A stretch of 64,000 nt of DNA from Flavobacterium pisciphilum (GTDB lineage Bacteria > Bacteroidota > Bacteroidia > Flavobacteriales > Flavobacteriaceae): the NCBI RefSeq assembly GCF_020905345.1, contig NZ_JAJJMO010000001.1, forward strand, positions 4,340,001 through 4,404,000, written 5' to 3'. This document shows positions 1-64,000 of the stretch, one piece after another. Under the pieces are notes generated by a model, which saw nothing but the letters and a program-made list of their open reading frames with translations, was not told the DNA's origin and searched no databases. The position numbers and the translations under genes are program-made. Positions within the stretch are counted from its first letter, which is position 1. Every line of letters begins with the position of its first letter.

Positions 1-2
1 AC

Positions 3-1514
3 TTGAAGAATAATATTGTTTTTTACTATAGTCCCTTACTAAATTTCGACAAAGTTATTGATTTTGAGGGAGTCGCAGGAATGAATGATGCATTCGAATA
101 TTATGAAAAATATATTAATCTATCCATTGAAAATCAAATAGTAAGGGATTATAAAAATAATGTAAACCAACCCAATCAGTATAGATTAAACGGTGTAAGT
201 GAACTGCTTAATTTTAAAATTTTTGAAACTAAAAGATACCTTGATTTTTTATTCAATTTCCAGATTGGCGATGATTTCATATTTACCAATAAAATCGAAA
301 AAATCCGCTTCCGAATGAACACTTTTTACGATATATATTGGGAAACAATAGATGATTATTTAAAAACTGATGACCAGACTTTAGGGAGTATAAAAAAAGT
401 CACAAGCTTCATTAATGAAAAAGCTAAATCCAATAACTATGGTTTTACAGATTTAAAGTCAAATTTGTACAGACAATTTATATACTGTGTTCTAAAATTT
501 GAATATGACTATAGATGGAGTATCAAAAACACTGCTGGAAGTAATGCTTTAATAGACACTTTAAGAACCTTTATTGATGCAACCAAAGGAAAGCGAACGC
601 CTCAGACAATATTAGCCTCTTTTCTAAGACAAACACTCTTTAATAAAAAAACTAAGATCAATATAAAAACCTTTGACGATATTATTAAGTTTATAACTGA
701 TAATCCAAAGATTAAAACATTATATGAAGATTGTTTTGAGATTGAAATTCATGAAAAAGAAACTATCAATGAATTATTCAGACTGTTTTATGAAAATGAA
801 AATTTTAAAACAGAACTCAGATACTACTTGTGTAATTTTATTTTGATTGAATTCGATGGATTAAGTAATGGTGAAAAAAATTTACTTTCATTATTTTCTA
901 GGTTCTACAACAGCTCTAAATATTATAATTTCAAAAACAAAGAATTAATATTACTGCTGGATGAACCCGAAGTGGGTCTTCACCCACAGTGGCAGACTGA
1001 ATTTATTTCAATATTAAACTCATTTTTAACAAAATTATTTCCTGACAATAAAATTCAAATTTTATTAACAACTCATTCTCCAATTTTATTATCCGATTTC
1101 CCTCCAAATCATGTAATATATTTGAAAAAAGATGATGAAACAGGGAAATGCCAGGTTGATAATATACAAAATTCAAATTCTACCTTTGCCGCAAACATAC
1201 ATTCTCTTTATTCTAATGCCTTTTTTTTAAAAGACAAAGGTGCCGCAATGGGGAATGTAGCCAAAAGTTATATTAATAAACTTATTCGGGATATTAAGCA
1301 AAAAGAAAAAAGCAAAGAGGAATTAACTGCTTTAATAGAGCCTATCGGAGAGCCATTGATTAAAGATCAATTAAAAAAAATATTAGATGAAAACTATCCT
1401 TCTTTTCAAGGAAATATAAAAAACATTGATCAATATATTCAAAGTTTGGAAAACACATTATTAGAAGCAAAAAAAATTAAAGCTGATTTAAATGAGGATA
1501 GTAACAAAAGTTAA
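3..1514 (+). CDS. AAA/ABC-type ATPase, 3' part (Septu PtuA-like)
   Basis: This is the C-terminal part of a P-loop ATPase of the OLD/RecF/ABC-like group. The coding frame is open to the window edge and no Walker A is present, so the true start lies upstream. Visible motifs are an ABC-signature-like LSNGEKNLLSLF near residue 287, a Walker B LLLDEPEVGLHP near 317 and the H-loop LLTTHSP near 357. The C-terminal tail is lysine-rich and probably coiled. It overlaps the next gene, an HNH nuclease, by 23 bp. That ATPase-HNH pairing is the Septu (PtuA-PtuB) anti-phage layout, and the ATPase would sense infection and license the nuclease. The ATPase call is firm; the Septu assignment is inferred from the pairing. 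Confidence 0.8.
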   Translation: MKNNIVFYYSPLLNFDKVIDFEGVAGMNDAFEYYEKYINLSIENQIVRDYKNNVNQPNQYRLNGVSELLNFKIFETKRYLDFLFNFQIGDDFIFTNKIEKIRFRMNTFYDIYWETIDDYLKTDDQTLGSIKKVTSFINEKAKSNNYGFTDLKSNLYRQFIYCVLKFEYDYRWSIKNTAGSNALIDTLRTFIDATKGKRTPQTILASFLRQTLFNKKTKINIKTFDDIIKFITDNPKIKTLYEDCFEIEIHEKETINELFRLFYENENFKTELRYYLCNFILIEFDGLSNGEKNLLSLFSRFYNSSKYYNFKNKELILLLDEPEVGLHPQWQTEFISILNSFLTKLFPDNKIQILLTTHSPILLSDFPPNHVIYLKKDDETGKCQVDNIQNSNSTFAANIHSLYSNAFFLKDKGAAMGNVAKSYINKLIRDIKQKEKSKEELTALIEPIGEPLIKDQLKKILDENYPSFQGNIKNIDQYIQSLENTLLEAKKIKADLNEDSNKS

Positions 1515-2478
1515 AAATAACAATGACAAAACTGTAGAATTTAAAGATTTCTCTTCGGAATATTTTAATTTTCATAAAGGATCATGGACAAATTATTTTG
1601 ATAATGCAAAAAGTGGTCTCGAAGATTTAATCCCTGGATATCAAAATTTAGAGTTAAATTTAATAAATGATTTAATAAATAATTTTGAAGACATAATTAA
1701 AGCTGCACCAACTGATATACCTCAATTAATAACTAAATTTACAACTGGTCAGTATACCAACGTATTAATAGATGCAGCTGATAACAGAACGGATTTATGC
1801 GTTGAAATAGAAAATAAATTTAATTATAAGGATTTTCGAAAAAGTGCCAAAGCGTCATGGTTCTGCGAAAAATTAGCCGTAAGAGCCTGTTTGTATTGCA
1901 ATGCACAGTTTACTTTAGCTGTTGGAAAAAGCGGCAGTGCTAAAAAGCTTTTATTTCAGTTAGATCATTATCACACTAGGAGGAAGTATCCTTTTTTATC
2001 TTTGACAATGGGCAACTTGATTCCTTGCTGTTCATCTTGTAACATCGCCAAGAGTAAAAAAGATTTTGGCTCAGCAAATTTTTTTCATCCATATTTAGAA
2101 GATATAAGCGCCAATTTTACCTTTAGGGTAGATGAAGAAAATATTTTAAAATATTTAGTAGAGAAAAGAGATGAGCAGTTATTAGAACCAACAATACAAT
2201 TTACAGATAAAAGGGTTTCAAATCATATCAGAGAGTTTAGATTAGATCACATATATAATAAACATACTGATATTGTAGAAGAACTAGTTTTAAAATTTCT
2301 ATATTATAATGATTCAAAAATACTAGAGTTAAGAACAGCTTTTAGCGATCTAAAATTAGACAAATCAACAATCGATAGATTTATTCTAGGCAACTATACT
2401 TTGGATTCAGAAATAAACAATAGGCCTCTTTCTAAACTTTCGAAGGATATAGGAAAACAACTCAAAATAATAAAATAG
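1492..2478 (+). CDS. HNH endonuclease-like protein (Septu PtuB-like)
   Basis: This 328-aa protein has a zinc-ribbon HNH core. It contains C133-x2-C136, then D158-H159-x-H161, then N175 with C179-x3-C183-N184 and a following lysine. This is the pattern of PtuB and of retron-associated HNH effectors. The first 130 residues and last 100 are not recognised. The ATG lies inside the end of the ATPase gene, so the two are probably translationally coupled. In Septu systems the HNH subunit is the DNA- or tRNA-cutting effector held by the ATPase. At 328 aa it is a little longer than many PtuB proteins, so it may be a related variant. Confidence 0.75.
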   Translation: MRIVTKVKNNNDKTVEFKDFSSEYFNFHKGSWTNYFDNAKSGLEDLIPGYQNLELNLINDLINNFEDIIKAAPTDIPQLITKFTTGQYTNVLIDAADNRTDLCVEIENKFNYKDFRKSAKASWFCEKLAVRACLYCNAQFTLAVGKSGSAKKLLFQLDHYHTRRKYPFLSLTMGNLIPCCSSCNIAKSKKDFGSANFFHPYLEDISANFTFRVDEENILKYLVEKRDEQLLEPTIQFTDKRVSNHIREFRLDHIYNKHTDIVEELVLKFLYYNDSKILELRTAFSDLKLDKSTIDRFILGNYTLDSEINNRPLSKLSKDIGKQLKIIK

Positions 2479-2654
2479 AAAAAACCGCATATCTAAGGCA
2501 TATCCAAATAACTTATATTATTCGGGCAAAAATCACGTATTAAATAAATATAATTAAATCGTATTTTCATTTATTCGAAAGTACTTGATTGCACAAAAAA
2601 AAATACAAATAAAGGGAGTCATAATAATTTTGCAAAAACTTAAATAAAAATTGA

Positions 2655-3210
2655 ATGTTAGTAGAATTTGATATTCGCAGTGCCATTGTAGAGACACAAG
2701 TTGTAGGATATTGCACACAGGAAATGTACTTTGACTGGATGTGCAATTTAAAGTTTACTCTTTGCAAATGCTCTCAATGTTCGTCACCTATTTTAGTTGA
2801 ACAAGAATATGAGTTTGATCATAGAGAAGAAACCTACTGGGGTATCCCAAAAAGAATTTATCCTGGAAATTTATTTCATATCAATCCTATAATTGTTAAT
2901 AAACTAAAAATTGGTTTAACTGAAAGTATTAAATGTTATAAAGGGGGTGCTTACACGGCCACTGCAATAATGTGTAGAAGAACCCTTGAAGGATTTTTGC
3001 TTCATTAAAGGTGCAAAAGAAAAAAATCTGGCTCTATCGATTAAAAAACTCAAAGAAGATGACGTTATTATTGATCAGCTTTTTGATTGGGCGGATAAAT
3101 TAAGATTAGGAGGAAATAAAGCAGCACATAATATTGATACTGATTTCGATTCTTTGGATGCTAAAGATATTTTAGATTTCACTATTGCAATTTTGGATTT
3201 TACTTATTGA
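2655..3210 (+). pseudogene. DUF4145 domain protein, disrupted by a +1 frameshift
   Basis: Two adjacent reading frames together encode one DUF4145 protein. The first ends ...AIMCRRTLEGF and then stops at 3006-3008. The second continues CFIKGAKEKNLALSIKKL and carries WADKLRLGGNKAAH, the usual DUF4145 end. Removing one T from the T5 run at 2994-2998 restores a single frame of about 184 aa. DUF4145 proteins are common in defence and restriction loci, but their biochemical role is poorly defined. The gene follows the Septu-like pair on the same strand. Either it is a recent pseudogene, it is slippage-regulated at the short run, or the base call is wrong. Confidence 0.7.
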
Positions 3211-3291
3211 TTTAAAGATAAGTTTAATAACTTTAGGGATAGAGGAAAAAAAGGTTTATAGGATTATGTTATTCTTTTAAGTCCCTTTGCC

Positions 3292-4170
3292 TTATTTACT
3301 ACTTCTATTGCTATTGTAATTAATGCCATTTAATATTTTTCTTAAACTTTCTCTAATCTCATGTTTTTCATAGGTGTTATAATTCAAGTTTTTACTTATT
3401 TTATGAAGTTTATTCAAGTTTATATTTGCCATTAGAAGGATATTTAATTTCATTTTTCTCATTTCTCGCTTGTCGTCGATTAGGTAAGGCATTCGGAGAA
3501 ATAAAATTTCATAATTCATATAAAGAGCCAAAAAATAAAGAAAAGGAAGTAGGAGAAAAGTGAAAACGATAGGAAGTAATAAACTTTTTACATTTTGAAT
3601 TGTTAGTAGATCATTATAGGCTATAAATGTTTTATAGCCAACATAAATAAAAACAAGAGCTCCTGTTGCTGAAAATATATTTTTTAAACATCCTGCTGCT
3701 TTCAAATGCTCAGCATTAGTTTTCGAAGAATGTTCAGCAGCAATTTGAAGTACTCCTATAAAAGTAATTATAGGAATGATGAACATTTCAATTGTAAAAC
3801 TAAAAGTATAAAAATTAGTTACAAATTCCAAAAGTACAATTGCTTTTATGTTTTCTAAAAGTATCGGTAAGAAAAAGGCGGTGTCCTTTGCTTTATTAAT
3901 ATTAAAAAACAAAATAGCAGCAGATGTTACTGACCAGATTATAGTATCTTTCAATAAGTCTATATTCCAAATACCAACATTGTAAAAAATTAAAGTAATA
4001 CCTGCTATGTATCCAAACATAAGCCATAAAGGAACTTGTATTCTATAATTAAAAAACTGTATAAAAAGATTAAAAACAGCTTTTGGTTTAACCCAAAAAA
4101 TAGTTGCAATAAAAAACATGGAGGACCAGATAATCAGTGCTATTTCTCTAGTAGAAAATATTTCAAACAT
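3292..4170 (-). CDS. polytopic membrane protein, unknown
   Basis: This 292-aa protein has six or seven hydrophobic spans spread from residue 8 to about 225. A basic, charged C-terminal cytoplasmic tail of about 65 residues is rich in Lys, Asn and Arg. I see no catalytic or transport motif and do not recognise a family. The start ATG at 4170 is followed at once by the first hydrophobic segment. It stands alone on the minus strand, converging with the DUF4145 pseudogene, within the accessory region. A membrane effector or accessory defence protein is possible, but nothing in the sequence proves it. Confidence 0.6.
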   Translation of the reverse strand: MFEIFSTREIALIIWSSMFFIATIFWVKPKAVFNLFIQFFNYRIQVPLWLMFGYIAGITLIFYNVGIWNIDLLKDTIIWSVTSAAILFFNINKAKDTAFFLPILLENIKAIVLLEFVTNFYTFSFTIEMFIIPIITFIGVLQIAAEHSSKTNAEHLKAAGCLKNIFSATGALVFIYVGYKTFIAYNDLLTIQNVKSLLLPIVFTFLLLPFLYFLALYMNYEILFLRMPYLIDDKREMRKMKLNILLMANINLNKLHKISKNLNYNTYEKHEIRESLRKILNGINYNSNRSSK

Positions 4171-4737
4171 AGTTTTGTGATAAAATGAGCTTAATATGAT
4201 ATTAAAACTTAATCATACAAGACTAAAATTAAATTACCTGATTAGTTTTACAGTTTAAGTAATCAAAGATAAAAATCTTTTATTACAGATTATTGAACAG
4301 CTTGTGGAATTTGAAATTTACGTACTGTATCCGCTCTATTGTGTAATTACATTTTGCACATCGTAGATTATTTAATTGAGTCCAGAAAATACACTATCAA
4401 TTCAACTATCTCTTTTTGGCGCAGAGAAAGGTTGATAAGATTTTCCTATTTTAAATGTCAGTAAAGCATCGTAAAGCAAATCAAAATCATAGTAGTTATA
4501 ATTTTTAATTTATTTTATTCAGTTGATTAGAAGGTATTATTACAAACTAATATAAAACATTTGTTTTTAATAACTATCAAAATTAAGTTTGTACTATAAG
4601 GATATTAATTTATTTCATTGCAATCAATATAAAGTTTTATGCCAACGATAAAAAAAACTCAGTTAATTCTTTTACAGCAATCTAAATATTGACATTAAGT
4701 AAAGAATTTTAGCTTGTAAAATAAATCATAATTATTT
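4171..4737. other. 567-bp gene-free AT-rich stretch
   Basis: This stretch lies between two minus-strand genes. I found no open frame with protein-like character, no RNA gene and no convincing hairpin followed by a T-run. It presumably holds the promoter of the membrane-protein gene and the 3' end of the neighbouring transcript. Confidence 0.4.
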
Positions 4738-6165
4738 TTATTTTTTTGGCTGAAATAAATGACTGAATGGAATTGTAGTCCTCAAGCCAACTGTTACTCT
4801 TTTATAAAATTGATCATTTCCATCACTGAATTTATCACCTAAATCATTAAATTTCACAAATGGTTCAAGATTTATAAATGCTTTCTTTTCTTTATCTGAT
4901 TTATCCTTAAATGCAATTACTGTCCCAAAACCCAGATTTTGATAATTCCCATTATATTTGTTGGAATCCTTAATGAAATTAATGTCATAAAATATGTGAA
5001 AATAAAAATTCGGAAAAATCTTTTTGTTGATGTCAACTGTAATTTGATGTTTATGGAAGTCATCATATTCTAAGGAATTATAGGCATTGACTGATTTTTC
5101 CAACCTCCTCACTTGATCTTCGGAAGATCCTATTATATCTGAGGTTATAATATTTTCGGTAGTTAGTTCAGTAATATTATTACTTTTTGAATATGAATAT
5201 GATAATGTATATAATCCATTAAAATGACGGAAGCTATTACCTTCCATATTCTTAATATTGATTTGATCATATAAAAAACTGGCTCGTAGACCACCTTTGT
5301 GATTTTCAGGTGTTTCTTTTGTAAGTTGATTGGCATAAATCTGATCTATGCCATAGAAATTCAATTTTTGGTGATTATATTCGTAGAAAGGTCCTGCCCA
5401 TAAAAGTTTTATTGTGGTCCACTTTGCTGTCATTTCTGCCTCATCACTTTCTTTTGTTTTTTTTAATTTTATATTGGCTACTTTATCCTTTTCACTTTTA
5501 CCATCAATTTTCAAAATCTCTTGAAGACATTTATTTTGATTAATTTCTAGTGAATTTAAAGCAATTTTTTCATCGATACATTCACCATTGCAAGAATTGA
5601 CCTCCGCTTTTGCTTTTTCAATTTTTTTTGTTAGTAAATCGTGCTTAACAAATAAATGACTAACAGTCTTTTCTTCTAACATTGAAAGACTTTCAATTAT
5701 AGCTTTTTTTTCTTTAAGAACAGTTTTATCGCTATCTAAATACTTAAATGATGTGAAAAGGACAAAACTTTGCTCGAATTGCAGCGTGATATCTGTATTA
5801 TATTTTTCATTTTTAAATAATGTAGCAGCACCATCGGTTATACCTCCAGTAAAATTTATATTAGTTATGGTCCAAATTTTTAGTATTCTATCTGCGCTTG
5901 CTGATTCCTCTGAACTTATCGAAGAATTTACTGGTCGTGTCCATGGAATACTTAATGCAGCAGTGATAGTAGGTTTAACTACATTTACACTTAAAAATGA
6001 GCTTAATGAACTAAGATCTTTATCACCAGTTAGTGTACCACTGATTATTTGATTTTTAACAACATTGAAATTTTTTGAAGATATATAGTTGTCTTTTCTT
6101 TCATTTTCTTGTGAATAGACAGTGCAATATATTAAAACTAATAAAAAATATAAAGTTATTTTCAT
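4738..6165 (-). CDS. secreted/outer-membrane protein, unknown
   Basis: The 475-aa product starts with a signal peptide of about 19 residues that ends at TVYSQ, a common Bacteroidota cleavage pattern. A charged helical, coiled-coil-like stretch runs from about residue 150 to 235 and includes a Cys pair (NSCNGECIDE). The C-terminal 200 residues alternate polar and aromatic residues and end in GLRTTIPFSHLFQPKK. This suggests an outer-membrane beta-barrel or beta-sandwich. No family was recognised. It is isolated on the minus strand between the unknown membrane protein and the integrase, so it is probably island cargo. Confidence 0.6.
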   Translation of the reverse strand: MKITLYFLLVLIYCTVYSQENERKDNYISSKNFNVVKNQIISGTLTGDKDLSSLSSFLSVNVVKPTITAALSIPWTRPVNSSISSEESASADRILKIWTITNINFTGGITDGAATLFKNEKYNTDITLQFEQSFVLFTSFKYLDSDKTVLKEKKAIIESLSMLEEKTVSHLFVKHDLLTKKIEKAKAEVNSCNGECIDEKIALNSLEINQNKCLQEILKIDGKSEKDKVANIKLKKTKESDEAEMTAKWTTIKLLWAGPFYEYNHQKLNFYGIDQIYANQLTKETPENHKGGLRASFLYDQINIKNMEGNSFRHFNGLYTLSYSYSKSNNITELTTENIITSDIIGSSEDQVRRLEKSVNAYNSLEYDDFHKHQITVDINKKIFPNFYFHIFYDINFIKDSNKYNGNYQNLGFGTVIAFKDKSDKEKKAFINLEPFVKFNDLGDKFSDGNDQFYKRVTVGLRTTIPFSHLFQPKK

Positions 6166-6421
6166 ATTCTAAAAATCGTATTTAGTTAAGATTAAGATTT
6201 CCAACAAGAAGTAAATCTACAAATTCGATTAAAACTAGACACAAGTAAAAATACTTGTTTTTCTGTTTTTAAATTATCGATGTAAATGTTTATTTCTTAC
6301 TTTAATTATGTAACTATTTGATACGTATAGTAGTGTTAGGGGGCTTTATGGATGTTCTTAGTTAGATGATGAATCGTAACACTTATTTTTCGTGGGATTC
6401 TGTAAAAGAATCAGAGCCTCT

Positions 6422-7825
6422 TTATTTAAAAGTATATAATCTTGACGATTTTACTTTATTTGCCCTAATTATTTCTGCTGCAAACATCTTAACTTTGTCT
6501 AGCATATCTCTTCTGTCATATATATGGACGCTTGAAGAATTACTTCTTTTGGACGGGTGGGTAACATAGCTTATAATCATCTCGGTAATATTTAATAAAG
6601 ATAAATTGCTAACAAAAGAGCTTCTTAAGTTGTGAGTACTGAACAAGTGACTGTTCTCGACTTCAACAGATTTAAGTATGTTTCTGATGTTGATATTGAG
6701 ATTAGCGAGACTAATGTTTGAAAAATCGGGAAAGATATCATCATTGTTTTGGATGATTTTTAATGCTGTGGAAAATAGAGGAGTATAGCATTCTGTTCCC
6801 GTTTTAGCTTGGATAGTGTGTATGTAGTAGAAAATGTTTTTATTTTCATCACACATTTGAATTGTTCTACATTTAGCTTCCTGCATTGATTGGAGGCGCA
6901 TACCTGTTTGGCTGGCTATTAGAATATAGTTTTTTACTAGTTCCAAATGTTTTGATGTGGGTATGTATTCTATTACTTTTAGGATATCCTCTTCTTTAAG
7001 AAACGCTTCAGTTTTTGCAGATTTATTTCTTGTAGAAGCATTAATTAAATTTTTATCTGATAGATCTAATGGGATTCTTATGTCTAGTTTTTTAGCAGCT
7101 TTGCAAAGTAGTATGAAATATGTTTGGTATGCTTTTAAGGTGTTCGCTGCAAGTGCTTCTTTTGGCTCTAGTTTGTAACTAGTTACTAAAATTTTGCCAG
7201 TTCTAATATTATTTAATACTTCCCAAATTTCTCGATATACTATTTCATTGATTTTGTCAAATGTTAGTTTAATCTTTTTTGCTTCTTCATAACGTTTTAT
7301 TATCGGAATAAGATTTCTAAAAGAGTTAATAGTGGTTTCTTTAACTTCATCTTTGCGTGCACTACCAACAAGGTTTTCTAAATAACTAATATGGTCGTTA
7401 AGAAAGTTTAGTATTATAAAATTTTCTTCTGGTTTTCTTTTATCTCGCCCACTAATTAGAAGAAGATAATTTTTGACTTCTTCTGGACTTGGTTCTTCAT
7501 TTTTAAAATGAGACGCAGTAGCTATTATATTTGATTCAAAATCGGATAGCCTAATTCTTAACAGTTTATTGCGTTTCTCATATGTTTTAATTGTCTGTAG
7601 GTCATAAACATAATTCCGAACACCTCTTTTTTCTCGGATTACACCAAAATACTTTGGTAAAATTGTTACTTCTAAGGAGTATTGAAATTTTTTATAACTA
7701 ATTTTTCCATCTACTTTATTTATAAACGAACCACTAACCTCGGCGAGCACTAATTCAGGGCTAGTCCGACGCTCAAGTACTTGACTTTTAGCTTTCAATT
7801 TATAACGATAAGTAATTGCTTTCAT
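6422..7825 (-). CDS. tyrosine recombinase / integrase
   Basis: This is a site-specific tyrosine recombinase of the Bacteroidota type, with an N-terminal arm-DNA-binding region, a SAM-like core-binding domain and a C-terminal catalytic domain. The full catalytic set is visible: R310 in GMRLQS, a beta-hairpin lysine in QAKTG, H398-x2-R401 in HNLRSS, H423 in THPSKRS and Y436 in HIYDRRD. It therefore looks active. I chose the ATG at 7825 over a TTG three codons upstream. A promoter -7 box sits 6 bp before that ATG, so the message may be leaderless. The gene lies 293 bp from a 64-bp repeat that recurs 13 kb away, consistent with that repeat being its recombination site. Confidence 0.9.
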   Translation of the reverse strand: MKAITYRYKLKAKSQVLERRTSPELVLAEVSGSFINKVDGKISYKKFQYSLEVTILPKYFGVIREKRGVRNYVYDLQTIKTYEKRNKLLRIRLSDFESNIIATASHFKNEEPSPEEVKNYLLLISGRDKRKPEENFIILNFLNDHISYLENLVGSARKDEVKETTINSFRNLIPIIKRYEEAKKIKLTFDKINEIVYREIWEVLNNIRTGKILVTSYKLEPKEALAANTLKAYQTYFILLCKAAKKLDIRIPLDLSDKNLINASTRNKSAKTEAFLKEEDILKVIEYIPTSKHLELVKNYILIASQTGMRLQSMQEAKCRTIQMCDENKNIFYYIHTIQAKTGTECYTPLFSTALKIIQNNDDIFPDFSNISLANLNINIRNILKSVEVENSHLFSTHNLRSSFVSNLSLLNITEMIISYVTHPSKRSNSSSVHIYDRRDMLDKVKMFAAEIIRANKVKSSRLYTFK

Positions 7826-7831
7826 GATAAT

Positions 7832-7839
7832 CAAAGATA
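7832..7839 (-). promoter_or_regulatory. -7 promoter box of the integrase gene
   Basis: The minus strand reads TATCTTTG, an exact match to the Bacteroidota TAnnTTTG box. It ends 6 bp before the chosen ATG, implying little or no 5' leader. No good TTTG -33 element is seen. The tandem 12-bp repeats at 7855-7878 occupy that position and could replace it or act as an operator. Confidence 0.4.
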
Positions 7840-7854
7840 CATCAAAAATTTAAT

Positions 7855-7878
7855 AGGTCTCTAATTAGGTCTCTAATT
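7855..7878. repeat. tandem 12-bp direct repeat upstream of integrase
   Basis: AGGTCTCTAATT occurs twice without a gap (7855-7866 and 7867-7878). A weaker relative, TTAGTCTCTACATT, lies at 8077-8090 next to the left 64-bp repeat. I saw no such copies beside the right 64-bp repeat. The position fits arm-type binding sites of a tyrosine recombinase or an autoregulatory operator; this is inference. Confidence 0.5.
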
Positions 7879-8522
7879 TTGTGGTATTAAATGAAAAAAA
7901 TTGATATATTTTGATTGTTTTATTTTTTGTAGATCTCTGTAAAGCCTTTTGAATACTGGTAAAGTGCCGTTATTGTTGGATTCTTGTTTTTTGAATAATT
8001 TACTCTACAGATAAGTAATTCATGGAAATTTGTAACTGAAAATCAGTTTTTTATTGTTTAAAAATAAGTAACTCAATTAGTCTCTACATTTTATAGGCGT
8101 TTCTAAAAAGTTGGCGCAAAGATAGCCTTTTGGTGCTAACAAAAAAAGGGAGTTTTTAGCTATCTTTTTTATTGAATTTTAGAGTGTTTACTCTCTATTT
8201 TAATTGTTGAGTATTTGAATGGAATTTGTTCAAATTTTTAATATGCGTATAAGTAAATCAATGTGTTTATTGTAGAATGGGATATATCATTGCTTATTCT
8301 ACACCCTTCTTGAATTATAGTACTTTTTTTGGAAAGTGATTTTAGATATATGTAGTTTTGGGTTTTTTAAATTCTTTAAGATTCCCACATTCCTGGAATC
8401 AGGCATATGTCAGTTTGTTTCACAAAATGATATTTTATTACCGATTTATTCGGAACTTGTGGGTAGTGAAGTTGGAAAAATGTATAATTTAAAATTAAAA
8501 ACTTATATTTTTTAATTAGTCT
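7879..8522. other. intergenic region between integrase and mcrC, holding the left 64-bp repeat
   Basis: Apart from the recombination-type repeat at 8118-8181 and the weak arm-like copy at 8077-8090, I see no gene here. On the minus strand it is the region after the mcrC stop and before the integrase. Confidence 0.4.
8118..8181. repeat. 64-bp direct repeat, left copy (putative attachment site)
   Basis: This is identical to 21080-21143 at 63 of 64 positions, the single difference being T at 8137 against C at 21099. It contains an inverted repeat: AAAGATAGC at 8118-8126 and GCTATCTTT at 8159-8167. Between the arms is a 32-nt spacer that can itself pair (CCTTTT with AAAAGG). Sequence on either side differs between the copies, so identity ends sharply. 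It lies 293 bp upstream of the integrase start and 341 bp beyond the mcrC stop. An attachment or cassette site is the best explanation; a duplicated terminator or regulatory hairpin is the alternative. Confidence 0.75.
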
Positions 8523-9788
8523 TTAGTTATTAGTCTTATTTATAAAGGCAGAAATATTTGTTCTTATTTCTTCTTGCCACGATTTAATGTGGCCTTTTTC
8601 ATTTATATCGAGTAACAAAACGCTACAATGTTTATCTCCGACTAAACCGCCAAAATCCAAAAAAGTTCCTGACTTTCCATTTTCTTTTTTACCTGGATAT
8701 ACCAAAGCTACTTTTTTGGCTCTATAATATTCATGGTAAACGTACATTTGACGTAAATCATCTGGAGAAGGATTACTGCCATTTAGATTTTTCCATTTGG
8801 TATCTAAAACAATATTACCCGTTGAAGTTTCAATAACAATATCTGGGATCATTCGAGTTTTTCTACCAGTTTCAGGTCTCCAAAAATATTTTAGAGATTG
8901 AGAGATTACCTTTGTAACTCCTTCTGTTTTTTTTCTTAGACTTATATAAATGAATTGTTCCCAAAGTAAATTCATATCAAACATTAGAGCTAAGACATGA
9001 TTTTTACCTTTGCTAACATCAGGATGGTATTTTAATAATAATAATTTTGCTATTTCAATTGCTTTCTTATAGTGCTGATTTTTTCGATTAAAATGTATTT
9101 TATCAAATGTAGCTTCCGTTACTTTAATATCTGGCATTTCAGGAAAGTTTAGCAATAGAGATCCGATACGACTGTGAAGATCATTGTTTGTGTTGATTTG
9201 TTTCAACAGTTTTAAAGCTTTATACAAAATAAAATGCAGTTCATGTTCTACATCATAGGTTGTATGTTTCACATAAAAGCGTTCTTGATGAGTTAAATTA
9301 TATTGAATCTGTTTAGCAAATTGTAAACTTCCTTTTAATGCTGTTACATTAGCTTCCCTTTTCCTATATTTTTTAATTAATCCGTTATGAATTAAATATT
9401 CTAATTCTTTAAGATATAGTTCCAAATACAAGTCTAAGATTGTGTTGGGTTTGATTTTTAAATTACTTGAACTTGTAGATTTTACATCGAAACTTCCAAC
9501 GGCTTTAAGCATACCAATTAATAAATCACGCCATTTATTATCTTCCGAAATCGAGAGTGGTTTTCTATCCGCTTTAGGTAATACTTCAATTAGAGTACTG
9601 CCAACTTGAATTACACCAACATGTTCATTGAATTGAACCCCATGATGAACCAATTTGTAATAAGGCACACCATCACCATAATAGCGTTCAAGAGCTTCGA
9701 ATTGTTCTTTGGATATTTTTTTTTCACCTCTATCATACCGAAGGATTTCATGTTCAAAAACAACTATTTTTTTAGTATATCCAGCCAT
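8523..9788 (-). CDS. mcrC: McrC family 5-methylcytosine restriction subunit
   Basis: This is the nuclease subunit of a modification-dependent McrBC system. The 421-aa protein has the usual N-terminal partner-interaction half. A C-terminal PD-(D/E)xK core is visible as RMIPDIVIE followed by VLDTKWK, near residues 305-325. Its ATG at 9788 abuts the mcrB stop with no gap, so expression is coupled. McrBC cleaves phage or foreign DNA carrying modified cytosine after GTP-driven translocation by McrB. It is the last gene of the seven-gene defence series. Confidence 0.9.
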   Translation of the reverse strand: MAGYTKKIVVFEHEILRYDRGEKKISKEQFEALERYYGDGVPYYKLVHHGVQFNEHVGVIQVGSTLIEVLPKADRKPLSISEDNKWRDLLIGMLKAVGSFDVKSTSSSNLKIKPNTILDLYLELYLKELEYLIHNGLIKKYRKREANVTALKGSLQFAKQIQYNLTHQERFYVKHTTYDVEHELHFILYKALKLLKQINTNNDLHSRIGSLLLNFPEMPDIKVTEATFDKIHFNRKNQHYKKAIEIAKLLLLKYHPDVSKGKNHVLALMFDMNLLWEQFIYISLRKKTEGVTKVISQSLKYFWRPETGRKTRMIPDIVIETSTGNIVLDTKWKNLNGSNPSPDDLRQMYVYHEYYRAKKVALVYPGKKENGKSGTFLDFGGLVGDKHCSVLLLDINEKGHIKSWQEEIRTNISAFINKTNN

Positions 9789-12458
9789 CTATTTTAGTAA
9801 TGTTGCAATAGCCATTTTCATTTCTTCATCTTCAAATAATAAAATATCCTTTATATTATAGATGGTTTTTTCAGTGAAATCAGATCCATCATAATCATGA
9901 AATTCAGCAAATAAAATATCATTTTCTTCAGAATTAATCGGCTCAAAAAAGCCTTGACCTAAGATCAATCCTATTTTACCATAATCTCCAAAGAAATATT
10001 CTTGTAAAAGAGGAATAATTTTATTTCTGAATGCTAATTTTAAATCATCAAAATTATTTACTGCCATAAAATAACTATGCCCAATAGTATGATCTTTATC
10101 TATTAAATATTCAATACGTTTGTTGATTTTTTCCAACAGTTTTTTTAAATCTACTCCATTAACAGAAAAAGAATCAAAATAAGAAATATTAGATTTGTCT
10201 TTTTCTTTTTTCATTGTTTCCCAGACACTAACCTTATTAGTACGCCACTCTTCAGAAACTTCTAACAACGAAAATAATTCATTTTCTTTTTCAACGAATT
10301 TTTTATCCTGCCATCCAACAAACTCATATTTCCATAATAAACGGCAATACATTCCAGACGGAGTTAGCAAGTTTGCTTGAGGCAACATTTCCTCAAAACT
10401 AAATCTTCTTCGTAAGGCAGTATCTAATGCTTCGATACTTCTGTCAGCAGTATTCATAGTACCAATAATATATAAATTTGAAGGTACGCCAAATTCTTCT
10501 TGGCTATAGGGTAAAGTTATATCAGCAATCTCATTTTCTCTGCCTAAACGTTTGTCATCTTCAATTAAAGTTATTAACTCTCCAAAAACATTCGACACAT
10601 TGCATCGATTTATTTCATCTAAAAATATAACATGAATGTTGCCCGTTACAGCAGCTTTTTCAAAAGCAATTCTTCTTTTTTCTTTGGTCTTACTCAGACA
10701 ATCTTTGAGATTAATAAAACCCGCCTTTTGTGCTGCTTTTTCGCAAGCATTGTAAAAGATCCCTTTTCTAGTCTCATAGATTAAATTTTTAGATTCTTCA
10801 TCGTCTAATGTGTCAGAATCGTTTAACCTTGGTTTTATCCCCTCAATAAAATCTTCATAACTCAAACTTTGGTGACAGGTTGTAAAAGTATATTCCTTGC
10901 TCTTCGTATTGTCGCTTATTTTGAATTCTTCGTAGGCTTCTATGAGAGGGGGAAATTCTGATTGAAATTCAGCTCTGCTATCTAACCTCCATTCAGAATT
11001 TGATTCTTTATAGAAAACTTTTTCACCTACACGTTTCGCTAATTTTACATTTATGCAATTATCTACAGTATGATTTTGCAAACTACTCCATAATCGAGTT
11101 TTTAAACTTTTAACATTACTAGATCCTAATTTTGCAATGATTAAAGGATGTTGGGCTAAATCAGGAACGATTATTTTTTCTTTTTCAAATAAGACTAGCG
11201 CTATAATTTGCCACCAGGTATAGTTTTTTACAAAAGAGTTATAATCTTTTTCAGTTCCTGTTTTTTCATCTAAATCCCAATATTTTATAATTTGCTGAAG
11301 TTCATAGGTTTTCCCAGTTCCTGGAGGCCCGTAAAGAATTTGGTTTTTTGGAATATACATATTAGTAGCTATAGTATTAGTTTGTACAGGATTTTTTTCT
11401 TGACTTGATTGGGTATCATCATTCCATATTATCTCAATATCTGATTTTTTGGTAACTTCCTTTATAGTTTGCATATATCCGCCAAAATCAACTTCAAAAG
11501 GTTTAAAGTCTTCTTCCCATTGTATTTCGAGGTTTTGACCGTCGTTTAGATTCCGTATTACAATTCCCCTAGCTTTTATTGCCATAACTGCTTTTGTCTT
11601 TTCTCGAACAAATGCTGATTTAATAGCTATATTACTTCCTGCAGGAACACCATTTACCTCCTTATTAAATTTGTCTGTATATCCGTTAGTCCAAATGCTT
11701 TCTTTTATGAAACGCCCTGTTTGATCTTGTGGATTTTCAGTATCCCAAAATGCTCCAACAAGAAAATACTTTTCACTACTTTTATATTCACAAAAAAAGG
11801 TATCATAAAAACGTCGTAATCCAATTTGTTTGTGCGTAACTGTTGTTGGAAGATTATTTGCTGCTTTAAAGAAAAAATCTAAAACAGGATCTTTCATTTT
11901 AGCGCCATTTCCTCTTTTATCTAAATTATCAATAAATTGTTCTTTAATTGAATTATCTATAAAATCATTATCTATTAACTTTAATTTGCTGTTTTCAAAA
12001 GTTAATTGAATATCCTCTGAATTTTCTATAACATCTTGACTTTTGACAATTTTAATTGATCTGTATAATTCAGGATTTTTATAAAATTGAGAATCTGACA
12101 AATCAGTTAGTGGAATATTTTTTAACAATTCTAATTTAAAAAAAGCTTTACTTCGAGCAGATCTTGAAGTTAGGACTGCCAATGCTTTAGTTAGGTATAA
12201 GTATTTTAATGCAATTAATTGTGAAACGTTAATTCCTAGATCACGATTTAACACATCAAATTTTAAAATATCTTTACCATTTTTAATATTCCATTCTCGG
12301 GCTTTCCAAAACTGTATTTTGTCGCCACCAATCAAATAGACGAAATCACCTATTTTCAAATCTCCATACCAAGATGAACCTTGAGGAGCTATATAATAAC
12401 CATCATTTATTTGATTTATATCTATTTTTTGTGAAATTTTACCGAAAAATATATTCAT
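9789..12458 (-). CDS. mcrB: McrB family AAA+ GTPase, restriction subunit
   Basis: This 889-aa protein has a large variable N-terminal region of about 370 residues. The region opens with a fold resembling EVE/PUA modified-base readers ([19 protein letters not shown]) and probably recognises modified DNA. The AAA+ motor follows: Walker A GPPGTGKT near residue 377, Walker [10 protein letters not shown] near 612 and the McrB signature MNTADRS near 667 with RRRF after it. It forms a ring that activates McrC, encoded immediately downstream. The gene starts 13 bp after the dCTP deaminase stop on the same strand. Confidence 0.9.
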
Positions 12459-12471
12459 GCTCTTTATTTAG

Positions 12472-14466
12472 TTATTTCGAAATTTCACTTTTTACTTTTT
12501 CAAATAATTCTGGCTGTTTCTTGAATTTCTCACTTAATTTTTTAATATCTTCTTCATTAAATCGTTCTCTTGGTGAAATATTTGTGAGTATTTTTAATTC
12601 ATCTTTGTATGCCATAAAAGGCTCATATAATTTATGAAAAGCTCGACCAACAGCACCTTGAAACATTATTAACTGTGGGTTGTACGTTTCATTAATACCA
12701 TTTTTTAAAGTATGTTTAGTTGCTATTCCGGGATATGGATCAATATAAAAAACTTTCTTAATACCTAATTGAAATGCTTTCTTTGAACACAACTCACATG
12801 GACTTGCAGTTGTAAATAAATTACCGCCTTTAAGTCCATTGCCACCATTCTTAGTAATTTGCATCATTGCATTTTCTTCTGCATGTAGTGATCTTGTGTG
12901 TACTTGGTTTTTTTCTTTTTCGTACGTGTTTTGAACTGATTTAAAACAAAATGGACAGTTTTTACCCTCAAGATTTACCGCCACATTTTTTAAATCTTTA
13001 TAATCCTCTTGTAGAAAATCTTTAAAGGTTCTAACATTATCATTTTCATCTCTAAATTCACCGCCTGATTTTTCATAGTCACTAAATAAATTTGAAGGAG
13101 AAGGTGTTAACAAATTTTCAACATTTCTTAAGTTACATGGTATTTGATGTTGTGCAACATCATTCCATCCAATAGATTTGACAGAATAATTTTCATCAGT
13201 AACAACAGCTCCGACTTGTCTTGAAATACAACCCGAATTAAATTTAGCATTATATGCTACCTGCATACACCTTTCAATACCAGTAGGTGTAATAATGCCA
13301 GGTTGATGTATTAAAGATGTTAATTTAACTAATTGTCTATCAATGCTTAAAAAGTCATAGTTACTAGTTGATTGCGGTTTTTCCTTTTTTCCTTGCTCTG
13401 TATTTGAAAAATAAATATGGTAATCACTTTTTTGAATACAATTTTCGGTGTCAGGTGAGGAGAATTCCCCTTTGTTTACATCGCCACCATCATATTCATT
13501 TTCATCTAAAAATAAAATTTGATTTGAATGTTTTAAAACACTATCGTTGTCTAAATGCTTATATTTATCTCTTATCTGTTTTTCAACATATTCTCGTCTT
13601 TCTATGTCACTTTTGTTAGTTGCAATCATGTAAAAAGCAGAATATTTTTCTTTGAAATACATTAATTCTAAAGAGTTTTTTAAGGCATCAATTACAATTT
13701 TTGTATTCTCGGAATTTGCTTTCCAAACTTTTATTAATTTATTAATTGTTTCAGCAACGGTATAAATGTTATCTAGAGTTTTATCTTTTTTCTGAATATT
13801 GTGTTCAAGGTTTCTTACAGTACCATATTCTCTTAAATTATTTGCTAAATCATGAACCAATCTTGTTCGCTTGGTGATGTCATAATTGTTCAAAATTTCA
13901 TAAAACTCTTTTGAGAATTGTTCAAAGAAATTAAAGTAAAATTCAAAAAAATCAGGATCGTCTTTTTTTTCTTTTAAGCAAACATTTAAATCATTACAGC
14001 TTAATTCAATTAATTTCTCAAACCATTTTTTATTTTTATTTAGAAAATCGCCAATTTTATTAATTAAAATGCTGTCAATTTTTAAGTCAAATCGATTAGT
14101 GAACTTCTTAAAAGTGCCATTTTCGCCATTTTGAAAAATAATGTCAATAATATTTTTAATCGATGAATTAATGTCTTCTTTGTTCTCAATTATTCCTTGA
14201 TGAAATAAATGCAAGAGTAAAACATCTTTATAATAAATGACATGAAACTGTTTCCAGTTATCTGAATGACTTAAATAATTACAACATATTTCAAATTTTA
14301 TTTCTTCTGCTTCTAATGAATTTCTTTTGACTGAATTTAAAATATTATTGTCGAAATTATCTGACAAAAGCCATTTAGCAATTTCTGAACAACCTGAGCC
14401 CACTCTACCTGTTAATCCAATAATCGTAAAGTCTTTTCGTAAAGAATATAGTTTTTTTAATTTCAT
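12472..14466 (-). CDS. anti-phage dCTP deaminase (AvcD/DCD-like)
   Basis: The 664-aa protein couples an N-terminal P-loop (GLTGRVGSGCS, residues 17-27) to a C-terminal zinc deaminase domain. The deaminase carries H528-A-E530 and P-C557-E-L-C560, the classic dCMP/dCTP deaminase metal and proton-shuttle residues. This two-domain layout is that of the anti-phage dCTP deaminases, which deplete dCTP and dCMP during infection and starve phage replication. The start codon overlaps the preceding small gene by 4 bp (ATGA). It sits between the type I R-M genes and mcrBC, so nucleotide depletion and DNA cleavage are probably co-expressed. Confidence 0.87.
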   Translation of the reverse strand: MKLKKLYSLRKDFTIIGLTGRVGSGCSEIAKWLLSDNFDNNILNSVKRNSLEAEEIKFEICCNYLSHSDNWKQFHVIYYKDVLLLHLFHQGIIENKEDINSSIKNIIDIIFQNGENGTFKKFTNRFDLKIDSILINKIGDFLNKNKKWFEKLIELSCNDLNVCLKEKKDDPDFFEFYFNFFEQFSKEFYEILNNYDITKRTRLVHDLANNLREYGTVRNLEHNIQKKDKTLDNIYTVAETINKLIKVWKANSENTKIVIDALKNSLELMYFKEKYSAFYMIATNKSDIERREYVEKQIRDKYKHLDNDSVLKHSNQILFLDENEYDGGDVNKGEFSSPDTENCIQKSDYHIYFSNTEQGKKEKPQSTSNYDFLSIDRQLVKLTSLIHQPGIITPTGIERCMQVAYNAKFNSGCISRQVGAVVTDENYSVKSIGWNDVAQHQIPCNLRNVENLLTPSPSNLFSDYEKSGGEFRDENDNVRTFKDFLQEDYKDLKNVAVNLEGKNCPFCFKSVQNTYEKEKNQVHTRSLHAEENAMMQITKNGGNGLKGGNLFTTASPCELCSKKAFQLGIKKVFYIDPYPGIATKHTLKNGINETYNPQLIMFQGAVGRAFHKLYEPFMAYKDELKILTNISPRERFNEEDIKKLSEKFKKQPELFEKVKSEISK

Positions 14467-14726
14467 AATTGGTTTCTTAGTTGGATTGTAGCTACCATTT
14501 GGTCTACATTATTTGCATGATGTTTAATGTTGTTAATTATAATTGAAACTCTTGTAAAAGTTCCACCAGGAACCTCAATTAAACTTGTTTTGACAGTACC
14601 TTTTTGAGTTAATTCAAACATTGCTATTTTGAATTCATTCATTATTTTTAAATCTTTTTCCATAATTTTTTGTTTATTATAATCTGTTATTTCTTCAATT
14701 ATAATTACAATTTTAGGATAAGTCAA
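14463..14726 (-). CDS. small protein of unknown function coupled to the dCTP deaminase
   Basis: The product is up to 87 aa. A TTG at 14726 gives the longest frame, 30 bp after hsdS; an ATG at 14663 would give 66 aa. Residues 5-13 are a short hydrophobic strand (KIVIIIEEI) and the rest is mixed polar, with no recognised family. The stop overlaps the deaminase start (ATGA), so the pair is translationally coupled. In the Vibrio AvcID system the deaminase is held inactive by an upstream RNA. A protein regulator or partner of the deaminase would be a reasonable guess here, but it is only inference. Confidence 0.55.
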   Translation of the reverse strand: MTYPKIVIIIEEITDYNKQKIMEKDLKIMNEFKIAMFELTQKGTVKTSLIEVPGGTFTRVSIIINNIKHHANNVDQMVATIQLRNQL

Positions 14727-14756
14727 TAGTTTTTATAAAAGAAAATGATTTATTTT

Positions 14757-16103
14757 TCAGAGCTTCACTTTTTTTGTAACCACTTTCTTTTTCTCCACTT
14801 TAATAGACAGCCCTTTCAACTCCTGTATTTGTTGCAACAATTCTCTAGCATCTCCATCCGTATCTAATTGCTCTACTAACTCGCCTTTAAACGCTTTATG
14901 TAAAATAGCTTGTGGCAAAGTATCTATTTTTTTTTTGAGGGTTTCGTATTGTTTTTCTATAGCATCGGCTTTGGTAAACAAGCTTTCAATAGATCTAATT
15001 ATTTCTATTTTTTCTTTTAATGAAGGTAATTTTATATCAATATCCTTAAAGCTGTTTTGAGAAATATTTCTCATTGAAAGTTGGTTTCCAGTAGCTCTTG
15101 ACTCGATTTCAGATCTTCCTTTTTTAGTTTTTAAATAGTAATTTAAATATTTTTTATTAAGTTCTTCTTTAAAATTAATTCGCCAAACTTTATCACTTAG
15201 CATTATATCGAAATCAATTTCATGTACAATTACGGATGAGCCTACGAGTTCTAAAGTATTTGCTCTTGAAATTAAAAAATCCCCTTTTTTTATAAAAAAA
15301 GCATTGTTTATTCTGCTTTTATCTTCGACTGTTTTAGTTTCTTTTTGATTAAATTGATTCCAAGTAACGGCACTTATTTTTACTAAACCAACTTGACCTT
15401 GACTCACTGATGTTTCAAGACATAAAAAACTTTTTCCTGCTTGAATAGAATCAATTAAATTACCAACTTTCATTTCCTTCCATTCCTCCAACTCCTTCCC
15501 AACTCTCCAACTCTCTGTCAATTTTCCAGTAACGGCTTGCGTCAAGACTTGCTGTCTGAAGTCTTTAAGCAAAACAGGAATAGTTGCCATACTAGTTTTT
15601 ATGCTTTCCAATTGATCAAAAAGACATTCTAGTTTGGTTACTATTCGGTTTTGCTCATTCAATGGTGGGAGGGGGATATAAATAGAAGCTAAATCAGTTT
15701 TATTAAATCCATTTTGGGCGGTTCTTTGTATTGATAAAATTGGCTCTTGGAACAGATTAGATTTTAATATCCATTTTACGAAACTTTTATTCATGTTTTG
15801 GGGTATATCAACTTTTGCAAGCGCTACATTATAAGAACCTTCCATTCCCGTAACTATTCTTCCAATTGAAGCTCCATATCTTGCTATAAGAATATCATCC
15901 TTTTGACATGTCATTAATTTCCCTGTATCAGGAATATAAGTTGGAACTGGTTTTTTTCCAAAATCTCTAATTTGTAAAAGTCTTATATATCCATCTCTAG
16001 GTTCATCTATAAAAACTGATTTCGGTGGTTGCGTCCCGCCATTTATATCGAAGATGTCTGTAAATGGAATTTCAACCCAGTTTTTTGGCAATTGCTTTTC
16101 CAT
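14757..16103 (-). CDS. hsdS: type I restriction-modification specificity subunit HsdS
   Basis: This 448-aa protein has two target-recognition domains, roughly residues 1-170 and 200-385. Each is followed by a helical spacer: LPPLNEQNRIVTKLECLFDQLESIK and the related SLKEKIEIIRSIESLFTKAD. The two half-sites determine the bipartite DNA target read by HsdM and HsdR. Its ATG shares one base with the hsdM stop (TAATG). Only one hsdS is present, and I see no inverted partial copies nearby that would allow specificity switching by shuffling. Confidence 0.92.
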   Translation of the reverse strand: MEKQLPKNWVEIPFTDIFDINGGTQPPKSVFIDEPRDGYIRLLQIRDFGKKPVPTYIPDTGKLMTCQKDDILIARYGASIGRIVTGMEGSYNVALAKVDIPQNMNKSFVKWILKSNLFQEPILSIQRTAQNGFNKTDLASIYIPLPPLNEQNRIVTKLECLFDQLESIKTSMATIPVLLKDFRQQVLTQAVTGKLTESWRVGKELEEWKEMKVGNLIDSIQAGKSFLCLETSVSQGQVGLVKISAVTWNQFNQKETKTVEDKSRINNAFFIKKGDFLISRANTLELVGSSVIVHEIDFDIMLSDKVWRINFKEELNKKYLNYYLKTKKGRSEIESRATGNQLSMRNISQNSFKDIDIKLPSLKEKIEIIRSIESLFTKADAIEKQYETLKKKIDTLPQAILHKAFKGELVEQLDTDGDARELLQQIQELKGLSIKVEKKKVVTKKVKL

Positions 16104-17563
16104 TAACTTAATTCTTTTATCATTGCATTTAATTGCTCAGTAATACTTTGCAATTCTAAAAGAGCTTCTCTAGCAATATCAATAGGTTCACCTAAATCAT
16201 TAGAGTTTGTTAAAGAACTATCTGCAATTAGGCCTAAATCTAAATTGAAATTCTTTTTTTCAATTTCAGTACGAGAAATACTTAGCCATCTTTCGTCTTT
16301 AATAGTTTTTCTTTTTTCATCAGAAACTAATCCATTATAGTCTTTTTCTACTTTGTCAAAAGATATTCCACCGGTGTATGCCAACACAAAATCTTTAAAG
16401 GCTTTTTCTGTAAAAGGCGTGCGCTTTCCATAGCTTGGTGCATTGGTACGCATATCATAAAACCAAACATTTTGTGTATTATTGGTTTCTGTTTTTTCTC
16501 TGGTAAAAAATAAAACATTAGTTTTTACACCAGCAGCGTAGAAAATACCAGTTGGCAAACGTAAAATAGTATGCAAATTGCATTTGTCCATTAGGTCACG
16601 ACGTATTTTTTGTCCGTCGCCATCTTCAAACAATACATTATCTGGTAATATAACCGCAGCTCTTGCTTTCCCATCTTTTTTTAAACTACGGTAAATATGC
16701 TGCAAAAAATTCAATTGCTTGTTACTTGTAGGAAACGTAAAATCATCACGAGTAGGGCGTTCGCCTCCTTGTTTCGTTCCAAATGGAGGATTTGCTAACA
16801 CACCGTCAAAATCCTTGAGAGTTTTACCAAATTCAGTCAAAGTATCTCCTAGATAAATTTTGCTTTCCATTCCATGTAAACGAGCGTTCATCAATGCTAA
16901 ACGATGCGCATCAGGAACTAATTCTACTCCTGAAAATGCTTGATTTGTTTGGAAGTTTCTATCTTTTTCAGATAAATGGTAATAATTGTCGTATTTAGAA
17001 CGTAAATAATGATCAGCTGAAATCATGAATCCAAAAGTTCCAGCTGCTGGGTCTGTCCAACGTTCACCCAATTTTGGGGCTATCAAATCGACCATAATGT
17101 TAATTAGTGAGCGAGGAGTAAAATATTGTCCTGCACCACTTTTCTTTTCGCCTGCATTTTTCTCTAATAAACTCTCGTAAATGTCTCCCATGACATCACG
17201 GTCGTTCTCTTCATACCAATCGAGTTTATCAATAGCAGTTACAATAGAGCGAAAGTTTACAGGTTTACGTAAACTAGTTGAAGCATTACTGTATATTTCT
17301 TTGATGCTTTGGCTATTGGTTTTGGTGCTTACGGTCGCTAGAAATTCACGATAGCGAGCAAAAGCTTTATTATTGTCGTGTTCTTTTACAAAATATTGCC
17401 ATTGGTATTCGGCAGGAATGTGCTCATCAAATCCTTTTACTTCACTTAGTTTTAAAAAAAGAATATAGGTTAACTCGTTTAAGTATTCGTGATAGGTTAC
17501 ACCATCGTCACGTAATACATTACAAAGATTCCAGAGTTTGTTGGCTATTTCTTGTGCGCTCAT
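16103..17563 (-). CDS. hsdM: type I restriction-modification DNA methyltransferase HsdM
   Basis: This 486-aa N6-adenine methyltransferase subunit has an N-terminal helical HsdM domain. The SAM-binding motif I region reads TDPAAGTFGFMISA, and the catalytic motif IV is NPPFG near residue 258. It protects host DNA at the sites set by HsdS and forms the M2S core of the restriction complex. It lies between hsdR (83 bp upstream) and hsdS (1-bp overlap). Length and motifs are normal, so it looks intact. Confidence 0.95.
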   Translation of the reverse strand: MSAQEIANKLWNLCNVLRDDGVTYHEYLNELTYILFLKLSEVKGFDEHIPAEYQWQYFVKEHDNNKAFARYREFLATVSTKTNSQSIKEIYSNASTSLRKPVNFRSIVTAIDKLDWYEENDRDVMGDIYESLLEKNAGEKKSGAGQYFTPRSLINIMVDLIAPKLGERWTDPAAGTFGFMISADHYLRSKYDNYYHLSEKDRNFQTNQAFSGVELVPDAHRLALMNARLHGMESKIYLGDTLTEFGKTLKDFDGVLANPPFGTKQGGERPTRDDFTFPTSNKQLNFLQHIYRSLKKDGKARAAVILPDNVLFEDGDGQKIRRDLMDKCNLHTILRLPTGIFYAAGVKTNVLFFTREKTETNNTQNVWFYDMRTNAPSYGKRTPFTEKAFKDFVLAYTGGISFDKVEKDYNGLVSDEKRKTIKDERWLSISRTEIEKKNFNLDLGLIADSSLTNSNDLGEPIDIAREALLELQSITEQLNAMIKELS

Positions 17564-17646
17564 TGTTTATTTGTTGTGAGGATATTCCTCAAATTATGTA
17601 TTATGGGTATTATTTGTTTTTTCTGCAAAGAAGGAAATAATTTTGT

Positions 17647-20600
17647 TTAGGCAGTATACAAATTTTCATTTAATGTAGATAAAATGTTATCTAAATCATT
17701 TTCAAATATTTTATTCAATTTTGTAAATCCACCTTCATCACTAAATGGTTTTGAGTCTAAATCGGCTTTTGTTAATACAGTTTCTACTAATAATTGTTTT
17801 TCAAATCTATCTAGCCATTTTAGTTGAGTGGCATTCCAAGGACGACTATTCTTTACTTTGTTAATGGCATTTTTAATACGATCATCATGACTTATTAAAT
17901 GTGTATCCAGAGCTAAAGTTCGTATGAATGAAATAATATCTGCTGCCAAATCTTCATTTTTGGCTGTTTTCCACGCTGTCGAAAGTGTTATTTCATTATA
18001 GCCTTTTTCATCTAGTAGTAATTTTAGCTCCTTCAATGATTTACGATCTAGATCTGCCGGTTTAGTGCAAATAGTTCTTAATGCTATAATTTGATTTCGA
18101 TTTTCTTCAATATATTTTTTGAAACCTTGTATGTAATCTTCTGGTTTTTCCGCTTTTCCATAACCACGTTCAATACCTATTACTTGATCATCATGCTCAG
18201 AAACAAGTTGCATTTTAGGTTGATAGATTTTTTTGTCTAGAAAGTCCCAAAGACTTGTATAAGAAGTAAGCACTTTTTTGATGTTGTTGTTTTCAATCTC
18301 TAAGAGATTCTCGATAAATTCTTCTGGTGAATCACCTTTTGCCAAATACATGAAATGATCTCTTTGATTTTCATCAATTTGTTTCTTTTTTCGCTGCAAT
18401 TTTGCAACAATTTGCTCTAATTGTTTTTTAGCACGTTCAGGTGTATCAATATATTCTAATTCTTCAATCAATTTTTGAAATGAAATAGAAGGATTAGAAA
18501 CAGTCTTCATCTGAGTATAATCTTCTAAAGCTTCATATACACGAACGGCATCATAAATTTTGAAAAATTGTTTGTCAATTTCTGGACATAATCGTGTCGC
18601 TCTTCCTAACATTTGTTCAAAGAGAATACGTGATCGAACCCTTCTAATAAATACTAAATTAACTATTTGAGGCACATCAATTCCAGTTGTTAGCAAATCG
18701 ACTGTAACTACAATGTTTGGGAATTTTTCGTTTTTAAAACGTTTGGTTAAATTTTCTACATCGTAAACTTTACCGGTGAGTTTTTGTATTGTATCTTGCG
18801 GAACTTCAACGCCAATAGATTCAAATTCTTCAAATAGCAATTGAACGATCAAATCGGCATGACTGTCACGAACAGCAAAAATCAATGTTTTTTCATCACC
18901 TTCGGGATCTAATCTTTGAACTAGCTCTTTAATAACTGCTCGATTAAAAGATTCTGTAATTACTAATTTGTTGAATTGTTCAATTTCAATATGTAACTCA
19001 TCTTCTAATTCTGCAAGTTCTTCGATTTCATTAGTTTCAGAATTAAGCATTTTTGGTTTTTCTCCCTTTTCCCATAATATACCTTCTTCGCTTAATTTTG
19101 TTTTAATGATGTAAGGAGGTTCGTGATCTGTTAAGAACCCGTCGATAACAGCTTCGCGATAGGAATAATTGTGTACAGGTTTTCCAAAAATCTCTGTAGT
19201 ATGTAAAGCAGGGGTTGCGGTTAATCCTACGATGTATGCATTAAAATATTCGATTACTCTTTTATACTGCCCGACATAGTCGTTTTCATCCTTAAAAGAT
19301 AAATCTTCTTCGTTAATTTCTTTGTCAAGATTATAGCCTCTATGTGCTTCATCAATAATAATACAATCGTAAGTATCGATAGGCAATATTTCATTGGCTG
19401 TATAAAATAATCTTTTTACCATACTTTGTACGGTTGCGAAATGTAGACGTGTTTCAGCTTCAGGAAATACACTTTTCATTTCTTCCATTTTATAAATGTT
19501 GGAAAATGTATTAATATCTTCGACTTTGTTATCCTTAAAATTGCCTAAAGCCTGACTTGCTAATAATCGACGATCAGTTAAAAATAAAATACGTTTGAAA
19601 CGATCGGATTTTATCATTCTGTATACAAAACCTATGGTAGTTCTTGTTTTTCCTGTACCAGTTGCCATAACAAGTAGCGAACGTTTATCTTCAGGATTTT
19701 GAATGATTTTTTCTTCAACGGCTTTTATAGCATCAATTTGATAATAGCGTAATCCTAATCCGTTTGGATTTTGAAGATAATCATAATCACTCTCTTGAAG
19801 ACGGATATTTGCAGTTTCAACATCTCTTGAATATTGTTCTACGATTCCTTGTGGAGAAAACCAGCCTCTTAATGCTTGCGCTTTATTTCGTTCTTTTCTA
19901 ATATCTAAAAACCAAATTCCACTTTTCGTTTTAATTTGCTCTAAATAATTTCGACCATTCGTAGAAAATAAAAAGGGAACTTTGAAATTATTCCATTGAC
20001 CTAGAGTTTTAAAATCAGGTGAAAGTTCTACTAACTCTGCATAAATTTTTGATTGTTGTAAATCAGTAGAAATGTCAGTTGCATATTTCTTGGCTTCAAC
20101 AATACCATATAATTCTGTTCCAATAAAAAGTGCATAATCAGCCCATTTGCCTTTACAAGGCCACTCTGCAATAGCTTTGTTTTTGCCCTTTTCAGGAAGT
20201 GTTTTGTTGTTTTTGTAATTGATCAGCAAAGAATCACATTCCCAACTAGCTTCAGACAATTGTTTGTCAATTAATATTTTCCTTGTATCGGCTTCGTCAA
20301 GTGTAATATTATTAGCATTTCGGTTCGATTTTTCTTTTCTCTTAGAAATGATTTCAGGTGTAGCATTGAAAGATGCTATTTTTATTTGATAATCAATGAC
20401 TTCCTTAGATAATTTATCTAATTCGTTGTTAAGCGCTGTAATTGTTACATTATGGTTATTTTCGTGAAGTTGATAATCTCCTTTTTCTAGAAAATCATTT
20501 TCATATGTTTCGAAGAACCATTTGCTTAATTGATAACTCTTTTTCAATATAAATACTGCTTCAGAATTTGTACCGTTTCCATCATGACTGGCTTTATTTC

Positions 20601-20865
20601 CAGACTTTCTTACGGTATGCAACAAATCTTTAATTACCTCTGGTATACAATTTTTATAAAACAATTGATTAATTCGATCGACTTGATTACCGTCAAAAAA
20701 TGCTAGATCTTCAAACTGCCAAATTAAGATTGTCATTTTTTCAGAAAACAGGCGCAATTTTGATAAAGAAGAGCTAGGGTCTAAATAGTATAGCTTTTCA
20801 GATAATTCACTGATAGCAAATAATTCGGGATATTTATCTTGTAAAAATGAAAATTTTGAAGCCAT
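17647..20865 (-). CDS. hsdR: type I restriction endonuclease subunit HsdR
   Basis: This is a 1072-aa motor/nuclease subunit. An N-terminal DUF4145-like helical part (KSGNKASHDGNG) is followed by a nuclease core (LYGIVEAKKYA). The SF2 helicase has ATGTGKT near residue 401, DEAH (IIIDEAHRGY) near 504, GLTATP, and motif VI FEQMLGRATR. It translocates DNA and cuts unmodified invaders with HsdM and HsdS. It is the first gene of the defence series, with a promoter-like box 63 bp upstream. All expected motifs are present. Confidence 0.95.
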   Translation of the reverse strand: MASKFSFLQDKYPELFAISELSEKLYYLDPSSSLSKLRLFSEKMTILIWQFEDLAFFDGNQVDRINQLFYKNCIPEVIKDLLHTVRKSGNKASHDGNGTNSEAVFILKKSYQLSKWFFETYENDFLEKGDYQLHENNHNVTITALNNELDKLSKEVIDYQIKIASFNATPEIISKRKEKSNRNANNITLDEADTRKILIDKQLSEASWECDSLLINYKNNKTLPEKGKNKAIAEWPCKGKWADYALFIGTELYGIVEAKKYATDISTDLQQSKIYAELVELSPDFKTLGQWNNFKVPFLFSTNGRNYLEQIKTKSGIWFLDIRKERNKAQALRGWFSPQGIVEQYSRDVETANIRLQESDYDYLQNPNGLGLRYYQIDAIKAVEEKIIQNPEDKRSLLVMATGTGKTRTTIGFVYRMIKSDRFKRILFLTDRRLLASQALGNFKDNKVEDINTFSNIYKMEEMKSVFPEAETRLHFATVQSMVKRLFYTANEILPIDTYDCIIIDEAHRGYNLDKEINEEDLSFKDENDYVGQYKRVIEYFNAYIVGLTATPALHTTEIFGKPVHNYSYREAVIDGFLTDHEPPYIIKTKLSEEGILWEKGEKPKMLNSETNEIEELAELEDELHIEIEQFNKLVITESFNRAVIKELVQRLDPEGDEKTLIFAVRDSHADLIVQLLFEEFESIGVEVPQDTIQKLTGKVYDVENLTKRFKNEKFPNIVVTVDLLTTGIDVPQIVNLVFIRRVRSRILFEQMLGRATRLCPEIDKQFFKIYDAVRVYEALEDYTQMKTVSNPSISFQKLIEELEYIDTPERAKKQLEQIVAKLQRKKKQIDENQRDHFMYLAKGDSPEEFIENLLEIENNNIKKVLTSYTSLWDFLDKKIYQPKMQLVSEHDDQVIGIERGYGKAEKPEDYIQGFKKYIEENRNQIIALRTICTKPADLDRKSLKELKLLLDEKGYNEITLSTAWKTAKNEDLAADIISFIRTLALDTHLISHDDRIKNAINKVKNSRPWNATQLKWLDRFEKQLLVETVLTKADLDSKPFSDEGGFTKLNKIFENDLDNILSTLNENLYTA

Positions 20866-20928
20866 CGATAATCTTTCAAGTTTTTTTAATTTTTTGAGCT
20901 AATCTCAGTTCAAAAATGTAGTTATATA

Positions 20929-20936
20929 CAAACATA
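20929..20936 (-). promoter_or_regulatory. -7 promoter box of the hsdR-mcrC gene series
   Basis: The minus strand reads TATGTTTG, matching TAnnTTTG, 63 bp before the hsdR ATG. A weak -33 match (TTTAG) lies 17 bp further upstream at 20954-20958. No other convincing promoter was seen within the seven-gene series, so this may drive all of it. Confidence 0.4.
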
Positions 20937-21079
20937 CTGAAAAGGATTTAAAACTAAAGTGGGGAAAACAGTAATAAAAAATAAAATGTACTTTCATTAC
21001 TCTGTAAATAATTAATTAATAGTGTTTTATTGGTTTTAATCAAACTTTTGGATTTGTTGAAAAATAAATTGAAGCTGAA

Positions 21080-21143
21080 AAGATAGCCTTTTGGTGCCAA
21101 CAAAAAAAGGGAGTTTTTAGCTATCTTTTTTATTGAATTTTAC
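21080..21143. repeat. 64-bp direct repeat, right copy (putative attachment site)
   Basis: This is the second copy of the repeat at 8118-8181, in the same orientation and exactly 12,962 bp away. The 9-bp inverted repeat and T-rich end are preserved. It lies 215 bp upstream of hsdR and 303 bp before the TonB-type receptor gene, and marks the probable right end of the island. The arm-like 12-bp repeats found near the left copy are absent here. Confidence 0.75.
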
Positions 21144-21445
21144 TTAGTTAATTAAAACTAGTATATCCTTTCATAGACTTAATATATTACCGGGAATTAA
21201 ATCATCAAAAACGATTTTTAGCTAGGCTATATCACTACTTAAGCTATTTTGCTGAAGAATTTATTGTGTGTTTTTTCTTTCTTTATTTTTAATTTTAACA
21301 GTATTTATTTTTGATTATTAAAATTTTGATTTACTATTGCTTCTTTATGAAGCGATAACTAACAGGATTGATTTACTCCTATTTGATATCGCAGCATAAT
21401 TAAAAAAGAAAATTAGAAGTAGTATTAATTAAAAACATACGGAGT

Positions 21446-23749
21446 ATGAGATGTAAATTATTTTATGGAATTGTTGTAATGAATATGGTGTTTTCTATTA
21501 ACAGTTATTCTCAAATTAAAAAGGATAGTATTGTAAAAATAGAAAAGGAAAAAAAAGTAATTAAATTAGTAAAGGAAGAAGCACAGAATGTGATGTTGAA
21601 TGCTTCTAATGATAATGGTCCGCGAAATGTAAATATTGGTTTGCCTGCCAGTATTGGTGGTACTACAATTTTAGAAAATGGGCTTCCAGTTGTTTATAAT
21701 TGGGCAAGTCAAAACCCTACAAGCGCCTGGCGAGCAGGATCAGGATTTAGTAAGTTTCAGGTGCAAACAGTTGGAGAAACAGCTATTTCTATTGGAGATG
21801 TAGGAGTTTCAGTAAGTACCTATAGTAATAGAGGAACTGAGAAACACCAGCAGAATTTAGCTCTTAATTCTAATGGATTTGGGCTTTTAAGAGGAGATGT
21901 AAGTTTTAGTGGTCCTTTAAAAAACGATTGGTATTATGCTGGAAGTGTATTTTTAAATTTTGACCCAGGTACTTTTAAGTCTGACTTCACAGACTATTTT
22001 GATAAAACTCAAATTTATAAAGGGGTAATCAGTAAGAGATACAATGCAGGCAAAGGGGAAATTTCAGTTCAGTACAAGTTTGCAAATTCTGAGGGAATTA
22101 GTTCTAAAGTGAGTCCTTATACTTATAATTTGGACGGAACAGTAAGTCAGTTTGGAGATTTTAAAATAGGAAGAAATTCTTATTTAGAACGTTCAGGAAA
22201 GTCAATTATAATTAATCCTATTACTGGACAAAGGGAAATACTTGATCAAATGAAAGATATGGGATCTACTACAAATGCGATAGATATCATGGGTAATAAT
22301 AGACTTGGGAATGGCATGAAACTAGATTATGTAGTCCGTTATCAGAATGCTAAATCAGGTTTGTACAATCCTTATTTTACAAGTCTAAGGAAAATTGATG
22401 ATTCAAAAAATCGCTATGTATATGTAGATAATCAGAATGAAGTGTATCAAGGGGATTATGTGCAAGGAGTATTAGCACTAAATACACCAAAAATTTCACA
22501 GAATACGATTATGGGGAGAGTCGATTTAAGTAAAAAGACTCAGAAGCACCATTGGTCAATTGGCTTAAATGAGTTTAATTATAAGATAGATGACTACTAT
22601 CAGTCTACCTACAATATGATTCAGGAAGTAGCTGCTAATCCTAGTAAATTAATTACTCAGATAAAAGATAGTAATGGAAATTGGGTAAACGATTCTAGAA
22701 TTGATGAATATGGGAATTCAGGTTATAACGCGGCTTTACAATATTATTCAGGTAGAGAAAATAAACTAGCCCTTTATGGAACTGAAAAATGGATTGCGAA
22801 TGAAAAATTAGAATTTAATTTTGGAGCCCGATTAGAATGGCAACGTATTGATGGTTTTTGGTATCCTAAATCTAGCAGAGATGCGGCAAAAGAAGAGGGA
22901 TTTCAAAATAATCAGATAGATATGTCTAAGAGACAATCGATACAAAAAGATTGGTTTAATAAAGCTTTTACAGCTAGTTTTCTTCATAAGACATTTGATA
23001 ATATTGGGTTCTTAGCTGATATTTCTTATACAGAAGTAGCTGGTAATTTAAGTAATTATTCGGGTGCTGATGATCCAAATATTTCACCTTCACAGATTCC
23101 AGGAGCATCTGCAGGAACTTATTTTAATCATCCTTTGGTGAGTTTGGTTTCTAAAATAACGTACATACAACGTAACAATTTCAAAAACAATTCTTCTTTT
23201 CAGGGAGGACACAAACAAACAATTACTTATGATATTCAAACGATAGGGTGGACTACCGACATGGAAATAAAGCCTTTTAAAGGATTTAAATTTCATGCGT
23301 TGCTAACGCTTCAAAATCCTGAGTACAAAAACTTTGTTGTCGATTTAAGTGAAGTTGCTGCTGAAGGAAATAAAATTTATGATTTTAGTGGAGGTACTGC
23401 TCGTAGCGTATCAAAAGTTCTTGTTGAACTAGATCCAAGTTATTCTTATAAAAACTGGAGGGTATGGGTTAGTACTCGTTACTTTAGTAAAGAAGCGGCA
23501 AACTATCCTAACACCTTATTTTTTGCTAGTCGTTGGGAAACATTTGGAGGAGTTGCTTGTAAGTTGAATAAAAAAATAGATTTAAATCTTAATGTTGTGA
23601 ACTTTTTAAATCAAAAGGGAGCACAAGGATCTATCTCGGGAACTAATACAACAACTGCAGAAGAAGCTCAAGCTTTTGACGGCAGACCATTAGTAGGGAC
23701 TTATATGCGTCCTTTTACAGTTGAATTTGGAATAAAAGTAAAATTATAA
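21446..23749 (+). CDS. TonB-dependent receptor-type outer-membrane protein
   Basis: The 767-aa protein has a signal peptide ending near residue 22 (INSYSQ) and a short charged linker. A plug-like region at about residues 40-150 is followed by a long series of amphipathic beta strands typical of a 22-strand barrel. It ends in MRPFTVEFGIKVKL, an outer-membrane-type C-terminus. The N-terminal carboxypeptidase-like domain often found in Bacteroidota receptors is absent. A secreted histidine phosphatase follows 19 bp downstream. The receptor may therefore import a phosphorylated compound or the product of its hydrolysis; the substrate is unknown. Confidence 0.75.
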   Translation: MRCKLFYGIVVMNMVFSINSYSQIKKDSIVKIEKEKKVIKLVKEEAQNVMLNASNDNGPRNVNIGLPASIGGTTILENGLPVVYNWASQNPTSAWRAGSGFSKFQVQTVGETAISIGDVGVSVSTYSNRGTEKHQQNLALNSNGFGLLRGDVSFSGPLKNDWYYAGSVFLNFDPGTFKSDFTDYFDKTQIYKGVISKRYNAGKGEISVQYKFANSEGISSKVSPYTYNLDGTVSQFGDFKIGRNSYLERSGKSIIINPITGQREILDQMKDMGSTTNAIDIMGNNRLGNGMKLDYVVRYQNAKSGLYNPYFTSLRKIDDSKNRYVYVDNQNEVYQGDYVQGVLALNTPKISQNTIMGRVDLSKKTQKHHWSIGLNEFNYKIDDYYQSTYNMIQEVAANPSKLITQIKDSNGNWVNDSRIDEYGNSGYNAALQYYSGRENKLALYGTEKWIANEKLEFNFGARLEWQRIDGFWYPKSSRDAAKEEGFQNNQIDMSKRQSIQKDWFNKAFTASFLHKTFDNIGFLADISYTEVAGNLSNYSGADDPNISPSQIPGASAGTYFNHPLVSLVSKITYIQRNNFKNNSSFQGGHKQTITYDIQTIGWTTDMEIKPFKGFKFHALLTLQNPEYKNFVVDLSEVAAEGNKIYDFSGGTARSVSKVLVELDPSYSYKNWRVWVSTRYFSKEAANYPNTLFFASRWETFGGVACKLNKKIDLNLNVVNFLNQKGAQGSISGTNTTTAEEAQAFDGRPLVGTYMRPFTVEFGIKVKL

Positions 23750-23768
23750 ATTATAGAAATTTGTTATT

Positions 23769-24557
23769 ATGAAAAGATATAAAATCATCTTATTATTGGT
23801 TGTTTTTTTGGGAACAACTTCAATCATTACAGCTCAAAAATCTAAAAAGGCAATAAAGACCAAACCTCAAAATGTTACCTTTTATATTGCTCGTCATGGA
23901 AAAACAATGCTAAATACACTTGATAGAGTACAAGGTTGGTCCGATGCACCATTAACTCCTGAAGGAATTGAAGTAGCTGAGTTTTTAGGTAAAGGGCTTA
24001 AGGGAATTGACTTTAAGGCCGCTTATACAAGTGATTTAGGTCGTGCAACTCAAACAACTAATATTGTATTAAAAGCAAAAGGAGATACTAAGATCCCAAT
24101 TATTGAAACAGAAAATTTGAGAGAAACTAATTTTGGAAGTTATGAGGGCGATTTGAATTCGAAAATGTGGGGTGATATAGCGATTTATCTCCATTTTAAA
24201 AACCTAGATGATCTTTTTGCTCATGTAAAAGCGAATGGAGTAGATGAGCCATTGCAGGTTGTGAAAAAATTAGACAAACTAAATATGGCTGAAGATTATG
24301 AACAAGTAAGAACACGAACTCAAAAAGCGCTGCGATCTATTGCTGAAAAAGAAGCAGCTAGTGGCGGCGGAAACATATTTATGGTAGGACACGGAATGGC
24401 GATAGGTACAATGCTATCTAATATAACAGGAAAAGAGGTACCACGTTCTCATATGGCAAATGCTTCTGTATGTAAAGTAATTTACGAAGATGGTAAATTT
24501 ACTGTAGTGTCTTTTGGAGATACAAGTTATGTTGAAAAAGGGAAAAAAGGATTATAG
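23769..24557 (+). CDS. secreted histidine phosphatase family protein
   Basis: This is a member of the phosphoglycerate-mutase-like histidine phosphatase clan. The nucleophile motif R42-H43-G44 lies in YIARHGKTMLN, the acid/substrate loop in ETNFGSYEGD, and the second histidine H208 in VGHGMAIGT. The N-terminus is a signal peptide (about 22 residues, cleaved after TAQ), so it acts in the periplasm or at the cell surface. It is co-transcribed with the TonB-type receptor and followed by a strong terminator. Likely role: freeing phosphate or a sugar from a phosphorylated substrate taken up by the receptor. Confidence 0.85.
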   Translation: MKRYKIILLLVVFLGTTSIITAQKSKKAIKTKPQNVTFYIARHGKTMLNTLDRVQGWSDAPLTPEGIEVAEFLGKGLKGIDFKAAYTSDLGRATQTTNIVLKAKGDTKIPIIETENLRETNFGSYEGDLNSKMWGDIAIYLHFKNLDDLFAHVKANGVDEPLQVVKKLDKLNMAEDYEQVRTRTQKALRSIAEKEAASGGGNIFMVGHGMAIGTMLSNITGKEVPRSHMANASVCKVIYEDGKFTVVSFGDTSYVEKGKKGL

Positions 24558-24588
24558 TCTTAACCTAAATAGATTTTAAATTAAAATA

Positions 24589-24625
24589 AAAGGGTTCAAC
24601 TTTCGATTAAAGTTGGACCCTTTTT
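24589..24625 (+). terminator. Rho-independent terminator after the phosphatase gene
   Basis: AGGGTTCAACTTT and AAAGTTGGACCCT form a 13-bp stem with one G-T pair and a 5-nt loop, followed by TTTTT. It also faces the converging histidine kinase gene and may serve both. Confidence 0.8.
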
Positions 24626-24670
24626 ATATAGTTGAGAATTATTAATCATTATAGATTAATAAAAAAGTTT

Positions 24671-25678
24671 TTAAGTCAAATTCAAGAAAATTGAGAAGGA
24701 AGTACCTGATTCACCATCACTTTCCATTTCTATGGTACCACCATGTAATTCTACAATTTGTTTAGTTAGGTACATACCTAGTCCAGTAGTGTGTTCGCCA
24801 GCTGTTCCTGTTCGCTTGGCTTGGGTAAATTTATCAAATATATGTTCTTGTAAATTTTTTGGGATACCAATTCCATCGTCTTTTACAACTAGTTTTAACT
24901 TATCGTTTTCTGTAGATGTAGAGATGTCAATAGTTCCATTTTCATACGTAAATTTAAGACTATTAGATAGTAGGTTATGGATTACTCTTTCAAATTTTGC
25001 ATGATCAATTTTAATAGTTTTGCCGAAATTAAGATTCTTTACTAAAGTGATTTGTTTTTGTTCAAGTTCTTTAGAAAAATAAGTAATGGAATCTTCAATT
25101 AGGCTATCAAAATCTTCGAATGCATAAAAAGCAGCTTCTTCAGTAACTTGCTCGGTGATTAGGACATCTTCAATAATTTTAAAAGCAAAATCACAACTTT
25201 GGTTTAAATAGTCTACTAGCTGTTTGTTTTCTATAAGTTTAAGGTTGCTTTGGAGCATGTCACTTATCATTCTTATGGAAGCGATTGGATTTTTTAGATC
25301 ATGAGCTGCCCATTGTATTGTTTGTTTTTGGATGCTTAGGCTAGAATTTAGATGATATATGATGTCATTTTGCGAAATTGTACCTACAAAGGTTTCTTTA
25401 TCGTATACCATTAAAACGTTTTGTCCACTACTATCCATGACATTAAGTACGTCGGTAATTTTATCCGTTTTGCAAACAACAGGTTTTTCGGTGAGGCAAT
25501 CTATAATAATCAAGTGTTGTTTTTTTGCTAAATCAGAAGAGGTAAGGATGCCAATGGCTTCATTCTCTTCCATTACAACAATACCTTTTTCTATAAACTC
25601 GCTACGTCTTGCAGTTACAACACCTGCATAGGCATCTAATGTAACATAATCGTAATTTACAAATGGCGTTATACTCAT
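24671..25678 (-). CDS. CBS-domain sensor histidine kinase
   Basis: This 335-aa kinase has no membrane segment. Residues 1-110 form a CBS-domain pair (EAIGILTSSDLAK, then TFVGTISQNDIIYHL), which usually bind adenine nucleotides. The HisKA H-box follows at H126 (AAHDLKNPIASIR), with the HATPase_c N-box (HNLLSNSLKFT), G1 (KDDGIGIP), F-box (IFDKFTQAKR) and G2 (TGLGMYLTKQIV). It is a cytosolic kinase that probably reads energy state. No response regulator is encoded beside it. It starts 2 bp after the stop of a 115-aa gene on the same strand, so the two form an operon. Confidence 0.87.
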   Translation of the reverse strand: MSITPFVNYDYVTLDAYAGVVTARRSEFIEKGIVVMEENEAIGILTSSDLAKKQHLIIIDCLTEKPVVCKTDKITDVLNVMDSSGQNVLMVYDKETFVGTISQNDIIYHLNSSLSIQKQTIQWAAHDLKNPIASIRMISDMLQSNLKLIENKQLVDYLNQSCDFAFKIIEDVLITEQVTEEAAFYAFEDFDSLIEDSITYFSKELEQKQITLVKNLNFGKTIKIDHAKFERVIHNLLSNSLKFTYENGTIDISTSTENDKLKLVVKDDGIGIPKNLQEHIFDKFTQAKRTGTAGEHTTGLGMYLTKQIVELHGGTIEMESDGESGTSFSIFLNLT

Positions 25679-25680
25679 AG

Positions 25681-26028
25681 TTAAAAATCCTTAAGCACTA
25701 TATTTTTTACAGAAATATTTATTTTGAAATCGACACTTATAAGTTCCCCTTCTGATATAAATGGAAAAACATTTTTTTCTAAAATTTGGATTACTTTTTC
25801 TTTGTTAATCTTAGTAAGTATGTTTTTATTGATAAAAACAGTTTCTATGTTTTTATTGCTAACATCGATAGTTTCAAAGCCATTTGGGACTAATAATTCA
25901 AAAGATTTTGAAAGTCCAATCTTACCTTGAATGGAGTTTTTTGCTAGAACAAGAATATCTTGAAACGGAGGAAGTTTTATTTCTTCAAAACTAAGATTAA
26001 TGGTATACGTTTTATTTAAGTCATTCAT
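25681..26028 (-). CDS. 115-aa protein co-transcribed with the CBS histidine kinase
   Basis: This is a soluble 115-aa protein of unknown family. The pattern is alternating beta strand and helix with no signal peptide and no cysteine. Because the kinase ATG lies 2 bp downstream of its stop, it is probably a partner of that kinase, perhaps an input or anti-kinase subunit. That role is inferred from position only. Confidence 0.6.
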   Translation of the reverse strand: MNDLNKTYTINLSFEEIKLPPFQDILVLAKNSIQGKIGLSKSFELLVPNGFETIDVSNKNIETVFINKNILTKINKEKVIQILEKNVFPFISEGELISVDFKINISVKNIVLKDF

Positions 26029-26596
26029 ATTGTGAGGGGTAAAAAAAATAAGCAGAGAAACAAATATACATTTAAATTTTTATGTTTAAATAAACCAAAC
26101 CGAAGCAATATTATTTACTTCAGATTTTTCTTATTTTAAGTATTTTGTTTTTGGTATATTGTTATATTCTCTAGCTGAAATTCTGATATTATTGAAATTG
26201 ATAATTTCGTTAAGTGTACGTTGCTTCGTAGATAAATATAGTGTTTTATTGTAGTTTTTTTACGACGTATATGAAAAAAGTGAGTGAGTTTTAGATTTAA
26301 AATAATAATGAATAAGCAATAATTTGCGTATTTGTTTGGTTTATAGTTATTTGTTGCTTGTTTTTGGGTAGCTAAATTATATTAAATGTAAGTTTTGGAT
26401 TATGAATTAATACATAATCATTCCTAAAAAGTGATTAGAAGCTTGATAATTATCAAGAGACAAGGAATTAAACTTTATTTAAACTCAAATAAATGACTCG
26501 TTATTTAAGAAATAGCGACCATTTTTATTGAGTTTTTGAAAATCTATTGTCACTATTTGAACGTAACGTATAGTTAGAAAGAGTAATGAAAAATGT
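26029..26596. other. 568-bp gene-free stretch between 115-aa gene and MocR regulator
   Basis: A TAnnTTTG match on the minus strand (TATATTTG, 26061-26068) lies 33 bp upstream of the 115-aa gene and is its likely -7 box. The rest is AT-rich, with a hairpin-like TGACTCG/CGAGTC-free region and no supported gene. Confidence 0.35.
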
Positions 26597-28063
26597 TTAG
26601 GAGTTTAATTCCTTAAAAACTTTCCCCATGATTTTTAATCCTTCTATAAGTTCTTCTTTGTTTAGCGAGCCATAACCAAGTCTTATAGAATTAGTAGGTT
26701 GGTTATCTAAATAAAAACTCTCTGGAGGCACAATTTGAACTCCTTTTTGTTCTAGTAATGCTATGTATTGAGTCAAGTCTATTGGTTCATTAAATTTTAT
26801 CCAAAAAGCGAGTCCTCCTGTTGGTTTCTGAAAGCTAATAGTGTTTCCAAAGTTTTCACGTAGGCAGGATTCCATTAAATCACGTCTTTCTTTATAGATA
26901 GCGACTACTTTACGAGCATGCCTTTTTATAGTTCCATCTTCCATTAATTCGGCTATTGCGTGTTCTAGAATAGTATCACCTTGACGGTCAATTTGTACAC
27001 GCAAGTTTACCAAAGATTCCATGAAGGCTATTGGACCTGTAACGTAACCTACACGTATTGCCGGAGCGATGAGTTTGCTTAGCGAACTAATGTAGATTAC
27101 ATTATCTGACTTTTCACTACTGGCTAAAGCCAATTTATTTCCTGCTCCAAAGTGGTATTCATGATCGTAATCATCTTCGATTATAGCAAAATTATATTTT
27201 AAGGATAGTTCTAGTAATTTGATTCTTCGCCCTGCTTTCATGGTAATCGTAGTAGGGAACTGGTGATGTGGGGTAACATATACCGCTTTGATTTTTGTCC
27301 TGCGACATAATTCTTCAAGTTCCTCTACATTAATTCCCTCGGTATCTATTTCAACTGTTTTTAAAATAGCTCCTGTTTCACGAAAGATCTTCTGGACCGC
27401 ATAATAGGTAGGATTTTCGACTACCACAGTATCACCGGGTTTGATAAGAACTTTTGCAACTAGATATATTGCCATCTGACTTCCTCGGGTTACGCATAGA
27501 TTATCTGGATCGACATTAAGACCTCTATCTCTAGAAAGCATTATAGAGAGCATTTCTCGTAGTTTATAATCTCCTTTTTCGCTACTATAACCAAGTAATC
27601 CCCATTTTCCTTTGCGCTGAAAGATGCGTTTGTATGCTCTGGATAATTCTTTAAGAGGTACTAGTCGGGTGTCTGGAGCTCCTTCATTAAAAACAATACG
27701 GCTTCCTTCGTGTGCACGATCGGTGAGGAAAAAGGGATTGTAATGAATGTATTCAAAAGTAGCTGCCTTTTTTTGAACCGTTGGTTGCTGTTTTTCTATT
27801 AAGGGTAAATTCTCTGATATGAATGTTCCAGATTTGTATTTGCTCTCTAGCCATCCTTCTTCAATGAGGGCCTCGTAAGCAAATACAACAGTTTTTCGGT
27901 TTACTCCAATATCTTCGGCTAGAATTCTGGTACCTGGTAAAGGAGTGCCTCTTTCAAGTCTTCCTTTAATAATTTCTTTTCGGATGACTTCGGTTATTTG
28001 TTCTACCAGAGTTTGATCAGAATTAAATGAAATATTAAAAATGGTTTTCCAGGGTCTTAACAT
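26597..28063 (-). CDS. MocR/PdxR-type GntR regulator with aminotransferase domain
   Basis: This is a GntR-family regulator of the MocR class. The N-terminal winged helix spans about residues 10-75 (GTPLPGTRILAEDIGVNRKTV) and is fused to a fold-type I aminotransferase-like domain. The PLP lysine lies in SSLSKLIAPAIRVGY. I chose the ATG at 28063 (MLRPWKTIF), the usual start of this family in Flavobacteriaceae, over a TTG 11 codons upstream. A GNAT acetyltransferase gene is divergent across 159 bp. MocR proteins often control such divergent neighbours in response to PLP or an amino compound. Confidence 0.9.
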   Translation of the reverse strand: MLRPWKTIFNISFNSDQTLVEQITEVIRKEIIKGRLERGTPLPGTRILAEDIGVNRKTVVFAYEALIEEGWLESKYKSGTFISENLPLIEKQQPTVQKKAATFEYIHYNPFFLTDRAHEGSRIVFNEGAPDTRLVPLKELSRAYKRIFQRKGKWGLLGYSSEKGDYKLREMLSIMLSRDRGLNVDPDNLCVTRGSQMAIYLVAKVLIKPGDTVVVENPTYYAVQKIFRETGAILKTVEIDTEGINVEELEELCRRTKIKAVYVTPHHQFPTTITMKAGRRIKLLELSLKYNFAIIEDDYDHEYHFGAGNKLALASSEKSDNVIYISSLSKLIAPAIRVGYVTGPIAFMESLVNLRVQIDRQGDTILEHAIAELMEDGTIKRHARKVVAIYKERRDLMESCLRENFGNTISFQKPTGGLAFWIKFNEPIDLTQYIALLEQKGVQIVPPESFYLDNQPTNSIRLGYGSLNKEELIEGLKIMGKVFKELNS

Positions 28064-28126
28064 CAGCTTTTTTATTAAAATATTCTTATGGTTCAAAATT
28101 AGCCATTTTATGTTGCCTTATTTTAT

Positions 28127-28157
28127 CTGGTCCTATTTGTTTGTTAAAACTGGACTA
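28127..28157. promoter_or_regulatory. putative MocR operator (two direct repeats)
   Basis: CTGGTCCTA (28127-28135) and CTGGACTA (28150-28157) are near-repeats spaced 23 bp start to start, about two helical turns. They lie in the divergent regulator/GNAT intergenic region. Direct repeats at this spacing are typical of MocR binding sites. Confidence 0.5.
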
Positions 28158-28222
28158 ACTGAATACTCCTGTAATGAATGACATTTGCTCCTTTATAAAT
28201 CATTACTTAAAATTATTACATT

Positions 28223-28672
28223 ATGAAACACATTGAAATTGCTACATTGAATCATTTGGATGAATTTGCTGAATTGTTTAACAGTTACCGTGTTTTTTAT
28301 AGACAAGCATCTAATGTTGAAATTGGAAAAGCTTTTCTTAAGGAGCGAATTAGTAATAATGAAACAACTACATTTTTAATTAAAGCAGATGGCAAATTTG
28401 TAGGATTTGCTCAGTTGTATTCACTGTTCCATTATAAGGCATTAAAGCGACAATGGCTGTTAAGTGATTTATTTGTTGATCCTGATTTTAGAGGCCGAGG
28501 TTTTTCTAGGGATCTAATTGATAGATGTAAACAGTTTTGTGATGAAACTGGTGCTTGTGGGTTATTATTGGAAACTGAAAAGACTAATGAAATTGGGAAT
28601 ATTTTGTATCCTAAATGTGGATTTGAATTAGATCAAGACCATAACTATTACAATTGGTGGAAGAAAGTATAA
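28223..28672 (+). CDS. GNAT family N-acetyltransferase
   Basis: This 149-aa acetyltransferase has the acetyl-CoA-binding signature DLFVDPDFRGRGFSRDLI (about residues 90-107, with the R/Q-x-x-G-x-G/A core). It is followed by the usual LLLETEKTNEIGNILYPKCGFE end. The substrate cannot be read from sequence. It is transcribed away from the MocR regulator and is the likely regulated target. The length is normal for a single-domain GNAT. Confidence 0.88.
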   Translation: MKHIEIATLNHLDEFAELFNSYRVFYRQASNVEIGKAFLKERISNNETTTFLIKADGKFVGFAQLYSLFHYKALKRQWLLSDLFVDPDFRGRGFSRDLIDRCKQFCDETGACGLLLETEKTNEIGNILYPKCGFELDQDHNYYNWWKKV

Positions 28673-28708
28673 TTAGTTTGACTTGAAATAATCAAGATAA
28701 ATTGTCAA

Positions 28709-28747
28709 TAAAAAGAGCTACCTCAGATAACTTGAACAGCTCTTTTG
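28709..28747 (+). terminator. possible terminator after GNAT gene
   Basis: AAAAGAGCT and AGCTCTTTT can pair over a 19-nt loop, but only a short T-run (TTTT) follows. It is weak, though well placed 36 bp after the stop. Confidence 0.45.
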
Positions 28748-28775
28748 GCTTTGGTTTATAAGGAAATTGATTGTT

Positions 28776-28870
28776 TAGCCCTGTTCCGATAGTTATCGGG
28801 AGAAACGGCATCCTTTTCTTTGTTTCTTTAGCAAAGAAAAGATATAGTGGACAGCAGGAATAGCTTCTTA
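28776..28870 (+). repeat. REP-like dispersed intergenic repeat, copy 1
   Basis: The element runs from TAGCCCTG through CGGCATCCTTTT and AAAGATATAG to CAGCAGGAATAGCTTC. It matches the copy at 62423-62516 in order and spacing, and a diverged inverted copy at 60901-60970. It includes the small palindrome CCGATAGTTATCGG. I recognise the pattern as frequent between Flavobacterium genes; its function is unknown. Confidence 0.6.
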
Positions 28871-28890
28871 AAAGGATACTTTATAAAACA

Positions 28891-28928
28891 AAAAAATCCA
28901 CTTTATTGTTAGTAAAGTGGATTTTAGT
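28891..28928 (-). terminator. terminator of the efflux operon
   Basis: AAATCCACTTTA and TAAAGTGGATTT form a 12-bp stem over a short loop. On the minus strand the stem is followed by TTTTTTG. It lies just after the last gene of the RND operon. Confidence 0.75.
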
Positions 28929-28944
28929 TTATAGGTTTTTCTGA

Positions 28945-29379
28945 TTAGTTTTTTGCTAGTTCATTTTCTTTTATAAACTTCTGAAAATTTTCTTCTGATT
29001 CAAAATAAGCGACATTTCCTTCTTCGTTTAATGACACTATATATGCTGAAGCTTTGTCAATTTTTTGCCCAGTAAAAGGATCTGTTGCTTTGCGAACGGT
29101 TTCGTCATTCGGAATGCGTTCTACACACATGTTACAACATCCGTAGTACATTTTTCCATCAAAAGGAACTTCTATTTGTTTTTTCTCCATATGCTTATCG
29201 TTCACCATGCATACCTCATCGGTGGGAACGTGTTTGGCCTTATTAGGGGCTGGGTTTTGCTGCATTGGTTGTTCCTGTGAAGTTTGTGCTACAGTTTGTT
29301 CTTTGTTCTCTTTGTCTTTACAAGAAATTAGAATCGCAGCAATTGCTACAATAACTAGGTATTTGCTATATGTTTTCAT
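28945..29379 (-). CDS. lipoprotein with TRASH/YHS-like metal-binding motif
   Basis: This 144-aa lipoprotein has signal peptide and lipobox ILISC, with Cys about residue 20. It is followed by a Gln-rich linker and a domain carrying EVCMVNDKHMEKKQ and then YYGCCNMCVER. The paired Cys motifs resemble TRASH/YHS metal-binding domains found with copper and heavy-metal exporters. It is the last gene of the RND operon, 4 bp after the adaptor stop. A periplasmic metal chaperone or sensor for the pump is likely. Confidence 0.75.
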   Translation of the reverse strand: MKTYSKYLVIVAIAAILISCKDKENKEQTVAQTSQEQPMQQNPAPNKAKHVPTDEVCMVNDKHMEKKQIEVPFDGKMYYGCCNMCVERIPNDETVRKATDPFTGQKIDKASAYIVSLNEEGNVAYFESEENFQKFIKENELAKN

Positions 29380-29383
29380 GGTT

Positions 29384-30472
29384 TTATTTTTTAATTTTTG
29401 TTCCTTCTACAATTTCTTCAGTGGCTTTTAAGAGTATAGTATCGTCTTCATTTAACGCTCCAAAAACCTCAATTTTATCCATTAATGGGCGTCCTTTTGA
29501 AACGGGAATGTTTTTGGTGATTCCGTTTTCGATTCGAATTATATACATACCAATATTACTTTCTACCAAGGCAGTTTTTGGAATGAAAAAAGTGGCTTCT
29601 TTTGCTTGCAAAGGCAATGTTGCTTCGACCACCATTAAAGGCTTAAGCTCAGGATGCATTTTCATGATATCTGCTTCGATGCGCTCTGAACGAAGTTTGA
29701 AATCTAGTACGCCTGATTTTCGAGATATTTTTGCCATATATTTTTTTTGAGGAATCGAATTGACCTTAAAATGTATTGAATCGCCCAAGTTTAAATAAGC
29801 TGTATTGGCTTCGGGAACTGAAAGAGAAACTCTCAGTTTTTTGTTATCCTGAAGTACCAATAAAGGTTTGTCTGAGCCTTTTCCCATTGGCCCAACATAA
29901 GAACCTAAGTCGATATTTCTTTCGGCAATAATTCCACTAAACGGCGCTCTAATTACCAAGTAATCGTTCATAATCTGTATTTCCTGATAAGCTGATTTGG
30001 CTGCTTCTAGCTGCGCTTGATCCGCTAGTTTTCTAGCTGTAATCTGATCTAATGCATCTTTGGCAATTGCTCCTTTTGTTTCATTTGCTTTGAACATTCG
30101 GTCGTAATTAGATTTTGTAGCAATGTATATGGCTTCTTGTGCTTTCCATTTTGATTTTGCTGCCGCCAATTGTGCCTGAATTTCTGGGGCTTCGAGTACA
30201 AGTATAACTTGTCCTTTTGTTACTACCGAGCCAATATCTACAGGAAGTTTTTTGACATAACTATTTACTTTGGCGTAAATAGCAGTTTCCTGATCCGAAA
30301 TTAATTCACCTGCAAGTTTTAATTGTACCTGAGGATTGCTTTTTTTGATTGATACGGTTTCAAAATTTGGCATCATCATCATTGGCATTGCATCTGGTTT
30401 TTCGGCCTTTTTGTTTTCTGAATTGCAGGATGCAAATACAATTCCGATAAGGATATAATAAATTAGTTTCAT
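29384..30472 (-). CDS. RND efflux periplasmic adaptor (HlyD/MFP family)
   Basis: The N-terminus is a lipoprotein signal (MKLIYYILIGIVFASC). The order is that of an RND membrane-fusion protein: biotinyl-lipoyl-like motif, alpha-helical hairpin (about residues 85-170), second lipoyl half (VIRAPFSGIIAERNIDLG), beta barrel and membrane-proximal domain. I chose the ATG at 30472 because the lipoprotein signal begins there; a longer frame upstream adds a non-signal stretch. A Met-rich patch (MPMMMMPNFE) after the lipobox could bind copper or silver. It bridges the inner-membrane pump to the TolC channel. Confidence 0.9.
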   Translation of the reverse strand: MKLIYYILIGIVFASCNSENKKAEKPDAMPMMMMPNFETVSIKKSNPQVQLKLAGELISDQETAIYAKVNSYVKKLPVDIGSVVTKGQVILVLEAPEIQAQLAAAKSKWKAQEAIYIATKSNYDRMFKANETKGAIAKDALDQITARKLADQAQLEAAKSAYQEIQIMNDYLVIRAPFSGIIAERNIDLGSYVGPMGKGSDKPLLVLQDNKKLRVSLSVPEANTAYLNLGDSIHFKVNSIPQKKYMAKISRKSGVLDFKLRSERIEADIMKMHPELKPLMVVEATLPLQAKEATFFIPKTALVESNIGMYIIRIENGITKNIPVSKGRPLMDKIEVFGALNEDDTILLKATEEIVEGTKIKK

Positions 30473-30591
30473 ATGTAGATAATATTTGATTTTATTGGAA
30501 TGGGAAATCGCCATTTTTCATTACTGTTTCTTTCATCAGGATATATTTATTTTCATATTTGATGATTTTAAATTATGGCGATTTCATGATT

Positions 30592-33500
30592 TTATTTTTC
30601 TAATGTTATATAATGTGCACTGTTTTCGTCTTCAGGGTCTAATGAAGGAGATTGTGTAGATGCTTTTCCTTGAATCCATACGAATACTAACGGCAACAAT
30701 AGTAATACACTAAATGAGGACGCGATTAGTCCACCAATTACTGCTCTCCCAAGTGGAGCTACTTGCTCACCACCTTCACCATGGCCTATTGCCATTGGCA
30801 ACATACCTGCTATCATTGCCAATGAAGTCATGATAATAGGACGAATACGAAGTGAAGCTGCTTGTATGGCTGAGGTTAGCGCATTTCCGTTTTCCATACG
30901 TAATGTTTCGGCATTGCTAATTAATAATACTGCATTGGCTATAGAAACTCCTACCGACATAATGATTCCCATGTACGATTGTAAGTTTAATGTTGAGCCT
31001 GTTGCTTTCATTAACAACAACGATCCTAAAATTACAAATGGCACAGTTGTTAATATTACAAATGAAACTTTGAATGATTGGAAGTTGGCTGCCAACATCA
31101 AAAAGATTACGATAATTGCAATTAGTAATCCCATTGCCAAACTGCTCATGGTTTCATCCAGAACGGGCACCATTCCTGAAATTTGAATATTTACTCCTTT
31201 TGGTAATTCTCCTAAAGAAGCAATTGCTGCTTGCACATCTTTTTGCGCTCGACCCAAATCGGCATTATGAATATTTGCAGTAACAGGTGTATAGCCCATT
31301 GTTCCTAAGTTGTAACTTTCTCCTAAAACTTTTGTTGGAGTTATTGTGGCTACGTCACCAAGAACAGGTCGGTCAGAGTTTTTTCCTAACGGAACATTAA
31401 GCAATTCGTCTTTAGTGGTTAATATGTTTTGTGGCGTTTGCACTTGTACATCATAGGCAATTCCCATCATTCCGCCTACCCACATATTCTTGCTTGTGTA
31501 GCGAGAAGATGCTGTAATTGGTACTAGTGAACGAGCAATGTCTTGAGCGTCAATTCCTAATTGTGCTGCTCTTAATCTGTCTATATTTATTTCGAAAGCT
31601 GGATAGTTCAGGGATTGCGGAATTTGTTGGTCTCTTAAATAGTCGATTTCTTTTAATTTAGCCAACAACTTATTAGCATACATGACATTCATCTTTCTCA
31701 TCATTCCTGAAAAACGAACTTCAATTGGTGTATTTGTTCCTTGACTTAAAATCTTTTCTGTAAGCTCTATCGGTTCAAAAGAAAAATGCAATTCTGGCAT
31801 TTTTGCTTTCATATGATTACGGATTTTTTCCTTTAAATCGTTTGTGTTTCCGTCATAATCTTTTAACGCAAGTTGCATCAGCGCTTCGTGAGGCCCTGCA
31901 TTATATAAGTAAATTGGACTTACCGCAAATGAGGAAGGGTGCTGACCGATAAATACAGATGAAATAGCAATGTGTTTTTTGCCAATTACAGTTTCCAATT
32001 CATTTAAAACTTGCTTTACTTTTAGCTCCGTTTTTTCGATACGAGTACCTTCTGGTGCTTTGATACGTACTTGAAATTGACTTGAATTTACGGTTGGTAA
32101 CACATCTTTACCTGTATTGGTATACATGACAAAAACACCCAATGCAACTAACACAAAACTGGCAATCAAAATTGCTTTTCGTTTTTGCATTATGGATTGT
32201 AAAAACGTTACAAAACGATTTTTAAATCCATCAAATTTATCTTCTTTGTGCTCGTGATTTTTATTTTTCATTAACCAATTGGCCATTACAGGAACAAAGG
32301 TTTGTGATAGGATAAATGATACTATCATAGAAAATCCAATTGCTAGTGCCAACGGCATAAATAATGAACCTGGTATTCCTGTCATCATAAATGCTGGGGC
32401 AAATACTGCCAAAATACAAAGTAGGATCAATAGTTTAGGAAAAGCAATTTCTCGACAAGCATCTAGGATTGCTTTGGCTTTTGTTTTTCCCATTGCAAGA
32501 TGTTGATGGATGTTTTCGATAGTAACAGTACTTTCATCAACTAGAATTCCTATAGCCAGAGCTAGCCCAGATAAGGACATAATATTGATGCTTTGTCCAA
32601 ATAATTTCAGGAATAACACCCCCGATATAATCGAAATTGGAATCGTTAACACTACAATTAAAGCAGCTCTATTATCACGTAAGAATAACAATACCATTAA
32701 TCCGGTTAATAAAGCACCTAAGACGCCTTCTAGAATCAAACTCTTTACAGCATTGATAACATATACCGATTGGTCAAATTCATAAGAGATTGTAACATCA
32801 TCTGGTAAGTTATTTTGAATCATTGGAATGGCTTTTTTCAAATTCTTTACCACATCCCATGTTGATGCATTACCTGATTTGGCAATATTAATATATACTG
32901 AGCGCGCTCCATTAATCAAGGCATAACCTGTTGTAATATCGGCACCATCTTTTACCGTTGCAATATCACGGATATAGACATTATCGACTGCACCTTTAAA
33001 AATTGGAATATTGCCAAAATCGGCAACTTCTTTAATGGTGTTGTTTGTAGGTGTTAAATAATTTATATCATCAACATAGATATTCCCCGATGGAGAAGTA
33101 ATATTATTACGGCTAATGGCCTCTACAATTTGCTCAGGAGTCAATTGATGGGTGCGTAATTTATTCGGATCGATGTTTATTTCGATTGTTCTTGGGCTTC
33201 CGCCAAAAGGAGGTGCGGTTGTTAATCCCGGAATTTTAATCAAAAATGGTCGTGCCGTAAAATTGGCGATATCTTGTAACTCGTTGTTGGTTTTCGAATT
33301 ACTTTTAAACACCAATTGTCCTACGGGTTGTGACGACGCATCAAATCGAATAATGAATGGAGGCGGTGCACCCGGAGGTAAAAACACCTGTGAACGATTA
33401 GACAATGCATTGATTTCGGCAATTGCCTGCCCCATATCTGTACCTTCATAAAAGTTTATTTTCATTAAGGTAAGTCCTTGAGTATTTTTGGTTTCGATGC

Positions 33501-33735
33501 TTTCGATACCGCTAGTAAACAGCATCATATTTACATACATCTTAGTAAAATAACCTTCCATTTGTTGTGGCGTATATCCGTTAAATGAATGGGCTATATA
33601 CACGACAGGAAGATTCATATCTGGCAGAATATCCACCTTTATATCTTTGGTAGCTTTAATTCCGAAGAATAAAAGCCCCAGCACCATCACCATAATAGAG
33701 ATGGGCTTGCGCAAGGCAAAACGTATTAGATTCAT
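30592..33735 (-). CDS. RND family efflux pump permease
   Basis: This 1047-aa inner-membrane pump has the 12-helix RND plan with two large periplasmic loops, TM1 at residues 10-30. The proton-relay region in TM4 reads GILVDESTVTIENI. This is nearer the HAE/MdtB drug-efflux group (D-D in that place) than CusA, so metal specificity is not proven by the pump itself. The neighbours (Met-rich adaptor, TRASH lipoprotein and HYC_CC_PP protein) suggest heavy-metal export. The order in the operon is TolC, pump, adaptor. Confidence 0.93.
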   Translation of the reverse strand: MNLIRFALRKPISIMVMVLGLLFFGIKATKDIKVDILPDMNLPVVYIAHSFNGYTPQQMEGYFTKMYVNMMLFTSGIESIETKNTQGLTLMKINFYEGTDMGQAIAEINALSNRSQVFLPPGAPPPFIIRFDASSQPVGQLVFKSNSKTNNELQDIANFTARPFLIKIPGLTTAPPFGGSPRTIEINIDPNKLRTHQLTPEQIVEAISRNNITSPSGNIYVDDINYLTPTNNTIKEVADFGNIPIFKGAVDNVYIRDIATVKDGADITTGYALINGARSVYINIAKSGNASTWDVVKNLKKAIPMIQNNLPDDVTISYEFDQSVYVINAVKSLILEGVLGALLTGLMVLLFLRDNRAALIVVLTIPISIISGVLFLKLFGQSINIMSLSGLALAIGILVDESTVTIENIHQHLAMGKTKAKAILDACREIAFPKLLILLCILAVFAPAFMMTGIPGSLFMPLALAIGFSMIVSFILSQTFVPVMANWLMKNKNHEHKEDKFDGFKNRFVTFLQSIMQKRKAILIASFVLVALGVFVMYTNTGKDVLPTVNSSQFQVRIKAPEGTRIEKTELKVKQVLNELETVIGKKHIAISSVFIGQHPSSFAVSPIYLYNAGPHEALMQLALKDYDGNTNDLKEKIRNHMKAKMPELHFSFEPIELTEKILSQGTNTPIEVRFSGMMRKMNVMYANKLLAKLKEIDYLRDQQIPQSLNYPAFEINIDRLRAAQLGIDAQDIARSLVPITASSRYTSKNMWVGGMMGIAYDVQVQTPQNILTTKDELLNVPLGKNSDRPVLGDVATITPTKVLGESYNLGTMGYTPVTANIHNADLGRAQKDVQAAIASLGELPKGVNIQISGMVPVLDETMSSLAMGLLIAIIVIFLMLAANFQSFKVSFVILTTVPFVILGSLLLMKATGSTLNLQSYMGIIMSVGVSIANAVLLISNAETLRMENGNALTSAIQAASLRIRPIIMTSLAMIAGMLPMAIGHGEGGEQVAPLGRAVIGGLIASSFSVLLLLPLVFVWIQGKASTQSPSLDPEDENSAHYITLEK

Positions 33736-33745
33736 AATTTAGGCT

Positions 33746-35131
33746 TTAGTATATGGCGTTTAATAAAATAGACAAGTCTCCTTTGGCAGCAGCTTTAATC
33801 CATAAGGCTTGCCAGATGTTGTTTTGAGCTATTTCATAGTCGATTTCGGCTCTGTTAAGCGTGTAGAAAGATTGAGTCAAGTCAACAATAGTTGTTAATC
33901 CGTTGTTGTATAATGCAGTATGTTGTTGGTATGCATCTGTAGCTGCTTTTAACTGTGTTTTGGTTTCTTCAAAATTTTCAAATGCATTTTTTAATTTGTC
34001 ATCTGCCAGTTTTTGTTGCGCCACAAGTTCTTGATTCATATAGTCATACTCATTCTGCAAAGATTGCGTAATGAATTTCTGCCCTTTCTTTTTAGAGGTT
34101 TGACGGTATATATTCATCAAATTCCAACTAATACCAATTCCAACGATATAATTGCTGCGATCTATGCCAACACCATCGGAGTAGGATTTAGAAAAAGCAG
34201 TATTATCTTGTACATAATTCCAATCAAAACCTGAACCACGACCTTGTATTACACCAAATGATGAAATAGTTGGTAATCCGAGAGCTGACTGTAATTTTTC
34301 TTGTTGCACGCTTTTTTGAACCGTACTGTTTTGCCATTCCAAAATTGGATGGTTGCTAGTTTCTAGTGAGGATTCTAAAAGTAGGGCAGGAGTTTTGTTG
34401 GTAAATAGGCTATCTAATTTATATTTTTGATATTCTTCTCCCATCATAACAGCTAGGGCCTTGGAGTAATCAAGTTCTAAATCATAGGCTTTTAATACTG
34501 CTGATTTAGCATTCGCAACTTCGGCTTTCGCCAAAGAAAAATCAACTTCAGGAATCAAACCACTATTTGAACGACTTTCGGTTGTTGTAGCAACAACTTC
34601 GGCACGTTCTAGGTTTTTATCCTGCACATATTTAATGCGCTGTGCAGCCAGAAGATTTAAGTAAGCAGCGCCTACTTTTACCTGATGTTGAAATTTGAGT
34701 TGCTCTAAGTCTTTTTGAGCAACTGCTTCATCTGCTTTAGCAATAGCAACCTGATTTTTTATTTTACCAAAAGTAAAGAGGTTCCAATTGATGTTTGCCA
34801 AATAAAGTGACCCAAAAGCGGCATTCCAGTTTTGTTCTTGCAAAGGCATAGAAGTCGATGCAACACCCAAACCTCCATAGCCATACATAGGTCCGTTTTG
34901 TGCATTGATAGTTCCATAGCTTTGTTGTGCCATCAAAGTGAAATCGGGCAAATACTGGCTTTTTTGGTATATTACATTTTCTTTAGAAGCAAGAACCATT
35001 GCTTCTTTGGCTTTTATTTTTTCAAAATTCTGAACAGAACGTTCAAGAGCATTTGGTAATGTTACGGTCTGCGCTAAAAGATTTCCTGAGGCAAAACCGA
35101 TGAATACCAATGCAAAGAATTGCATTTTCAT
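33746..35131 (-). CDS. TolC family outer-membrane efflux protein
   Basis: The mature protein carries two OEP repeats of long helices typical of TolC-type channels. It has a 19-20 residue signal peptide (MKMQFFALVFIGFASGNLLAQ). I chose the start at 35131 because the signal peptide begins there; an upstream frame would add 19 residues before it. It lies 10 bp before the pump gene and provides the outer-membrane exit duct. Confidence 0.92.
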   Translation of the reverse strand: MKMQFFALVFIGFASGNLLAQTVTLPNALERSVQNFEKIKAKEAMVLASKENVIYQKSQYLPDFTLMAQQSYGTINAQNGPMYGYGGLGVASTSMPLQEQNWNAAFGSLYLANINWNLFTFGKIKNQVAIAKADEAVAQKDLEQLKFQHQVKVGAAYLNLLAAQRIKYVQDKNLERAEVVATTTESRSNSGLIPEVDFSLAKAEVANAKSAVLKAYDLELDYSKALAVMMGEEYQKYKLDSLFTNKTPALLLESSLETSNHPILEWQNSTVQKSVQQEKLQSALGLPTISSFGVIQGRGSGFDWNYVQDNTAFSKSYSDGVGIDRSNYIVGIGISWNLMNIYRQTSKKKGQKFITQSLQNEYDYMNQELVAQQKLADDKLKNAFENFEETKTQLKAATDAYQQHTALYNNGLTTIVDLTQSFYTLNRAEIDYEIAQNNIWQALWIKAAAKGDLSILLNAIY

Positions 35132-35208
35132 ACATTTATATTTAAAATTAAACAATAGAGATTCCATGCTATTCTTTTGAAATAGCACAGTTTATCAATT
35201 GAATAAAA

Positions 35209-35616
35209 TCAAATACGGTATACGCAATAGTAAATATAGAGTAGGGTATTCCTAATAGGAATTGTTGTAAAGTCGTATGAAAATCCAGAAGTTTTAACTT
35301 GCGGGAATTCATAACCAAAAACAACTTTGAAAAAATGAAAAGGTATGGCAACCCCAAAGTATTTTAGAGTAGGATTGTCTGAAGCTGCTTTTTGAGCCTT
35401 TTCTGTTATTTTTAATAACTTGGTTTCATGTTTGCAGCAATCTTGAAGTATTTTTCCATCCTTACGAGCACATTTAGAGCAAGGTTGCCCTTCTTTATTT
35501 TGTGCAAAAAAGTAGGTTTCCTGTTTAATTCCTTTACAGATATGAGTATTCTTGGTAAAGCCACTAGACAATACCAAGTAAAAGAAGGATAATAATAGAA
35601 TAAATACTTTTTTCAT
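35209..35616 (-). CDS. HYC_CC_PP-type cysteine-rich secreted protein
   Basis: The 135-aa product has a signal peptide and then His-x-Cys (THICKG), CSKC and a CC pair (QDCCKHE), the ordered Cys/His pattern of the small Bacteroidota HYC_CC_PP family. The canonical HYC is HIC here, and the PP near the end is reduced to IPIR. The reading frame then runs into an unusual tyrosine-rich end, so the last 12 residues may not be ancestral. I chose the ATG at 35616 over a TTG upstream. It is the first gene of the efflux operon; metal binding is likely. Confidence 0.65.
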   Translation of the reverse strand: MKKVFILLLSFFYLVLSSGFTKNTHICKGIKQETYFFAQNKEGQPCSKCARKDGKILQDCCKHETKLLKITEKAQKAASDNPTLKYFGVAIPFHFFKVVFGYEFPQVKTSGFSYDFTTIPIRNTLLYIYYCVYRI

Positions 35617-35706
35617 ATCAGAAAGCAAAGGTTGCTATCTTCTTGGAAATCGGTGTTGCATAATTTTGGAAGATATTTGTAAGATTTACAATTTTCTTTT
35701 AATCTA

Positions 35707-36172
35707 TGGGGGAGGGATTAACCGCAAAGCACGCAGTCCCGATGGTTATCGGGATACGCGAAGGTTATTTTAACTTGAGACTGTTCACTGTGACTGAAAA
35801 TTTTTTGGCACGCAGATTTGGGAGATTTAGCAAATAGTATATAGTGAAGAAATCTTTTTGATTCTTTTAATTTGTAGGGGAGGGATTAACCGCAAAGCAC
35901 GCAGTCCCGATGGCTATCGGGATACGCAAGGGTTATTTTAACTTGAGACGTTCACTGCGACTGAAAACTTTTTAGCACGCAGATTTGGGAGATTTAGCAA
36001 ATAGTATATAGTGAAGAAATCCTTTTGTTTTATGGGGGAGGGATTAACCGCAAAAAGCGCAGTCCCGATGGCTATCGGGATACGCCAAGGTTATTTTAAC
36101 TTGAGACTGTTCACTGCAACTGAAAACTTTTTCAGCGTACAGATTTGGGAGATTAACCGCAAAGCTTTATGA
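35707..36172. repeat. three tandem imperfect ~160-bp non-coding repeats
   Basis: Copies begin near 35707, 35877 and 36034 (168 and 158 bp apart). Each carries GGGGAGGGATTAACCGCAAA, a palindromic TCCCGATGGYTATCGGGA, TTATTTTAACTTGAGAC and CAGATTTGGGAGAT. There is no long open frame. The same palindrome appears in the dispersed repeat at 28781-28800. This fills the 558-bp space between the efflux operon and the next gene. Confidence 0.75.
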
Positions 36173-36174
36173 TT

Positions 36175-37152
36175 TTATTTTTTAGAGTATTGTGCTAAAT
36201 AGGTACTTAAAAAAGGGCTTAAATCAATTTGATGGATTTGTTGAGGTACATTAAGAACAGGCTTTCTAATTAAAGATTCGTTGGTTAAATAATAATGCAA
36301 ACCGTCTTCGGTTGCAATACCTTCAACTTGATGAAATGGTAAAGCAATTTTGATTCTACGTTTGTTGCCTGCTAGAAAATCATTGTTTTTGTAGTCATAT
36401 AAGAGGAATAAAAAAGGCTTACCAATTTTAGAATACCCACAAAGAACAATGAGCTTTTGTGTTGGTAAATAAGTTACGCCAGTTATTAATCCTTTTACAT
36501 CAATGGTTTCTTTTAATTGAGCAACGTGATTTCCTGATTTGTTGGGTAAAGTATAGATACTTGTTTTATTGTGTTTCCATTGTTTGGTAAACAAATATAT
36601 GCTGTCATTTCTAACGATGAATGCTTCACAATCAAAGTTGGTTTTGTTTGGCTTTTCTGGTGTAAAACGGGTTTGATTAGCATAAGAAAATGAAATAGTA
36701 TCAATGACAGGGTTTCCTGTTAGAAATGATTTTTTATCGATTTTTAGAATATGTAAATCAGTTCTGTTTCCAATATAATTATTTCCAAAATCGCCTAGGT
36801 ATATATGTGTGCTATCTTGTGCTATTTCTTCCCAGTCGGTATTGATTGCTTTTTCAAGTATGATTTTCTTTTTAATTTCTCCCTGAGGATTCAGTCCGTA
36901 AATGGTTTTATCATGGTCGTCATTATGTGTCCATAATAACGAATTGAAAGCTATTATTCCTGAGGTTTCCTTGATTGAATCACTTAGTTTATTAGAATAC
37001 TCTGGTTTTATTTTTGTAGACTTGTATAAACAACTTCCATCGTTCTCTGTGGCTCTTGAATTGTAGTTTTTAGACAACGGGTCAGTGCAGCCTAAGATTT
37101 GTCCGTAGGTTGCAGTAATCGATAAAAAGAAAAGCAAAAGAGCTTTTTTCAT
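36175..37152 (-). CDS. secreted beta-propeller-like protein
   Basis: This 325-aa secreted protein has a signal peptide of about 17 residues, then GCTDPLSKNYNSRATENDGSC. That is a Cys-bracketed motif common at the N-termini of Bacteroidota surface proteins. The rest consists of repeated beta-strand blocks with D/N-rich turns (LWTHNDDHDKTIYGLN, IYLGDFGNNYIGNR), suggesting a propeller of 5-6 blades. No catalytic motif or T9SS C-terminal domain was seen. It lies alone on the minus strand behind a hairpin terminator; the function is unknown. Confidence 0.65.
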   Translation of the reverse strand: MKKALLLFFLSITATYGQILGCTDPLSKNYNSRATENDGSCLYKSTKIKPEYSNKLSDSIKETSGIIAFNSLLWTHNDDHDKTIYGLNPQGEIKKKIILEKAINTDWEEIAQDSTHIYLGDFGNNYIGNRTDLHILKIDKKSFLTGNPVIDTISFSYANQTRFTPEKPNKTNFDCEAFIVRNDSIYLFTKQWKHNKTSIYTLPNKSGNHVAQLKETIDVKGLITGVTYLPTQKLIVLCGYSKIGKPFLFLLYDYKNNDFLAGNKRRIKIALPFHQVEGIATEDGLHYYLTNESLIRKPVLNVPQQIHQIDLSPFLSTYLAQYSKK

Positions 37153-37217
37153 TGGAATGAATTGTAGTTTGTCAAAAGTAAGGGAATATTTTTTGATTGT
37201 GGGGGTTCTGAATTATA

Positions 37218-37256
37218 AAGCAAAAAACTCGCAAATGCGAGTTTTTTGCTTTTTTG
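37218..37256 (-). terminator. bidirectional hairpin terminator
   Basis: AAGCAAAAAACTCGCA and TGCGAGTTTTTTGCTT form a near-perfect long stem with a tiny loop and A/T-runs on each side. It sits between the stop of the 318-aa gene and the start of the propeller gene, both on the minus strand. Confidence 0.8.
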
Positions 37257-37279
37257 ACACAGTTGTTTAAGGATGCGAA

Positions 37280-38236
37280 CTATTTATTCGTAACAGACTT
37301 CGCGTCATCTGGGTAGGGGATTCTAAATCTATCTAAAATATTTCCTTTATAATCTATTATTGTTATTGTTTGATAAATAGATATTAATATTTTGTCTTCG
37401 TATTTAAAAAATGAAGTATAATCTATTCTATTTTCAGGTTCACAGGTGTATATTTTTTCTAATTTGTCATTTTTTCCATTCCATAAATAAAGTTGATTAT
37501 AAGTTGATAATAAATATTTCTGAGTAACTTGTGAATAACTTAATGAGCTATCATAAAATTGGTCTACATGATCAGAATCAATATTTCTATTTTTTAGCAC
37601 TAATTCTTTTTTTTTCAAAGTTTTTATGTAATATTCATAAATACCTTTATCAGAATTAATTACAAACTTATTTTTATCAATAAAATCATAACTTTTTATG
37701 TTGTAATAATTACTATCAGTATGTTTTTGGATTTGCTTAGTTTTTAAATTATAAGAATACAAATCCATTCCGTTAGGACGTTGTCTAACAATAGGAGAAT
37801 GATTGGAATACTCTGCAGCTTTTACAAAAAAAATCACATCTTGATTATATTTTGAAAATTTTGGAGCAAATAATAAACTTGTTTTATAAACTTCTTTAGG
37901 ATTTGAACCATCAGTATTTGCAACATAAACAGAAATAACAGGATTATTTATTTGCCAAGCTCGATATATTATTTTCTGTTCGTCTTCAGAAAAACTAGGT
38001 TCAGATAAATACCAACCATTCTTTTTTATTAATAATGTAGATATACTATCTCCAATTTTGAAACTATAAATAGATGATGATTTTTCTTTTTCGTAAGTAT
38101 ATAAAATTTGTTTCCCATTAGGAGACAAATAAATTTCATTTGTCAAAATACCTTCAAATGGCTTTTCTGGATAGAAAACATAAGTTAATATTACTAAAAT
38201 GATTCCTCCAAATATATAATAAATTGTATTTTTCAT
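37280..38236 (-). CDS. membrane-anchored propeller protein (TolB/WD40-like)
   Basis: A single N-terminal membrane anchor (residues 5-22) is followed by about 290 residues of repeated beta blocks (EIYLSPNGKQILYTYE, PSFSEDEQKIIYRAW, PKFSKYNQDVIFFV) of the TolB/WD40-like propeller type. It would face the periplasm. It begins 12 bp after the toxin-tip frame upstream on the same strand. That is the usual place of an immunity gene for a polymorphic toxin, although propellers are not a classical immunity fold. The role is therefore open. Confidence 0.65.
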   Translation of the reverse strand: MKNTIYYIFGGIILVILTYVFYPEKPFEGILTNEIYLSPNGKQILYTYEKEKSSSIYSFKIGDSISTLLIKKNGWYLSEPSFSEDEQKIIYRAWQINNPVISVYVANTDGSNPKEVYKTSLLFAPKFSKYNQDVIFFVKAAEYSNHSPIVRQRPNGMDLYSYNLKTKQIQKHTDSNYYNIKSYDFIDKNKFVINSDKGIYEYYIKTLKKKELVLKNRNIDSDHVDQFYDSSLSYSQVTQKYLLSTYNQLYLWNGKNDKLEKIYTCEPENRIDYTSFFKYEDKILISIYQTITIIDYKGNILDRFRIPYPDDAKSVTNK

Positions 38237-38248
38237 GGTTTTGATTTA

Positions 38249-38767
38249 TTAAAAGTTATTGGGTTTGAGTGAATTAAAGAAATGATTTGTAGAGTATCCA
38301 AATTCCTTTACAAAAGAATTCAATTCTTCATATCTCGATTGTGTACCTTTTGCAATAGTTTTTCCTATGACTATTGGTCCGAAAGCAAGACTCACAGCCC
38401 ATGCTCTACCTGCAGTCTGCAAAGATATTGGACGATTAGTGACATCGTCTTTTGCTCCAAGAAAATACTTAAAGTAGGTACTTTGGGCTGTGTAATATAA
38501 TTGTCTATCGTAATCTAAAACATTCAAATCAAACAAAGCTCCATGAATCCCATCTGCCCCTTTAAACACATAACCCTTGTCATGGTAGTATGCTCCTCTA
38601 TCAATCACGTCAACCGGTCTGTCGTTTTTATAAAATGTAGAAATAGATGTGGGGCCTATAAACTCTGTACCAACCCACCCATCGCAATCTCCTGTACATG
38701 GTAATTTTCCATTACTATATTGATCATTTTGATTAACACCATTTGCTTTATTATTAATTATTTCAGG
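38249..38767 (-). pseudogene. orphan C-terminal toxin tip, phospholipase A2-like
   Basis: The frame is open from 38767 to the stop at 38249 (about 172 codons) but has no ATG. A GTG at 38608 is the only obvious start and would remove the first third of the domain. The sequence carries the PLA2-type arrangement: Cys-rich CTGDCDGW, then IDRGAYYHDKGY (catalytic His-Asp) and GIHGALFD...LDYDRQL. It resembles the C-terminal tips of Rhs-type polymorphic toxins. No Rhs core precedes it. A stop codon at 38768-38770 and AT-rich DNA separate it from the paralog array. It is probably a relic of a larger toxin gene. Confidence 0.55.
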
Positions 38768-38770
38768 TTA

Positions 38771-39016
38771 AAATAAAAAGAATCAAATTTTTAATAATTA
38801 CTTTAAACTAATTCTTTTTATTCATTTTAGTTTTTTAAATATAAAATTCTTTTAATTCTTTGTCAATAACTATAATCTGTTTTCTGTACTTTTTGAACAG
38901 CTTACTATTAAGACCAATAATGTAAAAAATAGAAAAGTTTTTAATTGAGAGGAATTGCAGTTTATCAAAAATAAGGGGAATATTAATTCATTTTTATAAA
39001 ATTAATTCTTGGCCTT
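38771..39016. other. AT-rich spacer between toxin tip and paralog array
   Basis: No gene is supported. It contains the 3' flank of the ten-gene array, with no strong terminator hairpin seen. Confidence 0.35.
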
Positions 39017-40813
39017 TTAGTTTGAACTCATTTCGATTTTTTCCAGTCTTTTTTCTATAGCTAATAATTTTTCATTTTGCTTTTCAAGTATTAATATTTT
39101 TTTACTTTGTTCGATACTATAAAGAGTTAATTCTTCAATCTTCTTCAACAAACTCATATTCATTTCGGCAAGCATAAGTCCATTTTTTTCAATTTCTTTA
39201 GCTGATGGAATTTCAGGTAAGTGACTATTTTGTTTAATGAATTCTTCTACTTCTTTTAATGATTTTAGTTTGTAATCATTTGCAAATACATAATCAGGTG
39301 CTGGAAAATTTAAGTCTATTCGAACTTCTTGCGCATGTATTTTTCCTTTTACAGTGAGCTTCTCGTCTGGATTTGAGGTTCCGATACCTATATTAGCATT
39401 AGATCCTTTAATAGTTAAGGCATCTGTATAGAAATCTTCAATTTCGGCTTTGCTTGCAGTTGTTTTTACTTTAAAGACCAAATTTCCAAAATTACTATCT
39501 ACAGCATTTAAAACAATTTTAGCACTCTGAATATTCCCTGTACTGGAAGTTTTTGTCAATGCCATTTTAGTGTCAAATTGGGCTCCTTCTCCAGTACCGC
39601 CATTAATATTAAATTTTTCGATTGGGCTGTTAGTACCAATACCTATATTAGCATTAGATCCTTTAATAGTTAAGGCGTCTGTATAGAAATCTTCAATTTC
39701 GGCTTTGCTTGCAGTTGTTTTTACTTTAAAGACCAAATTTCCAAAATTACTATCCACAGCATTTAAAACAATTTTAGCACTCTGAATATTCCCTGTACTG
39801 GAAGTTTTTGTCAATGCCATTTTAGTATCAAATTGGGCTCCTTCTCCAGTACCGCCATTAATATTAAATTTTTCGATTGGACTGTTAGTACCAATACCTA
39901 CATTAGCATCAGATCCTTTAATAGTTAAGGCATCTGTATAGAAATCTTCAATTTCGGCTTTGCTTGCAGTTGTTTTAACTTTAAACACTAAATTTCCAAA
40001 ATTACTATCCACAGCATTTAAAACAATTTTAGCACTCTGAATATTCCCCGTACTGGAAGTTTTTGTCAATGCCATTTTAGTGTCAAATTGGGCTCCTTCT
40101 CCAGTACCGCCATTAACATTTAATATTTCGATAGGATTTGTTGTGCCAATACCTACTTTACCTTTATTTATAGTTAAATAAGTATCTGCTGAATTTCCCC
40201 ATGACTGGATATTATCATTTGGATCTCTTTCCCACCAAGTCCTAGTATCAACATGTGGATTCATAAACGAGACATCAACAGAGATCCCATCATGTAATCT
40301 TGCAGTCAACCAATCATTAGATGTAGCATCTCTTAAAAGCCATTTTCTATTTATCACTTTATTATTAGATCCAGTATTACCACCAATTTCATTAATTAGT
40401 TGAAATGAATTAGGAGTCGTTTTTAATAGTGTAGATTCATAGCTTTTGATTGTACCATAAACATCAAGTTTTGTTGTAGGCTCCGTTGTTCCAATTCCTA
40501 TATTACCATTTGCTAAAAATGTCATATACTGTGAATCCCAGTCTTTACCGATATAAGCATTTTTTAAAGAAGAAATTCCATTTGCAACTCCTCCAAAAGC
40601 ACCAAATCCTATAAAATTTTGTGTGCCATCTTCATTAGTAATACGAAAACCTCTTGCCCAACCTGCGGTTACTCCAGGAAAATTAGCTTTTATTTGAACT
40701 CCACTAGCTGGAACATCTGTTCCAATTGATACATTGTTAAAAGTTGTATTTTGAGCTTTTATAGATAAACTTATGCTCATAATGATGAAAGATGATAGTA
40801 AATTGATTTTCAT
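39017..40813 (-). CDS. secreted fibre-like paralog 10 of the array (598 aa, triple repeat)
   Basis: This is the last and longest array member. A 20-residue signal peptide (…SISLSIKAQ) is followed by the '[16 protein letters not shown]' N-module, shared with genes at 41899 and 47106. Next comes a TKLDVYGTIKSYES module shared with 42855, then three copies of an 85-residue module ([16 protein letters not shown]... to GIGTNSPIEK) shared with 48326. The C-terminus is type [34 protein letters not shown], then a coiled coil. GIGT motifs start each beta unit. No enzymatic motif is present; the fold suggests a trimeric or fibrous surface protein. Confidence 0.75.
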   Translation of the reverse strand: MKINLLSSFIIMSISLSIKAQNTTFNNVSIGTDVPASGVQIKANFPGVTAGWARGFRITNEDGTQNFIGFGAFGGVANGISSLKNAYIGKDWDSQYMTFLANGNIGIGTTEPTTKLDVYGTIKSYESTLLKTTPNSFQLINEIGGNTGSNNKVINRKWLLRDATSNDWLTARLHDGISVDVSFMNPHVDTRTWWERDPNDNIQSWGNSADTYLTINKGKVGIGTTNPIEILNVNGGTGEGAQFDTKMALTKTSSTGNIQSAKIVLNAVDSNFGNLVFKVKTTASKAEIEDFYTDALTIKGSDANVGIGTNSPIEKFNINGGTGEGAQFDTKMALTKTSSTGNIQSAKIVLNAVDSNFGNLVFKVKTTASKAEIEDFYTDALTIKGSNANIGIGTNSPIEKFNINGGTGEGAQFDTKMALTKTSSTGNIQSAKIVLNAVDSNFGNLVFKVKTTASKAEIEDFYTDALTIKGSNANIGIGTSNPDEKLTVKGKIHAQEVRIDLNFPAPDYVFANDYKLKSLKEVEEFIKQNSHLPEIPSAKEIEKNGLMLAEMNMSLLKKIEELTLYSIEQSKKILILEKQNEKLLAIEKRLEKIEMSSN

Positions 40814-40818
40814 GTTTT

Positions 40819-41892
40819 TTATTTTTTTAATTGATTTTCTATTTTAGAAAGTCTTTCTGATAAAGATTTAAAAGCATTATTTTCTTTTTCTAATCTTTCA
40901 ATTTTTTCAGATTGAATGGCGTTTTTCTTTTCCTGCTCAATTAGATATAATGTCATTTCTTCCATTTTTTTCAACAAACTCATATTCATTTCGGCAAGCA
41001 TAAGTCCATTTTTTTCGATTTCTTTAGCTGAAGGAATTTCGGGTAAATGACTGTTTTGTTTAATGAATTCTTCTACTTCCTGTAGTGATTTTAGTTTGTA
41101 GTCATTTGCAAATACGTAGTCAGGTACAGTCATAGGGCTCTGAAGATCTATTCGAACTTCTTGCGCATGTATTTTACCATTAACAGTAAGTTTTTCGTCT
41201 GGATTTTGTGTTCCTATTCCCACCTTTCCTTGAAAAAATGCTAATGAAGTATAATCTACTCCGTTATAACGTTGTACAAATTCTTGATTGATACCGCTAT
41301 TGTTCCAAATGGTTTGTAGTGTTAAATCATATCCGGAATTACCAGTTGACCATTTTTGTGAATTATGTCTTCCTTGTGCAATTACTGGTGAATAAACATC
41401 TAGTATAGCTGATGGTACTATGGTTCCAATTCCTAAGTAACCATTTTGAGCTATTCTAATAAATGCATTATTTGTAGCATGACCAGGAACATTAATTTCA
41501 GTAAAATCTCCTATTTGTGTATTCCAACCAGTTTGAATAATAGATTTATTGTTCCAAGATGTATTTCCTACAGATAACTTAATACCATGGTTGTTTCCTA
41601 TTGATAAAGAAGATGTTATTTGTGAAGTTCCAATTCCGACAGAAGAATCACTACCTCTCATATAAAGAATGTTATCTTTATACCCATTTCCAGTATGTGC
41701 ACCAAATGTTATAAAACCTGTTGTACCATCAAAACCCATATTCATTTGGGCTACATTTCCACTATTAATGAGTGTATTATGAACTCCGTCGTTGGTAATT
41801 GAGAAGGATCCTGTAGATAATGGTAAAGAACTATTTTGGGCGATGCAGAATGAAGTAGCAAAAATTGTGATGAGAATATACGATGTTTTCAT
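40819..41892 (-). CDS. secreted fibre-like paralog 9 of the array (357 aa)
   Basis: The signal peptide is MKTSYILITIFATSFCIAQ. The N-terminal region (LSTGSFSITNDGVHNTLINS) is unique in the array and is followed by three GIGT-type units (SSVGIGTSQ, GYLGIGTIVP, GKVGIGTQNP). The C-terminus is type I with the [18 protein letters not shown] variant also seen at 45042 and 46185, ending in a coiled coil [14 protein letters not shown] 5-bp gap separates it from paralog 10. The function is unknown. Confidence 0.75.
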   Translation of the reverse strand: MKTSYILITIFATSFCIAQNSSLPLSTGSFSITNDGVHNTLINSGNVAQMNMGFDGTTGFITFGAHTGNGYKDNILYMRGSDSSVGIGTSQITSSLSIGNNHGIKLSVGNTSWNNKSIIQTGWNTQIGDFTEINVPGHATNNAFIRIAQNGYLGIGTIVPSAILDVYSPVIAQGRHNSQKWSTGNSGYDLTLQTIWNNSGINQEFVQRYNGVDYTSLAFFQGKVGIGTQNPDEKLTVNGKIHAQEVRIDLQSPMTVPDYVFANDYKLKSLQEVEEFIKQNSHLPEIPSAKEIEKNGLMLAEMNMSLLKKMEEMTLYLIEQEKKNAIQSEKIERLEKENNAFKSLSERLSKIENQLKK

Positions 41893-41898
41893 ATTTTT

Positions 41899-42849
41899 TT
41901 AAATCTTCTTAATTTTATTTATTTTGTGTTTTAAATCTTTATTTTCTTGTTTTAATGTTTCAATTTCTTTTTTGAAACCAATCATATAAAGCGTCATCTC
42001 TTCAATTTTTTGCAATAATTTAATATTCATCTCAGATAGGTTAATGCCATTTTCTTTCATCTCTTTAGCAGAAGCTATTTCTGGTAAATGATTGTTTTTC
42101 TTAATGAACATTTCTACAGAATCTAGTGATGGTAAATCGTAATCCTCTTTAAAAACAAAATCAGCACCAGCATTAACTGTGACTTTTACTTCTTGCGCAT
42201 GAATATTTCCAGCTACTGTAAGTTTTGAATCTGGATTCTTAGTACCAATACCGACATTGCCATCTTCTTTATATGTCATTACATATGAGTTATTTGAACC
42301 ATTGTATAAATAGATGTTGTTTCCAGTTGTAGTTGCTCCACTATGAACGGTATCGTATCCGAAGTGCCAATTTCCATTATATCCATTTCTACCTATAGTT
42401 CTGAATTTTATTCCTCCCCAAATCCCATCAGGAGAGTCTATATTAATTCCTTCTTCCCAAGCACCACTTGTAGCTGTAATTATTGTATTTCCATTAACGC
42501 TTAGTTTTACATTTGGAGCTGTTGTGTTAATACCAATATTACCATTTGCTAAAAATGTCATATATTGTGAATCCCAGTCTTTACCGATATAGGCATTTTT
42601 TAAAGAAGAAATTCCATTTGCAACTCCTCCAAAAGCACCAAGTCCTATAAAATTTTGTGTGCCATCTTCATTAGTAATATGAAAACTTCTTGCCCAACCT
42701 GCAGTTACTCCAGGAAAGTTAGCTTTTATTTGAACTCCATTAGCTGGAACATCTGTTCCAATTGATACATTGTTAAAAGTTGTATTTTGAGCTTTTATAG
42801 ATAAACTTATGCTCATAATGATGATAGATGATAGTAAATTGATTTTCAT
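41899..42849 (-). CDS. secreted fibre-like paralog 8 of the array (316 aa)
   Basis: The N-module is almost identical to those at 39017 and 47106, including the signal peptide. The middle is a distinct ANVKLSVNGNTIITATSG unit. The C-terminus is type II: VTVNAGADFVFKEDYDLPSL, HLPEIASAKEMKENGINLSE, then a coiled coil. A type I-family N-module here joins a type II C-terminus, an example of the module mixing between paralogs. The downstream gap is 6 bp. Confidence 0.75.
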   Translation of the reverse strand: MKINLLSSIIIMSISLSIKAQNTTFNNVSIGTDVPANGVQIKANFPGVTAGWARSFHITNEDGTQNFIGLGAFGGVANGISSLKNAYIGKDWDSQYMTFLANGNIGINTTAPNVKLSVNGNTIITATSGAWEEGINIDSPDGIWGGIKFRTIGRNGYNGNWHFGYDTVHSGATTTGNNIYLYNGSNNSYVMTYKEDGNVGIGTKNPDSKLTVAGNIHAQEVKVTVNAGADFVFKEDYDLPSLDSVEMFIKKNNHLPEIASAKEMKENGINLSEMNIKLLQKIEEMTLYMIGFKKEIETLKQENKDLKHKINKIKKI

Positions 42850-42854
42850 GTTTT

Positions 42855-44000
42855 TTATTTTTTTAATTGATTTTCTATTTTAGAAAGTCTTTCTGATAAA
42901 GATTTAAATCCTTCGTTTTCTTTTTTTAATGTTTCGATTTCCTTATTTGCTTTATCAATTTCTTTAGATTGTTCAATATTTTTCTTTTCTTGCTCAATAG
43001 TGTAAAGTGTTAATTCTTCAATTTTTTGCAATAATTTAATATTCATCTCAGATAGGTTAATACCATTTTCTTTCATCTCTTTAGCAGAAGCTATTTCTGG
43101 TAAATGATTGTTTTCTTTGATAAAAGTTTCAACAGAAGTTAGTGAAGGTAAATTATAATTATTTTCAAAAACAAAATCGGCACCAGCACTAACTGTTACT
43201 CTTACTTCGCGAGAATTAATATCTCCTGCAACAGTTAGTTTTGCAGTTGGATTTGTTGTTCCGATGCCTACGTTACCTTTGTTTATAGTTAAATAAGTTT
43301 CTGCTGCATTCCCCCATGACTGGATATTATCATTTGGGTCCCTTTCCCACCAAGTTTTAGTATCAACATGTGGATTCATATACGAGGCATCAACAGAGAT
43401 CCCATCATGTAATCTTGCAGTCCACCAATTATCAGATGTAGCATCTCTTAAAAGCCATTTTTTATTCATCATTTTATTACTAGATCCAGTGCTACCACCA
43501 ATTTCATTAATTAGTTGGAATGAATTAGGAGTCGTTTTTAATGGGGTAGATTCATAGCTTTTGATTGTACCATAAACATCAAGTTTTGTTGTAGGATCCG
43601 TTGTTCCAATTCCAATATTTCCTTCACCATTGATATGCAAACGAACTTGTGGATTATTTTCAGAGGATGGACTTGTTAGAAATTGTATATGAGTGTCATA
43701 GTCACCACCTCTATAACTACGAATAGCGGATGAACCTGCACTTGAAAAGACCCAGCTTATATCTTGTGCGGAATTTAAATTAGCAGGGGAATTGGGACCG
43801 AAAATAGTAATTGCTTTTAAAGGAGTTGGATAACCATCTGGACCAGCCTGAATAGTTAGTTTAGCAGTAGGATTGTTTGTACCAATACCAACATTGTTAT
43901 TTGGAGATATTTTTGTTCCTTCACTTGGGATGTAAATTTGAGCTTGTGATGAAATTATAGGCATTATTATAATTAAGGCGCTTAAAGTAATTTTTTTCAT
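42855..44000 (-). CDS. secreted fibre-like paralog 7 of the array (381 aa)
   Basis: The signal peptide is MKKITLSALIIIMPIISSQAQ. The first unit ([20 protein letters not shown]) is unique. The second, TKLDVYGTIKSYES to DTKTWWERDPNDNIQSWG, is about 90% identical to paralog 10. The C-terminus is type II with a long Lys/Glu-rich coiled coil. DNA at its 3' end, from the stop into the coiled coil, matches that of the 40819 and 48326 genes, pointing to gene conversion. Confidence 0.75.
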   Translation of the reverse strand: MKKITLSALIIIMPIISSQAQIYIPSEGTKISPNNNVGIGTNNPTAKLTIQAGPDGYPTPLKAITIFGPNSPANLNSAQDISWVFSSAGSSAIRSYRGGDYDTHIQFLTSPSSENNPQVRLHINGEGNIGIGTTDPTTKLDVYGTIKSYESTPLKTTPNSFQLINEIGGSTGSSNKMMNKKWLLRDATSDNWWTARLHDGISVDASYMNPHVDTKTWWERDPNDNIQSWGNAAETYLTINKGNVGIGTTNPTAKLTVAGDINSREVRVTVSAGADFVFENNYNLPSLTSVETFIKENNHLPEIASAKEMKENGINLSEMNIKLLQKIEELTLYTIEQEKKNIEQSKEIDKANKEIETLKKENEGFKSLSERLSKIENQLKK

Positions 44001-44014
44001 GATAGATAAATAAG

Positions 44015-45031
44015 TTATTTTAATTGCTTTTCAATTTTAGAAAGTCTTTCAGACAAAGACTTAAAAGCTTGGATTTCTACTTTTAATGATTTAATTTCTT
44101 TAGATTGCTCAATTGAATAGAGAGTAAGTTCTTCAATCTTCTGTAATAGTTTAATATTCATTTCTGATAGATTAATACCATTTTCTTGCATTTCTTTCGC
44201 AGAAGCTATTTCTGGTAGATGTTTGTTTTCCTTGATGAAAATTTCTACTGAATTCAATGATGGCAAATCGTAATTATTATCGAAGACAAAATCGGCACCA
44301 GCATCAACAGTTACTCTTACTTCGCGAGAATTAATGTCTCCCGCTACAGTTAGTTTAGCAGTTGGGTTAGTTGTACCAATTCCTACGTTACCTCCGTTAA
44401 AGTATGAGTTACCTATAGAGGATAGCAAGTTTTTGTATTCACCATTATACATCATTGCGATTTGATTTTCGCTCCAATAGCTTTGGTCATAAGGATATGT
44501 AAAACCTAATAATTTAAATGCGCCATTGCTACTTTCCGAGGTTGGCCTAATTGTTAGCTTTGCAATAGTGTTTGTTGTTCCAATTCCAATATTGCCTTCA
44601 GGACTAATATTAATAACTTCATTGGCAGTCCCTGAAGCTGATACAATATTAAATGACATTGCATTGTCTAACAAGCGAATGAATGAGCCTCCTCTAGCCG
44701 GATTTAATAATGAAATTTTTCCTAGGTTATTTTTGTTATTATGCACATTATTTCCAATACCGACACCTGTCCATGTTAATTGAGGTTCAGAAGCCCATAA
44801 AATTAAATCTGCTTGTCTTAGGTCATCATTTCCACCAACTGAATGTAATAAAAACCTACTATTATCGTGATACCCTTCAATAGTAAATTTTTCAGTAGGT
44901 GAGTTTGTACCAATTCCTATGTTGCTATTTAATGAATTTCCTAGTATTGTACCTGTTGGTGTATATAATTGCGCTTGCAAAGAAATTATTGAAGTAATCA
45001 TAATTAAAGCGCTTAATGTAATTTTTTTCAT
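44015..45031 (-). CDS. secreted fibre-like paralog 6 of the array (338 aa)
   Basis: The N-terminal 160 residues (LYTPTGTILGNSLNSNIGIG) are closely related to the first gene of the array at 49570. The C-terminus is type II rather than the type I of that gene. The middle unit (AKLTIRPTSESSNGAFKLLG) is unique. This is a clear case of a shared head with a swapped tail. The signal peptide is normal and the 14-bp upstream-gene spacing keeps it within the operon. Confidence 0.75.
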   Translation of the reverse strand: MKKITLSALIMITSIISLQAQLYTPTGTILGNSLNSNIGIGTNSPTEKFTIEGYHDNSRFLLHSVGGNDDLRQADLILWASEPQLTWTGVGIGNNVHNNKNNLGKISLLNPARGGSFIRLLDNAMSFNIVSASGTANEVINISPEGNIGIGTTNTIAKLTIRPTSESSNGAFKLLGFTYPYDQSYWSENQIAMMYNGEYKNLLSSIGNSYFNGGNVGIGTTNPTAKLTVAGDINSREVRVTVDAGADFVFDNNYDLPSLNSVEIFIKENKHLPEIASAKEMQENGINLSEMNIKLLQKIEELTLYSIEQSKEIKSLKVEIQAFKSLSERLSKIEKQLK

Positions 45032-45041
45032 GATATTATAA

Positions 45042-46178
45042 TTATTCTAATTGGTTTTCAAGTTTAGAAAGCCTTTCAGATAAAGATTTAAAAGCTTGAT
45101 TTTCTATTTCTAATCTTTCATTTTGCTTTTCAATAATTAGAATTTTTTTAGATTGTTCAATTGAATAAAGCGTCAATTCCTCAATTTTTTTCAATAAACT
45201 CATATTCATTTCAGCAAGCATAAACCCGTTTTTTTCGATTTCTTTAGCCGATGGAATTTCGGGTAAATGACTATTTTCTTTAATGAATTCTTCTACTTCT
45301 TGTAGTGATTTTAGTTTGTAATCATTTGCAAATACGTAGTCAGGTACAGTCATAGGGCTCTGGAGATCAATTCGAACTTCTTGAGCGTGAATTTTACCAT
45401 TAACAGTAAGTTTTTCATCTGGATTAGTTGTACCAATGCCTACGTTACCATTTGAATCAATTCTCATGCGTTCTCTTCCTCCCGTACCCATTACAATATT
45501 TGCATACATATCAGATTGCGTAGAATAACCAGATAAATCTATATATGATTTCACATTATTTGTTCCTCCTCCAGCGGATAACCTTAAGAAACCATCATCA
45601 GCAAGAGGATTAGCTGCGTTATAGCCTCTAATTTCACCGTTTGAGAGTGTGCCTGATGAAATTATTGGTCTAGTTGAGGCATTAGTTAATCCACTATTAA
45701 TAGTTAATGATCCTAATAATGTCAGCTTGCTAACTGGATTTGGAATGCCAATACCTAGGTTTCCGTTTAGAATATAACTATTTCCGTTTCCATTTATTTT
45801 TAAATTACCAGATGTTTCAATATCATTTTTTGAATCTAATAAATAACGCCAATCTTGCCAGTTAGGCTGACCATAAAAAGAACTTCTATATTGAACTCTA
45901 CCATTATCCCAGTTACCGCTAAAATATAATTGAGAAACCAAGTGACCCACTCTACCATTTATTTCTAATAGTGATCCATATTGAGAAGGAGCTACTGTAC
46001 TATTATAATTATCCCATAATTTTATTGACATAGGAGGGATTCCAACTCTTGGAAGACTTTCGAAGTTTTTTTGCTCCATCGCCCAAAATAAACTTTTTGA
46101 ATCTAAATTGCCATCAAAACTTTGACAGTATGTTGTTGTAATATAATTTACTATAATTAAAAGTAGTATTTTTTTCAT
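45042..46178 (-). CDS. secreted fibre-like paralog 5 of the array (378 aa)
   Basis: The signal peptide is MKKILLLIIVNYITTTYCQS. The N-terminal 110 residues are unlike the others: GHLVSQLYFSGNWDNGRVQYRSSF and NWQDWRYLLDSKND resemble the 'knob' repeats seen in pyocin and phage tail-fibre proteins. Two GIG units follow and the C-terminus is type I. Of the ten members it gives the strongest hint of a receptor-binding or adhesive fibre. Confidence 0.75.
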   Translation of the reverse strand: MKKILLLIIVNYITTTYCQSFDGNLDSKSLFWAMEQKNFESLPRVGIPPMSIKLWDNYNSTVAPSQYGSLLEINGRVGHLVSQLYFSGNWDNGRVQYRSSFYGQPNWQDWRYLLDSKNDIETSGNLKINGNGNSYILNGNLGIGIPNPVSKLTLLGSLTINSGLTNASTRPIISSGTLSNGEIRGYNAANPLADDGFLRLSAGGGTNNVKSYIDLSGYSTQSDMYANIVMGTGGRERMRIDSNGNVGIGTTNPDEKLTVNGKIHAQEVRIDLQSPMTVPDYVFANDYKLKSLQEVEEFIKENSHLPEIPSAKEIEKNGFMLAEMNMSLLKKIEELTLYSIEQSKKILIIEKQNERLEIENQAFKSLSERLSKLENQLE

Positions 46179-46184
46179 ATTCCT

Positions 46185-47087
46185 TTATTTGTTTTCAATT
46201 GTATTAATTCTTTTCTCTAATTTTAGTTGATTCTTTTTCATTTCCTCATTCTCCTTTTTCATTTCAATCATATAAAGCGTCAATTCCTCAATTTTCTTCA
46301 ATAAACTCATATTCATTTCGGCAAGCATAAGCCCATTTTTTTCGATTTCTTTAGCTGATGGGATTTCAGGTAAGTGACTATTTTGTTTAATGAATTCTTC
46401 TACTTCTTGTAGTGATTTTAGTTTGTAATCATTTGCAAATACGTAGTCTGGTACAGTCATAGGGCTCTGGAGATCAATTCGAACTTCTTGAGCGTGAATT
46501 TTGCCGTTTACCGTTAGTTTTTCGTCTGGGTTTGTTATGCCGATTCCGATATTACCCTCAGGGGTAACTACAAGAGAATATTTGTTGTTAATTCTATTAT
46601 ATAATTCAAAATTTGGTCCCGAGAATATTCCTGTTCCTAGTTCCCAACGATATTGCCCGCCACTTACATATTGAATTGATGCATTATATCCAACATCAGA
46701 TGATTCTAAACGTAAATGTGCTGTTTGATTTTTAATGTGTAAATTTACCAAAGGGGTTTCAGTTCCGATACCTATATTTCCATTAGGTAAAAAGGACATG
46801 TATTGGTTTTTCCAGTCGGTTCCAATAAAACCACTAGTAAAACTAGATATACCATTTACTGAATTTCCATTAGCGCCGATTGAAAATAAATGCTGTAAGC
46901 CAGTTTCATTAGAAATAAAAAAACCTCTGTTCCAACTTCCTGTAAGCCCAGGAAAGTTTGTTTTAATATTTACTCCCCAATCAGGGGCATTTAATCCTAT
47001 AGTGACATTATCGAATGTTGCGTTTTGTGCATTTGTAAGTAGTAAATTACCTAATACAAGTAGTCCTATAAATATTCTTTTTTTCAT
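46185..47087 (-). CDS. secreted fibre-like paralog 4 of the array (300 aa)
   Basis: This is the shortest member. The N-module (ATFDNVTIGLNAPDWGVNIK) is a diverged relative of the one at 39017/41899/47106, about half identical. One carbohydrate-binding-like beta unit (LVNLHIKNQTAHLRLESSD) is followed by the type I C-terminus and a Met/Lys-rich coiled coil. The signal peptide ends near LLLTNAQ. The function is unknown. Confidence 0.75.
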   Translation of the reverse strand: MKKRIFIGLLVLGNLLLTNAQNATFDNVTIGLNAPDWGVNIKTNFPGLTGSWNRGFFISNETGLQHLFSIGANGNSVNGISSFTSGFIGTDWKNQYMSFLPNGNIGIGTETPLVNLHIKNQTAHLRLESSDVGYNASIQYVSGGQYRWELGTGIFSGPNFELYNRINNKYSLVVTPEGNIGIGITNPDEKLTVNGKIHAQEVRIDLQSPMTVPDYVFANDYKLKSLQEVEEFIKQNSHLPEIPSAKEIEKNGLMLAEMNMSLLKKIEELTLYMIEMKKENEEMKKNQLKLEKRINTIENK

Positions 47088-47105
47088 TTTATAGTTTCGT
47101 TAATT

Positions 47106-48320
47106 TTATTTTGAAGTAGATTCTATTTTTTTTACTTTTTGTTCAAGAACCAGAATTTTGTTATTTTGTTTCTGAATTTCTTTATTCTGTTCAATAGAAT
47201 AAAGCGTCAATTCTTCAATCTTCTTCAATAAACTCATATTCATTTCGGCAAGCATAAGCCCATTTTTTTCGATTTCTTTAGCCGATGGGATTTCGGGTAA
47301 ATGACTGTTTTGTTTAATGAATTCCTCAACTTCTTGTAGTGATTTTAGTTTATAATTATTAGCAAATACATAATCTGGCCAATTCCAATTGCTTCCAGAT
47401 TTTACTATTACTTCTTCACAGCCGATAGTGCCTTTTACAGCTAATTTATTGCCTCTAGCCTCAGTGGAGCCAATAGAAACATCACCAGTATTTCTATTAA
47501 AAGTCATGAGTTGTATTCCATCGCTAGTTCCATTTCTTCTATAAATGTCTAAATTTCCATTTGTCTGATTATCATAAAATGCCCAACCATATTTGGCATC
47601 AGTTGGTACGGATGAATTTAAAACAGCTAGAAAGGGTACCTCACTACTGCCTCCATGACTTAAAAACAAAGGATTTCCTCCTGCAATAGTCAGTTTTGAC
47701 ATTGGATTTGTTGTACCGATTCCAACATTACCATTACCAACTAATGTCATCACATCAATTGGTTCTTTATTTTCAATGGTTCCTCCATATAGTTTGAATT
47801 TTAATTTATTACTGGTTGCAAGACCAGCCGTGATAGTTGCATCAATTCCATGCCAACGATTAGCATAATTTGTACCACTTTCCAAATCTGATTTATGACC
47901 ATATTTAATTAAATTATCATAAACCCCATCTACTCCATCTAATGTTAATTTAGAGATGTTTCCTAATACACTAAGTTTCGATGATGGTGAAGTAGTTCCT
48001 ATACCTATATTACCATTTGCTAAAAATGTCATATATTGTGAATCCCAGTCTTTACCGATATAGGCATTTTTTAAAGAAGAAATTCCATTTGCAACTCCTC
48101 CAAAAGCACCAAGTCCTATAAAATTTTGTGTGCCATCTTCATTAGTAATACGAAAACCTCTTGCCCAACCTGCGGTTACTCCAGGAAAGTTAGCTTTTAT
48201 TTGAACTCCACTGGCTGGAACATCTGTTCCAATTGATACATTGTTAAAAGTTGTATTTTGAGCTTTTATAGATAAACTTATGCTCATAATGATGATAGAT
48301 GATAGTAAATTGATTTTCAT
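47106..48320 (-). CDS. secreted fibre-like paralog 3 of the array (404 aa)
   Basis: The N-module is near-identical to 39017 and 41899 at both DNA and protein level. The similarity continues through the start codon into the end of the upstream paralog, so the duplicated block spans a gene junction. The middle has unique units ([38 protein letters not shown]). The C-terminus is type I with a variant lead-in [20 protein letters not shown]. Confidence 0.75.
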
Positions 48321-48325
48321 GTTTT

Positions 48326-49570
48326 TTATTTTTTTAATTGATTTTCTATTTTAGAAAGTCTTTCAGATAAAGATTTAAAAGCTTGATTTTCTTTTTTTAA
48401 TATTTCAATTTCTCTTGATTGAATATTATTTTTCTTATCCTGCTCAATAGTATAAAGAGTAAGTTCTTCAATTTTTTTTAACAAACTCATATTCATTTCT
48501 GCAAGCATAAGCCCATTTTTTTCAATTTCTTCTGCTGATGGGATTTCAGGTAAGTGACTATTTTGTTTAATGAATTCTTCTACTTCTTTTAATGATTTTA
48601 GTTTGTAATCATTTGCAAATACGTAATCAGGTGCTGGAAAATTCAAGTCTATTCGAACTTCTTGCGCATGTATTTTTCCTTTTACAGTGAGCTTCTCGTC
48701 TGGATTTGAGGTTCCAATACCTATATTAGCATTAGATCCTTTAATAGTTAAGGCATCTGTATAGAAATCTTCAATTTCGGCTTTGCTAGCAGTTGTTTTA
48801 ACTTTAAAAACTAAATTTCCCCAATTACTATCTACACCATTTAAAACAATTTTAGCACTCTGAATATTCCCCGTACTGGAAGTTTTTGTCAATGCCATTT
48901 TAGTGTCAAATTGGGCTCCTTCTCCAGTACCGCCATTAATATTAAATTTTTCGATTGGGATGTTAGTACCAATACCTACATTAGCATTAGATCCTTTAAT
49001 GGTTAAGGCATCTGTATAGAAATCTTCAATTTCGGCTTTGCTTGCAGTTGTTTTAACTTTAAATACTAAATTTCCCCAACCACTATCTACACCATTTAAA
49101 ACAATTTTAGCACTTTGAATGTTTCCTGTACTAGAAGTTTTAGTCAATGCTATTTTAGTGTCAAATTGGGCTCCTTCTCCAGTACCACCATTGATATTTA
49201 ACTTTTCGATAGGGTTATTAGTACCAATGCCAACATTAGCATTAAATCCTTTTATTGTTAATGCGTCTGAATAAAAACTATCATATTCTGATTTGCTTGC
49301 TGTAGTTTTAACTTTAAAAACTAAATTTCCCCAACTACTATCTACACCATTTAAAACAATTTTAGCACTCTGAATGTTTCCTGTACTTGAAGTTTTAGTC
49401 AATGCCATTTTAGTGTCAAATTGGGCTCCTTCACCAGTACCTCCATTAACATTTAATATTTCTATAGGATTTGTTGTACCAATACCTACTTTACCTGTAA
49501 GCGGAAAATTATTTTGTGATATGCAAAAAGAGGTAACTAGAATTGCGATTATAGAAAAAGTTGATTTCAT
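48326..49570 (-). CDS. secreted fibre-like paralog 2 of the array (414 aa, triple repeat)
   Basis: A short signal peptide ([19 protein letters not shown]) leads straight into three 85-residue repeats, [12 protein letters not shown] to GIGTN, with a DNA period of exactly 255 bp, then the type I C-terminus. The repeats are close to those of the 598-aa paralog 8 kb away. One internal copy differs at [11 protein letters not shown], so copies are diverging or being partly homogenised. Its ATG overlaps the stop of the first array gene by one base. Confidence 0.75.
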
Positions 49571-50520
49571 TATTTATTTTGTTTTAATATTTCTATTTCT
49601 TTCTTCATTTCAATCATATAAAGAGTCATTTCTTCAATCTTCTTCAATAAACTCATATTCATTTCGGCAAGCATAAGCCCATTTTTCTCAATTTCTTTAG
49701 CCGATGGGATTTCGGGTAAATGGCTGTTTTGTTTAATGAATTCTTCTACTTCTTGTAGTGATTTTAGTTTGTAATCATCTGCAAATACGTAGTCAGGTAC
49801 GCAACTTGCTAGTAAATCTACTTTTACCTCATTTGATCTTATTGTACCACAAACATCTAATTTATATGCAGGATCTTTTGTTCCAATGCCTACATTTTGG
49901 TTGCTTTTAATTGTTAAAGTAGATCCAGTACTTCCATAATTGATATCCATAAAAGCGTAGCCATGGATGTCTCGAGATTTAATAGTCCATGGTCCACCAG
50001 TATGACCATATGGGAGTATTGATAGACGAATGATTTCTCCAACAGTATTTCCTGGAGCTTCTTGTCTTCCTATGGCTATAGTGCCATTTGAATCAATACT
50101 AAAAGCTTGTCTATCGGTACCTGAAGAAGATACTACATTAAATAACATTGAGTTATCTAGCAAGCGAATATAAGAGCCTCCTCTTGCCGGATTTAATAAT
50201 GAAATACCTCCTAAGTTATTTTTAAAATTATGAATGTTATTTCCTATACCTACACCATTATATGTTAGCCCAGGTTCACTAGCCCATAACATGAGATCAG
50301 CTTGTCTCACATCTGTACCTCCACCTGTAGAATGTAGCAAAAATCTGGTATCACCATGATCACCAGAAATACTTAATTTTTCTAAAGGAGCATTGGTGCC
50401 AATTCCAATATTGCTATTTAATGAGTTTCCTAATATTGTGCCAGTTGGTGTATATAATTGCGCTTGTAAAGAAATTATTGAAGTCATTATAATTAAAGCG
50501 CTTAATGTAATTTTTTTCAT
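49570..50520 (-). CDS. secreted fibre-like paralog 1 of the array (316 aa)
   Basis: This is the first gene of the array by transcription. The signal peptide is MKKITLSALIIMTSIISLQAQ. The head is closely similar to the gene at 44015. The second unit (IAIGRQEAPGNTVGEIIRLS) and the Cys-containing lead-in (LDVCGTIRSNEVKVDLLASC) are unique. The C-terminus is type I. A TAnnTTTG box lies 79 bp upstream. With gaps of 18 bp or less downstream, one transcript probably covers all ten genes. Confidence 0.75.
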   Translation of the reverse strand: MKKITLSALIIMTSIISLQAQLYTPTGTILGNSLNSNIGIGTNAPLEKLSISGDHGDTRFLLHSTGGGTDVRQADLMLWASEPGLTYNGVGIGNNIHNFKNNLGGISLLNPARGGSYIRLLDNSMLFNVVSSSGTDRQAFSIDSNGTIAIGRQEAPGNTVGEIIRLSILPYGHTGGPWTIKSRDIHGYAFMDINYGSTGSTLTIKSNQNVGIGTKDPAYKLDVCGTIRSNEVKVDLLASCVPDYVFADDYKLKSLQEVEEFIKQNSHLPEIPSAKEIEKNGLMLAEMNMSLLKKIEEMTLYMIEMKKEIEILKQNK

Positions 50521-50598
50521 GCTATTATGTTGTGTTGTTTAAATTTATGAATTTTATTTTTTTTATAAGAAATTTGCCGCAAGGTACTTTTTTAGAAT

Positions 50599-50606
50599 CA
50601 AACATA
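50599..50606 (-). promoter_or_regulatory. -7 promoter box of the ten-gene array
   Basis: The minus strand reads TATGTTTG, 79 bp before the first array ATG. The nearest TTG (-33) is 25 bp further upstream, a longer spacing than usual, so the assignment is tentative. No other box was seen in the 205-bp divergent region on this strand. Confidence 0.35.
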
Positions 50607-50668
50607 AAACCCCATTCTTACTGATATTTAACAATAATCATCGAGTTTGTCAGTCTTTTGGAAACTCC

Positions 50669-50698
50669 TTTGATTTCTTCTTGAATATTTTATATTTG
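50669..50698 (+). promoter_or_regulatory. promoter of the DUF5009/HGSNAT-like gene
   Basis: TTTG (50669-50672), an 18-bp spacer and TATATTTG (50691-50698) make a near-ideal Bacteroidota promoter 27 bp before the ATG at 50726. Confidence 0.6.
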
Positions 50699-50725
50699 TT
50701 AGTGCTACTAATAATGTAATGAATT

Positions 50726-51916
50726 ATGAAAATAAAAGAAGATTTATTCAATAAAAGGATTATTTCTATAGACGCTTTCCGTGGAATCACCATTTTTGTT
50801 ATGATTTTTGTCAATGAGTTAGCAAGTGTGAAAAACGTACCACAGTGGATGAAACACATGCCAGCAGATGCCGATGCGATGACATTTGTTGATTTGGTAT
50901 TTCCTGCGTTTTTATTTATTGTAGGTATGTCTATCCCATTTGCATTTAATGCTCGATTAATCAAAGGAGATACACCTAAAACGATTTGGACACATACGCT
51001 AAAAAGAGCATTGGCATTAATCATTATTGGTGTTTATATGGTAAATGCTGAATACGGTTATGATGCATCCAAAATGGTGATTTCAGCAGCCTTTTGGGGG
51101 CTTTTGGCTTACTCAATGCCAATTCCTATTTGGAATAAATACGATAAATCATTTCCTAAAGTCGCTAAAAACATATTGCAGTATGGCGGAATGCTAGTTT
51201 TAGTATTGCTATATTTTTTATATGTTCAGGAAAATGGGAATATTGGAATTACACCAAAATGGTGGGGAATACTCGGACTTATAGGGTGGGCTTATTTAAT
51301 TTCGGTAGTTTATTATTGGCTGGTTAATGGAAAACTAATTGCAATGATTGGATTCCTTTTTGTTTGTCTTGTTGCAAATATTCTTAATCAGACAAAAGGG
51401 AACATAATTCATGATACAAGTTGGTTGAGTTTTATCGCTGGACACATGACACATGCTACATTGGTTTCGGCTGGAGTAGTAATCTCTCTTTTGTTTTTTG
51501 AAGGAAAAATTTCAGAGAAAATCAATTGGAGAGTAATAGGTTTTGGAGTGTTGTTTTTTGTATTAGGCTATTTGTTACGACCTTATTATGAAGTTTCAAA
51601 AATAAGAGGAACACCTTCTTGGGTATTATATTCTGCGGGTATTTGTACAGTAGTATTTTATTTCTTGTATTGGTTAATGGAGATTAAAAAACAAACAAAG
51701 TGGAGTGCTTTTTTTATGCCTGCGGCAGCAAATCCATTGCTAATTTATATACTTCCAGGAATTATCTATTATTTCAATTTGGCATTTAATATACATATCA
51801 TTCCAGCATATTTTCGCGAAGGAGTTCCAGGAATAATTTGGTCGTTAGTATTCTCAACGATTATGTTATTTGTAATGCGAATTTTTAATAAGTATAAAAT
51901 TCAGCTGCATTTGTAA
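50726..51916 (+). CDS. HGSNAT/DUF5009 family membrane acyltransferase-like protein
   Basis: This 396-aa inner-membrane protein has about ten helices. It begins with IISIDAFRGITIFVMIFVNE, the hallmark of the heparan-alpha-glucosaminide N-acetyltransferase-like (DUF5009/YeiB-related) family, followed by WMKHMPADADAMTFVDLVFPAF. Members are thought to transfer acetyl groups across the membrane to sugars. No cell-wall or polysaccharide genes lie nearby to give a substrate. It is transcribed divergently from the fibre-like array; a functional link, such as modifying a surface glycan, is only a guess. Confidence 0.83.
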   Translation: MKIKEDLFNKRIISIDAFRGITIFVMIFVNELASVKNVPQWMKHMPADADAMTFVDLVFPAFLFIVGMSIPFAFNARLIKGDTPKTIWTHTLKRALALIIIGVYMVNAEYGYDASKMVISAAFWGLLAYSMPIPIWNKYDKSFPKVAKNILQYGGMLVLVLLYFLYVQENGNIGITPKWWGILGLIGWAYLISVVYYWLVNGKLIAMIGFLFVCLVANILNQTKGNIIHDTSWLSFIAGHMTHATLVSAGVVISLLFFEGKISEKINWRVIGFGVLFFVLGYLLRPYYEVSKIRGTPSWVLYSAGICTVVFYFLYWLMEIKKQTKWSAFFMPAAANPLLIYILPGIIYYFNLAFNIHIIPAYFREGVPGIIWSLVFSTIMLFVMRIFNKYKIQLHL

Positions 51917-51988
51917 AATTTCAATTGAAACAGTTTGGTTTGAGAGAAATTATTTATATTTTTCGATTTTATTATTGAAAATTAGATT

Positions 51989-52630
51989 ATGACTGAAGAA
52001 CAACGCGGACAAATAAAAAATGATAATGATGTGCTCATTAGACAAAAAGAATATCGAGTAAATGATTGGTTGCCTATATTGGACACACCAAAATTAAGGC
52101 CTCTTGAAGAGATTAAAGGAAGGATGTCAGTTATGAATGCTTTGATAAATATTGCTTTTGAAGCTCCTACTTATATTATTAAAGAATGGATTGAGAATCA
52201 TGATTTAGTACACTATCTCTCAGATTCAGAAAAAGAGATTTTAGAAAAAGAAAATGATGATTTGACCGAATCAGAGGTTAATTCTCTAAGATGGTATTTA
52301 GAATCTTTATGGGCTTTTATGTGGGTTACAGAAATGATTCCAACGCTTGAAGCAGAAGAATATATTGGAGATAATATGACTTCGCTTTTACCAAATCTAG
52401 AAAGCGGAGATGACAATCAGAAAATGGAGCTTTTGCAAGAATTAAAATCAGAAGTTGAGATTTATACCAAGTTAGACTATTATTACCGATTGCATTGGTA
52501 TTGTGTCGATGAAAGGTTAAATGGTAGGGAATCTAAATTAAATGAGGGATTGGTTTATGAAAGACGAAAATCGTTAGAATGGATTTATAATAGAGCTGAT
52601 GATTGGGATAATGTAGAAATGAGTACATAG
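51989..52630 (+). CDS. DUF4272 domain-containing protein
   Basis: This is a 213-aa soluble protein. The family pattern is a conserved start (LRPLEEIKGRMSVMNALINIA) and an aromatic SLRWYLESLWAFMWVTEMI in the middle. The function of DUF4272 is not established. It follows the DUF5009 gene on the same strand after 72 bp and ends before a strong terminator. Confidence 0.75.
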   Translation: MTEEQRGQIKNDNDVLIRQKEYRVNDWLPILDTPKLRPLEEIKGRMSVMNALINIAFEAPTYIIKEWIENHDLVHYLSDSEKEILEKENDDLTESEVNSLRWYLESLWAFMWVTEMIPTLEAEEYIGDNMTSLLPNLESGDDNQKMELLQELKSEVEIYTKLDYYYRLHWYCVDERLNGRESKLNEGLVYERRKSLEWIYNRADDWDNVEMST

Positions 52631-52644
52631 GATTTTCTAACTAT

Positions 52645-52682
52645 AAAAAAGGGTTTAATGAAATCATTAAACCCTTTTTTAT
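52645..52682 (+). terminator. terminator after the DUF4272 gene
   Basis: AAAAAAGGGTTTAATG and CATTAAACCCTTTTTT form a strong stem with a small loop; the T-run favours use on both strands. Confidence 0.82.
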
Positions 52683-52686
52683 AGTT

Positions 52687-52780
52687 CACATCTCACATCT
52701 CACATCTCACATCTCACATCTCACATCTCACATCTCACATCTCACATCTCACATCTCACATCTCACATCTCACATCTCAC
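52687..52780. repeat. heptamer microsatellite (CACATCT)13
   Basis: Thirteen perfect copies of CACATCT plus CAC occupy 94 bp without any interruption. The array lies between the terminator of DUF4272 and the stop of the converging 133-aa gene, 5 bp from that stop. It is not in a coding region. Perfect repeats of this length usually change copy number by slippage. Confidence 0.95.
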
Positions 52781-52785
52781 AAAAA

Positions 52786-53187
52786 TCACCTGATTCTCTT
52801 AAAAGCAATTGGGCCTTCTCTTTTTTTGTTGTCTTTATAGGTGCCCTCTAATGTATTGCCATCTTCAGATAATGTTAGGGTATGTGTTCCTTGAGTTGCC
52901 CAACCCTCTATAGGTAAAGTCACATCGACAACATATTCTATAGTGTTTCCGATTCTTTTTCCAACACCACTTTCTACAAACTTTTGACCTTTCCATTCTA
53001 AGTAATGAGAGAATATTACTTTACCGTTTTGTTCAGAAATAATAGCAACTGCATTTTCTACACCATCATTACGATCTACCCAAACGCCATTAATATCTAT
53101 TTTTTTATCGACAGAAACGTTTTGACTATATGAAAGAGTATGAAAAAATAAGGTTAGGAATAAGAGTTTTAAAATTTTAATTTTCAT
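52786..53187 (-). CDS. secreted DUF2147-like / lipocalin-like small protein
   Basis: This 133-aa protein has a signal peptide (ends TLSYSQ). A single beta-rich domain (INGVWVDRNDGVENAVAI, GKVIFSHYLEWKGQ, GNTLEGTYKDNKKREG) resembles DUF2147 or small lipocalin-like folds. No ligand motif is visible. It is 16 bp downstream of another secreted-protein gene on the same strand, so the two form a small operon. Confidence 0.6.
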   Translation of the reverse strand: MKIKILKLLFLTLFFHTLSYSQNVSVDKKIDINGVWVDRNDGVENAVAIISEQNGKVIFSHYLEWKGQKFVESGVGKRIGNTIEYVVDVTLPIEGWATQGTHTLTLSEDGNTLEGTYKDNKKREGPIAFKRIR

Positions 53188-53203
53188 AATGTGAGGTTGT
53201 TTT

Positions 53204-53764
53204 TTATGGTTTTAGGTTCTGAATTTGTACAGCGGTTATTTCTAATATAGCACCAGAAATAGGATGGTAATTCACGAAATTAAATTTGCAAAGATTGTGA
53301 ATGTTTAATGGAGTGCCATTTAGTTTGAAATCCGACCATGGAATTTTGATAGTTGTAAATTTTTCAGGAGAAGCAGGTAAATTGGTCATTGCGTGTATTC
53401 CTCCATGTACACAGCCAGTACCAGAATCGTTTCCTTCGCGAGCTTGAATGGTAATAGGTTGAGATGATTTATAAGTAATGCTAACAAAATCAGAATTACT
53501 AGGTAAATTAGTTGGTGGTCCATCATTAGATCCAGATGGAGTAATCATCACATTCAGCTCGATTTCACCAACAGGGGAGTCATTAGCTGTTACTCGAATA
53601 ACACCATCTTTCTTTCGAATCGTATTAATTATTTCCTGATTTTCTTTGGTAGGTCCTGCGATATACCAAGTGTTTGATTTTACTAGATTTAGATTATTTT
53701 CTTTACAGATAAAGCTTGAAGTAATAAATGCAATTATAATTAATGAAATTGGTAAACGGATCAT
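53204..53764 (-). CDS. secreted protein, unknown (carbohydrate-binding-like)
   Basis: The 186-aa protein has an N-terminal signal with a possible lipobox (FITSSFIC, Cys 19). The mature part is a beta-sandwich-like sequence (FVSITYKSSQPITIQA, FTTIKIPWSDFKLNG) reminiscent of carbohydrate-binding modules. No close family is recognised. It precedes the 133-aa gene by 16 bp. Confidence 0.55.
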   Translation of the reverse strand: MIRLPISLIIIAFITSSFICKENNLNLVKSNTWYIAGPTKENQEIINTIRKKDGVIRVTANDSPVGEIELNVMITPSGSNDGPPTNLPSNSDFVSITYKSSQPITIQAREGNDSGTGCVHGGIHAMTNLPASPEKFTTIKIPWSDFKLNGTPLNIHNLCKFNFVNYHPISGAILEITAVQIQNLKP

Positions 53765-54040
53765 AACTAAATATTTATGCTTTAAAAATTGAGTTCGTTT
53801 TATCTTATTCCAAATATACTTTTTTCAAATGATTTTGGAATTTTTCTTTTAATTCTTTTCAATATTAGTTTTTAAAAATGAAATCAAGCGTTTGGAACAG
53901 GGGGTATATGTAAAATGAAGCAAACAAAATAATAATAATTTGGTTTCAGATTTTAAAGTCAGTAAAAACGATTGATCTTTACGATTCGGATTAGCAGAAA
54001 ATTTCTAACTTCCCCAAAAAAATATAGCCCTAATTTTCAC

Positions 54041-55204
54041 ATGCAATTATCAGTAATCATCCTTAATTACAATGTACGTTATTTTCTAGAACAATGCGTT
54101 TTAAGTGTACAGCAGGCGCTTGAGAACCTAGATAGCGAGATTATTGTAATTGATAATAATTCTTCAGATGATAGTTGTGAGATGATTCACAGTCGTTTTC
54201 CAGATGTGAAATTGATTCAGAATAAAGAAAATTTAGGTTTCCCAAAAGGGAATAATATAGGAGTTTCTCAGGCTAAAGGTGATTATATCTGTATTTTAAA
54301 TCCTGATACGGTTGTTGCTGAAGATACATTTACAAAAGTATTGGCTTTTGCCAAAGAGCAACATAATTTAGGGATAGTAGGAGTAAACCTTATTGATGGG
54401 GCTGGTAATTTTCTTCCAGAGAGTAAGCGAGGCGTTCCTACACCTTGGGTTGCTTTTACCAAAATTGCAGGTTTGTATAAGTTTTTTCCAAAGTCTAAAT
54501 ATTGCAATAAATATTATGCGCAACATTTAAAGGAAAACGAAACGGGAAAAGTTGAAATTCTCGTTGGTGCTTTTATGGTAATGAAACGAGATTTGTATCA
54601 TGAAGTAGGTGGTTTTGATGAAGATTGTTTTATGTATTCTGATGATATCGATCTGTCATATATGGTATTGAAGCAAGGGAAGACTAATTATTATTACTCT
54701 GAAACTACTGTAATTCACTACAAAGGGGAAAGTACTATAAAGGATGAAAAATATATGAAGCGCTTTCAAGAAGCGATGAATTTCTTTTATAGGAAACATT
54801 TTAAAGTGTCTTTTTTGTTTTCTCTTTTTATGAAAATGGGAATAGTATTTTTTTCAATTCTCAAAATGATTCAGGGAAATGGAACGATAAGAACAACGCC
54901 AAAAGAATATTTTTTATATAGCTTAAATGATAATTTAGCCGAAAAATTGAGTCAAATTTTACAAAATAAAGTTACATTTTACGATTTAAAAAAAGAAAAA
55001 ATGGTAAATTCGTCCCTGATTTACATAGCAAAAGGAGTAGAGGTAATTTTGGATAATCATTACATATCATTCAAGAAATGTATCGATATCATAAAATCTG
55101 AAAGGCATAAGAAGATTACTTTTAAAATTTTACCTAAAACCACTGCTTTTTTAATCGGAAGTGATTCTAGTAATGATAGAGGTAAAATCGTTAAAATCAC
55201 ATAA
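54041..55204 (+). CDS. glycosyltransferase family 2
   Basis: This GT-A enzyme uses nucleotide-sugar donors. The opening motif is LSVIILNYNVRYFLEQC, the DxD region is ILNPDTVVA, and the acceptor-side motif is GGFDEDCFMYSDDIDLSYMV, all in order. I chose the ATG at 54041 because the conserved N-terminal strand begins right after it. An upstream frame of 23 residues lacks conservation. The C-terminal 130 residues are not catalytic and include a hydrophobic segment (FLFSLFMKMGIVFFSIL) that may anchor it to the membrane. Confidence 0.87.
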   Translation: MQLSVIILNYNVRYFLEQCVLSVQQALENLDSEIIVIDNNSSDDSCEMIHSRFPDVKLIQNKENLGFPKGNNIGVSQAKGDYICILNPDTVVAEDTFTKVLAFAKEQHNLGIVGVNLIDGAGNFLPESKRGVPTPWVAFTKIAGLYKFFPKSKYCNKYYAQHLKENETGKVEILVGAFMVMKRDLYHEVGGFDEDCFMYSDDIDLSYMVLKQGKTNYYYSETTVIHYKGESTIKDEKYMKRFQEAMNFFYRKHFKVSFLFSLFMKMGIVFFSILKMIQGNGTIRTTPKEYFLYSLNDNLAEKLSQILQNKVTFYDLKKEKMVNSSLIYIAKGVEVILDNHYISFKKCIDIIKSERHKKITFKILPKTTAFLIGSDSSNDRGKIVKIT

Positions 55205-55287
55205 AAATTATATTTAATGTAATTTATATTTAAAAATTTCAGTAATTTCGCAATCTGAAAATCAATATCACCTTTTAGGTTAACAAT

Positions 55288-56610
55288 ATGGCAAGATTTG
55301 AATTAAAACTTCCTAAAATGGGAGAAAGTGTCGCTGAAGCAACAATCACAAACTGGTTGAAAGAAGTTGGAGACAAAATTGAAATGGACGAAGCAGTACT
55401 GGAAATCGCTACTGATAAAGTAGATAGCGAAGTGCCAAGTGAAGTTTCGGGAATTTTGATTGAGCAATTGTTTGGTAAAGACGATTTAGTACAAGTAGGG
55501 CAGACTATTGCCATTATTGAAACAGAAGGTGGTTCATCGTTTTTAGTCGATAAAGTAGCAGAAGAAACTACTGCTCCAGCAGAAGTTGTGGCTATCGAAA
55601 AAACAATTGAAGTTGCTAAAGATTTAGTTGCTACACCAGCAGATTATACTACATCGGATAAATTCTTTTCTCCTTTGGTAAAAAATATTGCTAAAGAAGA
55701 AAATGTTTCTATCGCAGAGTTAGAAAGTATAAATGGTTCAGGAAAAGACGGTCGTGTGACCAAAGAAGATATATTGGCTTATATAGCTGGTAGAAAAGAT
55801 AAAGTTGAAGCTCCAAAGGCAGAAGTAAAAGTTGAGGTTGCAGCGCCAGTTAAAGTGCAGGAGCAAGTTGCTTCAAAAGCAGTACCAGTTTCTGTAAATG
55901 GAGGTGATGAAATCATTGAAATGGACAGAATGCGTAAGCTTATCTCTGGCTATATGGTGGCTTCAGTTCAAACATCTGCGCATGTTCAGTCATTTATTGA
56001 GGTTGATGTTACAAATATTGTAAAATGGAGAGATAAAGTTAAAGCTGCTTTTGAAAAGAGAGAAGGCGAGAAGCTTACTTTTACTCCAATTATGATGGAA
56101 GCAGTAGCAAAAGCTTTGAAGGATTTTCCAGGAATGAACATTTCAGTTGATGGAGATTATATCATTAAAAAGAAAAATATTAACTTAGGGATGGCTGCAG
56201 CTTTACCAAATGGAAACTTAATTGTTCCAGTAATTAAAAATGCAGATCAGTTAAACCTAGTTGGAATGGCAAAAGCGGTTAATGATTTAGGTAATCGTGC
56301 AAAAGCAGGAAAATTAAAACCAGACGATACGCAAGGAGGAACTTATACAGTAACTAATGTTGGAACTTTTGGAAGTGTTTTTGGAACGCCAATTATCAAT
56401 CAGCCACAAGTTGGTATTCTAGCATTGGGAGCAATCCGCAAGGTACCAGCAGTTATAGAAACTCCAGAAGGAGATTTTATAGGAATTCGTCAAAAAATGT
56501 TCCTTTCGCATAGTTATGACCACAGAGTTGTAGACGGAGCATTAGGAGGAAGTTTTGTAAAAAGAGTAGCAGAATATTTAGAGGCTTTTGATGTAGATAG
56601 AGACTTCTAA
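55288..56610 (+). CDS. 2-oxo acid dehydrogenase E2 (dihydrolipoyl acyltransferase)
   Basis: This 440-aa E2 subunit has an N-terminal lipoyl domain with the modified Lys at K44 (EIATDKVDSEV). It is followed by an Ala/Val/Pro/Lys linker, a peripheral subunit-binding domain at about residues 128-168 (SPLVKNIAKEENVS), another flexible linker and the catalytic domain with H412 (DHRVVDG). It is a single-lipoyl type, suited to branched-chain, pyruvate or 2-oxoglutarate complexes. The E1 and E3 genes are not adjacent, so the substrate cannot be fixed. Confidence 0.9.
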   Translation: MARFELKLPKMGESVAEATITNWLKEVGDKIEMDEAVLEIATDKVDSEVPSEVSGILIEQLFGKDDLVQVGQTIAIIETEGGSSFLVDKVAEETTAPAEVVAIEKTIEVAKDLVATPADYTTSDKFFSPLVKNIAKEENVSIAELESINGSGKDGRVTKEDILAYIAGRKDKVEAPKAEVKVEVAAPVKVQEQVASKAVPVSVNGGDEIIEMDRMRKLISGYMVASVQTSAHVQSFIEVDVTNIVKWRDKVKAAFEKREGEKLTFTPIMMEAVAKALKDFPGMNISVDGDYIIKKKNINLGMAAALPNGNLIVPVIKNADQLNLVGMAKAVNDLGNRAKAGKLKPDDTQGGTYTVTNVGTFGSVFGTPIINQPQVGILALGAIRKVPAVIETPEGDFIGIRQKMFLSHSYDHRVVDGALGGSFVKRVAEYLEAFDVDRDF

Positions 56611-56632
56611 AGAAACCAATCTTATAAATAAT

Positions 56633-56675
56633 TAACCCTTTTAACGTTTTAAATGTTGAAAGGGTTTTCTTTTTG
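56633..56675 (+). terminator. terminator after E2 gene
   Basis: AACCCTTTTAAC and GTTGAAAGGGTT pair over a 9-nt loop, followed by TTCTTTTT. Confidence 0.78.
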
Positions 56676-56746
56676 CAGGATTATTGCATTACAGGTGGTA
56701 ATCGGCAAGTTTCTGAAAAAAACAAGCGAAATTCGGCTTTAAAAAT

Positions 56747-56754
56747 TATATTTG
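56747..56754 (+). promoter_or_regulatory. -7 promoter box of the DnaQ-like exonuclease gene
   Basis: TATATTTG matches TAnnTTTG and lies 20 bp before the ATG at 56775. No clear -33 TTTG was seen. Confidence 0.35.
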
Positions 56755-56774
56755 TAAACTTATAAAATTAAAAA

Positions 56775-57545
56775 ATGGAACTGAAACTCAACAAACCAAT
56801 TTGCTTTTTCGATCTTGAAACTACTGGAATTGACATCGGAAAGGATAGAATAGTAGAAATTTCAATATTTAAAGTTTTTCCAAACGGAAATAAAGAAAGT
56901 AAAACTTGGTTGGTGAACCCTACAATTCCAATTCCACCACAAACTACCGCTGTTCATGGTATCACTGATGAAAAAGTAGCAAATGAGCCTACGTTTGCAA
57001 TATTGGCGCCGCAGGTTTATAATATGATAAAAGATAGCGATTTGGCAGGATTTAATTCTGATCGTTTTGATATTCCTTTATTAGCAGAAGAATTGTTACG
57101 CGCAGGAGTTGATTTTGATATGAAAAATAAATGCTCGGTTGATGTGCAGACTATTTTTCATAAAATGGAAGAGAGAACATTAAGTGCGGCTTTGAAGTTT
57201 TATTGCGGAAAAAGCTTAGAGAATGCACATTCAGCAGAAGCAGATACAATGGCTACTTATGAGATTCTTAAAGCGCAATTGGATCGTTACCCAGAGTTGG
57301 AAAATGACATGAAATCATTGTCGGAATTTACAACTAGAAAAAAATTAGCTGATTTTGCAGGAATGATTGCTTTTGATAAAGATGATGAAGAGGTTTTTAC
57401 CTTCGGAAAGCATAAAGGAGCAAAGGTGGAGAAGATTCTTGAAACAGAACCAGGCTATTTTAGTTGGATACAAAATGCCGATTTTCCCTTGTATACCAAA
57501 AAGGTGCTAACGGCTATTAAATTAAGAAAGTTAAATACAAAATAA
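56775..57545 (+). CDS. DnaQ-like 3'-5' exonuclease
   Basis: This 256-aa DEDDh exonuclease has D13-x-E15 in FFDLETTG, FNSDRFDIPLL as motif II and H152-x4-D157 in HSAEADT as motif III. The C-terminal 60 residues (FTFGKHKGAKVEKI, GYFSWIQNADFPLYTKKV) match the small extra domain common in Bacteroidota members. It degrades single-stranded DNA or RNA ends in repair or proofreading; the exact role is not defined by sequence. Confidence 0.88.
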   Translation: MELKLNKPICFFDLETTGIDIGKDRIVEISIFKVFPNGNKESKTWLVNPTIPIPPQTTAVHGITDEKVANEPTFAILAPQVYNMIKDSDLAGFNSDRFDIPLLAEELLRAGVDFDMKNKCSVDVQTIFHKMEERTLSAALKFYCGKSLENAHSAEADTMATYEILKAQLDRYPELENDMKSLSEFTTRKKLADFAGMIAFDKDDEEVFTFGKHKGAKVEKILETEPGYFSWIQNADFPLYTKKVLTAIKLRKLNTK

Positions 57546-57636
57546 GATTCTAAGAAACTAAGATTCTAGGGGTCTGAGTTTTTGGCTCAATTTCTTAGTG
57601 GCTTAGTAGCTTAGCAACTCAGAAACTTAGAAAAGA

Positions 57637-58248
57637 ATGAAAATAATCTGTATCGGTAGAAATTATACCAATCATATTGAAGAGTTACAAAACGAACGCC
57701 CAACAGAGCCAGTTGTATTTATGAAGCCAGATTCGGCAGTTTTATTAAAGCAACATCCATTTGTAATACCTGAATTTTCTGAGGATATTCATCACGAAAT
57801 AGAGTTAATTGTTAAGATTAACAAGGTTGGGAAATATATAGAACCAAAGTTTGCGCATAAGTATTACGATGAAATAAGTGTGGGTATTGATTTTACTGCT
57901 AGAGATTTACAAACTAAATTGAAAGAAAAAGGATTACCTTGGGAGAAGGCAAAAGCCTTTGATGGTTCGGCAGTGATAGGTGAATTTTTGCCTAAGACGC
58001 AATTTAGTTCATTGGAAAATATTACATTTGAATTAACAAATAATTCTAAGAGCGTTCAAAAAGGAAATTCCAATATGATGTTGTGGAAAATTGATGAACT
58101 TATTTCTTATGTTTCTCAATACTTCACATTAAAAATTGGAGATATTATTTTTACAGGAACTCCTGAGGGAGTTGCGGCTGTAAAACCAGACGATGTTTTA
58201 GAAGGATTTTTAGAAGGAAAAAAATTATTCAGAATACAAGTAAAATAA
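57637..58248 (+). CDS. fumarylacetoacetate hydrolase (FAH) family protein
   Basis: This 203-aa single-domain FAH fold resembles FAHD1-like acylpyruvases and oxaloacetate decarboxylases. GRNYTNHIEEL starts the protein, HHEIELIVKIN gives the metal-binding glutamates, and IFTGTPEGVAAV closes the active site. It overlaps the Hpt gene by one base (TAATG), so the two are co-translated, an odd pairing of metabolism and signalling. The substrate is unproven. Confidence 0.85.
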   Translation: MKIICIGRNYTNHIEELQNERPTEPVVFMKPDSAVLLKQHPFVIPEFSEDIHHEIELIVKINKVGKYIEPKFAHKYYDEISVGIDFTARDLQTKLKEKGLPWEKAKAFDGSAVIGEFLPKTQFSSLENITFELTNNSKSVQKGNSNMMLWKIDELISYVSQYFTLKIGDIIFTGTPEGVAAVKPDDVLEGFLEGKKLFRIQVK

Positions 58249-58592
58249 TGGCTTTAAAATACAACCTTTCAAAAGTGTACGCACTTTCAGATAATGATCC
58301 AGAATTTGTAAACGAAATTCTTAATTTGTTTGTAACCGAAGTTCCTGAGGATTTAAAACAAATTAAAGAAGGGATAAAAAAGAAAGATCATAAACATGCC
58401 TATGCCTATGCGCATAAGATAAAACCAACACTTGATTTATTAGGTCTTAATGTAGCTTTTGAAGAGATTCTTCAAGTGGAAGCTTGGACAAAGGCTGAAG
58501 GTAAAAAGAAAGCTATTGAGGAGACTTTTAAGAGTATAAAAAATCAAGTAAAAGAAGCAATCAAAGAAATTAAGAAAGACTTTGATTTGTGA
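58248..58592 (+). CDS. Hpt domain-containing phosphotransfer protein
   Basis: This 114-aa single Hpt domain is a four-helix bundle with the phospho-accepting H56 in AYAHKIKPTLDLLGL. It would carry phosphate between a histidine kinase and a response regulator. No kinase or regulator is adjacent; the CBS histidine kinase at 24671 is far away. Its start shares a base with the FAH gene stop. Confidence 0.83.
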   Translation: MALKYNLSKVYALSDNDPEFVNEILNLFVTEVPEDLKQIKEGIKKKDHKHAYAYAHKIKPTLDLLGLNVAFEEILQVEAWTKAEGKKKAIEETFKSIKNQVKEAIKEIKKDFDL

Positions 58593-58649
58593 AAAAAAAT
58601 AAGATAGTTTTCCTGAAAACTCAGGTTGAATTATCTATTGTAAATTAAG

Positions 58650-58697
58650 ATTCACTAATCGTAATATTGAATACTGATTAGTGAATTAATTTTTTCT
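58650..58697 (+). terminator. terminator after the FAH-Hpt pair
   Basis: ATTCACTAATC and GATTAGTGAAT form an 11-bp perfect stem with a 15-nt loop, followed by TTAATTTTTTC. Confidence 0.75.
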
Positions 58698-58793
58698 TTC
58701 TTCGTATTATTCTCGATAAAAAGGATTTCTATTGCTATCTCGTGCAACTCCTTTTGAGAAATAACCTAATGTAGTAATTTGAACTTCAGATAC

Positions 58794-60047
58794 ATGAAAG
58801 CAACAATAATAACAATTGGTGACGAAATCCTAATAGGACAAATTGTAGATACAAATTCTGGTTTTATAGCCAAGTCTTTAGATAAAATCGGAGTTGAAGT
58901 CCACGAAATGATTTCGATAAGTGATGATAAAGAGCATATCTTAAACACCTTTTCTCAATTACAAAACAAAGTCGATTTAGTGATTATTACAGGAGGCTTA
59001 GGGCCAACTAAAGATGATGTGACTAAAAAAACATTTTGTGATTACTTTGAGGATGAATTAGTGGTAGATACTGATGTTTTGGCGCATGTCACAGAGTTAA
59101 TCGAAGGTTTTTATAAACGCCCGATTACTCAAATGAATAAAGATCAAGCGTTGGTTCCGTCAAAATGTACTGTGCTTCACAATAAGATGGGAACAGCGCC
59201 AGGGATGTGGATGAAAAAAGAAAATACAGTCTTTGTTTCGCTTCCAGGGGTTCCATATGAAATGAAGTATTTGGTAGAAAGTGTTATAGTTCCAAAGGTT
59301 GTGAAAGAATACGAGCGACCATATATTATTCATAAAACCATACTTACATACGGGCAGGGTGAAAGTTTAGTAGCCGAGCGTATTGAAGAGTGGGAGAATA
59401 ATTTACCAGATTTTATAAAATTAGCTTATTTGCCAAATCCAGGAAGAGTGCGATTGCGACTTTCGGCAAGAGGAACAGATAAAGAAATGCTAGAAGCAGC
59501 TATTGAGGCTAATGTGCAATCGCTAGATGCTATTATTCATGATATCATAGTAGGGTTTGATGATAACGAAACCATCGAGGTGGTAGTAGGGCAGTTGCTT
59601 GCTAAGAGAGGTAAAACAATAGCAACAGCAGAAAGTTGTACTGGAGGGAAAATTGCGTCGCTTTTGTCGGCGGTTTCTGGCGCATCAAGCTATTTTAAGG
59701 GGAGTGTTGTGGCTTATTCAACCGAGTTAAAAACTAGTATTTTGGGTGTTTCAGCGAGTTTAATAGAAGAAAATTCTGTCGTAAGTTCAGCAGTGGCTTC
59801 GGCGATGGCTTTGAACGTAAAACGCCTAATGAAAACTGATTACGCAATAGCGACAACTGGGAACGCTGGACCAACAAAAGGAGATTCAAATGCTGAAATT
59901 GGTACGGTTTTTATTGCAATTGCAACTCCAGGTGGTGTAATTGTTGAAGAATTTAACTTTGGCCAACCACGTGAAAAAGTGATAGATAGGGCTGTAATTA
60001 AAAGTTTAGAAATGTTACAAAAAGAAATTTTAAAAAATGTGCTCTAA
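58794..60047 (+). CDS. cinA: CinA family nicotinamide-nucleotide amidohydrolase
   Basis: This two-domain CinA has an N-terminal MoCF/COG1058 domain ([35 protein letters not shown]) and a C-terminal PncC-type NMN deamidase ([41 protein letters not shown]). It recycles NMN in NAD metabolism and is often linked to competence genes, none of which are nearby. I chose the ATG at 58794 ([11 protein letters not shown]) as the family start. The length of 417 aa is normal. Confidence 0.93.
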
Positions 60048-60050
60048 TTT

Positions 60051-60082
60051 TTTGTTTCAATCGTTTATTTTTCTTTTCTTTG
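60051..60082 (+). promoter_or_regulatory. possible promoter of the rpmB ribosomal group
   Basis: TTTG (60051-60054), a 20-bp spacer and TTTCTTTG (60075-60082, one mismatch to TAnnTTTG) lie 36 bp before rpmB. Confidence 0.35.
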
Positions 60083-60118
60083 CACCCTGATTTTGAATAA
60101 CGATAAAACATAAGTATA

Positions 60119-60355
60119 ATGTCAAGAGTTTGTGACCTTACAGGTAAAAGAGCGATGGTAGGAAATAACGTTTCTCACGCTATGAACAAAACTAAGAGAA
60201 AATTTTCTGTGAACTTAGTTAAAAAGCGTTTTTATCTTCCAGAAGAAGATAGATGGATTACTCTTAGAGTAGCAGCATCTACGATAAAAACAATTAATAA
60301 AAATGGAATTTCTGCAGTTTTGAAAAAAGCGCAGTCAGAAGGATTTATCAAATAA
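60119..60355 (+). CDS. rpmB: 50S ribosomal protein L28
   Basis: This 78-aa L28 has the conserved [20 protein letters not shown] start and [18 protein letters not shown]. It is part of the large subunit. The first gene of the Bacteroidota cluster L28, L33, DUF4295, FtsY. Confidence 0.97.
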
Positions 60356-60382
60356 TCTTTTCCAAAATAAATATATAGCAAG

Positions 60383-60565
60383 ATGGCAAAGAAAGGTAAT
60401 AGAATCCAAGTAATTTTAGAATGTACTGAACACAAGACTTCTGGTGTAGCAGGAACTTCAAGATACATTACAACAAAGAACAAAAAAAATACTCCAGATA
60501 GATTAGAGATTAAGAAATTTAATCCAATCTTGAAACGTGTAACTGTTCACAAAGAAATTAAGTAA
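60383..60565 (+). CDS. rpmG: 50S ribosomal protein L33
   Basis: This 60-aa L33 ([38 protein letters not shown]) has the Cys-poor form, with a single Cys in ECTE, so it is probably zinc-independent. It is 27 bp after rpmB. Confidence 0.97.
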
Positions 60566-60637
60566 TAATTAGAGATTTTATAAATCTCAATGGTTTTGCC
60601 ATTAGAGTTTTATAAGACTTCAAATAACATTTGAATC

Positions 60638-60790
60638 ATGGCAAAGAAAACCGTAGCATCGTTACAAACAGCTTCTAAGAGATTATCAAAAGCCATCAAA
60701 ATGGTGAAATCTCCTAAAACTGGTGCATATACATTCGTAGAATCTATTATGGCTCCTGAAGAAGTTGATACTTTCTTGAAAAAGAAATAA
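60638..60790 (+). CDS. DUF4295 small protein
   Basis: This 50-aa basic protein (starts MAKKTVASLQTASKRLSKAI; ends DTFLKKK) occurs in Bacteroidota ribosomal-gene neighbourhoods as DUF4295. It lies 72 bp after rpmG and is probably co-transcribed. A ribosome-associated role is likely but not proven. Confidence 0.88.
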   Translation: MAKKTVASLQTASKRLSKAIKMVKSPKTGAYTFVESIMAPEEVDTFLKKK

Positions 60791-60810
60791 TTAACAATTA
60801 CAATATATAG

Positions 60811-60844
60811 AAAAGCTACTTTCATTCGGAAGTAGCTTTTTTAT
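60811..60844 (+). terminator. terminator after the ribosomal-protein genes
   Basis: AAAAGCTACTT and AAGTAGCTTTT pair perfectly around a short loop and run into a T-tract. It separates the ribosomal group from ftsY. Confidence 0.85.
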
Positions 60845-60900
60845 TTTTTATATTTGTCTCAAGATTTAGAGAAGCCAAACAATAGTTGTTTTTTAATCAA

Positions 60901-60970
60901 AGTTCCCGCTTTTGCTACAATCTTTTGTTCTGAACTCCAGAACAAAAGGATTTTGTTGCAATCAGGGCTA
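60901..60970 (-). repeat. REP-like dispersed intergenic repeat, copy 2 (inverted)
   Basis: Read on the minus strand it starts AGCCCTGATTGCAAC and contains a long stem: CTTTTGTTCTG and CAGAACAAAAG. It ends AGCGGGAACT. The order of blocks matches the copies at 28776 and 62423, with more divergence. Confidence 0.5.
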
Positions 60971-61061
60971 ATTAAAGACAAATAGTCTTCTTTAAACTCA
61001 AGGATTGTCGTAGATTGTGAGAAAAATCTAGATAATTCAAAAAACTAACAACCTATATAAA

Positions 61062-62015
61062 ATGAGTTTTTTTAAAAAAATATTTTCTTCCGACAAAAAA
61101 GAGACTTTAGACAAAGGTCTTGAGAAATCAAAAACCTCTTTCTTTTCTAAATTAAGCAAAGCAGTAGCTGGTAAATCTAAAGTCGATGACGACGTTTTAG
61201 ATAATTTAGAAGAGATCCTTGTTTCTTCGGATGTTGGAGTAGAGACAACCCTAAAAGTTATTACCCGAATAGAAAGCCGTGTAGCAGCAGATAAGTATCT
61301 TGGAGTTGATGAGTTAAACCAAATCTTGCGAGAAGAGATTGCAGGTTTATTGTCAGAAACCAATACTGGAGAAGCAACTGAATTTGTAATTCCGATTCAA
61401 ACAAAACCATATGTTTTAATGGTTGTTGGAGTAAATGGAGTAGGAAAGACTACAACTATCGGGAAATTAGCTTATCAGTTTAAAAAAGCAGGTTATAAAG
61501 TAGTTCTAGGTGCTGCAGATACTTTTCGTGCAGCAGCGATTGACCAATTGCAAATTTGGGCTGATCGTGTAGATGTGCCAATCGTAAGACAAAACATGGG
61601 TAGTGATCCAGCATCAGTAGCATTTGATACCTTACAATCAGCAGTAGCTCAAAATGCCGATGTGGTAATAATTGATACAGCAGGTCGTTTACATAACAAA
61701 ATTAACTTGATGAACGAACTTACGAAAGTAAAACGTGTAATGCAGAAAGTTGTAGCCGATGCACCTCACGATGTACTTCTGGTTTTAGATGGTTCTACAG
61801 GACAAAATGCTTTTGAACAAGCGAAGCAGTTTACAGCTGCAACTGAAGTAACAGCGCTTGCTGTAACCAAATTAGATGGTACTGCCAAAGGTGGTGTTGT
61901 AATTGGTATTTCAGATCAGTTTAAAATTCCCGTAAAATACATTGGTGTAGGAGAAGGAATTGAAGACTTGCAGGTTTTTAATAAGTATGAGTTTGTAGAT
62001 AGTTTCTTTAAATAA
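61062..62015 (+). CDS. ftsY: signal recognition particle receptor FtsY
   Basis: This is an SRP GTPase of 317 aa with a short N-terminal helical N domain and no acidic A domain, as in many Bacteroidota. G motifs: GVNGVGKTTT (P-loop), ADTFRAAAIDQL, IIDTAGRLHN (DTAGR), TKLDGTAKGG and YIGVGEGIEDL. It targets ribosomes translating membrane proteins to the translocon. Confidence 0.96.
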   Translation: MSFFKKIFSSDKKETLDKGLEKSKTSFFSKLSKAVAGKSKVDDDVLDNLEEILVSSDVGVETTLKVITRIESRVAADKYLGVDELNQILREEIAGLLSETNTGEATEFVIPIQTKPYVLMVVGVNGVGKTTTIGKLAYQFKKAGYKVVLGAADTFRAAAIDQLQIWADRVDVPIVRQNMGSDPASVAFDTLQSAVAQNADVVIIDTAGRLHNKINLMNELTKVKRVMQKVVADAPHDVLLVLDGSTGQNAFEQAKQFTAATEVTALAVTKLDGTAKGGVVIGISDQFKIPVKYIGVGEGIEDLQVFNKYEFVDSFFK

Positions 62016-62021
62016 TTTAAG

Positions 62022-62192
62022 ATGAGTTTTAATACTATTCCACCAATTTATTTTTATTTTGGCAGCATTCTTTCTTTTGTTTTGTCTAATATTTTTAGAG
62101 AACAAAACCTAACAGTATATTACATATTATTAGTGATTGGGGTTGTTCTGTTTGTTTTAGGTCTTTTTAGAAGGATTCAGACAAAAAAATAA
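62022..62192 (+). CDS. small two-span membrane protein
   Basis: This is a 56-aa frame starting 6 bp after ftsY. It has two hydrophobic segments (IYFYFGSILSFVLSNIF and YILLVIGVVLFVLGLF) and a basic end (RRIQTKK). Its spacing to ftsY supports real translation. No family is recognised; such tiny membrane proteins are often missed in annotation. Confidence 0.65.
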   Translation: MSFNTIPPIYFYFGSILSFVLSNIFREQNLTVYYILLVIGVVLFVLGLFRRIQTKK

Positions 62193-62264
62193 TTAATAAA
62201 TAGATTTCCGTTTTATAACATAAAGCTTTCCTTTGTTAGAGTAAGCTGTGTTTTATATATAAAT

Positions 62265-62300
62265 CACCAAGGAATACTTATAGTATTCGTTGGTTTTTTG
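62265..62300 (+). terminator. terminator after ftsY and the small membrane-protein gene
   Basis: ACCAAGGAATAC and GTATTCGTTGGT pair with one mismatch over a 5-nt loop, then TTTTTT follows. Confidence 0.78.
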
Positions 62301-62422
62301 CTTTATAAATAAGTCTGAATAAAAAAGATAGTTTGTCGGGTTTTGGCAATTTTTTCTTCGTTATCAATTTTATAAAGTTAACTTTGTGTTTAACAAAAAA
62401 CATTCATATTACCAAGAAGCTT

Positions 62423-62516
62423 TAGCCCTGATAGAAGTGGCATCCTTTATTATGGTATCCTGACAAAGGAAGGATCTCATAATAAAGATATAGCGAATAG
62501 CAGGAATGGCTCCTTG
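62423..62516 (+). repeat. REP-like dispersed intergenic repeat, copy 3
   Basis: TAGCCCTGATAGAAGTGGCA, CATCCTTTAT, AAAGATATAGCGAATAGCAG and GGAATGGCTCC follow in the same order as the copy at 28776-28870. It ends 17 bp before the next ATG, so it may lie in that gene's leader. Confidence 0.6.
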
Positions 62517-62532
62517 AAAAAAATAATTTATA

Positions 62533-62976
62533 ATGAAAAACGTATTTAAAATTCTCTTAGTCTCACTTTTGTTCGTCGCTTGTCAACAGAAAATAGAACC
62601 TGCCGATATTGCTAAAATAAATGGATATTGGGAGATTGAAAAAGTAGTTTTTGATAAGGGTGAGAATAAAGATTACGGAATGAATGAGAGCTATGATTAT
62701 TTTATGATCGGAGCTGATAATATAGGAACTCGTCAAAAAGTAATGCCACAACTGGATGGTACATTTGTCACAAATGAGTTGCACGAAGATGTTAAAGTAA
62801 GATTTAAAGACGGTAAAGCTTTCTTAGATTATTCAACACCTTATATGAAATGGAGTGAAGAATTAATTGCTTTAACAGACAGTGAGTTAGTGCTGTTAAA
62901 CGCTGAGAAAAAGGAATATCATTATAAAAAAGCAGGACCAATTAATATTACAGAAAATGGCAAAAAGACTAAATAA
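62533..62976 (+). CDS. lipoprotein, lipocalin-like, unknown
   Basis: A lipobox ends in LLFVAC (Cys 17), so this is a lipid-anchored protein. The 130-residue mature part reads as a small beta-barrel (INGYWEIEKVVFDKGENKDY). It overlaps the following DUF721 gene by 20 bp, so the two are co-translated. The role is unknown. Confidence 0.7.
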   Translation: MKNVFKILLVSLLFVACQQKIEPADIAKINGYWEIEKVVFDKGENKDYGMNESYDYFMIGADNIGTRQKVMPQLDGTFVTNELHEDVKVRFKDGKAFLDYSTPYMKWSEELIALTDSELVLLNAEKKEYHYKKAGPINITENGKKTK

Positions 62977-63253
62977 TCAGAGTACTGTTGGGGATATTTT
63001 GCAGAAAATCATCCAGGTTAATAAACTTCAACCCGGAATGGATGAGATTGATGTAAAAGACGCATGGAGACAACTAATGGGGAATGGTGTAAATAGTTAT
63101 ACCCGAAATGTAATTTTGAAAGGAAGTACGCTTTATGTTGAGCTTACGTCATCTGTTTTAAGAGAAGAATTGACTCATGGGAAATCTAAAATTATTACCA
63201 TGATCAATGAAGAATTGCGTAGAGATGTAGTTCGTGATGTGGTTTTGAGATAG
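62957..63253 (+). CDS. DUF721 (DciA-like) protein
   Basis: This 98-aa DUF721 protein has the family pattern VGDILQKIIQVNKLQ, then VKDAWRQLMGNGVNSYTRNV, and LREELTHGKSKIITMINEEL. DUF721/DciA proteins act in loading the replicative helicase in many bacteria lacking DnaC; Bacteroidota members are short like this one. Its ATG sits inside the end of the lipoprotein gene. Confidence 0.83.
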   Translation: MAKRLNNQSTVGDILQKIIQVNKLQPGMDEIDVKDAWRQLMGNGVNSYTRNVILKGSTLYVELTSSVLREELTHGKSKIITMINEELRRDVVRDVVLR

Positions 63254-63433
63254 GTTTTTTGAGGTTCTGAGGTACAAAGTTGCAAAGTTGCAAAGGTTTT
63301 GAGTTGTCTAGATTTTAATTTTTAAGTGATTGAAACTTGAATTAAACTTGAATTAAACTTGAGACTGAGGCTGAAAACTGAAAAACTATCTTCGACTCCG
63401 CTCAGGATGATACTAGGACTAAAACACTATATA

Positions 63434-63472
63434 AAAAGAAAACCCGCTTCATTGAAGCGGGTTTTCTTTTTT
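63434..63472. terminator. bidirectional terminator between DUF721 and ndk
   Basis: AAGAAAACCCGCTTC and GAAGCGGGTTTTCTT form a perfect GC-centred stem with a tiny loop. A-runs and T-runs on both sides suit the converging transcripts. The preceding 180 bp hold only low-complexity repeats (ACTTGAATTAA repeated) and no gene. Confidence 0.9.
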
Positions 63473-63523
63473 GATTTAAACTTGACTAAGAAATCTAAGC
63501 CAGTCTACAATCTAAGGTTTAAA

Positions 63524-63943
63524 TTAGAATTGCTCTCTTCCAGCAAAATGAAATGCACCTTCGATAGCAGCATTTTCATCGCTATCAGAACCGTGAACTG
63601 CATTTTCTCCGATAGAAGTTGCATATGCTTTACGAATTGTTCCTTCAGCAGCTTCAGCAGGGTTTGTAGCTCCGATTAAAGTTCTGAAATCTTCAACAGC
63701 GTTGTCTTTTTCTAAAATTGCAGCAACGATTGGTCCACGAGACATGAACTCTACTAATTCACCATAGAAAGGTCTTTCTGAGTGAACTGAGTAAAATGCT
63801 TTAGCATCAGCTACAGTTAATTGAGTTAATTTTAATGAAACGATTTTAAATCCTCCATTAGTAATCATTGCTAAGATATTTCCGATGTGTCCGTTTTGAA
63901 CTGCATCTGGCTTAATCATTGTAAAAGTTCTATTTGTTGCCAT
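63524..63943 (-). CDS. ndk: nucleoside diphosphate kinase
   Basis: This 139-aa enzyme interconverts NTPs and dNTPs using the phosphohistidine H117 in NAVHGSDS. The start [18 protein letters not shown] and [18 protein letters not shown] are typical. It converges with the DUF721 gene. Length and all active-site residues are normal. Confidence 0.97.
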
Positions 63944-63966
63944 TTTTGTTTTTATTAAATTTTGTG

Positions 63967-63974
63967 CAAAAATA
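63967..63974 (-). promoter_or_regulatory. -7 promoter box of ndk
   Basis: The minus strand reads TATTTTTG, an exact TAnnTTTG match 23 bp before the ndk ATG. The -33 region lies at or beyond the window edge. Confidence 0.4.
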
Positions 63975-64000
63975 GACTTTTTTTATGAATTGAATTTAAT

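Follow-up and report, generated by a model that had tools for sequence, protein, structure and literature searches.

The immigration control region of E. coli presents the gene order hsdRMS-mcrBC. Type I restriction-modification (R-M) acts on unmodified DNA and McrBC on modified DNA, and the anti-phage deaminase depletes dCTP. The TraG/J/K/M/N and MobB/MobC families are a feature of CTnDOT-type integrative and conjugative elements (ICEs). In the portion of PMC11090510 drawn on here, type I R-M genes stand beside McrBC in one apparent operon. SXT and IMEVchUSA3 integrate at the 5' end of prfC and dusA, respectively, and supply a promoter, according to a section of PMC8409611. Lastly, ICE-CIME tandem accretion has been reviewed in PMC5704250, of which the relevant part presents accretion followed by decay as a standard route. 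Here we analyze a window of 64,000 nucleotides from Flavobacterium pisciphilum, in which a 13-kb defence operon is bracketed by direct repeats (Table 1).

The two copies of the repeat (8118-8181 and 21079-21142) lie in the same orientation, are 63/64 identical and start 12,961 bp apart; the original prediction had recognized the pair, its orientation, identity and sharp ends, but its values of 21080-21143 and 12,962 bp are each one too high. Two probes (18 and 21 bases), each allowed up to 3 mismatches, hit the two repeat places in the window and no others (at least two chance matches in 2 of 100 shuffles for the first, 18-base probe and in 0 of 100 for the second, 21-base one). In the complete genome (5.46 Mb) only 2 matches span the whole repeat, the 38 others listed being short or partial, and the presence at many unrelated loci that would have spoken against a mobile segment is not what this genome displays. 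The repeat ends are sharp: to the left of the copies, the flanks resemble each other no better than shuffled sequences do (score of 66 against a mean of 58.0, sd 5.6, maximum 74 in 200 shuffles), and to the right they are different, with a separate congener matched by each. The 9-bp inverted repeat noted earlier (AAAGATAGC/GCTATCTTT) is present, and a search for a tRNA or known RNA at the repeat returned none. A likeness by eye of the sequence left of copy 2 to an element end did not rise above shuffles (60-68 against means of 55-58) and was rejected.

All genes between the repeats are on the minus strand, in the order hsdR-hsdM-hsdS-(87 aa, dCTP deaminase)-mcrB-mcrC. As had been claimed, they run in one direction and all but one, the 87-aa ORF that is devoid of any family, belong to recognised defence families. 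HsdR, HsdM, HsdS, McrB and McrC all contain the family domains of type I R-M and McrBC. The dCTP deaminase matches the PADLOC dCTPase (E 2e-122) and exhibits the HAE and PCxxC motifs, with a score of 331.5 bits against NCBIfam NF041025 that is under the cut-off of 400. Upstream of the operon, BLASTN homology to sister operons located elsewhere ends at 20974 (G390), 20985 (G230) and 20969 (G305). Judging from these families, the loaded operon would act as ordinary restriction.

Table 1. Features of the window around the bracketed operon
Feature	Position	Strand	Remark
Tyrosine recombinase, 470 aa	6422..7834	-	integrase of the left-hand ICE; directed away from the repeat
Tandem GGTCTCTAATT pair	7856..7878	+	same pair beside cores of element left ends
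attR core of the ICE	8004..8022	+	initial codons of ABC-F (MNYLSVE followed by a stop)
Left-end arm region of the older element	8024..8117	+	chromosome side of attR
Repeat copy 1	8118..8181	+	apparent ABC-F promoter -7 box (TATCTTTG, minus strand) plus terminator-like block
Flank A	8182..8217	+	common to the G276 sequence after the block, 26/36, 0 of 20,000 shuffles
McrC	8523..9788	-	PF10117, E 7e-59
McrB, AAA NTPase	9789..12458	-	family search
Anti-phage dCTP deaminase, variant	12472..14466	-	family searches and motifs
Small ORF, 87 aa (66 from first ATG)	14463..14726	-	no family
HsdS	14757..16103	-	family searches
HsdM	16103..17563	-	family searches
HsdR	17647..20865	-	family searches
Operon upstream region	20866..20985	-	homology to sister operons elsewhere stops here
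Repeat copy 2	21079..21142	+	left side cut off at AAAGATA, without core or arms
Flank B, 767-aa protein (no Pfam family) and 262-aa histidine phosphatase family protein	21143..24557	+	
Native right-hand neighbour of the unoccupied ABC-F site	36175..37152	-	end of the composite island

Integrative elements of one family enter the 5' end of an ABC-F ATPase gene, and the 64-bp repeat is their left end. Nearly full-length blocks are located directly upstream of ABC-F in nine congeners. By its motifs, the block seems to hold a replacement promoter, the Bacteroidetes -7 consensus being TAnnTTTG, and a terminator, for which folding support is weak (z -0.15 to -2.0). We compared 58 ABC-F sites, a non-random sample comprising 9 from block matches, 9 end-block matches and 40 high-scoring ABC-F matches. 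The distance to the next gene is about 83-103 bp at 17 clean sites, which are without the end piece, and 0.6-18.6 kb at sites with one (14 sites where the gene was reached), while four sites without a recognised end (G389, G103, G223 and G289) nevertheless have 1.6-3.9 kb; at the remaining 23 the stretch read ended before the next gene or did not show it. A regular expression scored 19 of the 58 as occupied and missed at least G390, G249, G091, G244, G102 and probably G179, whose ends were seen by eye; by eye, 7 of the 40 ABC-F-match sites carry an element end. The site is a hotspot that also receives other cargo, including, in G276, Mrr and a different type I R-M cluster that follow this end block.

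The tyrosine recombinase, correctly placed outside the bracket by the original prediction, belongs to a 127-kb conjugative element to the left of the repeat. Pfam reports Phage_integrase (PF00589, E 3.8e-5) at 24 bits, below the curated cut-off of 27.1. The gene is single-copy in its genome, a search of plasmids for the integrase returned no match at E 1e-5, and a protein with 71% identity is encoded at the right end of a comparable ABC-F-site element in G094. The start of the intact ABC-F gene is 127 kb further left (C1:4220890). The attL and attR of the ICE both carry TCTACAGATAA and TAATTCAT at the ABC-F start, the attR core being at 8004-8022, 95 bp left of the repeat; the 64-bp block is not the core. 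The tandem GGTCTCTAATT pair, from its sequence, probably provides the arm-type sites of the integrase. An integrase, a relaxase, a coupling protein and conjugation genes are all encoded between attL and attR, where TraG, J, K, M and N as well as MobB and MobC were found (MobB with a score of 293, under the cut-off of 400).

The ICE is the outer element, and immediately beyond its attR comes an older island that contains the operon. This island extends from the attR core to the native neighbour gene at 36175, and its core, arms and block together are 92% identical to G284 and 91% to G276. The flank B genes directly follow a single block in G284 and F. araucananum, from which the 13-kb operon is absent, in register. 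When joined, the window flanks align across the joint with both congeners: over 199 bp (92%) with G284, where the alignment extends 18 bases beyond the joint, and over 743 bp (72%) with F. araucananum. This comparison of occupied and empty sites supports the claim that the bracketed segment is an insertion, and the ICE beside the older island, together with the second cargo described below, supports that of elements stacked at a single site. With up to 3 mismatches allowed, the core is found at 8004 only and no second one to the right of 8022, so the right att of the older island is lost or unrecognised. Pfam analysis of the cargo and of 10 ORFs (21446 to 35188; three without a family, smaller ORFs read by eye) returned no integration or transfer genes; the older island shares this lack with a CIME, but only the one core at 8004 was found, not the flanking attL and attR pair.

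The same stack contains a second, unrelated cargo, a 16.6-kb metal-resistance segment bracketed in a similar way. Here the right-hand copy begins no more than one base away from the same place, and the duplication measures about 0.2 kb as compared with 64 bp. From AAGATA onwards, the ICE of F. hydatis aligns to G000 C1:4237590 (7.6 kb, 86.6%), and its core-arms-block end aligns 16.6 kb to the left of that position. The likeness of this left copy to F. hydatis is 92-97% until about 0.2 kb beyond AAAGATA and 62-80% thereafter. We also looked for a right end common to both cargoes, with nothing convincing seen. In G230, a truncated block starting at AGATACCC is located at another locus, after hemA, with dispersed repeats on its right side; the empty state of that locus was not found.

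We consider it probable that the operon is cargo accreted through homologous recombination on one side, within the end block common to these elements, and that a break recurs at its AGATA. The elements enter the first codons of the ABC-F gene, bringing an end piece made up of core, arm-type sites and promoter-terminator-like block. Incoming DNA with a related end block would then most likely have recombined homologously within the block on its left, while its right side would have joined the resident block at AAAGATA. Because the left crossover falls in the block and the right join at AAAGATA, the stretch between the two would be duplicated (64 bp and about 0.2 kb). The analysis demonstrates the hotspot, the gene set of the ICE and the empty sites, while the one-sided step is inferred. 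Copy 1 is nearer to G284 than to G276 in its block (92% versus 86%), whereas flank A instead resembles G276, a mixed likeness as expected of a crossover there. Against accretion, no donor was found that carries this operon next to an ABC-F block, the relatives of its HsdR sitting elsewhere. In addition, the left copies might owe their high identity to constraint on core, arms and promoter and not to resident origin, and a break falling twice within one base, with a possible third case in G230, is unexpected for plain illegitimate joining. A guess at why it recurs is that the integrase might cut at AGATA, which is also within its core TCTACAGATAA.

Alternatively, the operon might be a circularisable mobile cassette with the 64-bp block as att site and a recombinase acting in trans at GCAAAGATA, which resembles the CTnDOT core GTANNTTTGC. 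The exact bracket with its empty sites, the right-hand copies that begin within one base of each other in both cases, the block at the other locus of G230, and flank A, common to G276 where it stands beside different R-M genes, all fit such a cassette. However, the duplicated length differs between the two cases seen, no recombinase was found in either cargo (family searches; remaining ORFs by eye), only one of the 25 genomes with a block match, that of F. pisciphilum, has two full-length copies, and the second match in G276 is only partial (27 bases, in the 18 kb read), which makes this reading unlikely. Two independent deletions would have to end within one base of each other if the ABC-F integrase had instead made a tandem insertion, followed by loss of the incoming right end and of the resident core and arms up to AAAGATA. 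Moreover, in the second case the block and arms of the left copy look as if derived from the resident and not from the incoming element. Although ABC-F elements are stacked at this site and accretion with later decay is the standard route in the part of the review concerned (PMC5704250), we regard such a history as distinctly unlikely.

Integron-like capture by the 6422-7834 recombinase was suggested by its position adjoining the bracket. Its cores lie at the ABC-F start on both sides of the 127-kb ICE, not in the 64-bp block, only one cargo is present and the repeat is an element end; we reject this reading, in which an integron integrase would act at the repeats, as very improbable. Least credible of all is a chance or housekeeping duplication of a common terminator. 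The block is indeed terminator-like in part and weak half-matches to other terminators occur, but the 63/64 identity extends over the promoter part, with congruent empty sites, and the genome holds only two full copies, on which ground a plain repeated terminator is rejected. As to the mobile defence cassette proposed originally, insertion, hotspot and stacking are supported, while integron-like capture and duplication by the neighbouring recombinase are not.

Beyond accretion as such, a more doubtful proposal is that the end block of this ICE family serves as a recurrent loading dock. Recombinase-free cargo, defence genes in one case and metal resistance in the other, would be set between copies of the ABC-F promoter-terminator block. 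The joint would always fall at this AGATA, give or take a base or two in the examples at hand, perhaps via a nick by the ICE integrase at the core look-alike and then homologous repair. If so, the dock would outlast element decay, because the block seems to drive the ABC-F gene and could not be lost. The entry of recombinase-free defence genes into mobile elements has so far largely been inferred from static islands. Here, a single genus offers empty sites, a state with one block and two loadings whose right-hand joints nearly coincide, so the route is experimentally testable. The strong ABC-F integration hotspot in Flavobacterium is also useful for locating defence genes.

Accretion is known in kind, and the layout described here is an unusual variant of it. 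As in ICE-CIME tandem accretion, cargo without integrase or transfer genes is located beside a complete ICE at one attachment site; however, a CIME keeps the ICE attL and attR, whereas the present repeat is a promoter-terminator-like block that adjoins the core, and no right core was found. The Flavobacterium ICE has the TraG/J/K/M/N and MobB/MobC families in common with the CTnDOT-type ICEs of Bacteroidetes, from which it differs by an attachment core in the ABC-F coding start. Similar to SXT in prfC and IMEVchUSA3 in dusA, the 5' end of a housekeeping gene is entered and receives a replacement start and a presumed promoter, but the target is an ABC-F gene, the ICE carries a Bacteroidetes Tra/Mob set and the promoter role is predicted. 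Finally, hsdR-hsdM-hsdS followed by mcrB-mcrC in one direction resembles the operon of the immigration control region, except for a variable slot between hsdS and mcrB, here filled by the dCTP deaminase.

The two 64-base copies bracketing the defence operon are co-oriented, identical at 63/64 positions and 12,961 bp apart start to start, which bears out the original prediction of a same-orientation pair about 13 kb apart. No third copy was detected in the window, nor a third full-length copy in the 5.46-Mb genome, and the repeats return no Rfam match or tRNA. Of 299 genus genomes searched, 25, including this one, match the repeat at E<=1e-3; among these, two full-length copies are found in this genome only, nine others have a single copy, full-length or nearly so, at the ABC-F gene, and the remainder mostly match the terminator half of the repeat or have their match elsewhere. 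An exact degenerate-pattern search for the repeat (the block) in the collection's 84,980 named species genomes found 21 stretches, every one from Flavobacterium. The TAATTCA of the ABC-F-type core lies at most 150 bases left of the block in 16 of them, and end variants were recognized by eye in three (L188, L194, L196); in L204 the left side falls beyond the stretch, and L195 (strain Root935, genome G230) has neither feature. The block is located just upstream of a minus-strand ABC-F ATPase gene in nine of the ten loci read. Within it, TATCTTTG on the ABC-F gene strand (minus) fits the Bacteroidetes -7 box consensus, and relatives' blocks contain a terminator-like hairpin (AAAAAAAGATAGC-loop-GCTATCTTTTTT), the stem of which is partly broken in the window, with weak folding scores.

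The ABC-F gene, whose start is an insertion hotspot, is present in 379/398 genus genomes (E<=1e-200). Among 58 sites read, a non-random sample, 17 are clean, the next gene being about 83-103 bp off; in 14 with an end piece, the next gene is 0.6 to 18.6 kb off, four hold 1.6-3.9 kb without a recognized end, and in 23 the stretch read did not reach or did not show the next gene. Five end-carrying sites, and probably a sixth (that of genome G179), were missed by the search pattern and recognized by eye. End pieces comprise a common core at the ABC-F start, usually paired GGTCTCTAATT arm-like repeats, and then the block. Left ends, complete or degenerate, also lie away from the main ABC-F site, on separate contigs, in L188, L193 and L196 (F. 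shii, F. frigoritolerans, F. hydatis), which suggests secondary integration sites. The window keeps only the first seven ABC-F codons, followed by a stop, adjoining the recombinase gene, and the genome also has an intact ABC-F gene. The 127 kb between two cores that have TCTACAGATAA and TAATTCAT in common carries TraG, TraJ, TraK, TraM, TraN, MobB and MobC (MobB under the curated cut-off); because these genes lie between the cores, the stretch is an ICE and the recombinase is its integrase. Near its right end, the ICE contains two PtuAB-like pairs (AAA ATPase and HNH-type), with 31% and 26% identity between the pairs. Its core is located 95 bp left of repeat 1. An older island outside the ICE is delimited on its right by the gene that natively adjoins the clean site. 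The right part of this island encodes RND efflux proteins, a histidine kinase and a GntR-aminotransferase, among others; a search of 10 ORFs there found neither integrase nor transfer genes. By eye, the composite island carries about three tandem ~160-bp units with GGGAGGGATTAACCGCAAA at its right edge.

The genes between the repeats, all on the minus strand, encode HsdR, HsdM, HsdS, an 87-aa ORF, a probable anti-phage dCTP deaminase, McrB and McrC, in line with the unidirectional set of the original prediction, in which all but one have a recognized defence function. HsdR relatives (73-88% identity) occur in 10 of 397 other genomes searched, and eight of these loci were fetched. McrB sequence follows HsdS in six (G390, G305, G230, G361, G186, G223), and none was seen in the stretch read for G286 and G017. 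As compared using stretches L220, L221, L222 and L227, the variable two-gene hsdS-mcrB slot, occupied in the window by the dCTP deaminase and the small ORF, holds PDC-M62A/B-like pairs in G390 and G305, PtuA/PtuB in G230, a pair made up of a PtuA-like and a weak PDC-M62B-like member in G186, and nothing in G361 or in the part of G223 read. Slot genes drew AAA and HNH matches, and no other protein neighbouring the operon in the window was matched in the eight stretches; the operon is therefore found apart from the ABC-F site. Relatives of the dCTP deaminase (46-50%) occur in 9/397 other genomes; the relative in G120 has distant type I R-M genes next to it. Upstream homology to the sister operons stops 93-109 bp before repeat 2, the intervening sequence being private; likeness between the sequence left of repeat 2 and an element end did not exceed that of shuffles.

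The original prediction had proposed looking for an empty single-copy site, and such sites exist. When the window flanks were joined by script, with the cargo and one repeat copy removed, they aligned to genome G284 over 199 bp (92%), running 18 bases beyond the joint, and matched it separately over 443 bp (81%) farther to the right; in Flavobacterium araucananum (G052), the alignment crosses the joint as one piece of 743 bp (72%). In both genomes, the 767-aa and 262-aa genes located after window repeat 2 come after the single block. In genome G276, the block is followed by the sequence found right of repeat 1 (26/36 bases; reached in 0 of 20,000 shuffles), and then by another R-M cluster comprising Mrr, HsdM, HsdS, an AAA_13 protein and an EcoR124-type HsdR; the 18 kb read yielded no second block, only one 27-base partial match.

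A second bracketed cargo is present in the same genome. Another copy of the complete ICE left end's sequence, with a sharp start at AAGATA, lies 16.6 kb to the right of that end. By eye, the same end is unbroken in F. hydatis (G386) from the core to the first conjugation genes; from AAGATA onward it aligns to this right-hand copy over 7.6 kb (86.6%), while its core, arms and block align to the copy at the far left. The latter is 92-97% identical to F. hydatis up to ~0.2 kb past AAAGATA and 62-80% from there on (60-base steps). The 16.6-kb cargo encodes a chromate transporter, ChrB, CusB-like and AcrB-family proteins, a P-type ATPase, HupE and a superoxide dismutase; no integrase was found in 10 ORFs searched and, by eye, in the remainder. 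A third block, near hemA in G230, starts at AGATACCC; about 0.4 kb right of this truncated block lies a ~97-bp dispersed repeat, which is also matched elsewhere in at least 9 of the 12 congeners searched.

Positions of the features discussed
Feature	Sequence	Position
PtuAB-like pair of the ICE	window	3-2478
PtuAB-like pair of the ICE	L037	11052-14314
Recombinase	window	6422-7834
ABC-F remnant	window	8000-8023
Older island	window	8004 to ~36,150
Repeat 1	window	8118-8181
hsdS-mcrB slot	window	12458-14757
End of homology to sister operons	window	20969-20985
Repeat 2	window	21079-21142
Tandem units	window	35700-36170
Native neighbour of clean ABC-F site	window	36175-37152
Intact ABC-F gene	C1 (own genome)	4219487-4220890
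Start of ICE left-end copy	C1 (own genome)	4237590
Second cargo	L056	4315-19133
Dispersed repeat of G230	L047	~17250-17390

The right-hand copies of the two brackets have starting points that agree to within one base, whereas the duplicated length is 64 bp for the defence cargo versus ~0.2 kb for the metal-resistance cargo. From a fixed att site, one would expect duplications of constant length. The unequal lengths, and the switch on the left from resident-like to incoming sequence, fit a homologous crossover inside the shared block on the left, combined on the right with non-homologous joining at AAAGATA; these two events most likely gave rise to the bracket. However, the resident-like look of the left copy may also stem from functional conservation of its core, arms and promoter. 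For the join of this crossover scheme, an integrase cut at AGATA is a candidate cause of its recurrence, since AGATA occurs in the integrase core too. The mobile-element reading of the original prediction thus stands as to elements stacked at one site, but not as to integron-like capture by the recombinase, as the core is not the repeat.

We found no paper that, by title or opening of the abstract, describes an ABC-F attachment site in Flavobacterium, or defence islands or accretion involving repeats of this kind. Type I R-M genes that adjoin McrBC in what seems a single operon are known from the E. coli branch of McrBC (excerpts of PMC11090510; see also the review PMC12707154), as are genes within a type I R-M cluster from Vibrio (excerpts of PMC11411939). 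Likewise, excerpts of PMC8409611 describe elements that enter the 5' end of a gene and supply a promoter, and those of PMC5704250 describe how ICEs accrete in tandem with decayed neighbours (CIMEs). The older island differs from a CIME, and was rejected as one by definition, in that its right core was not found. The bracket represents a structure of known kind, and its joint is unusual and testable.
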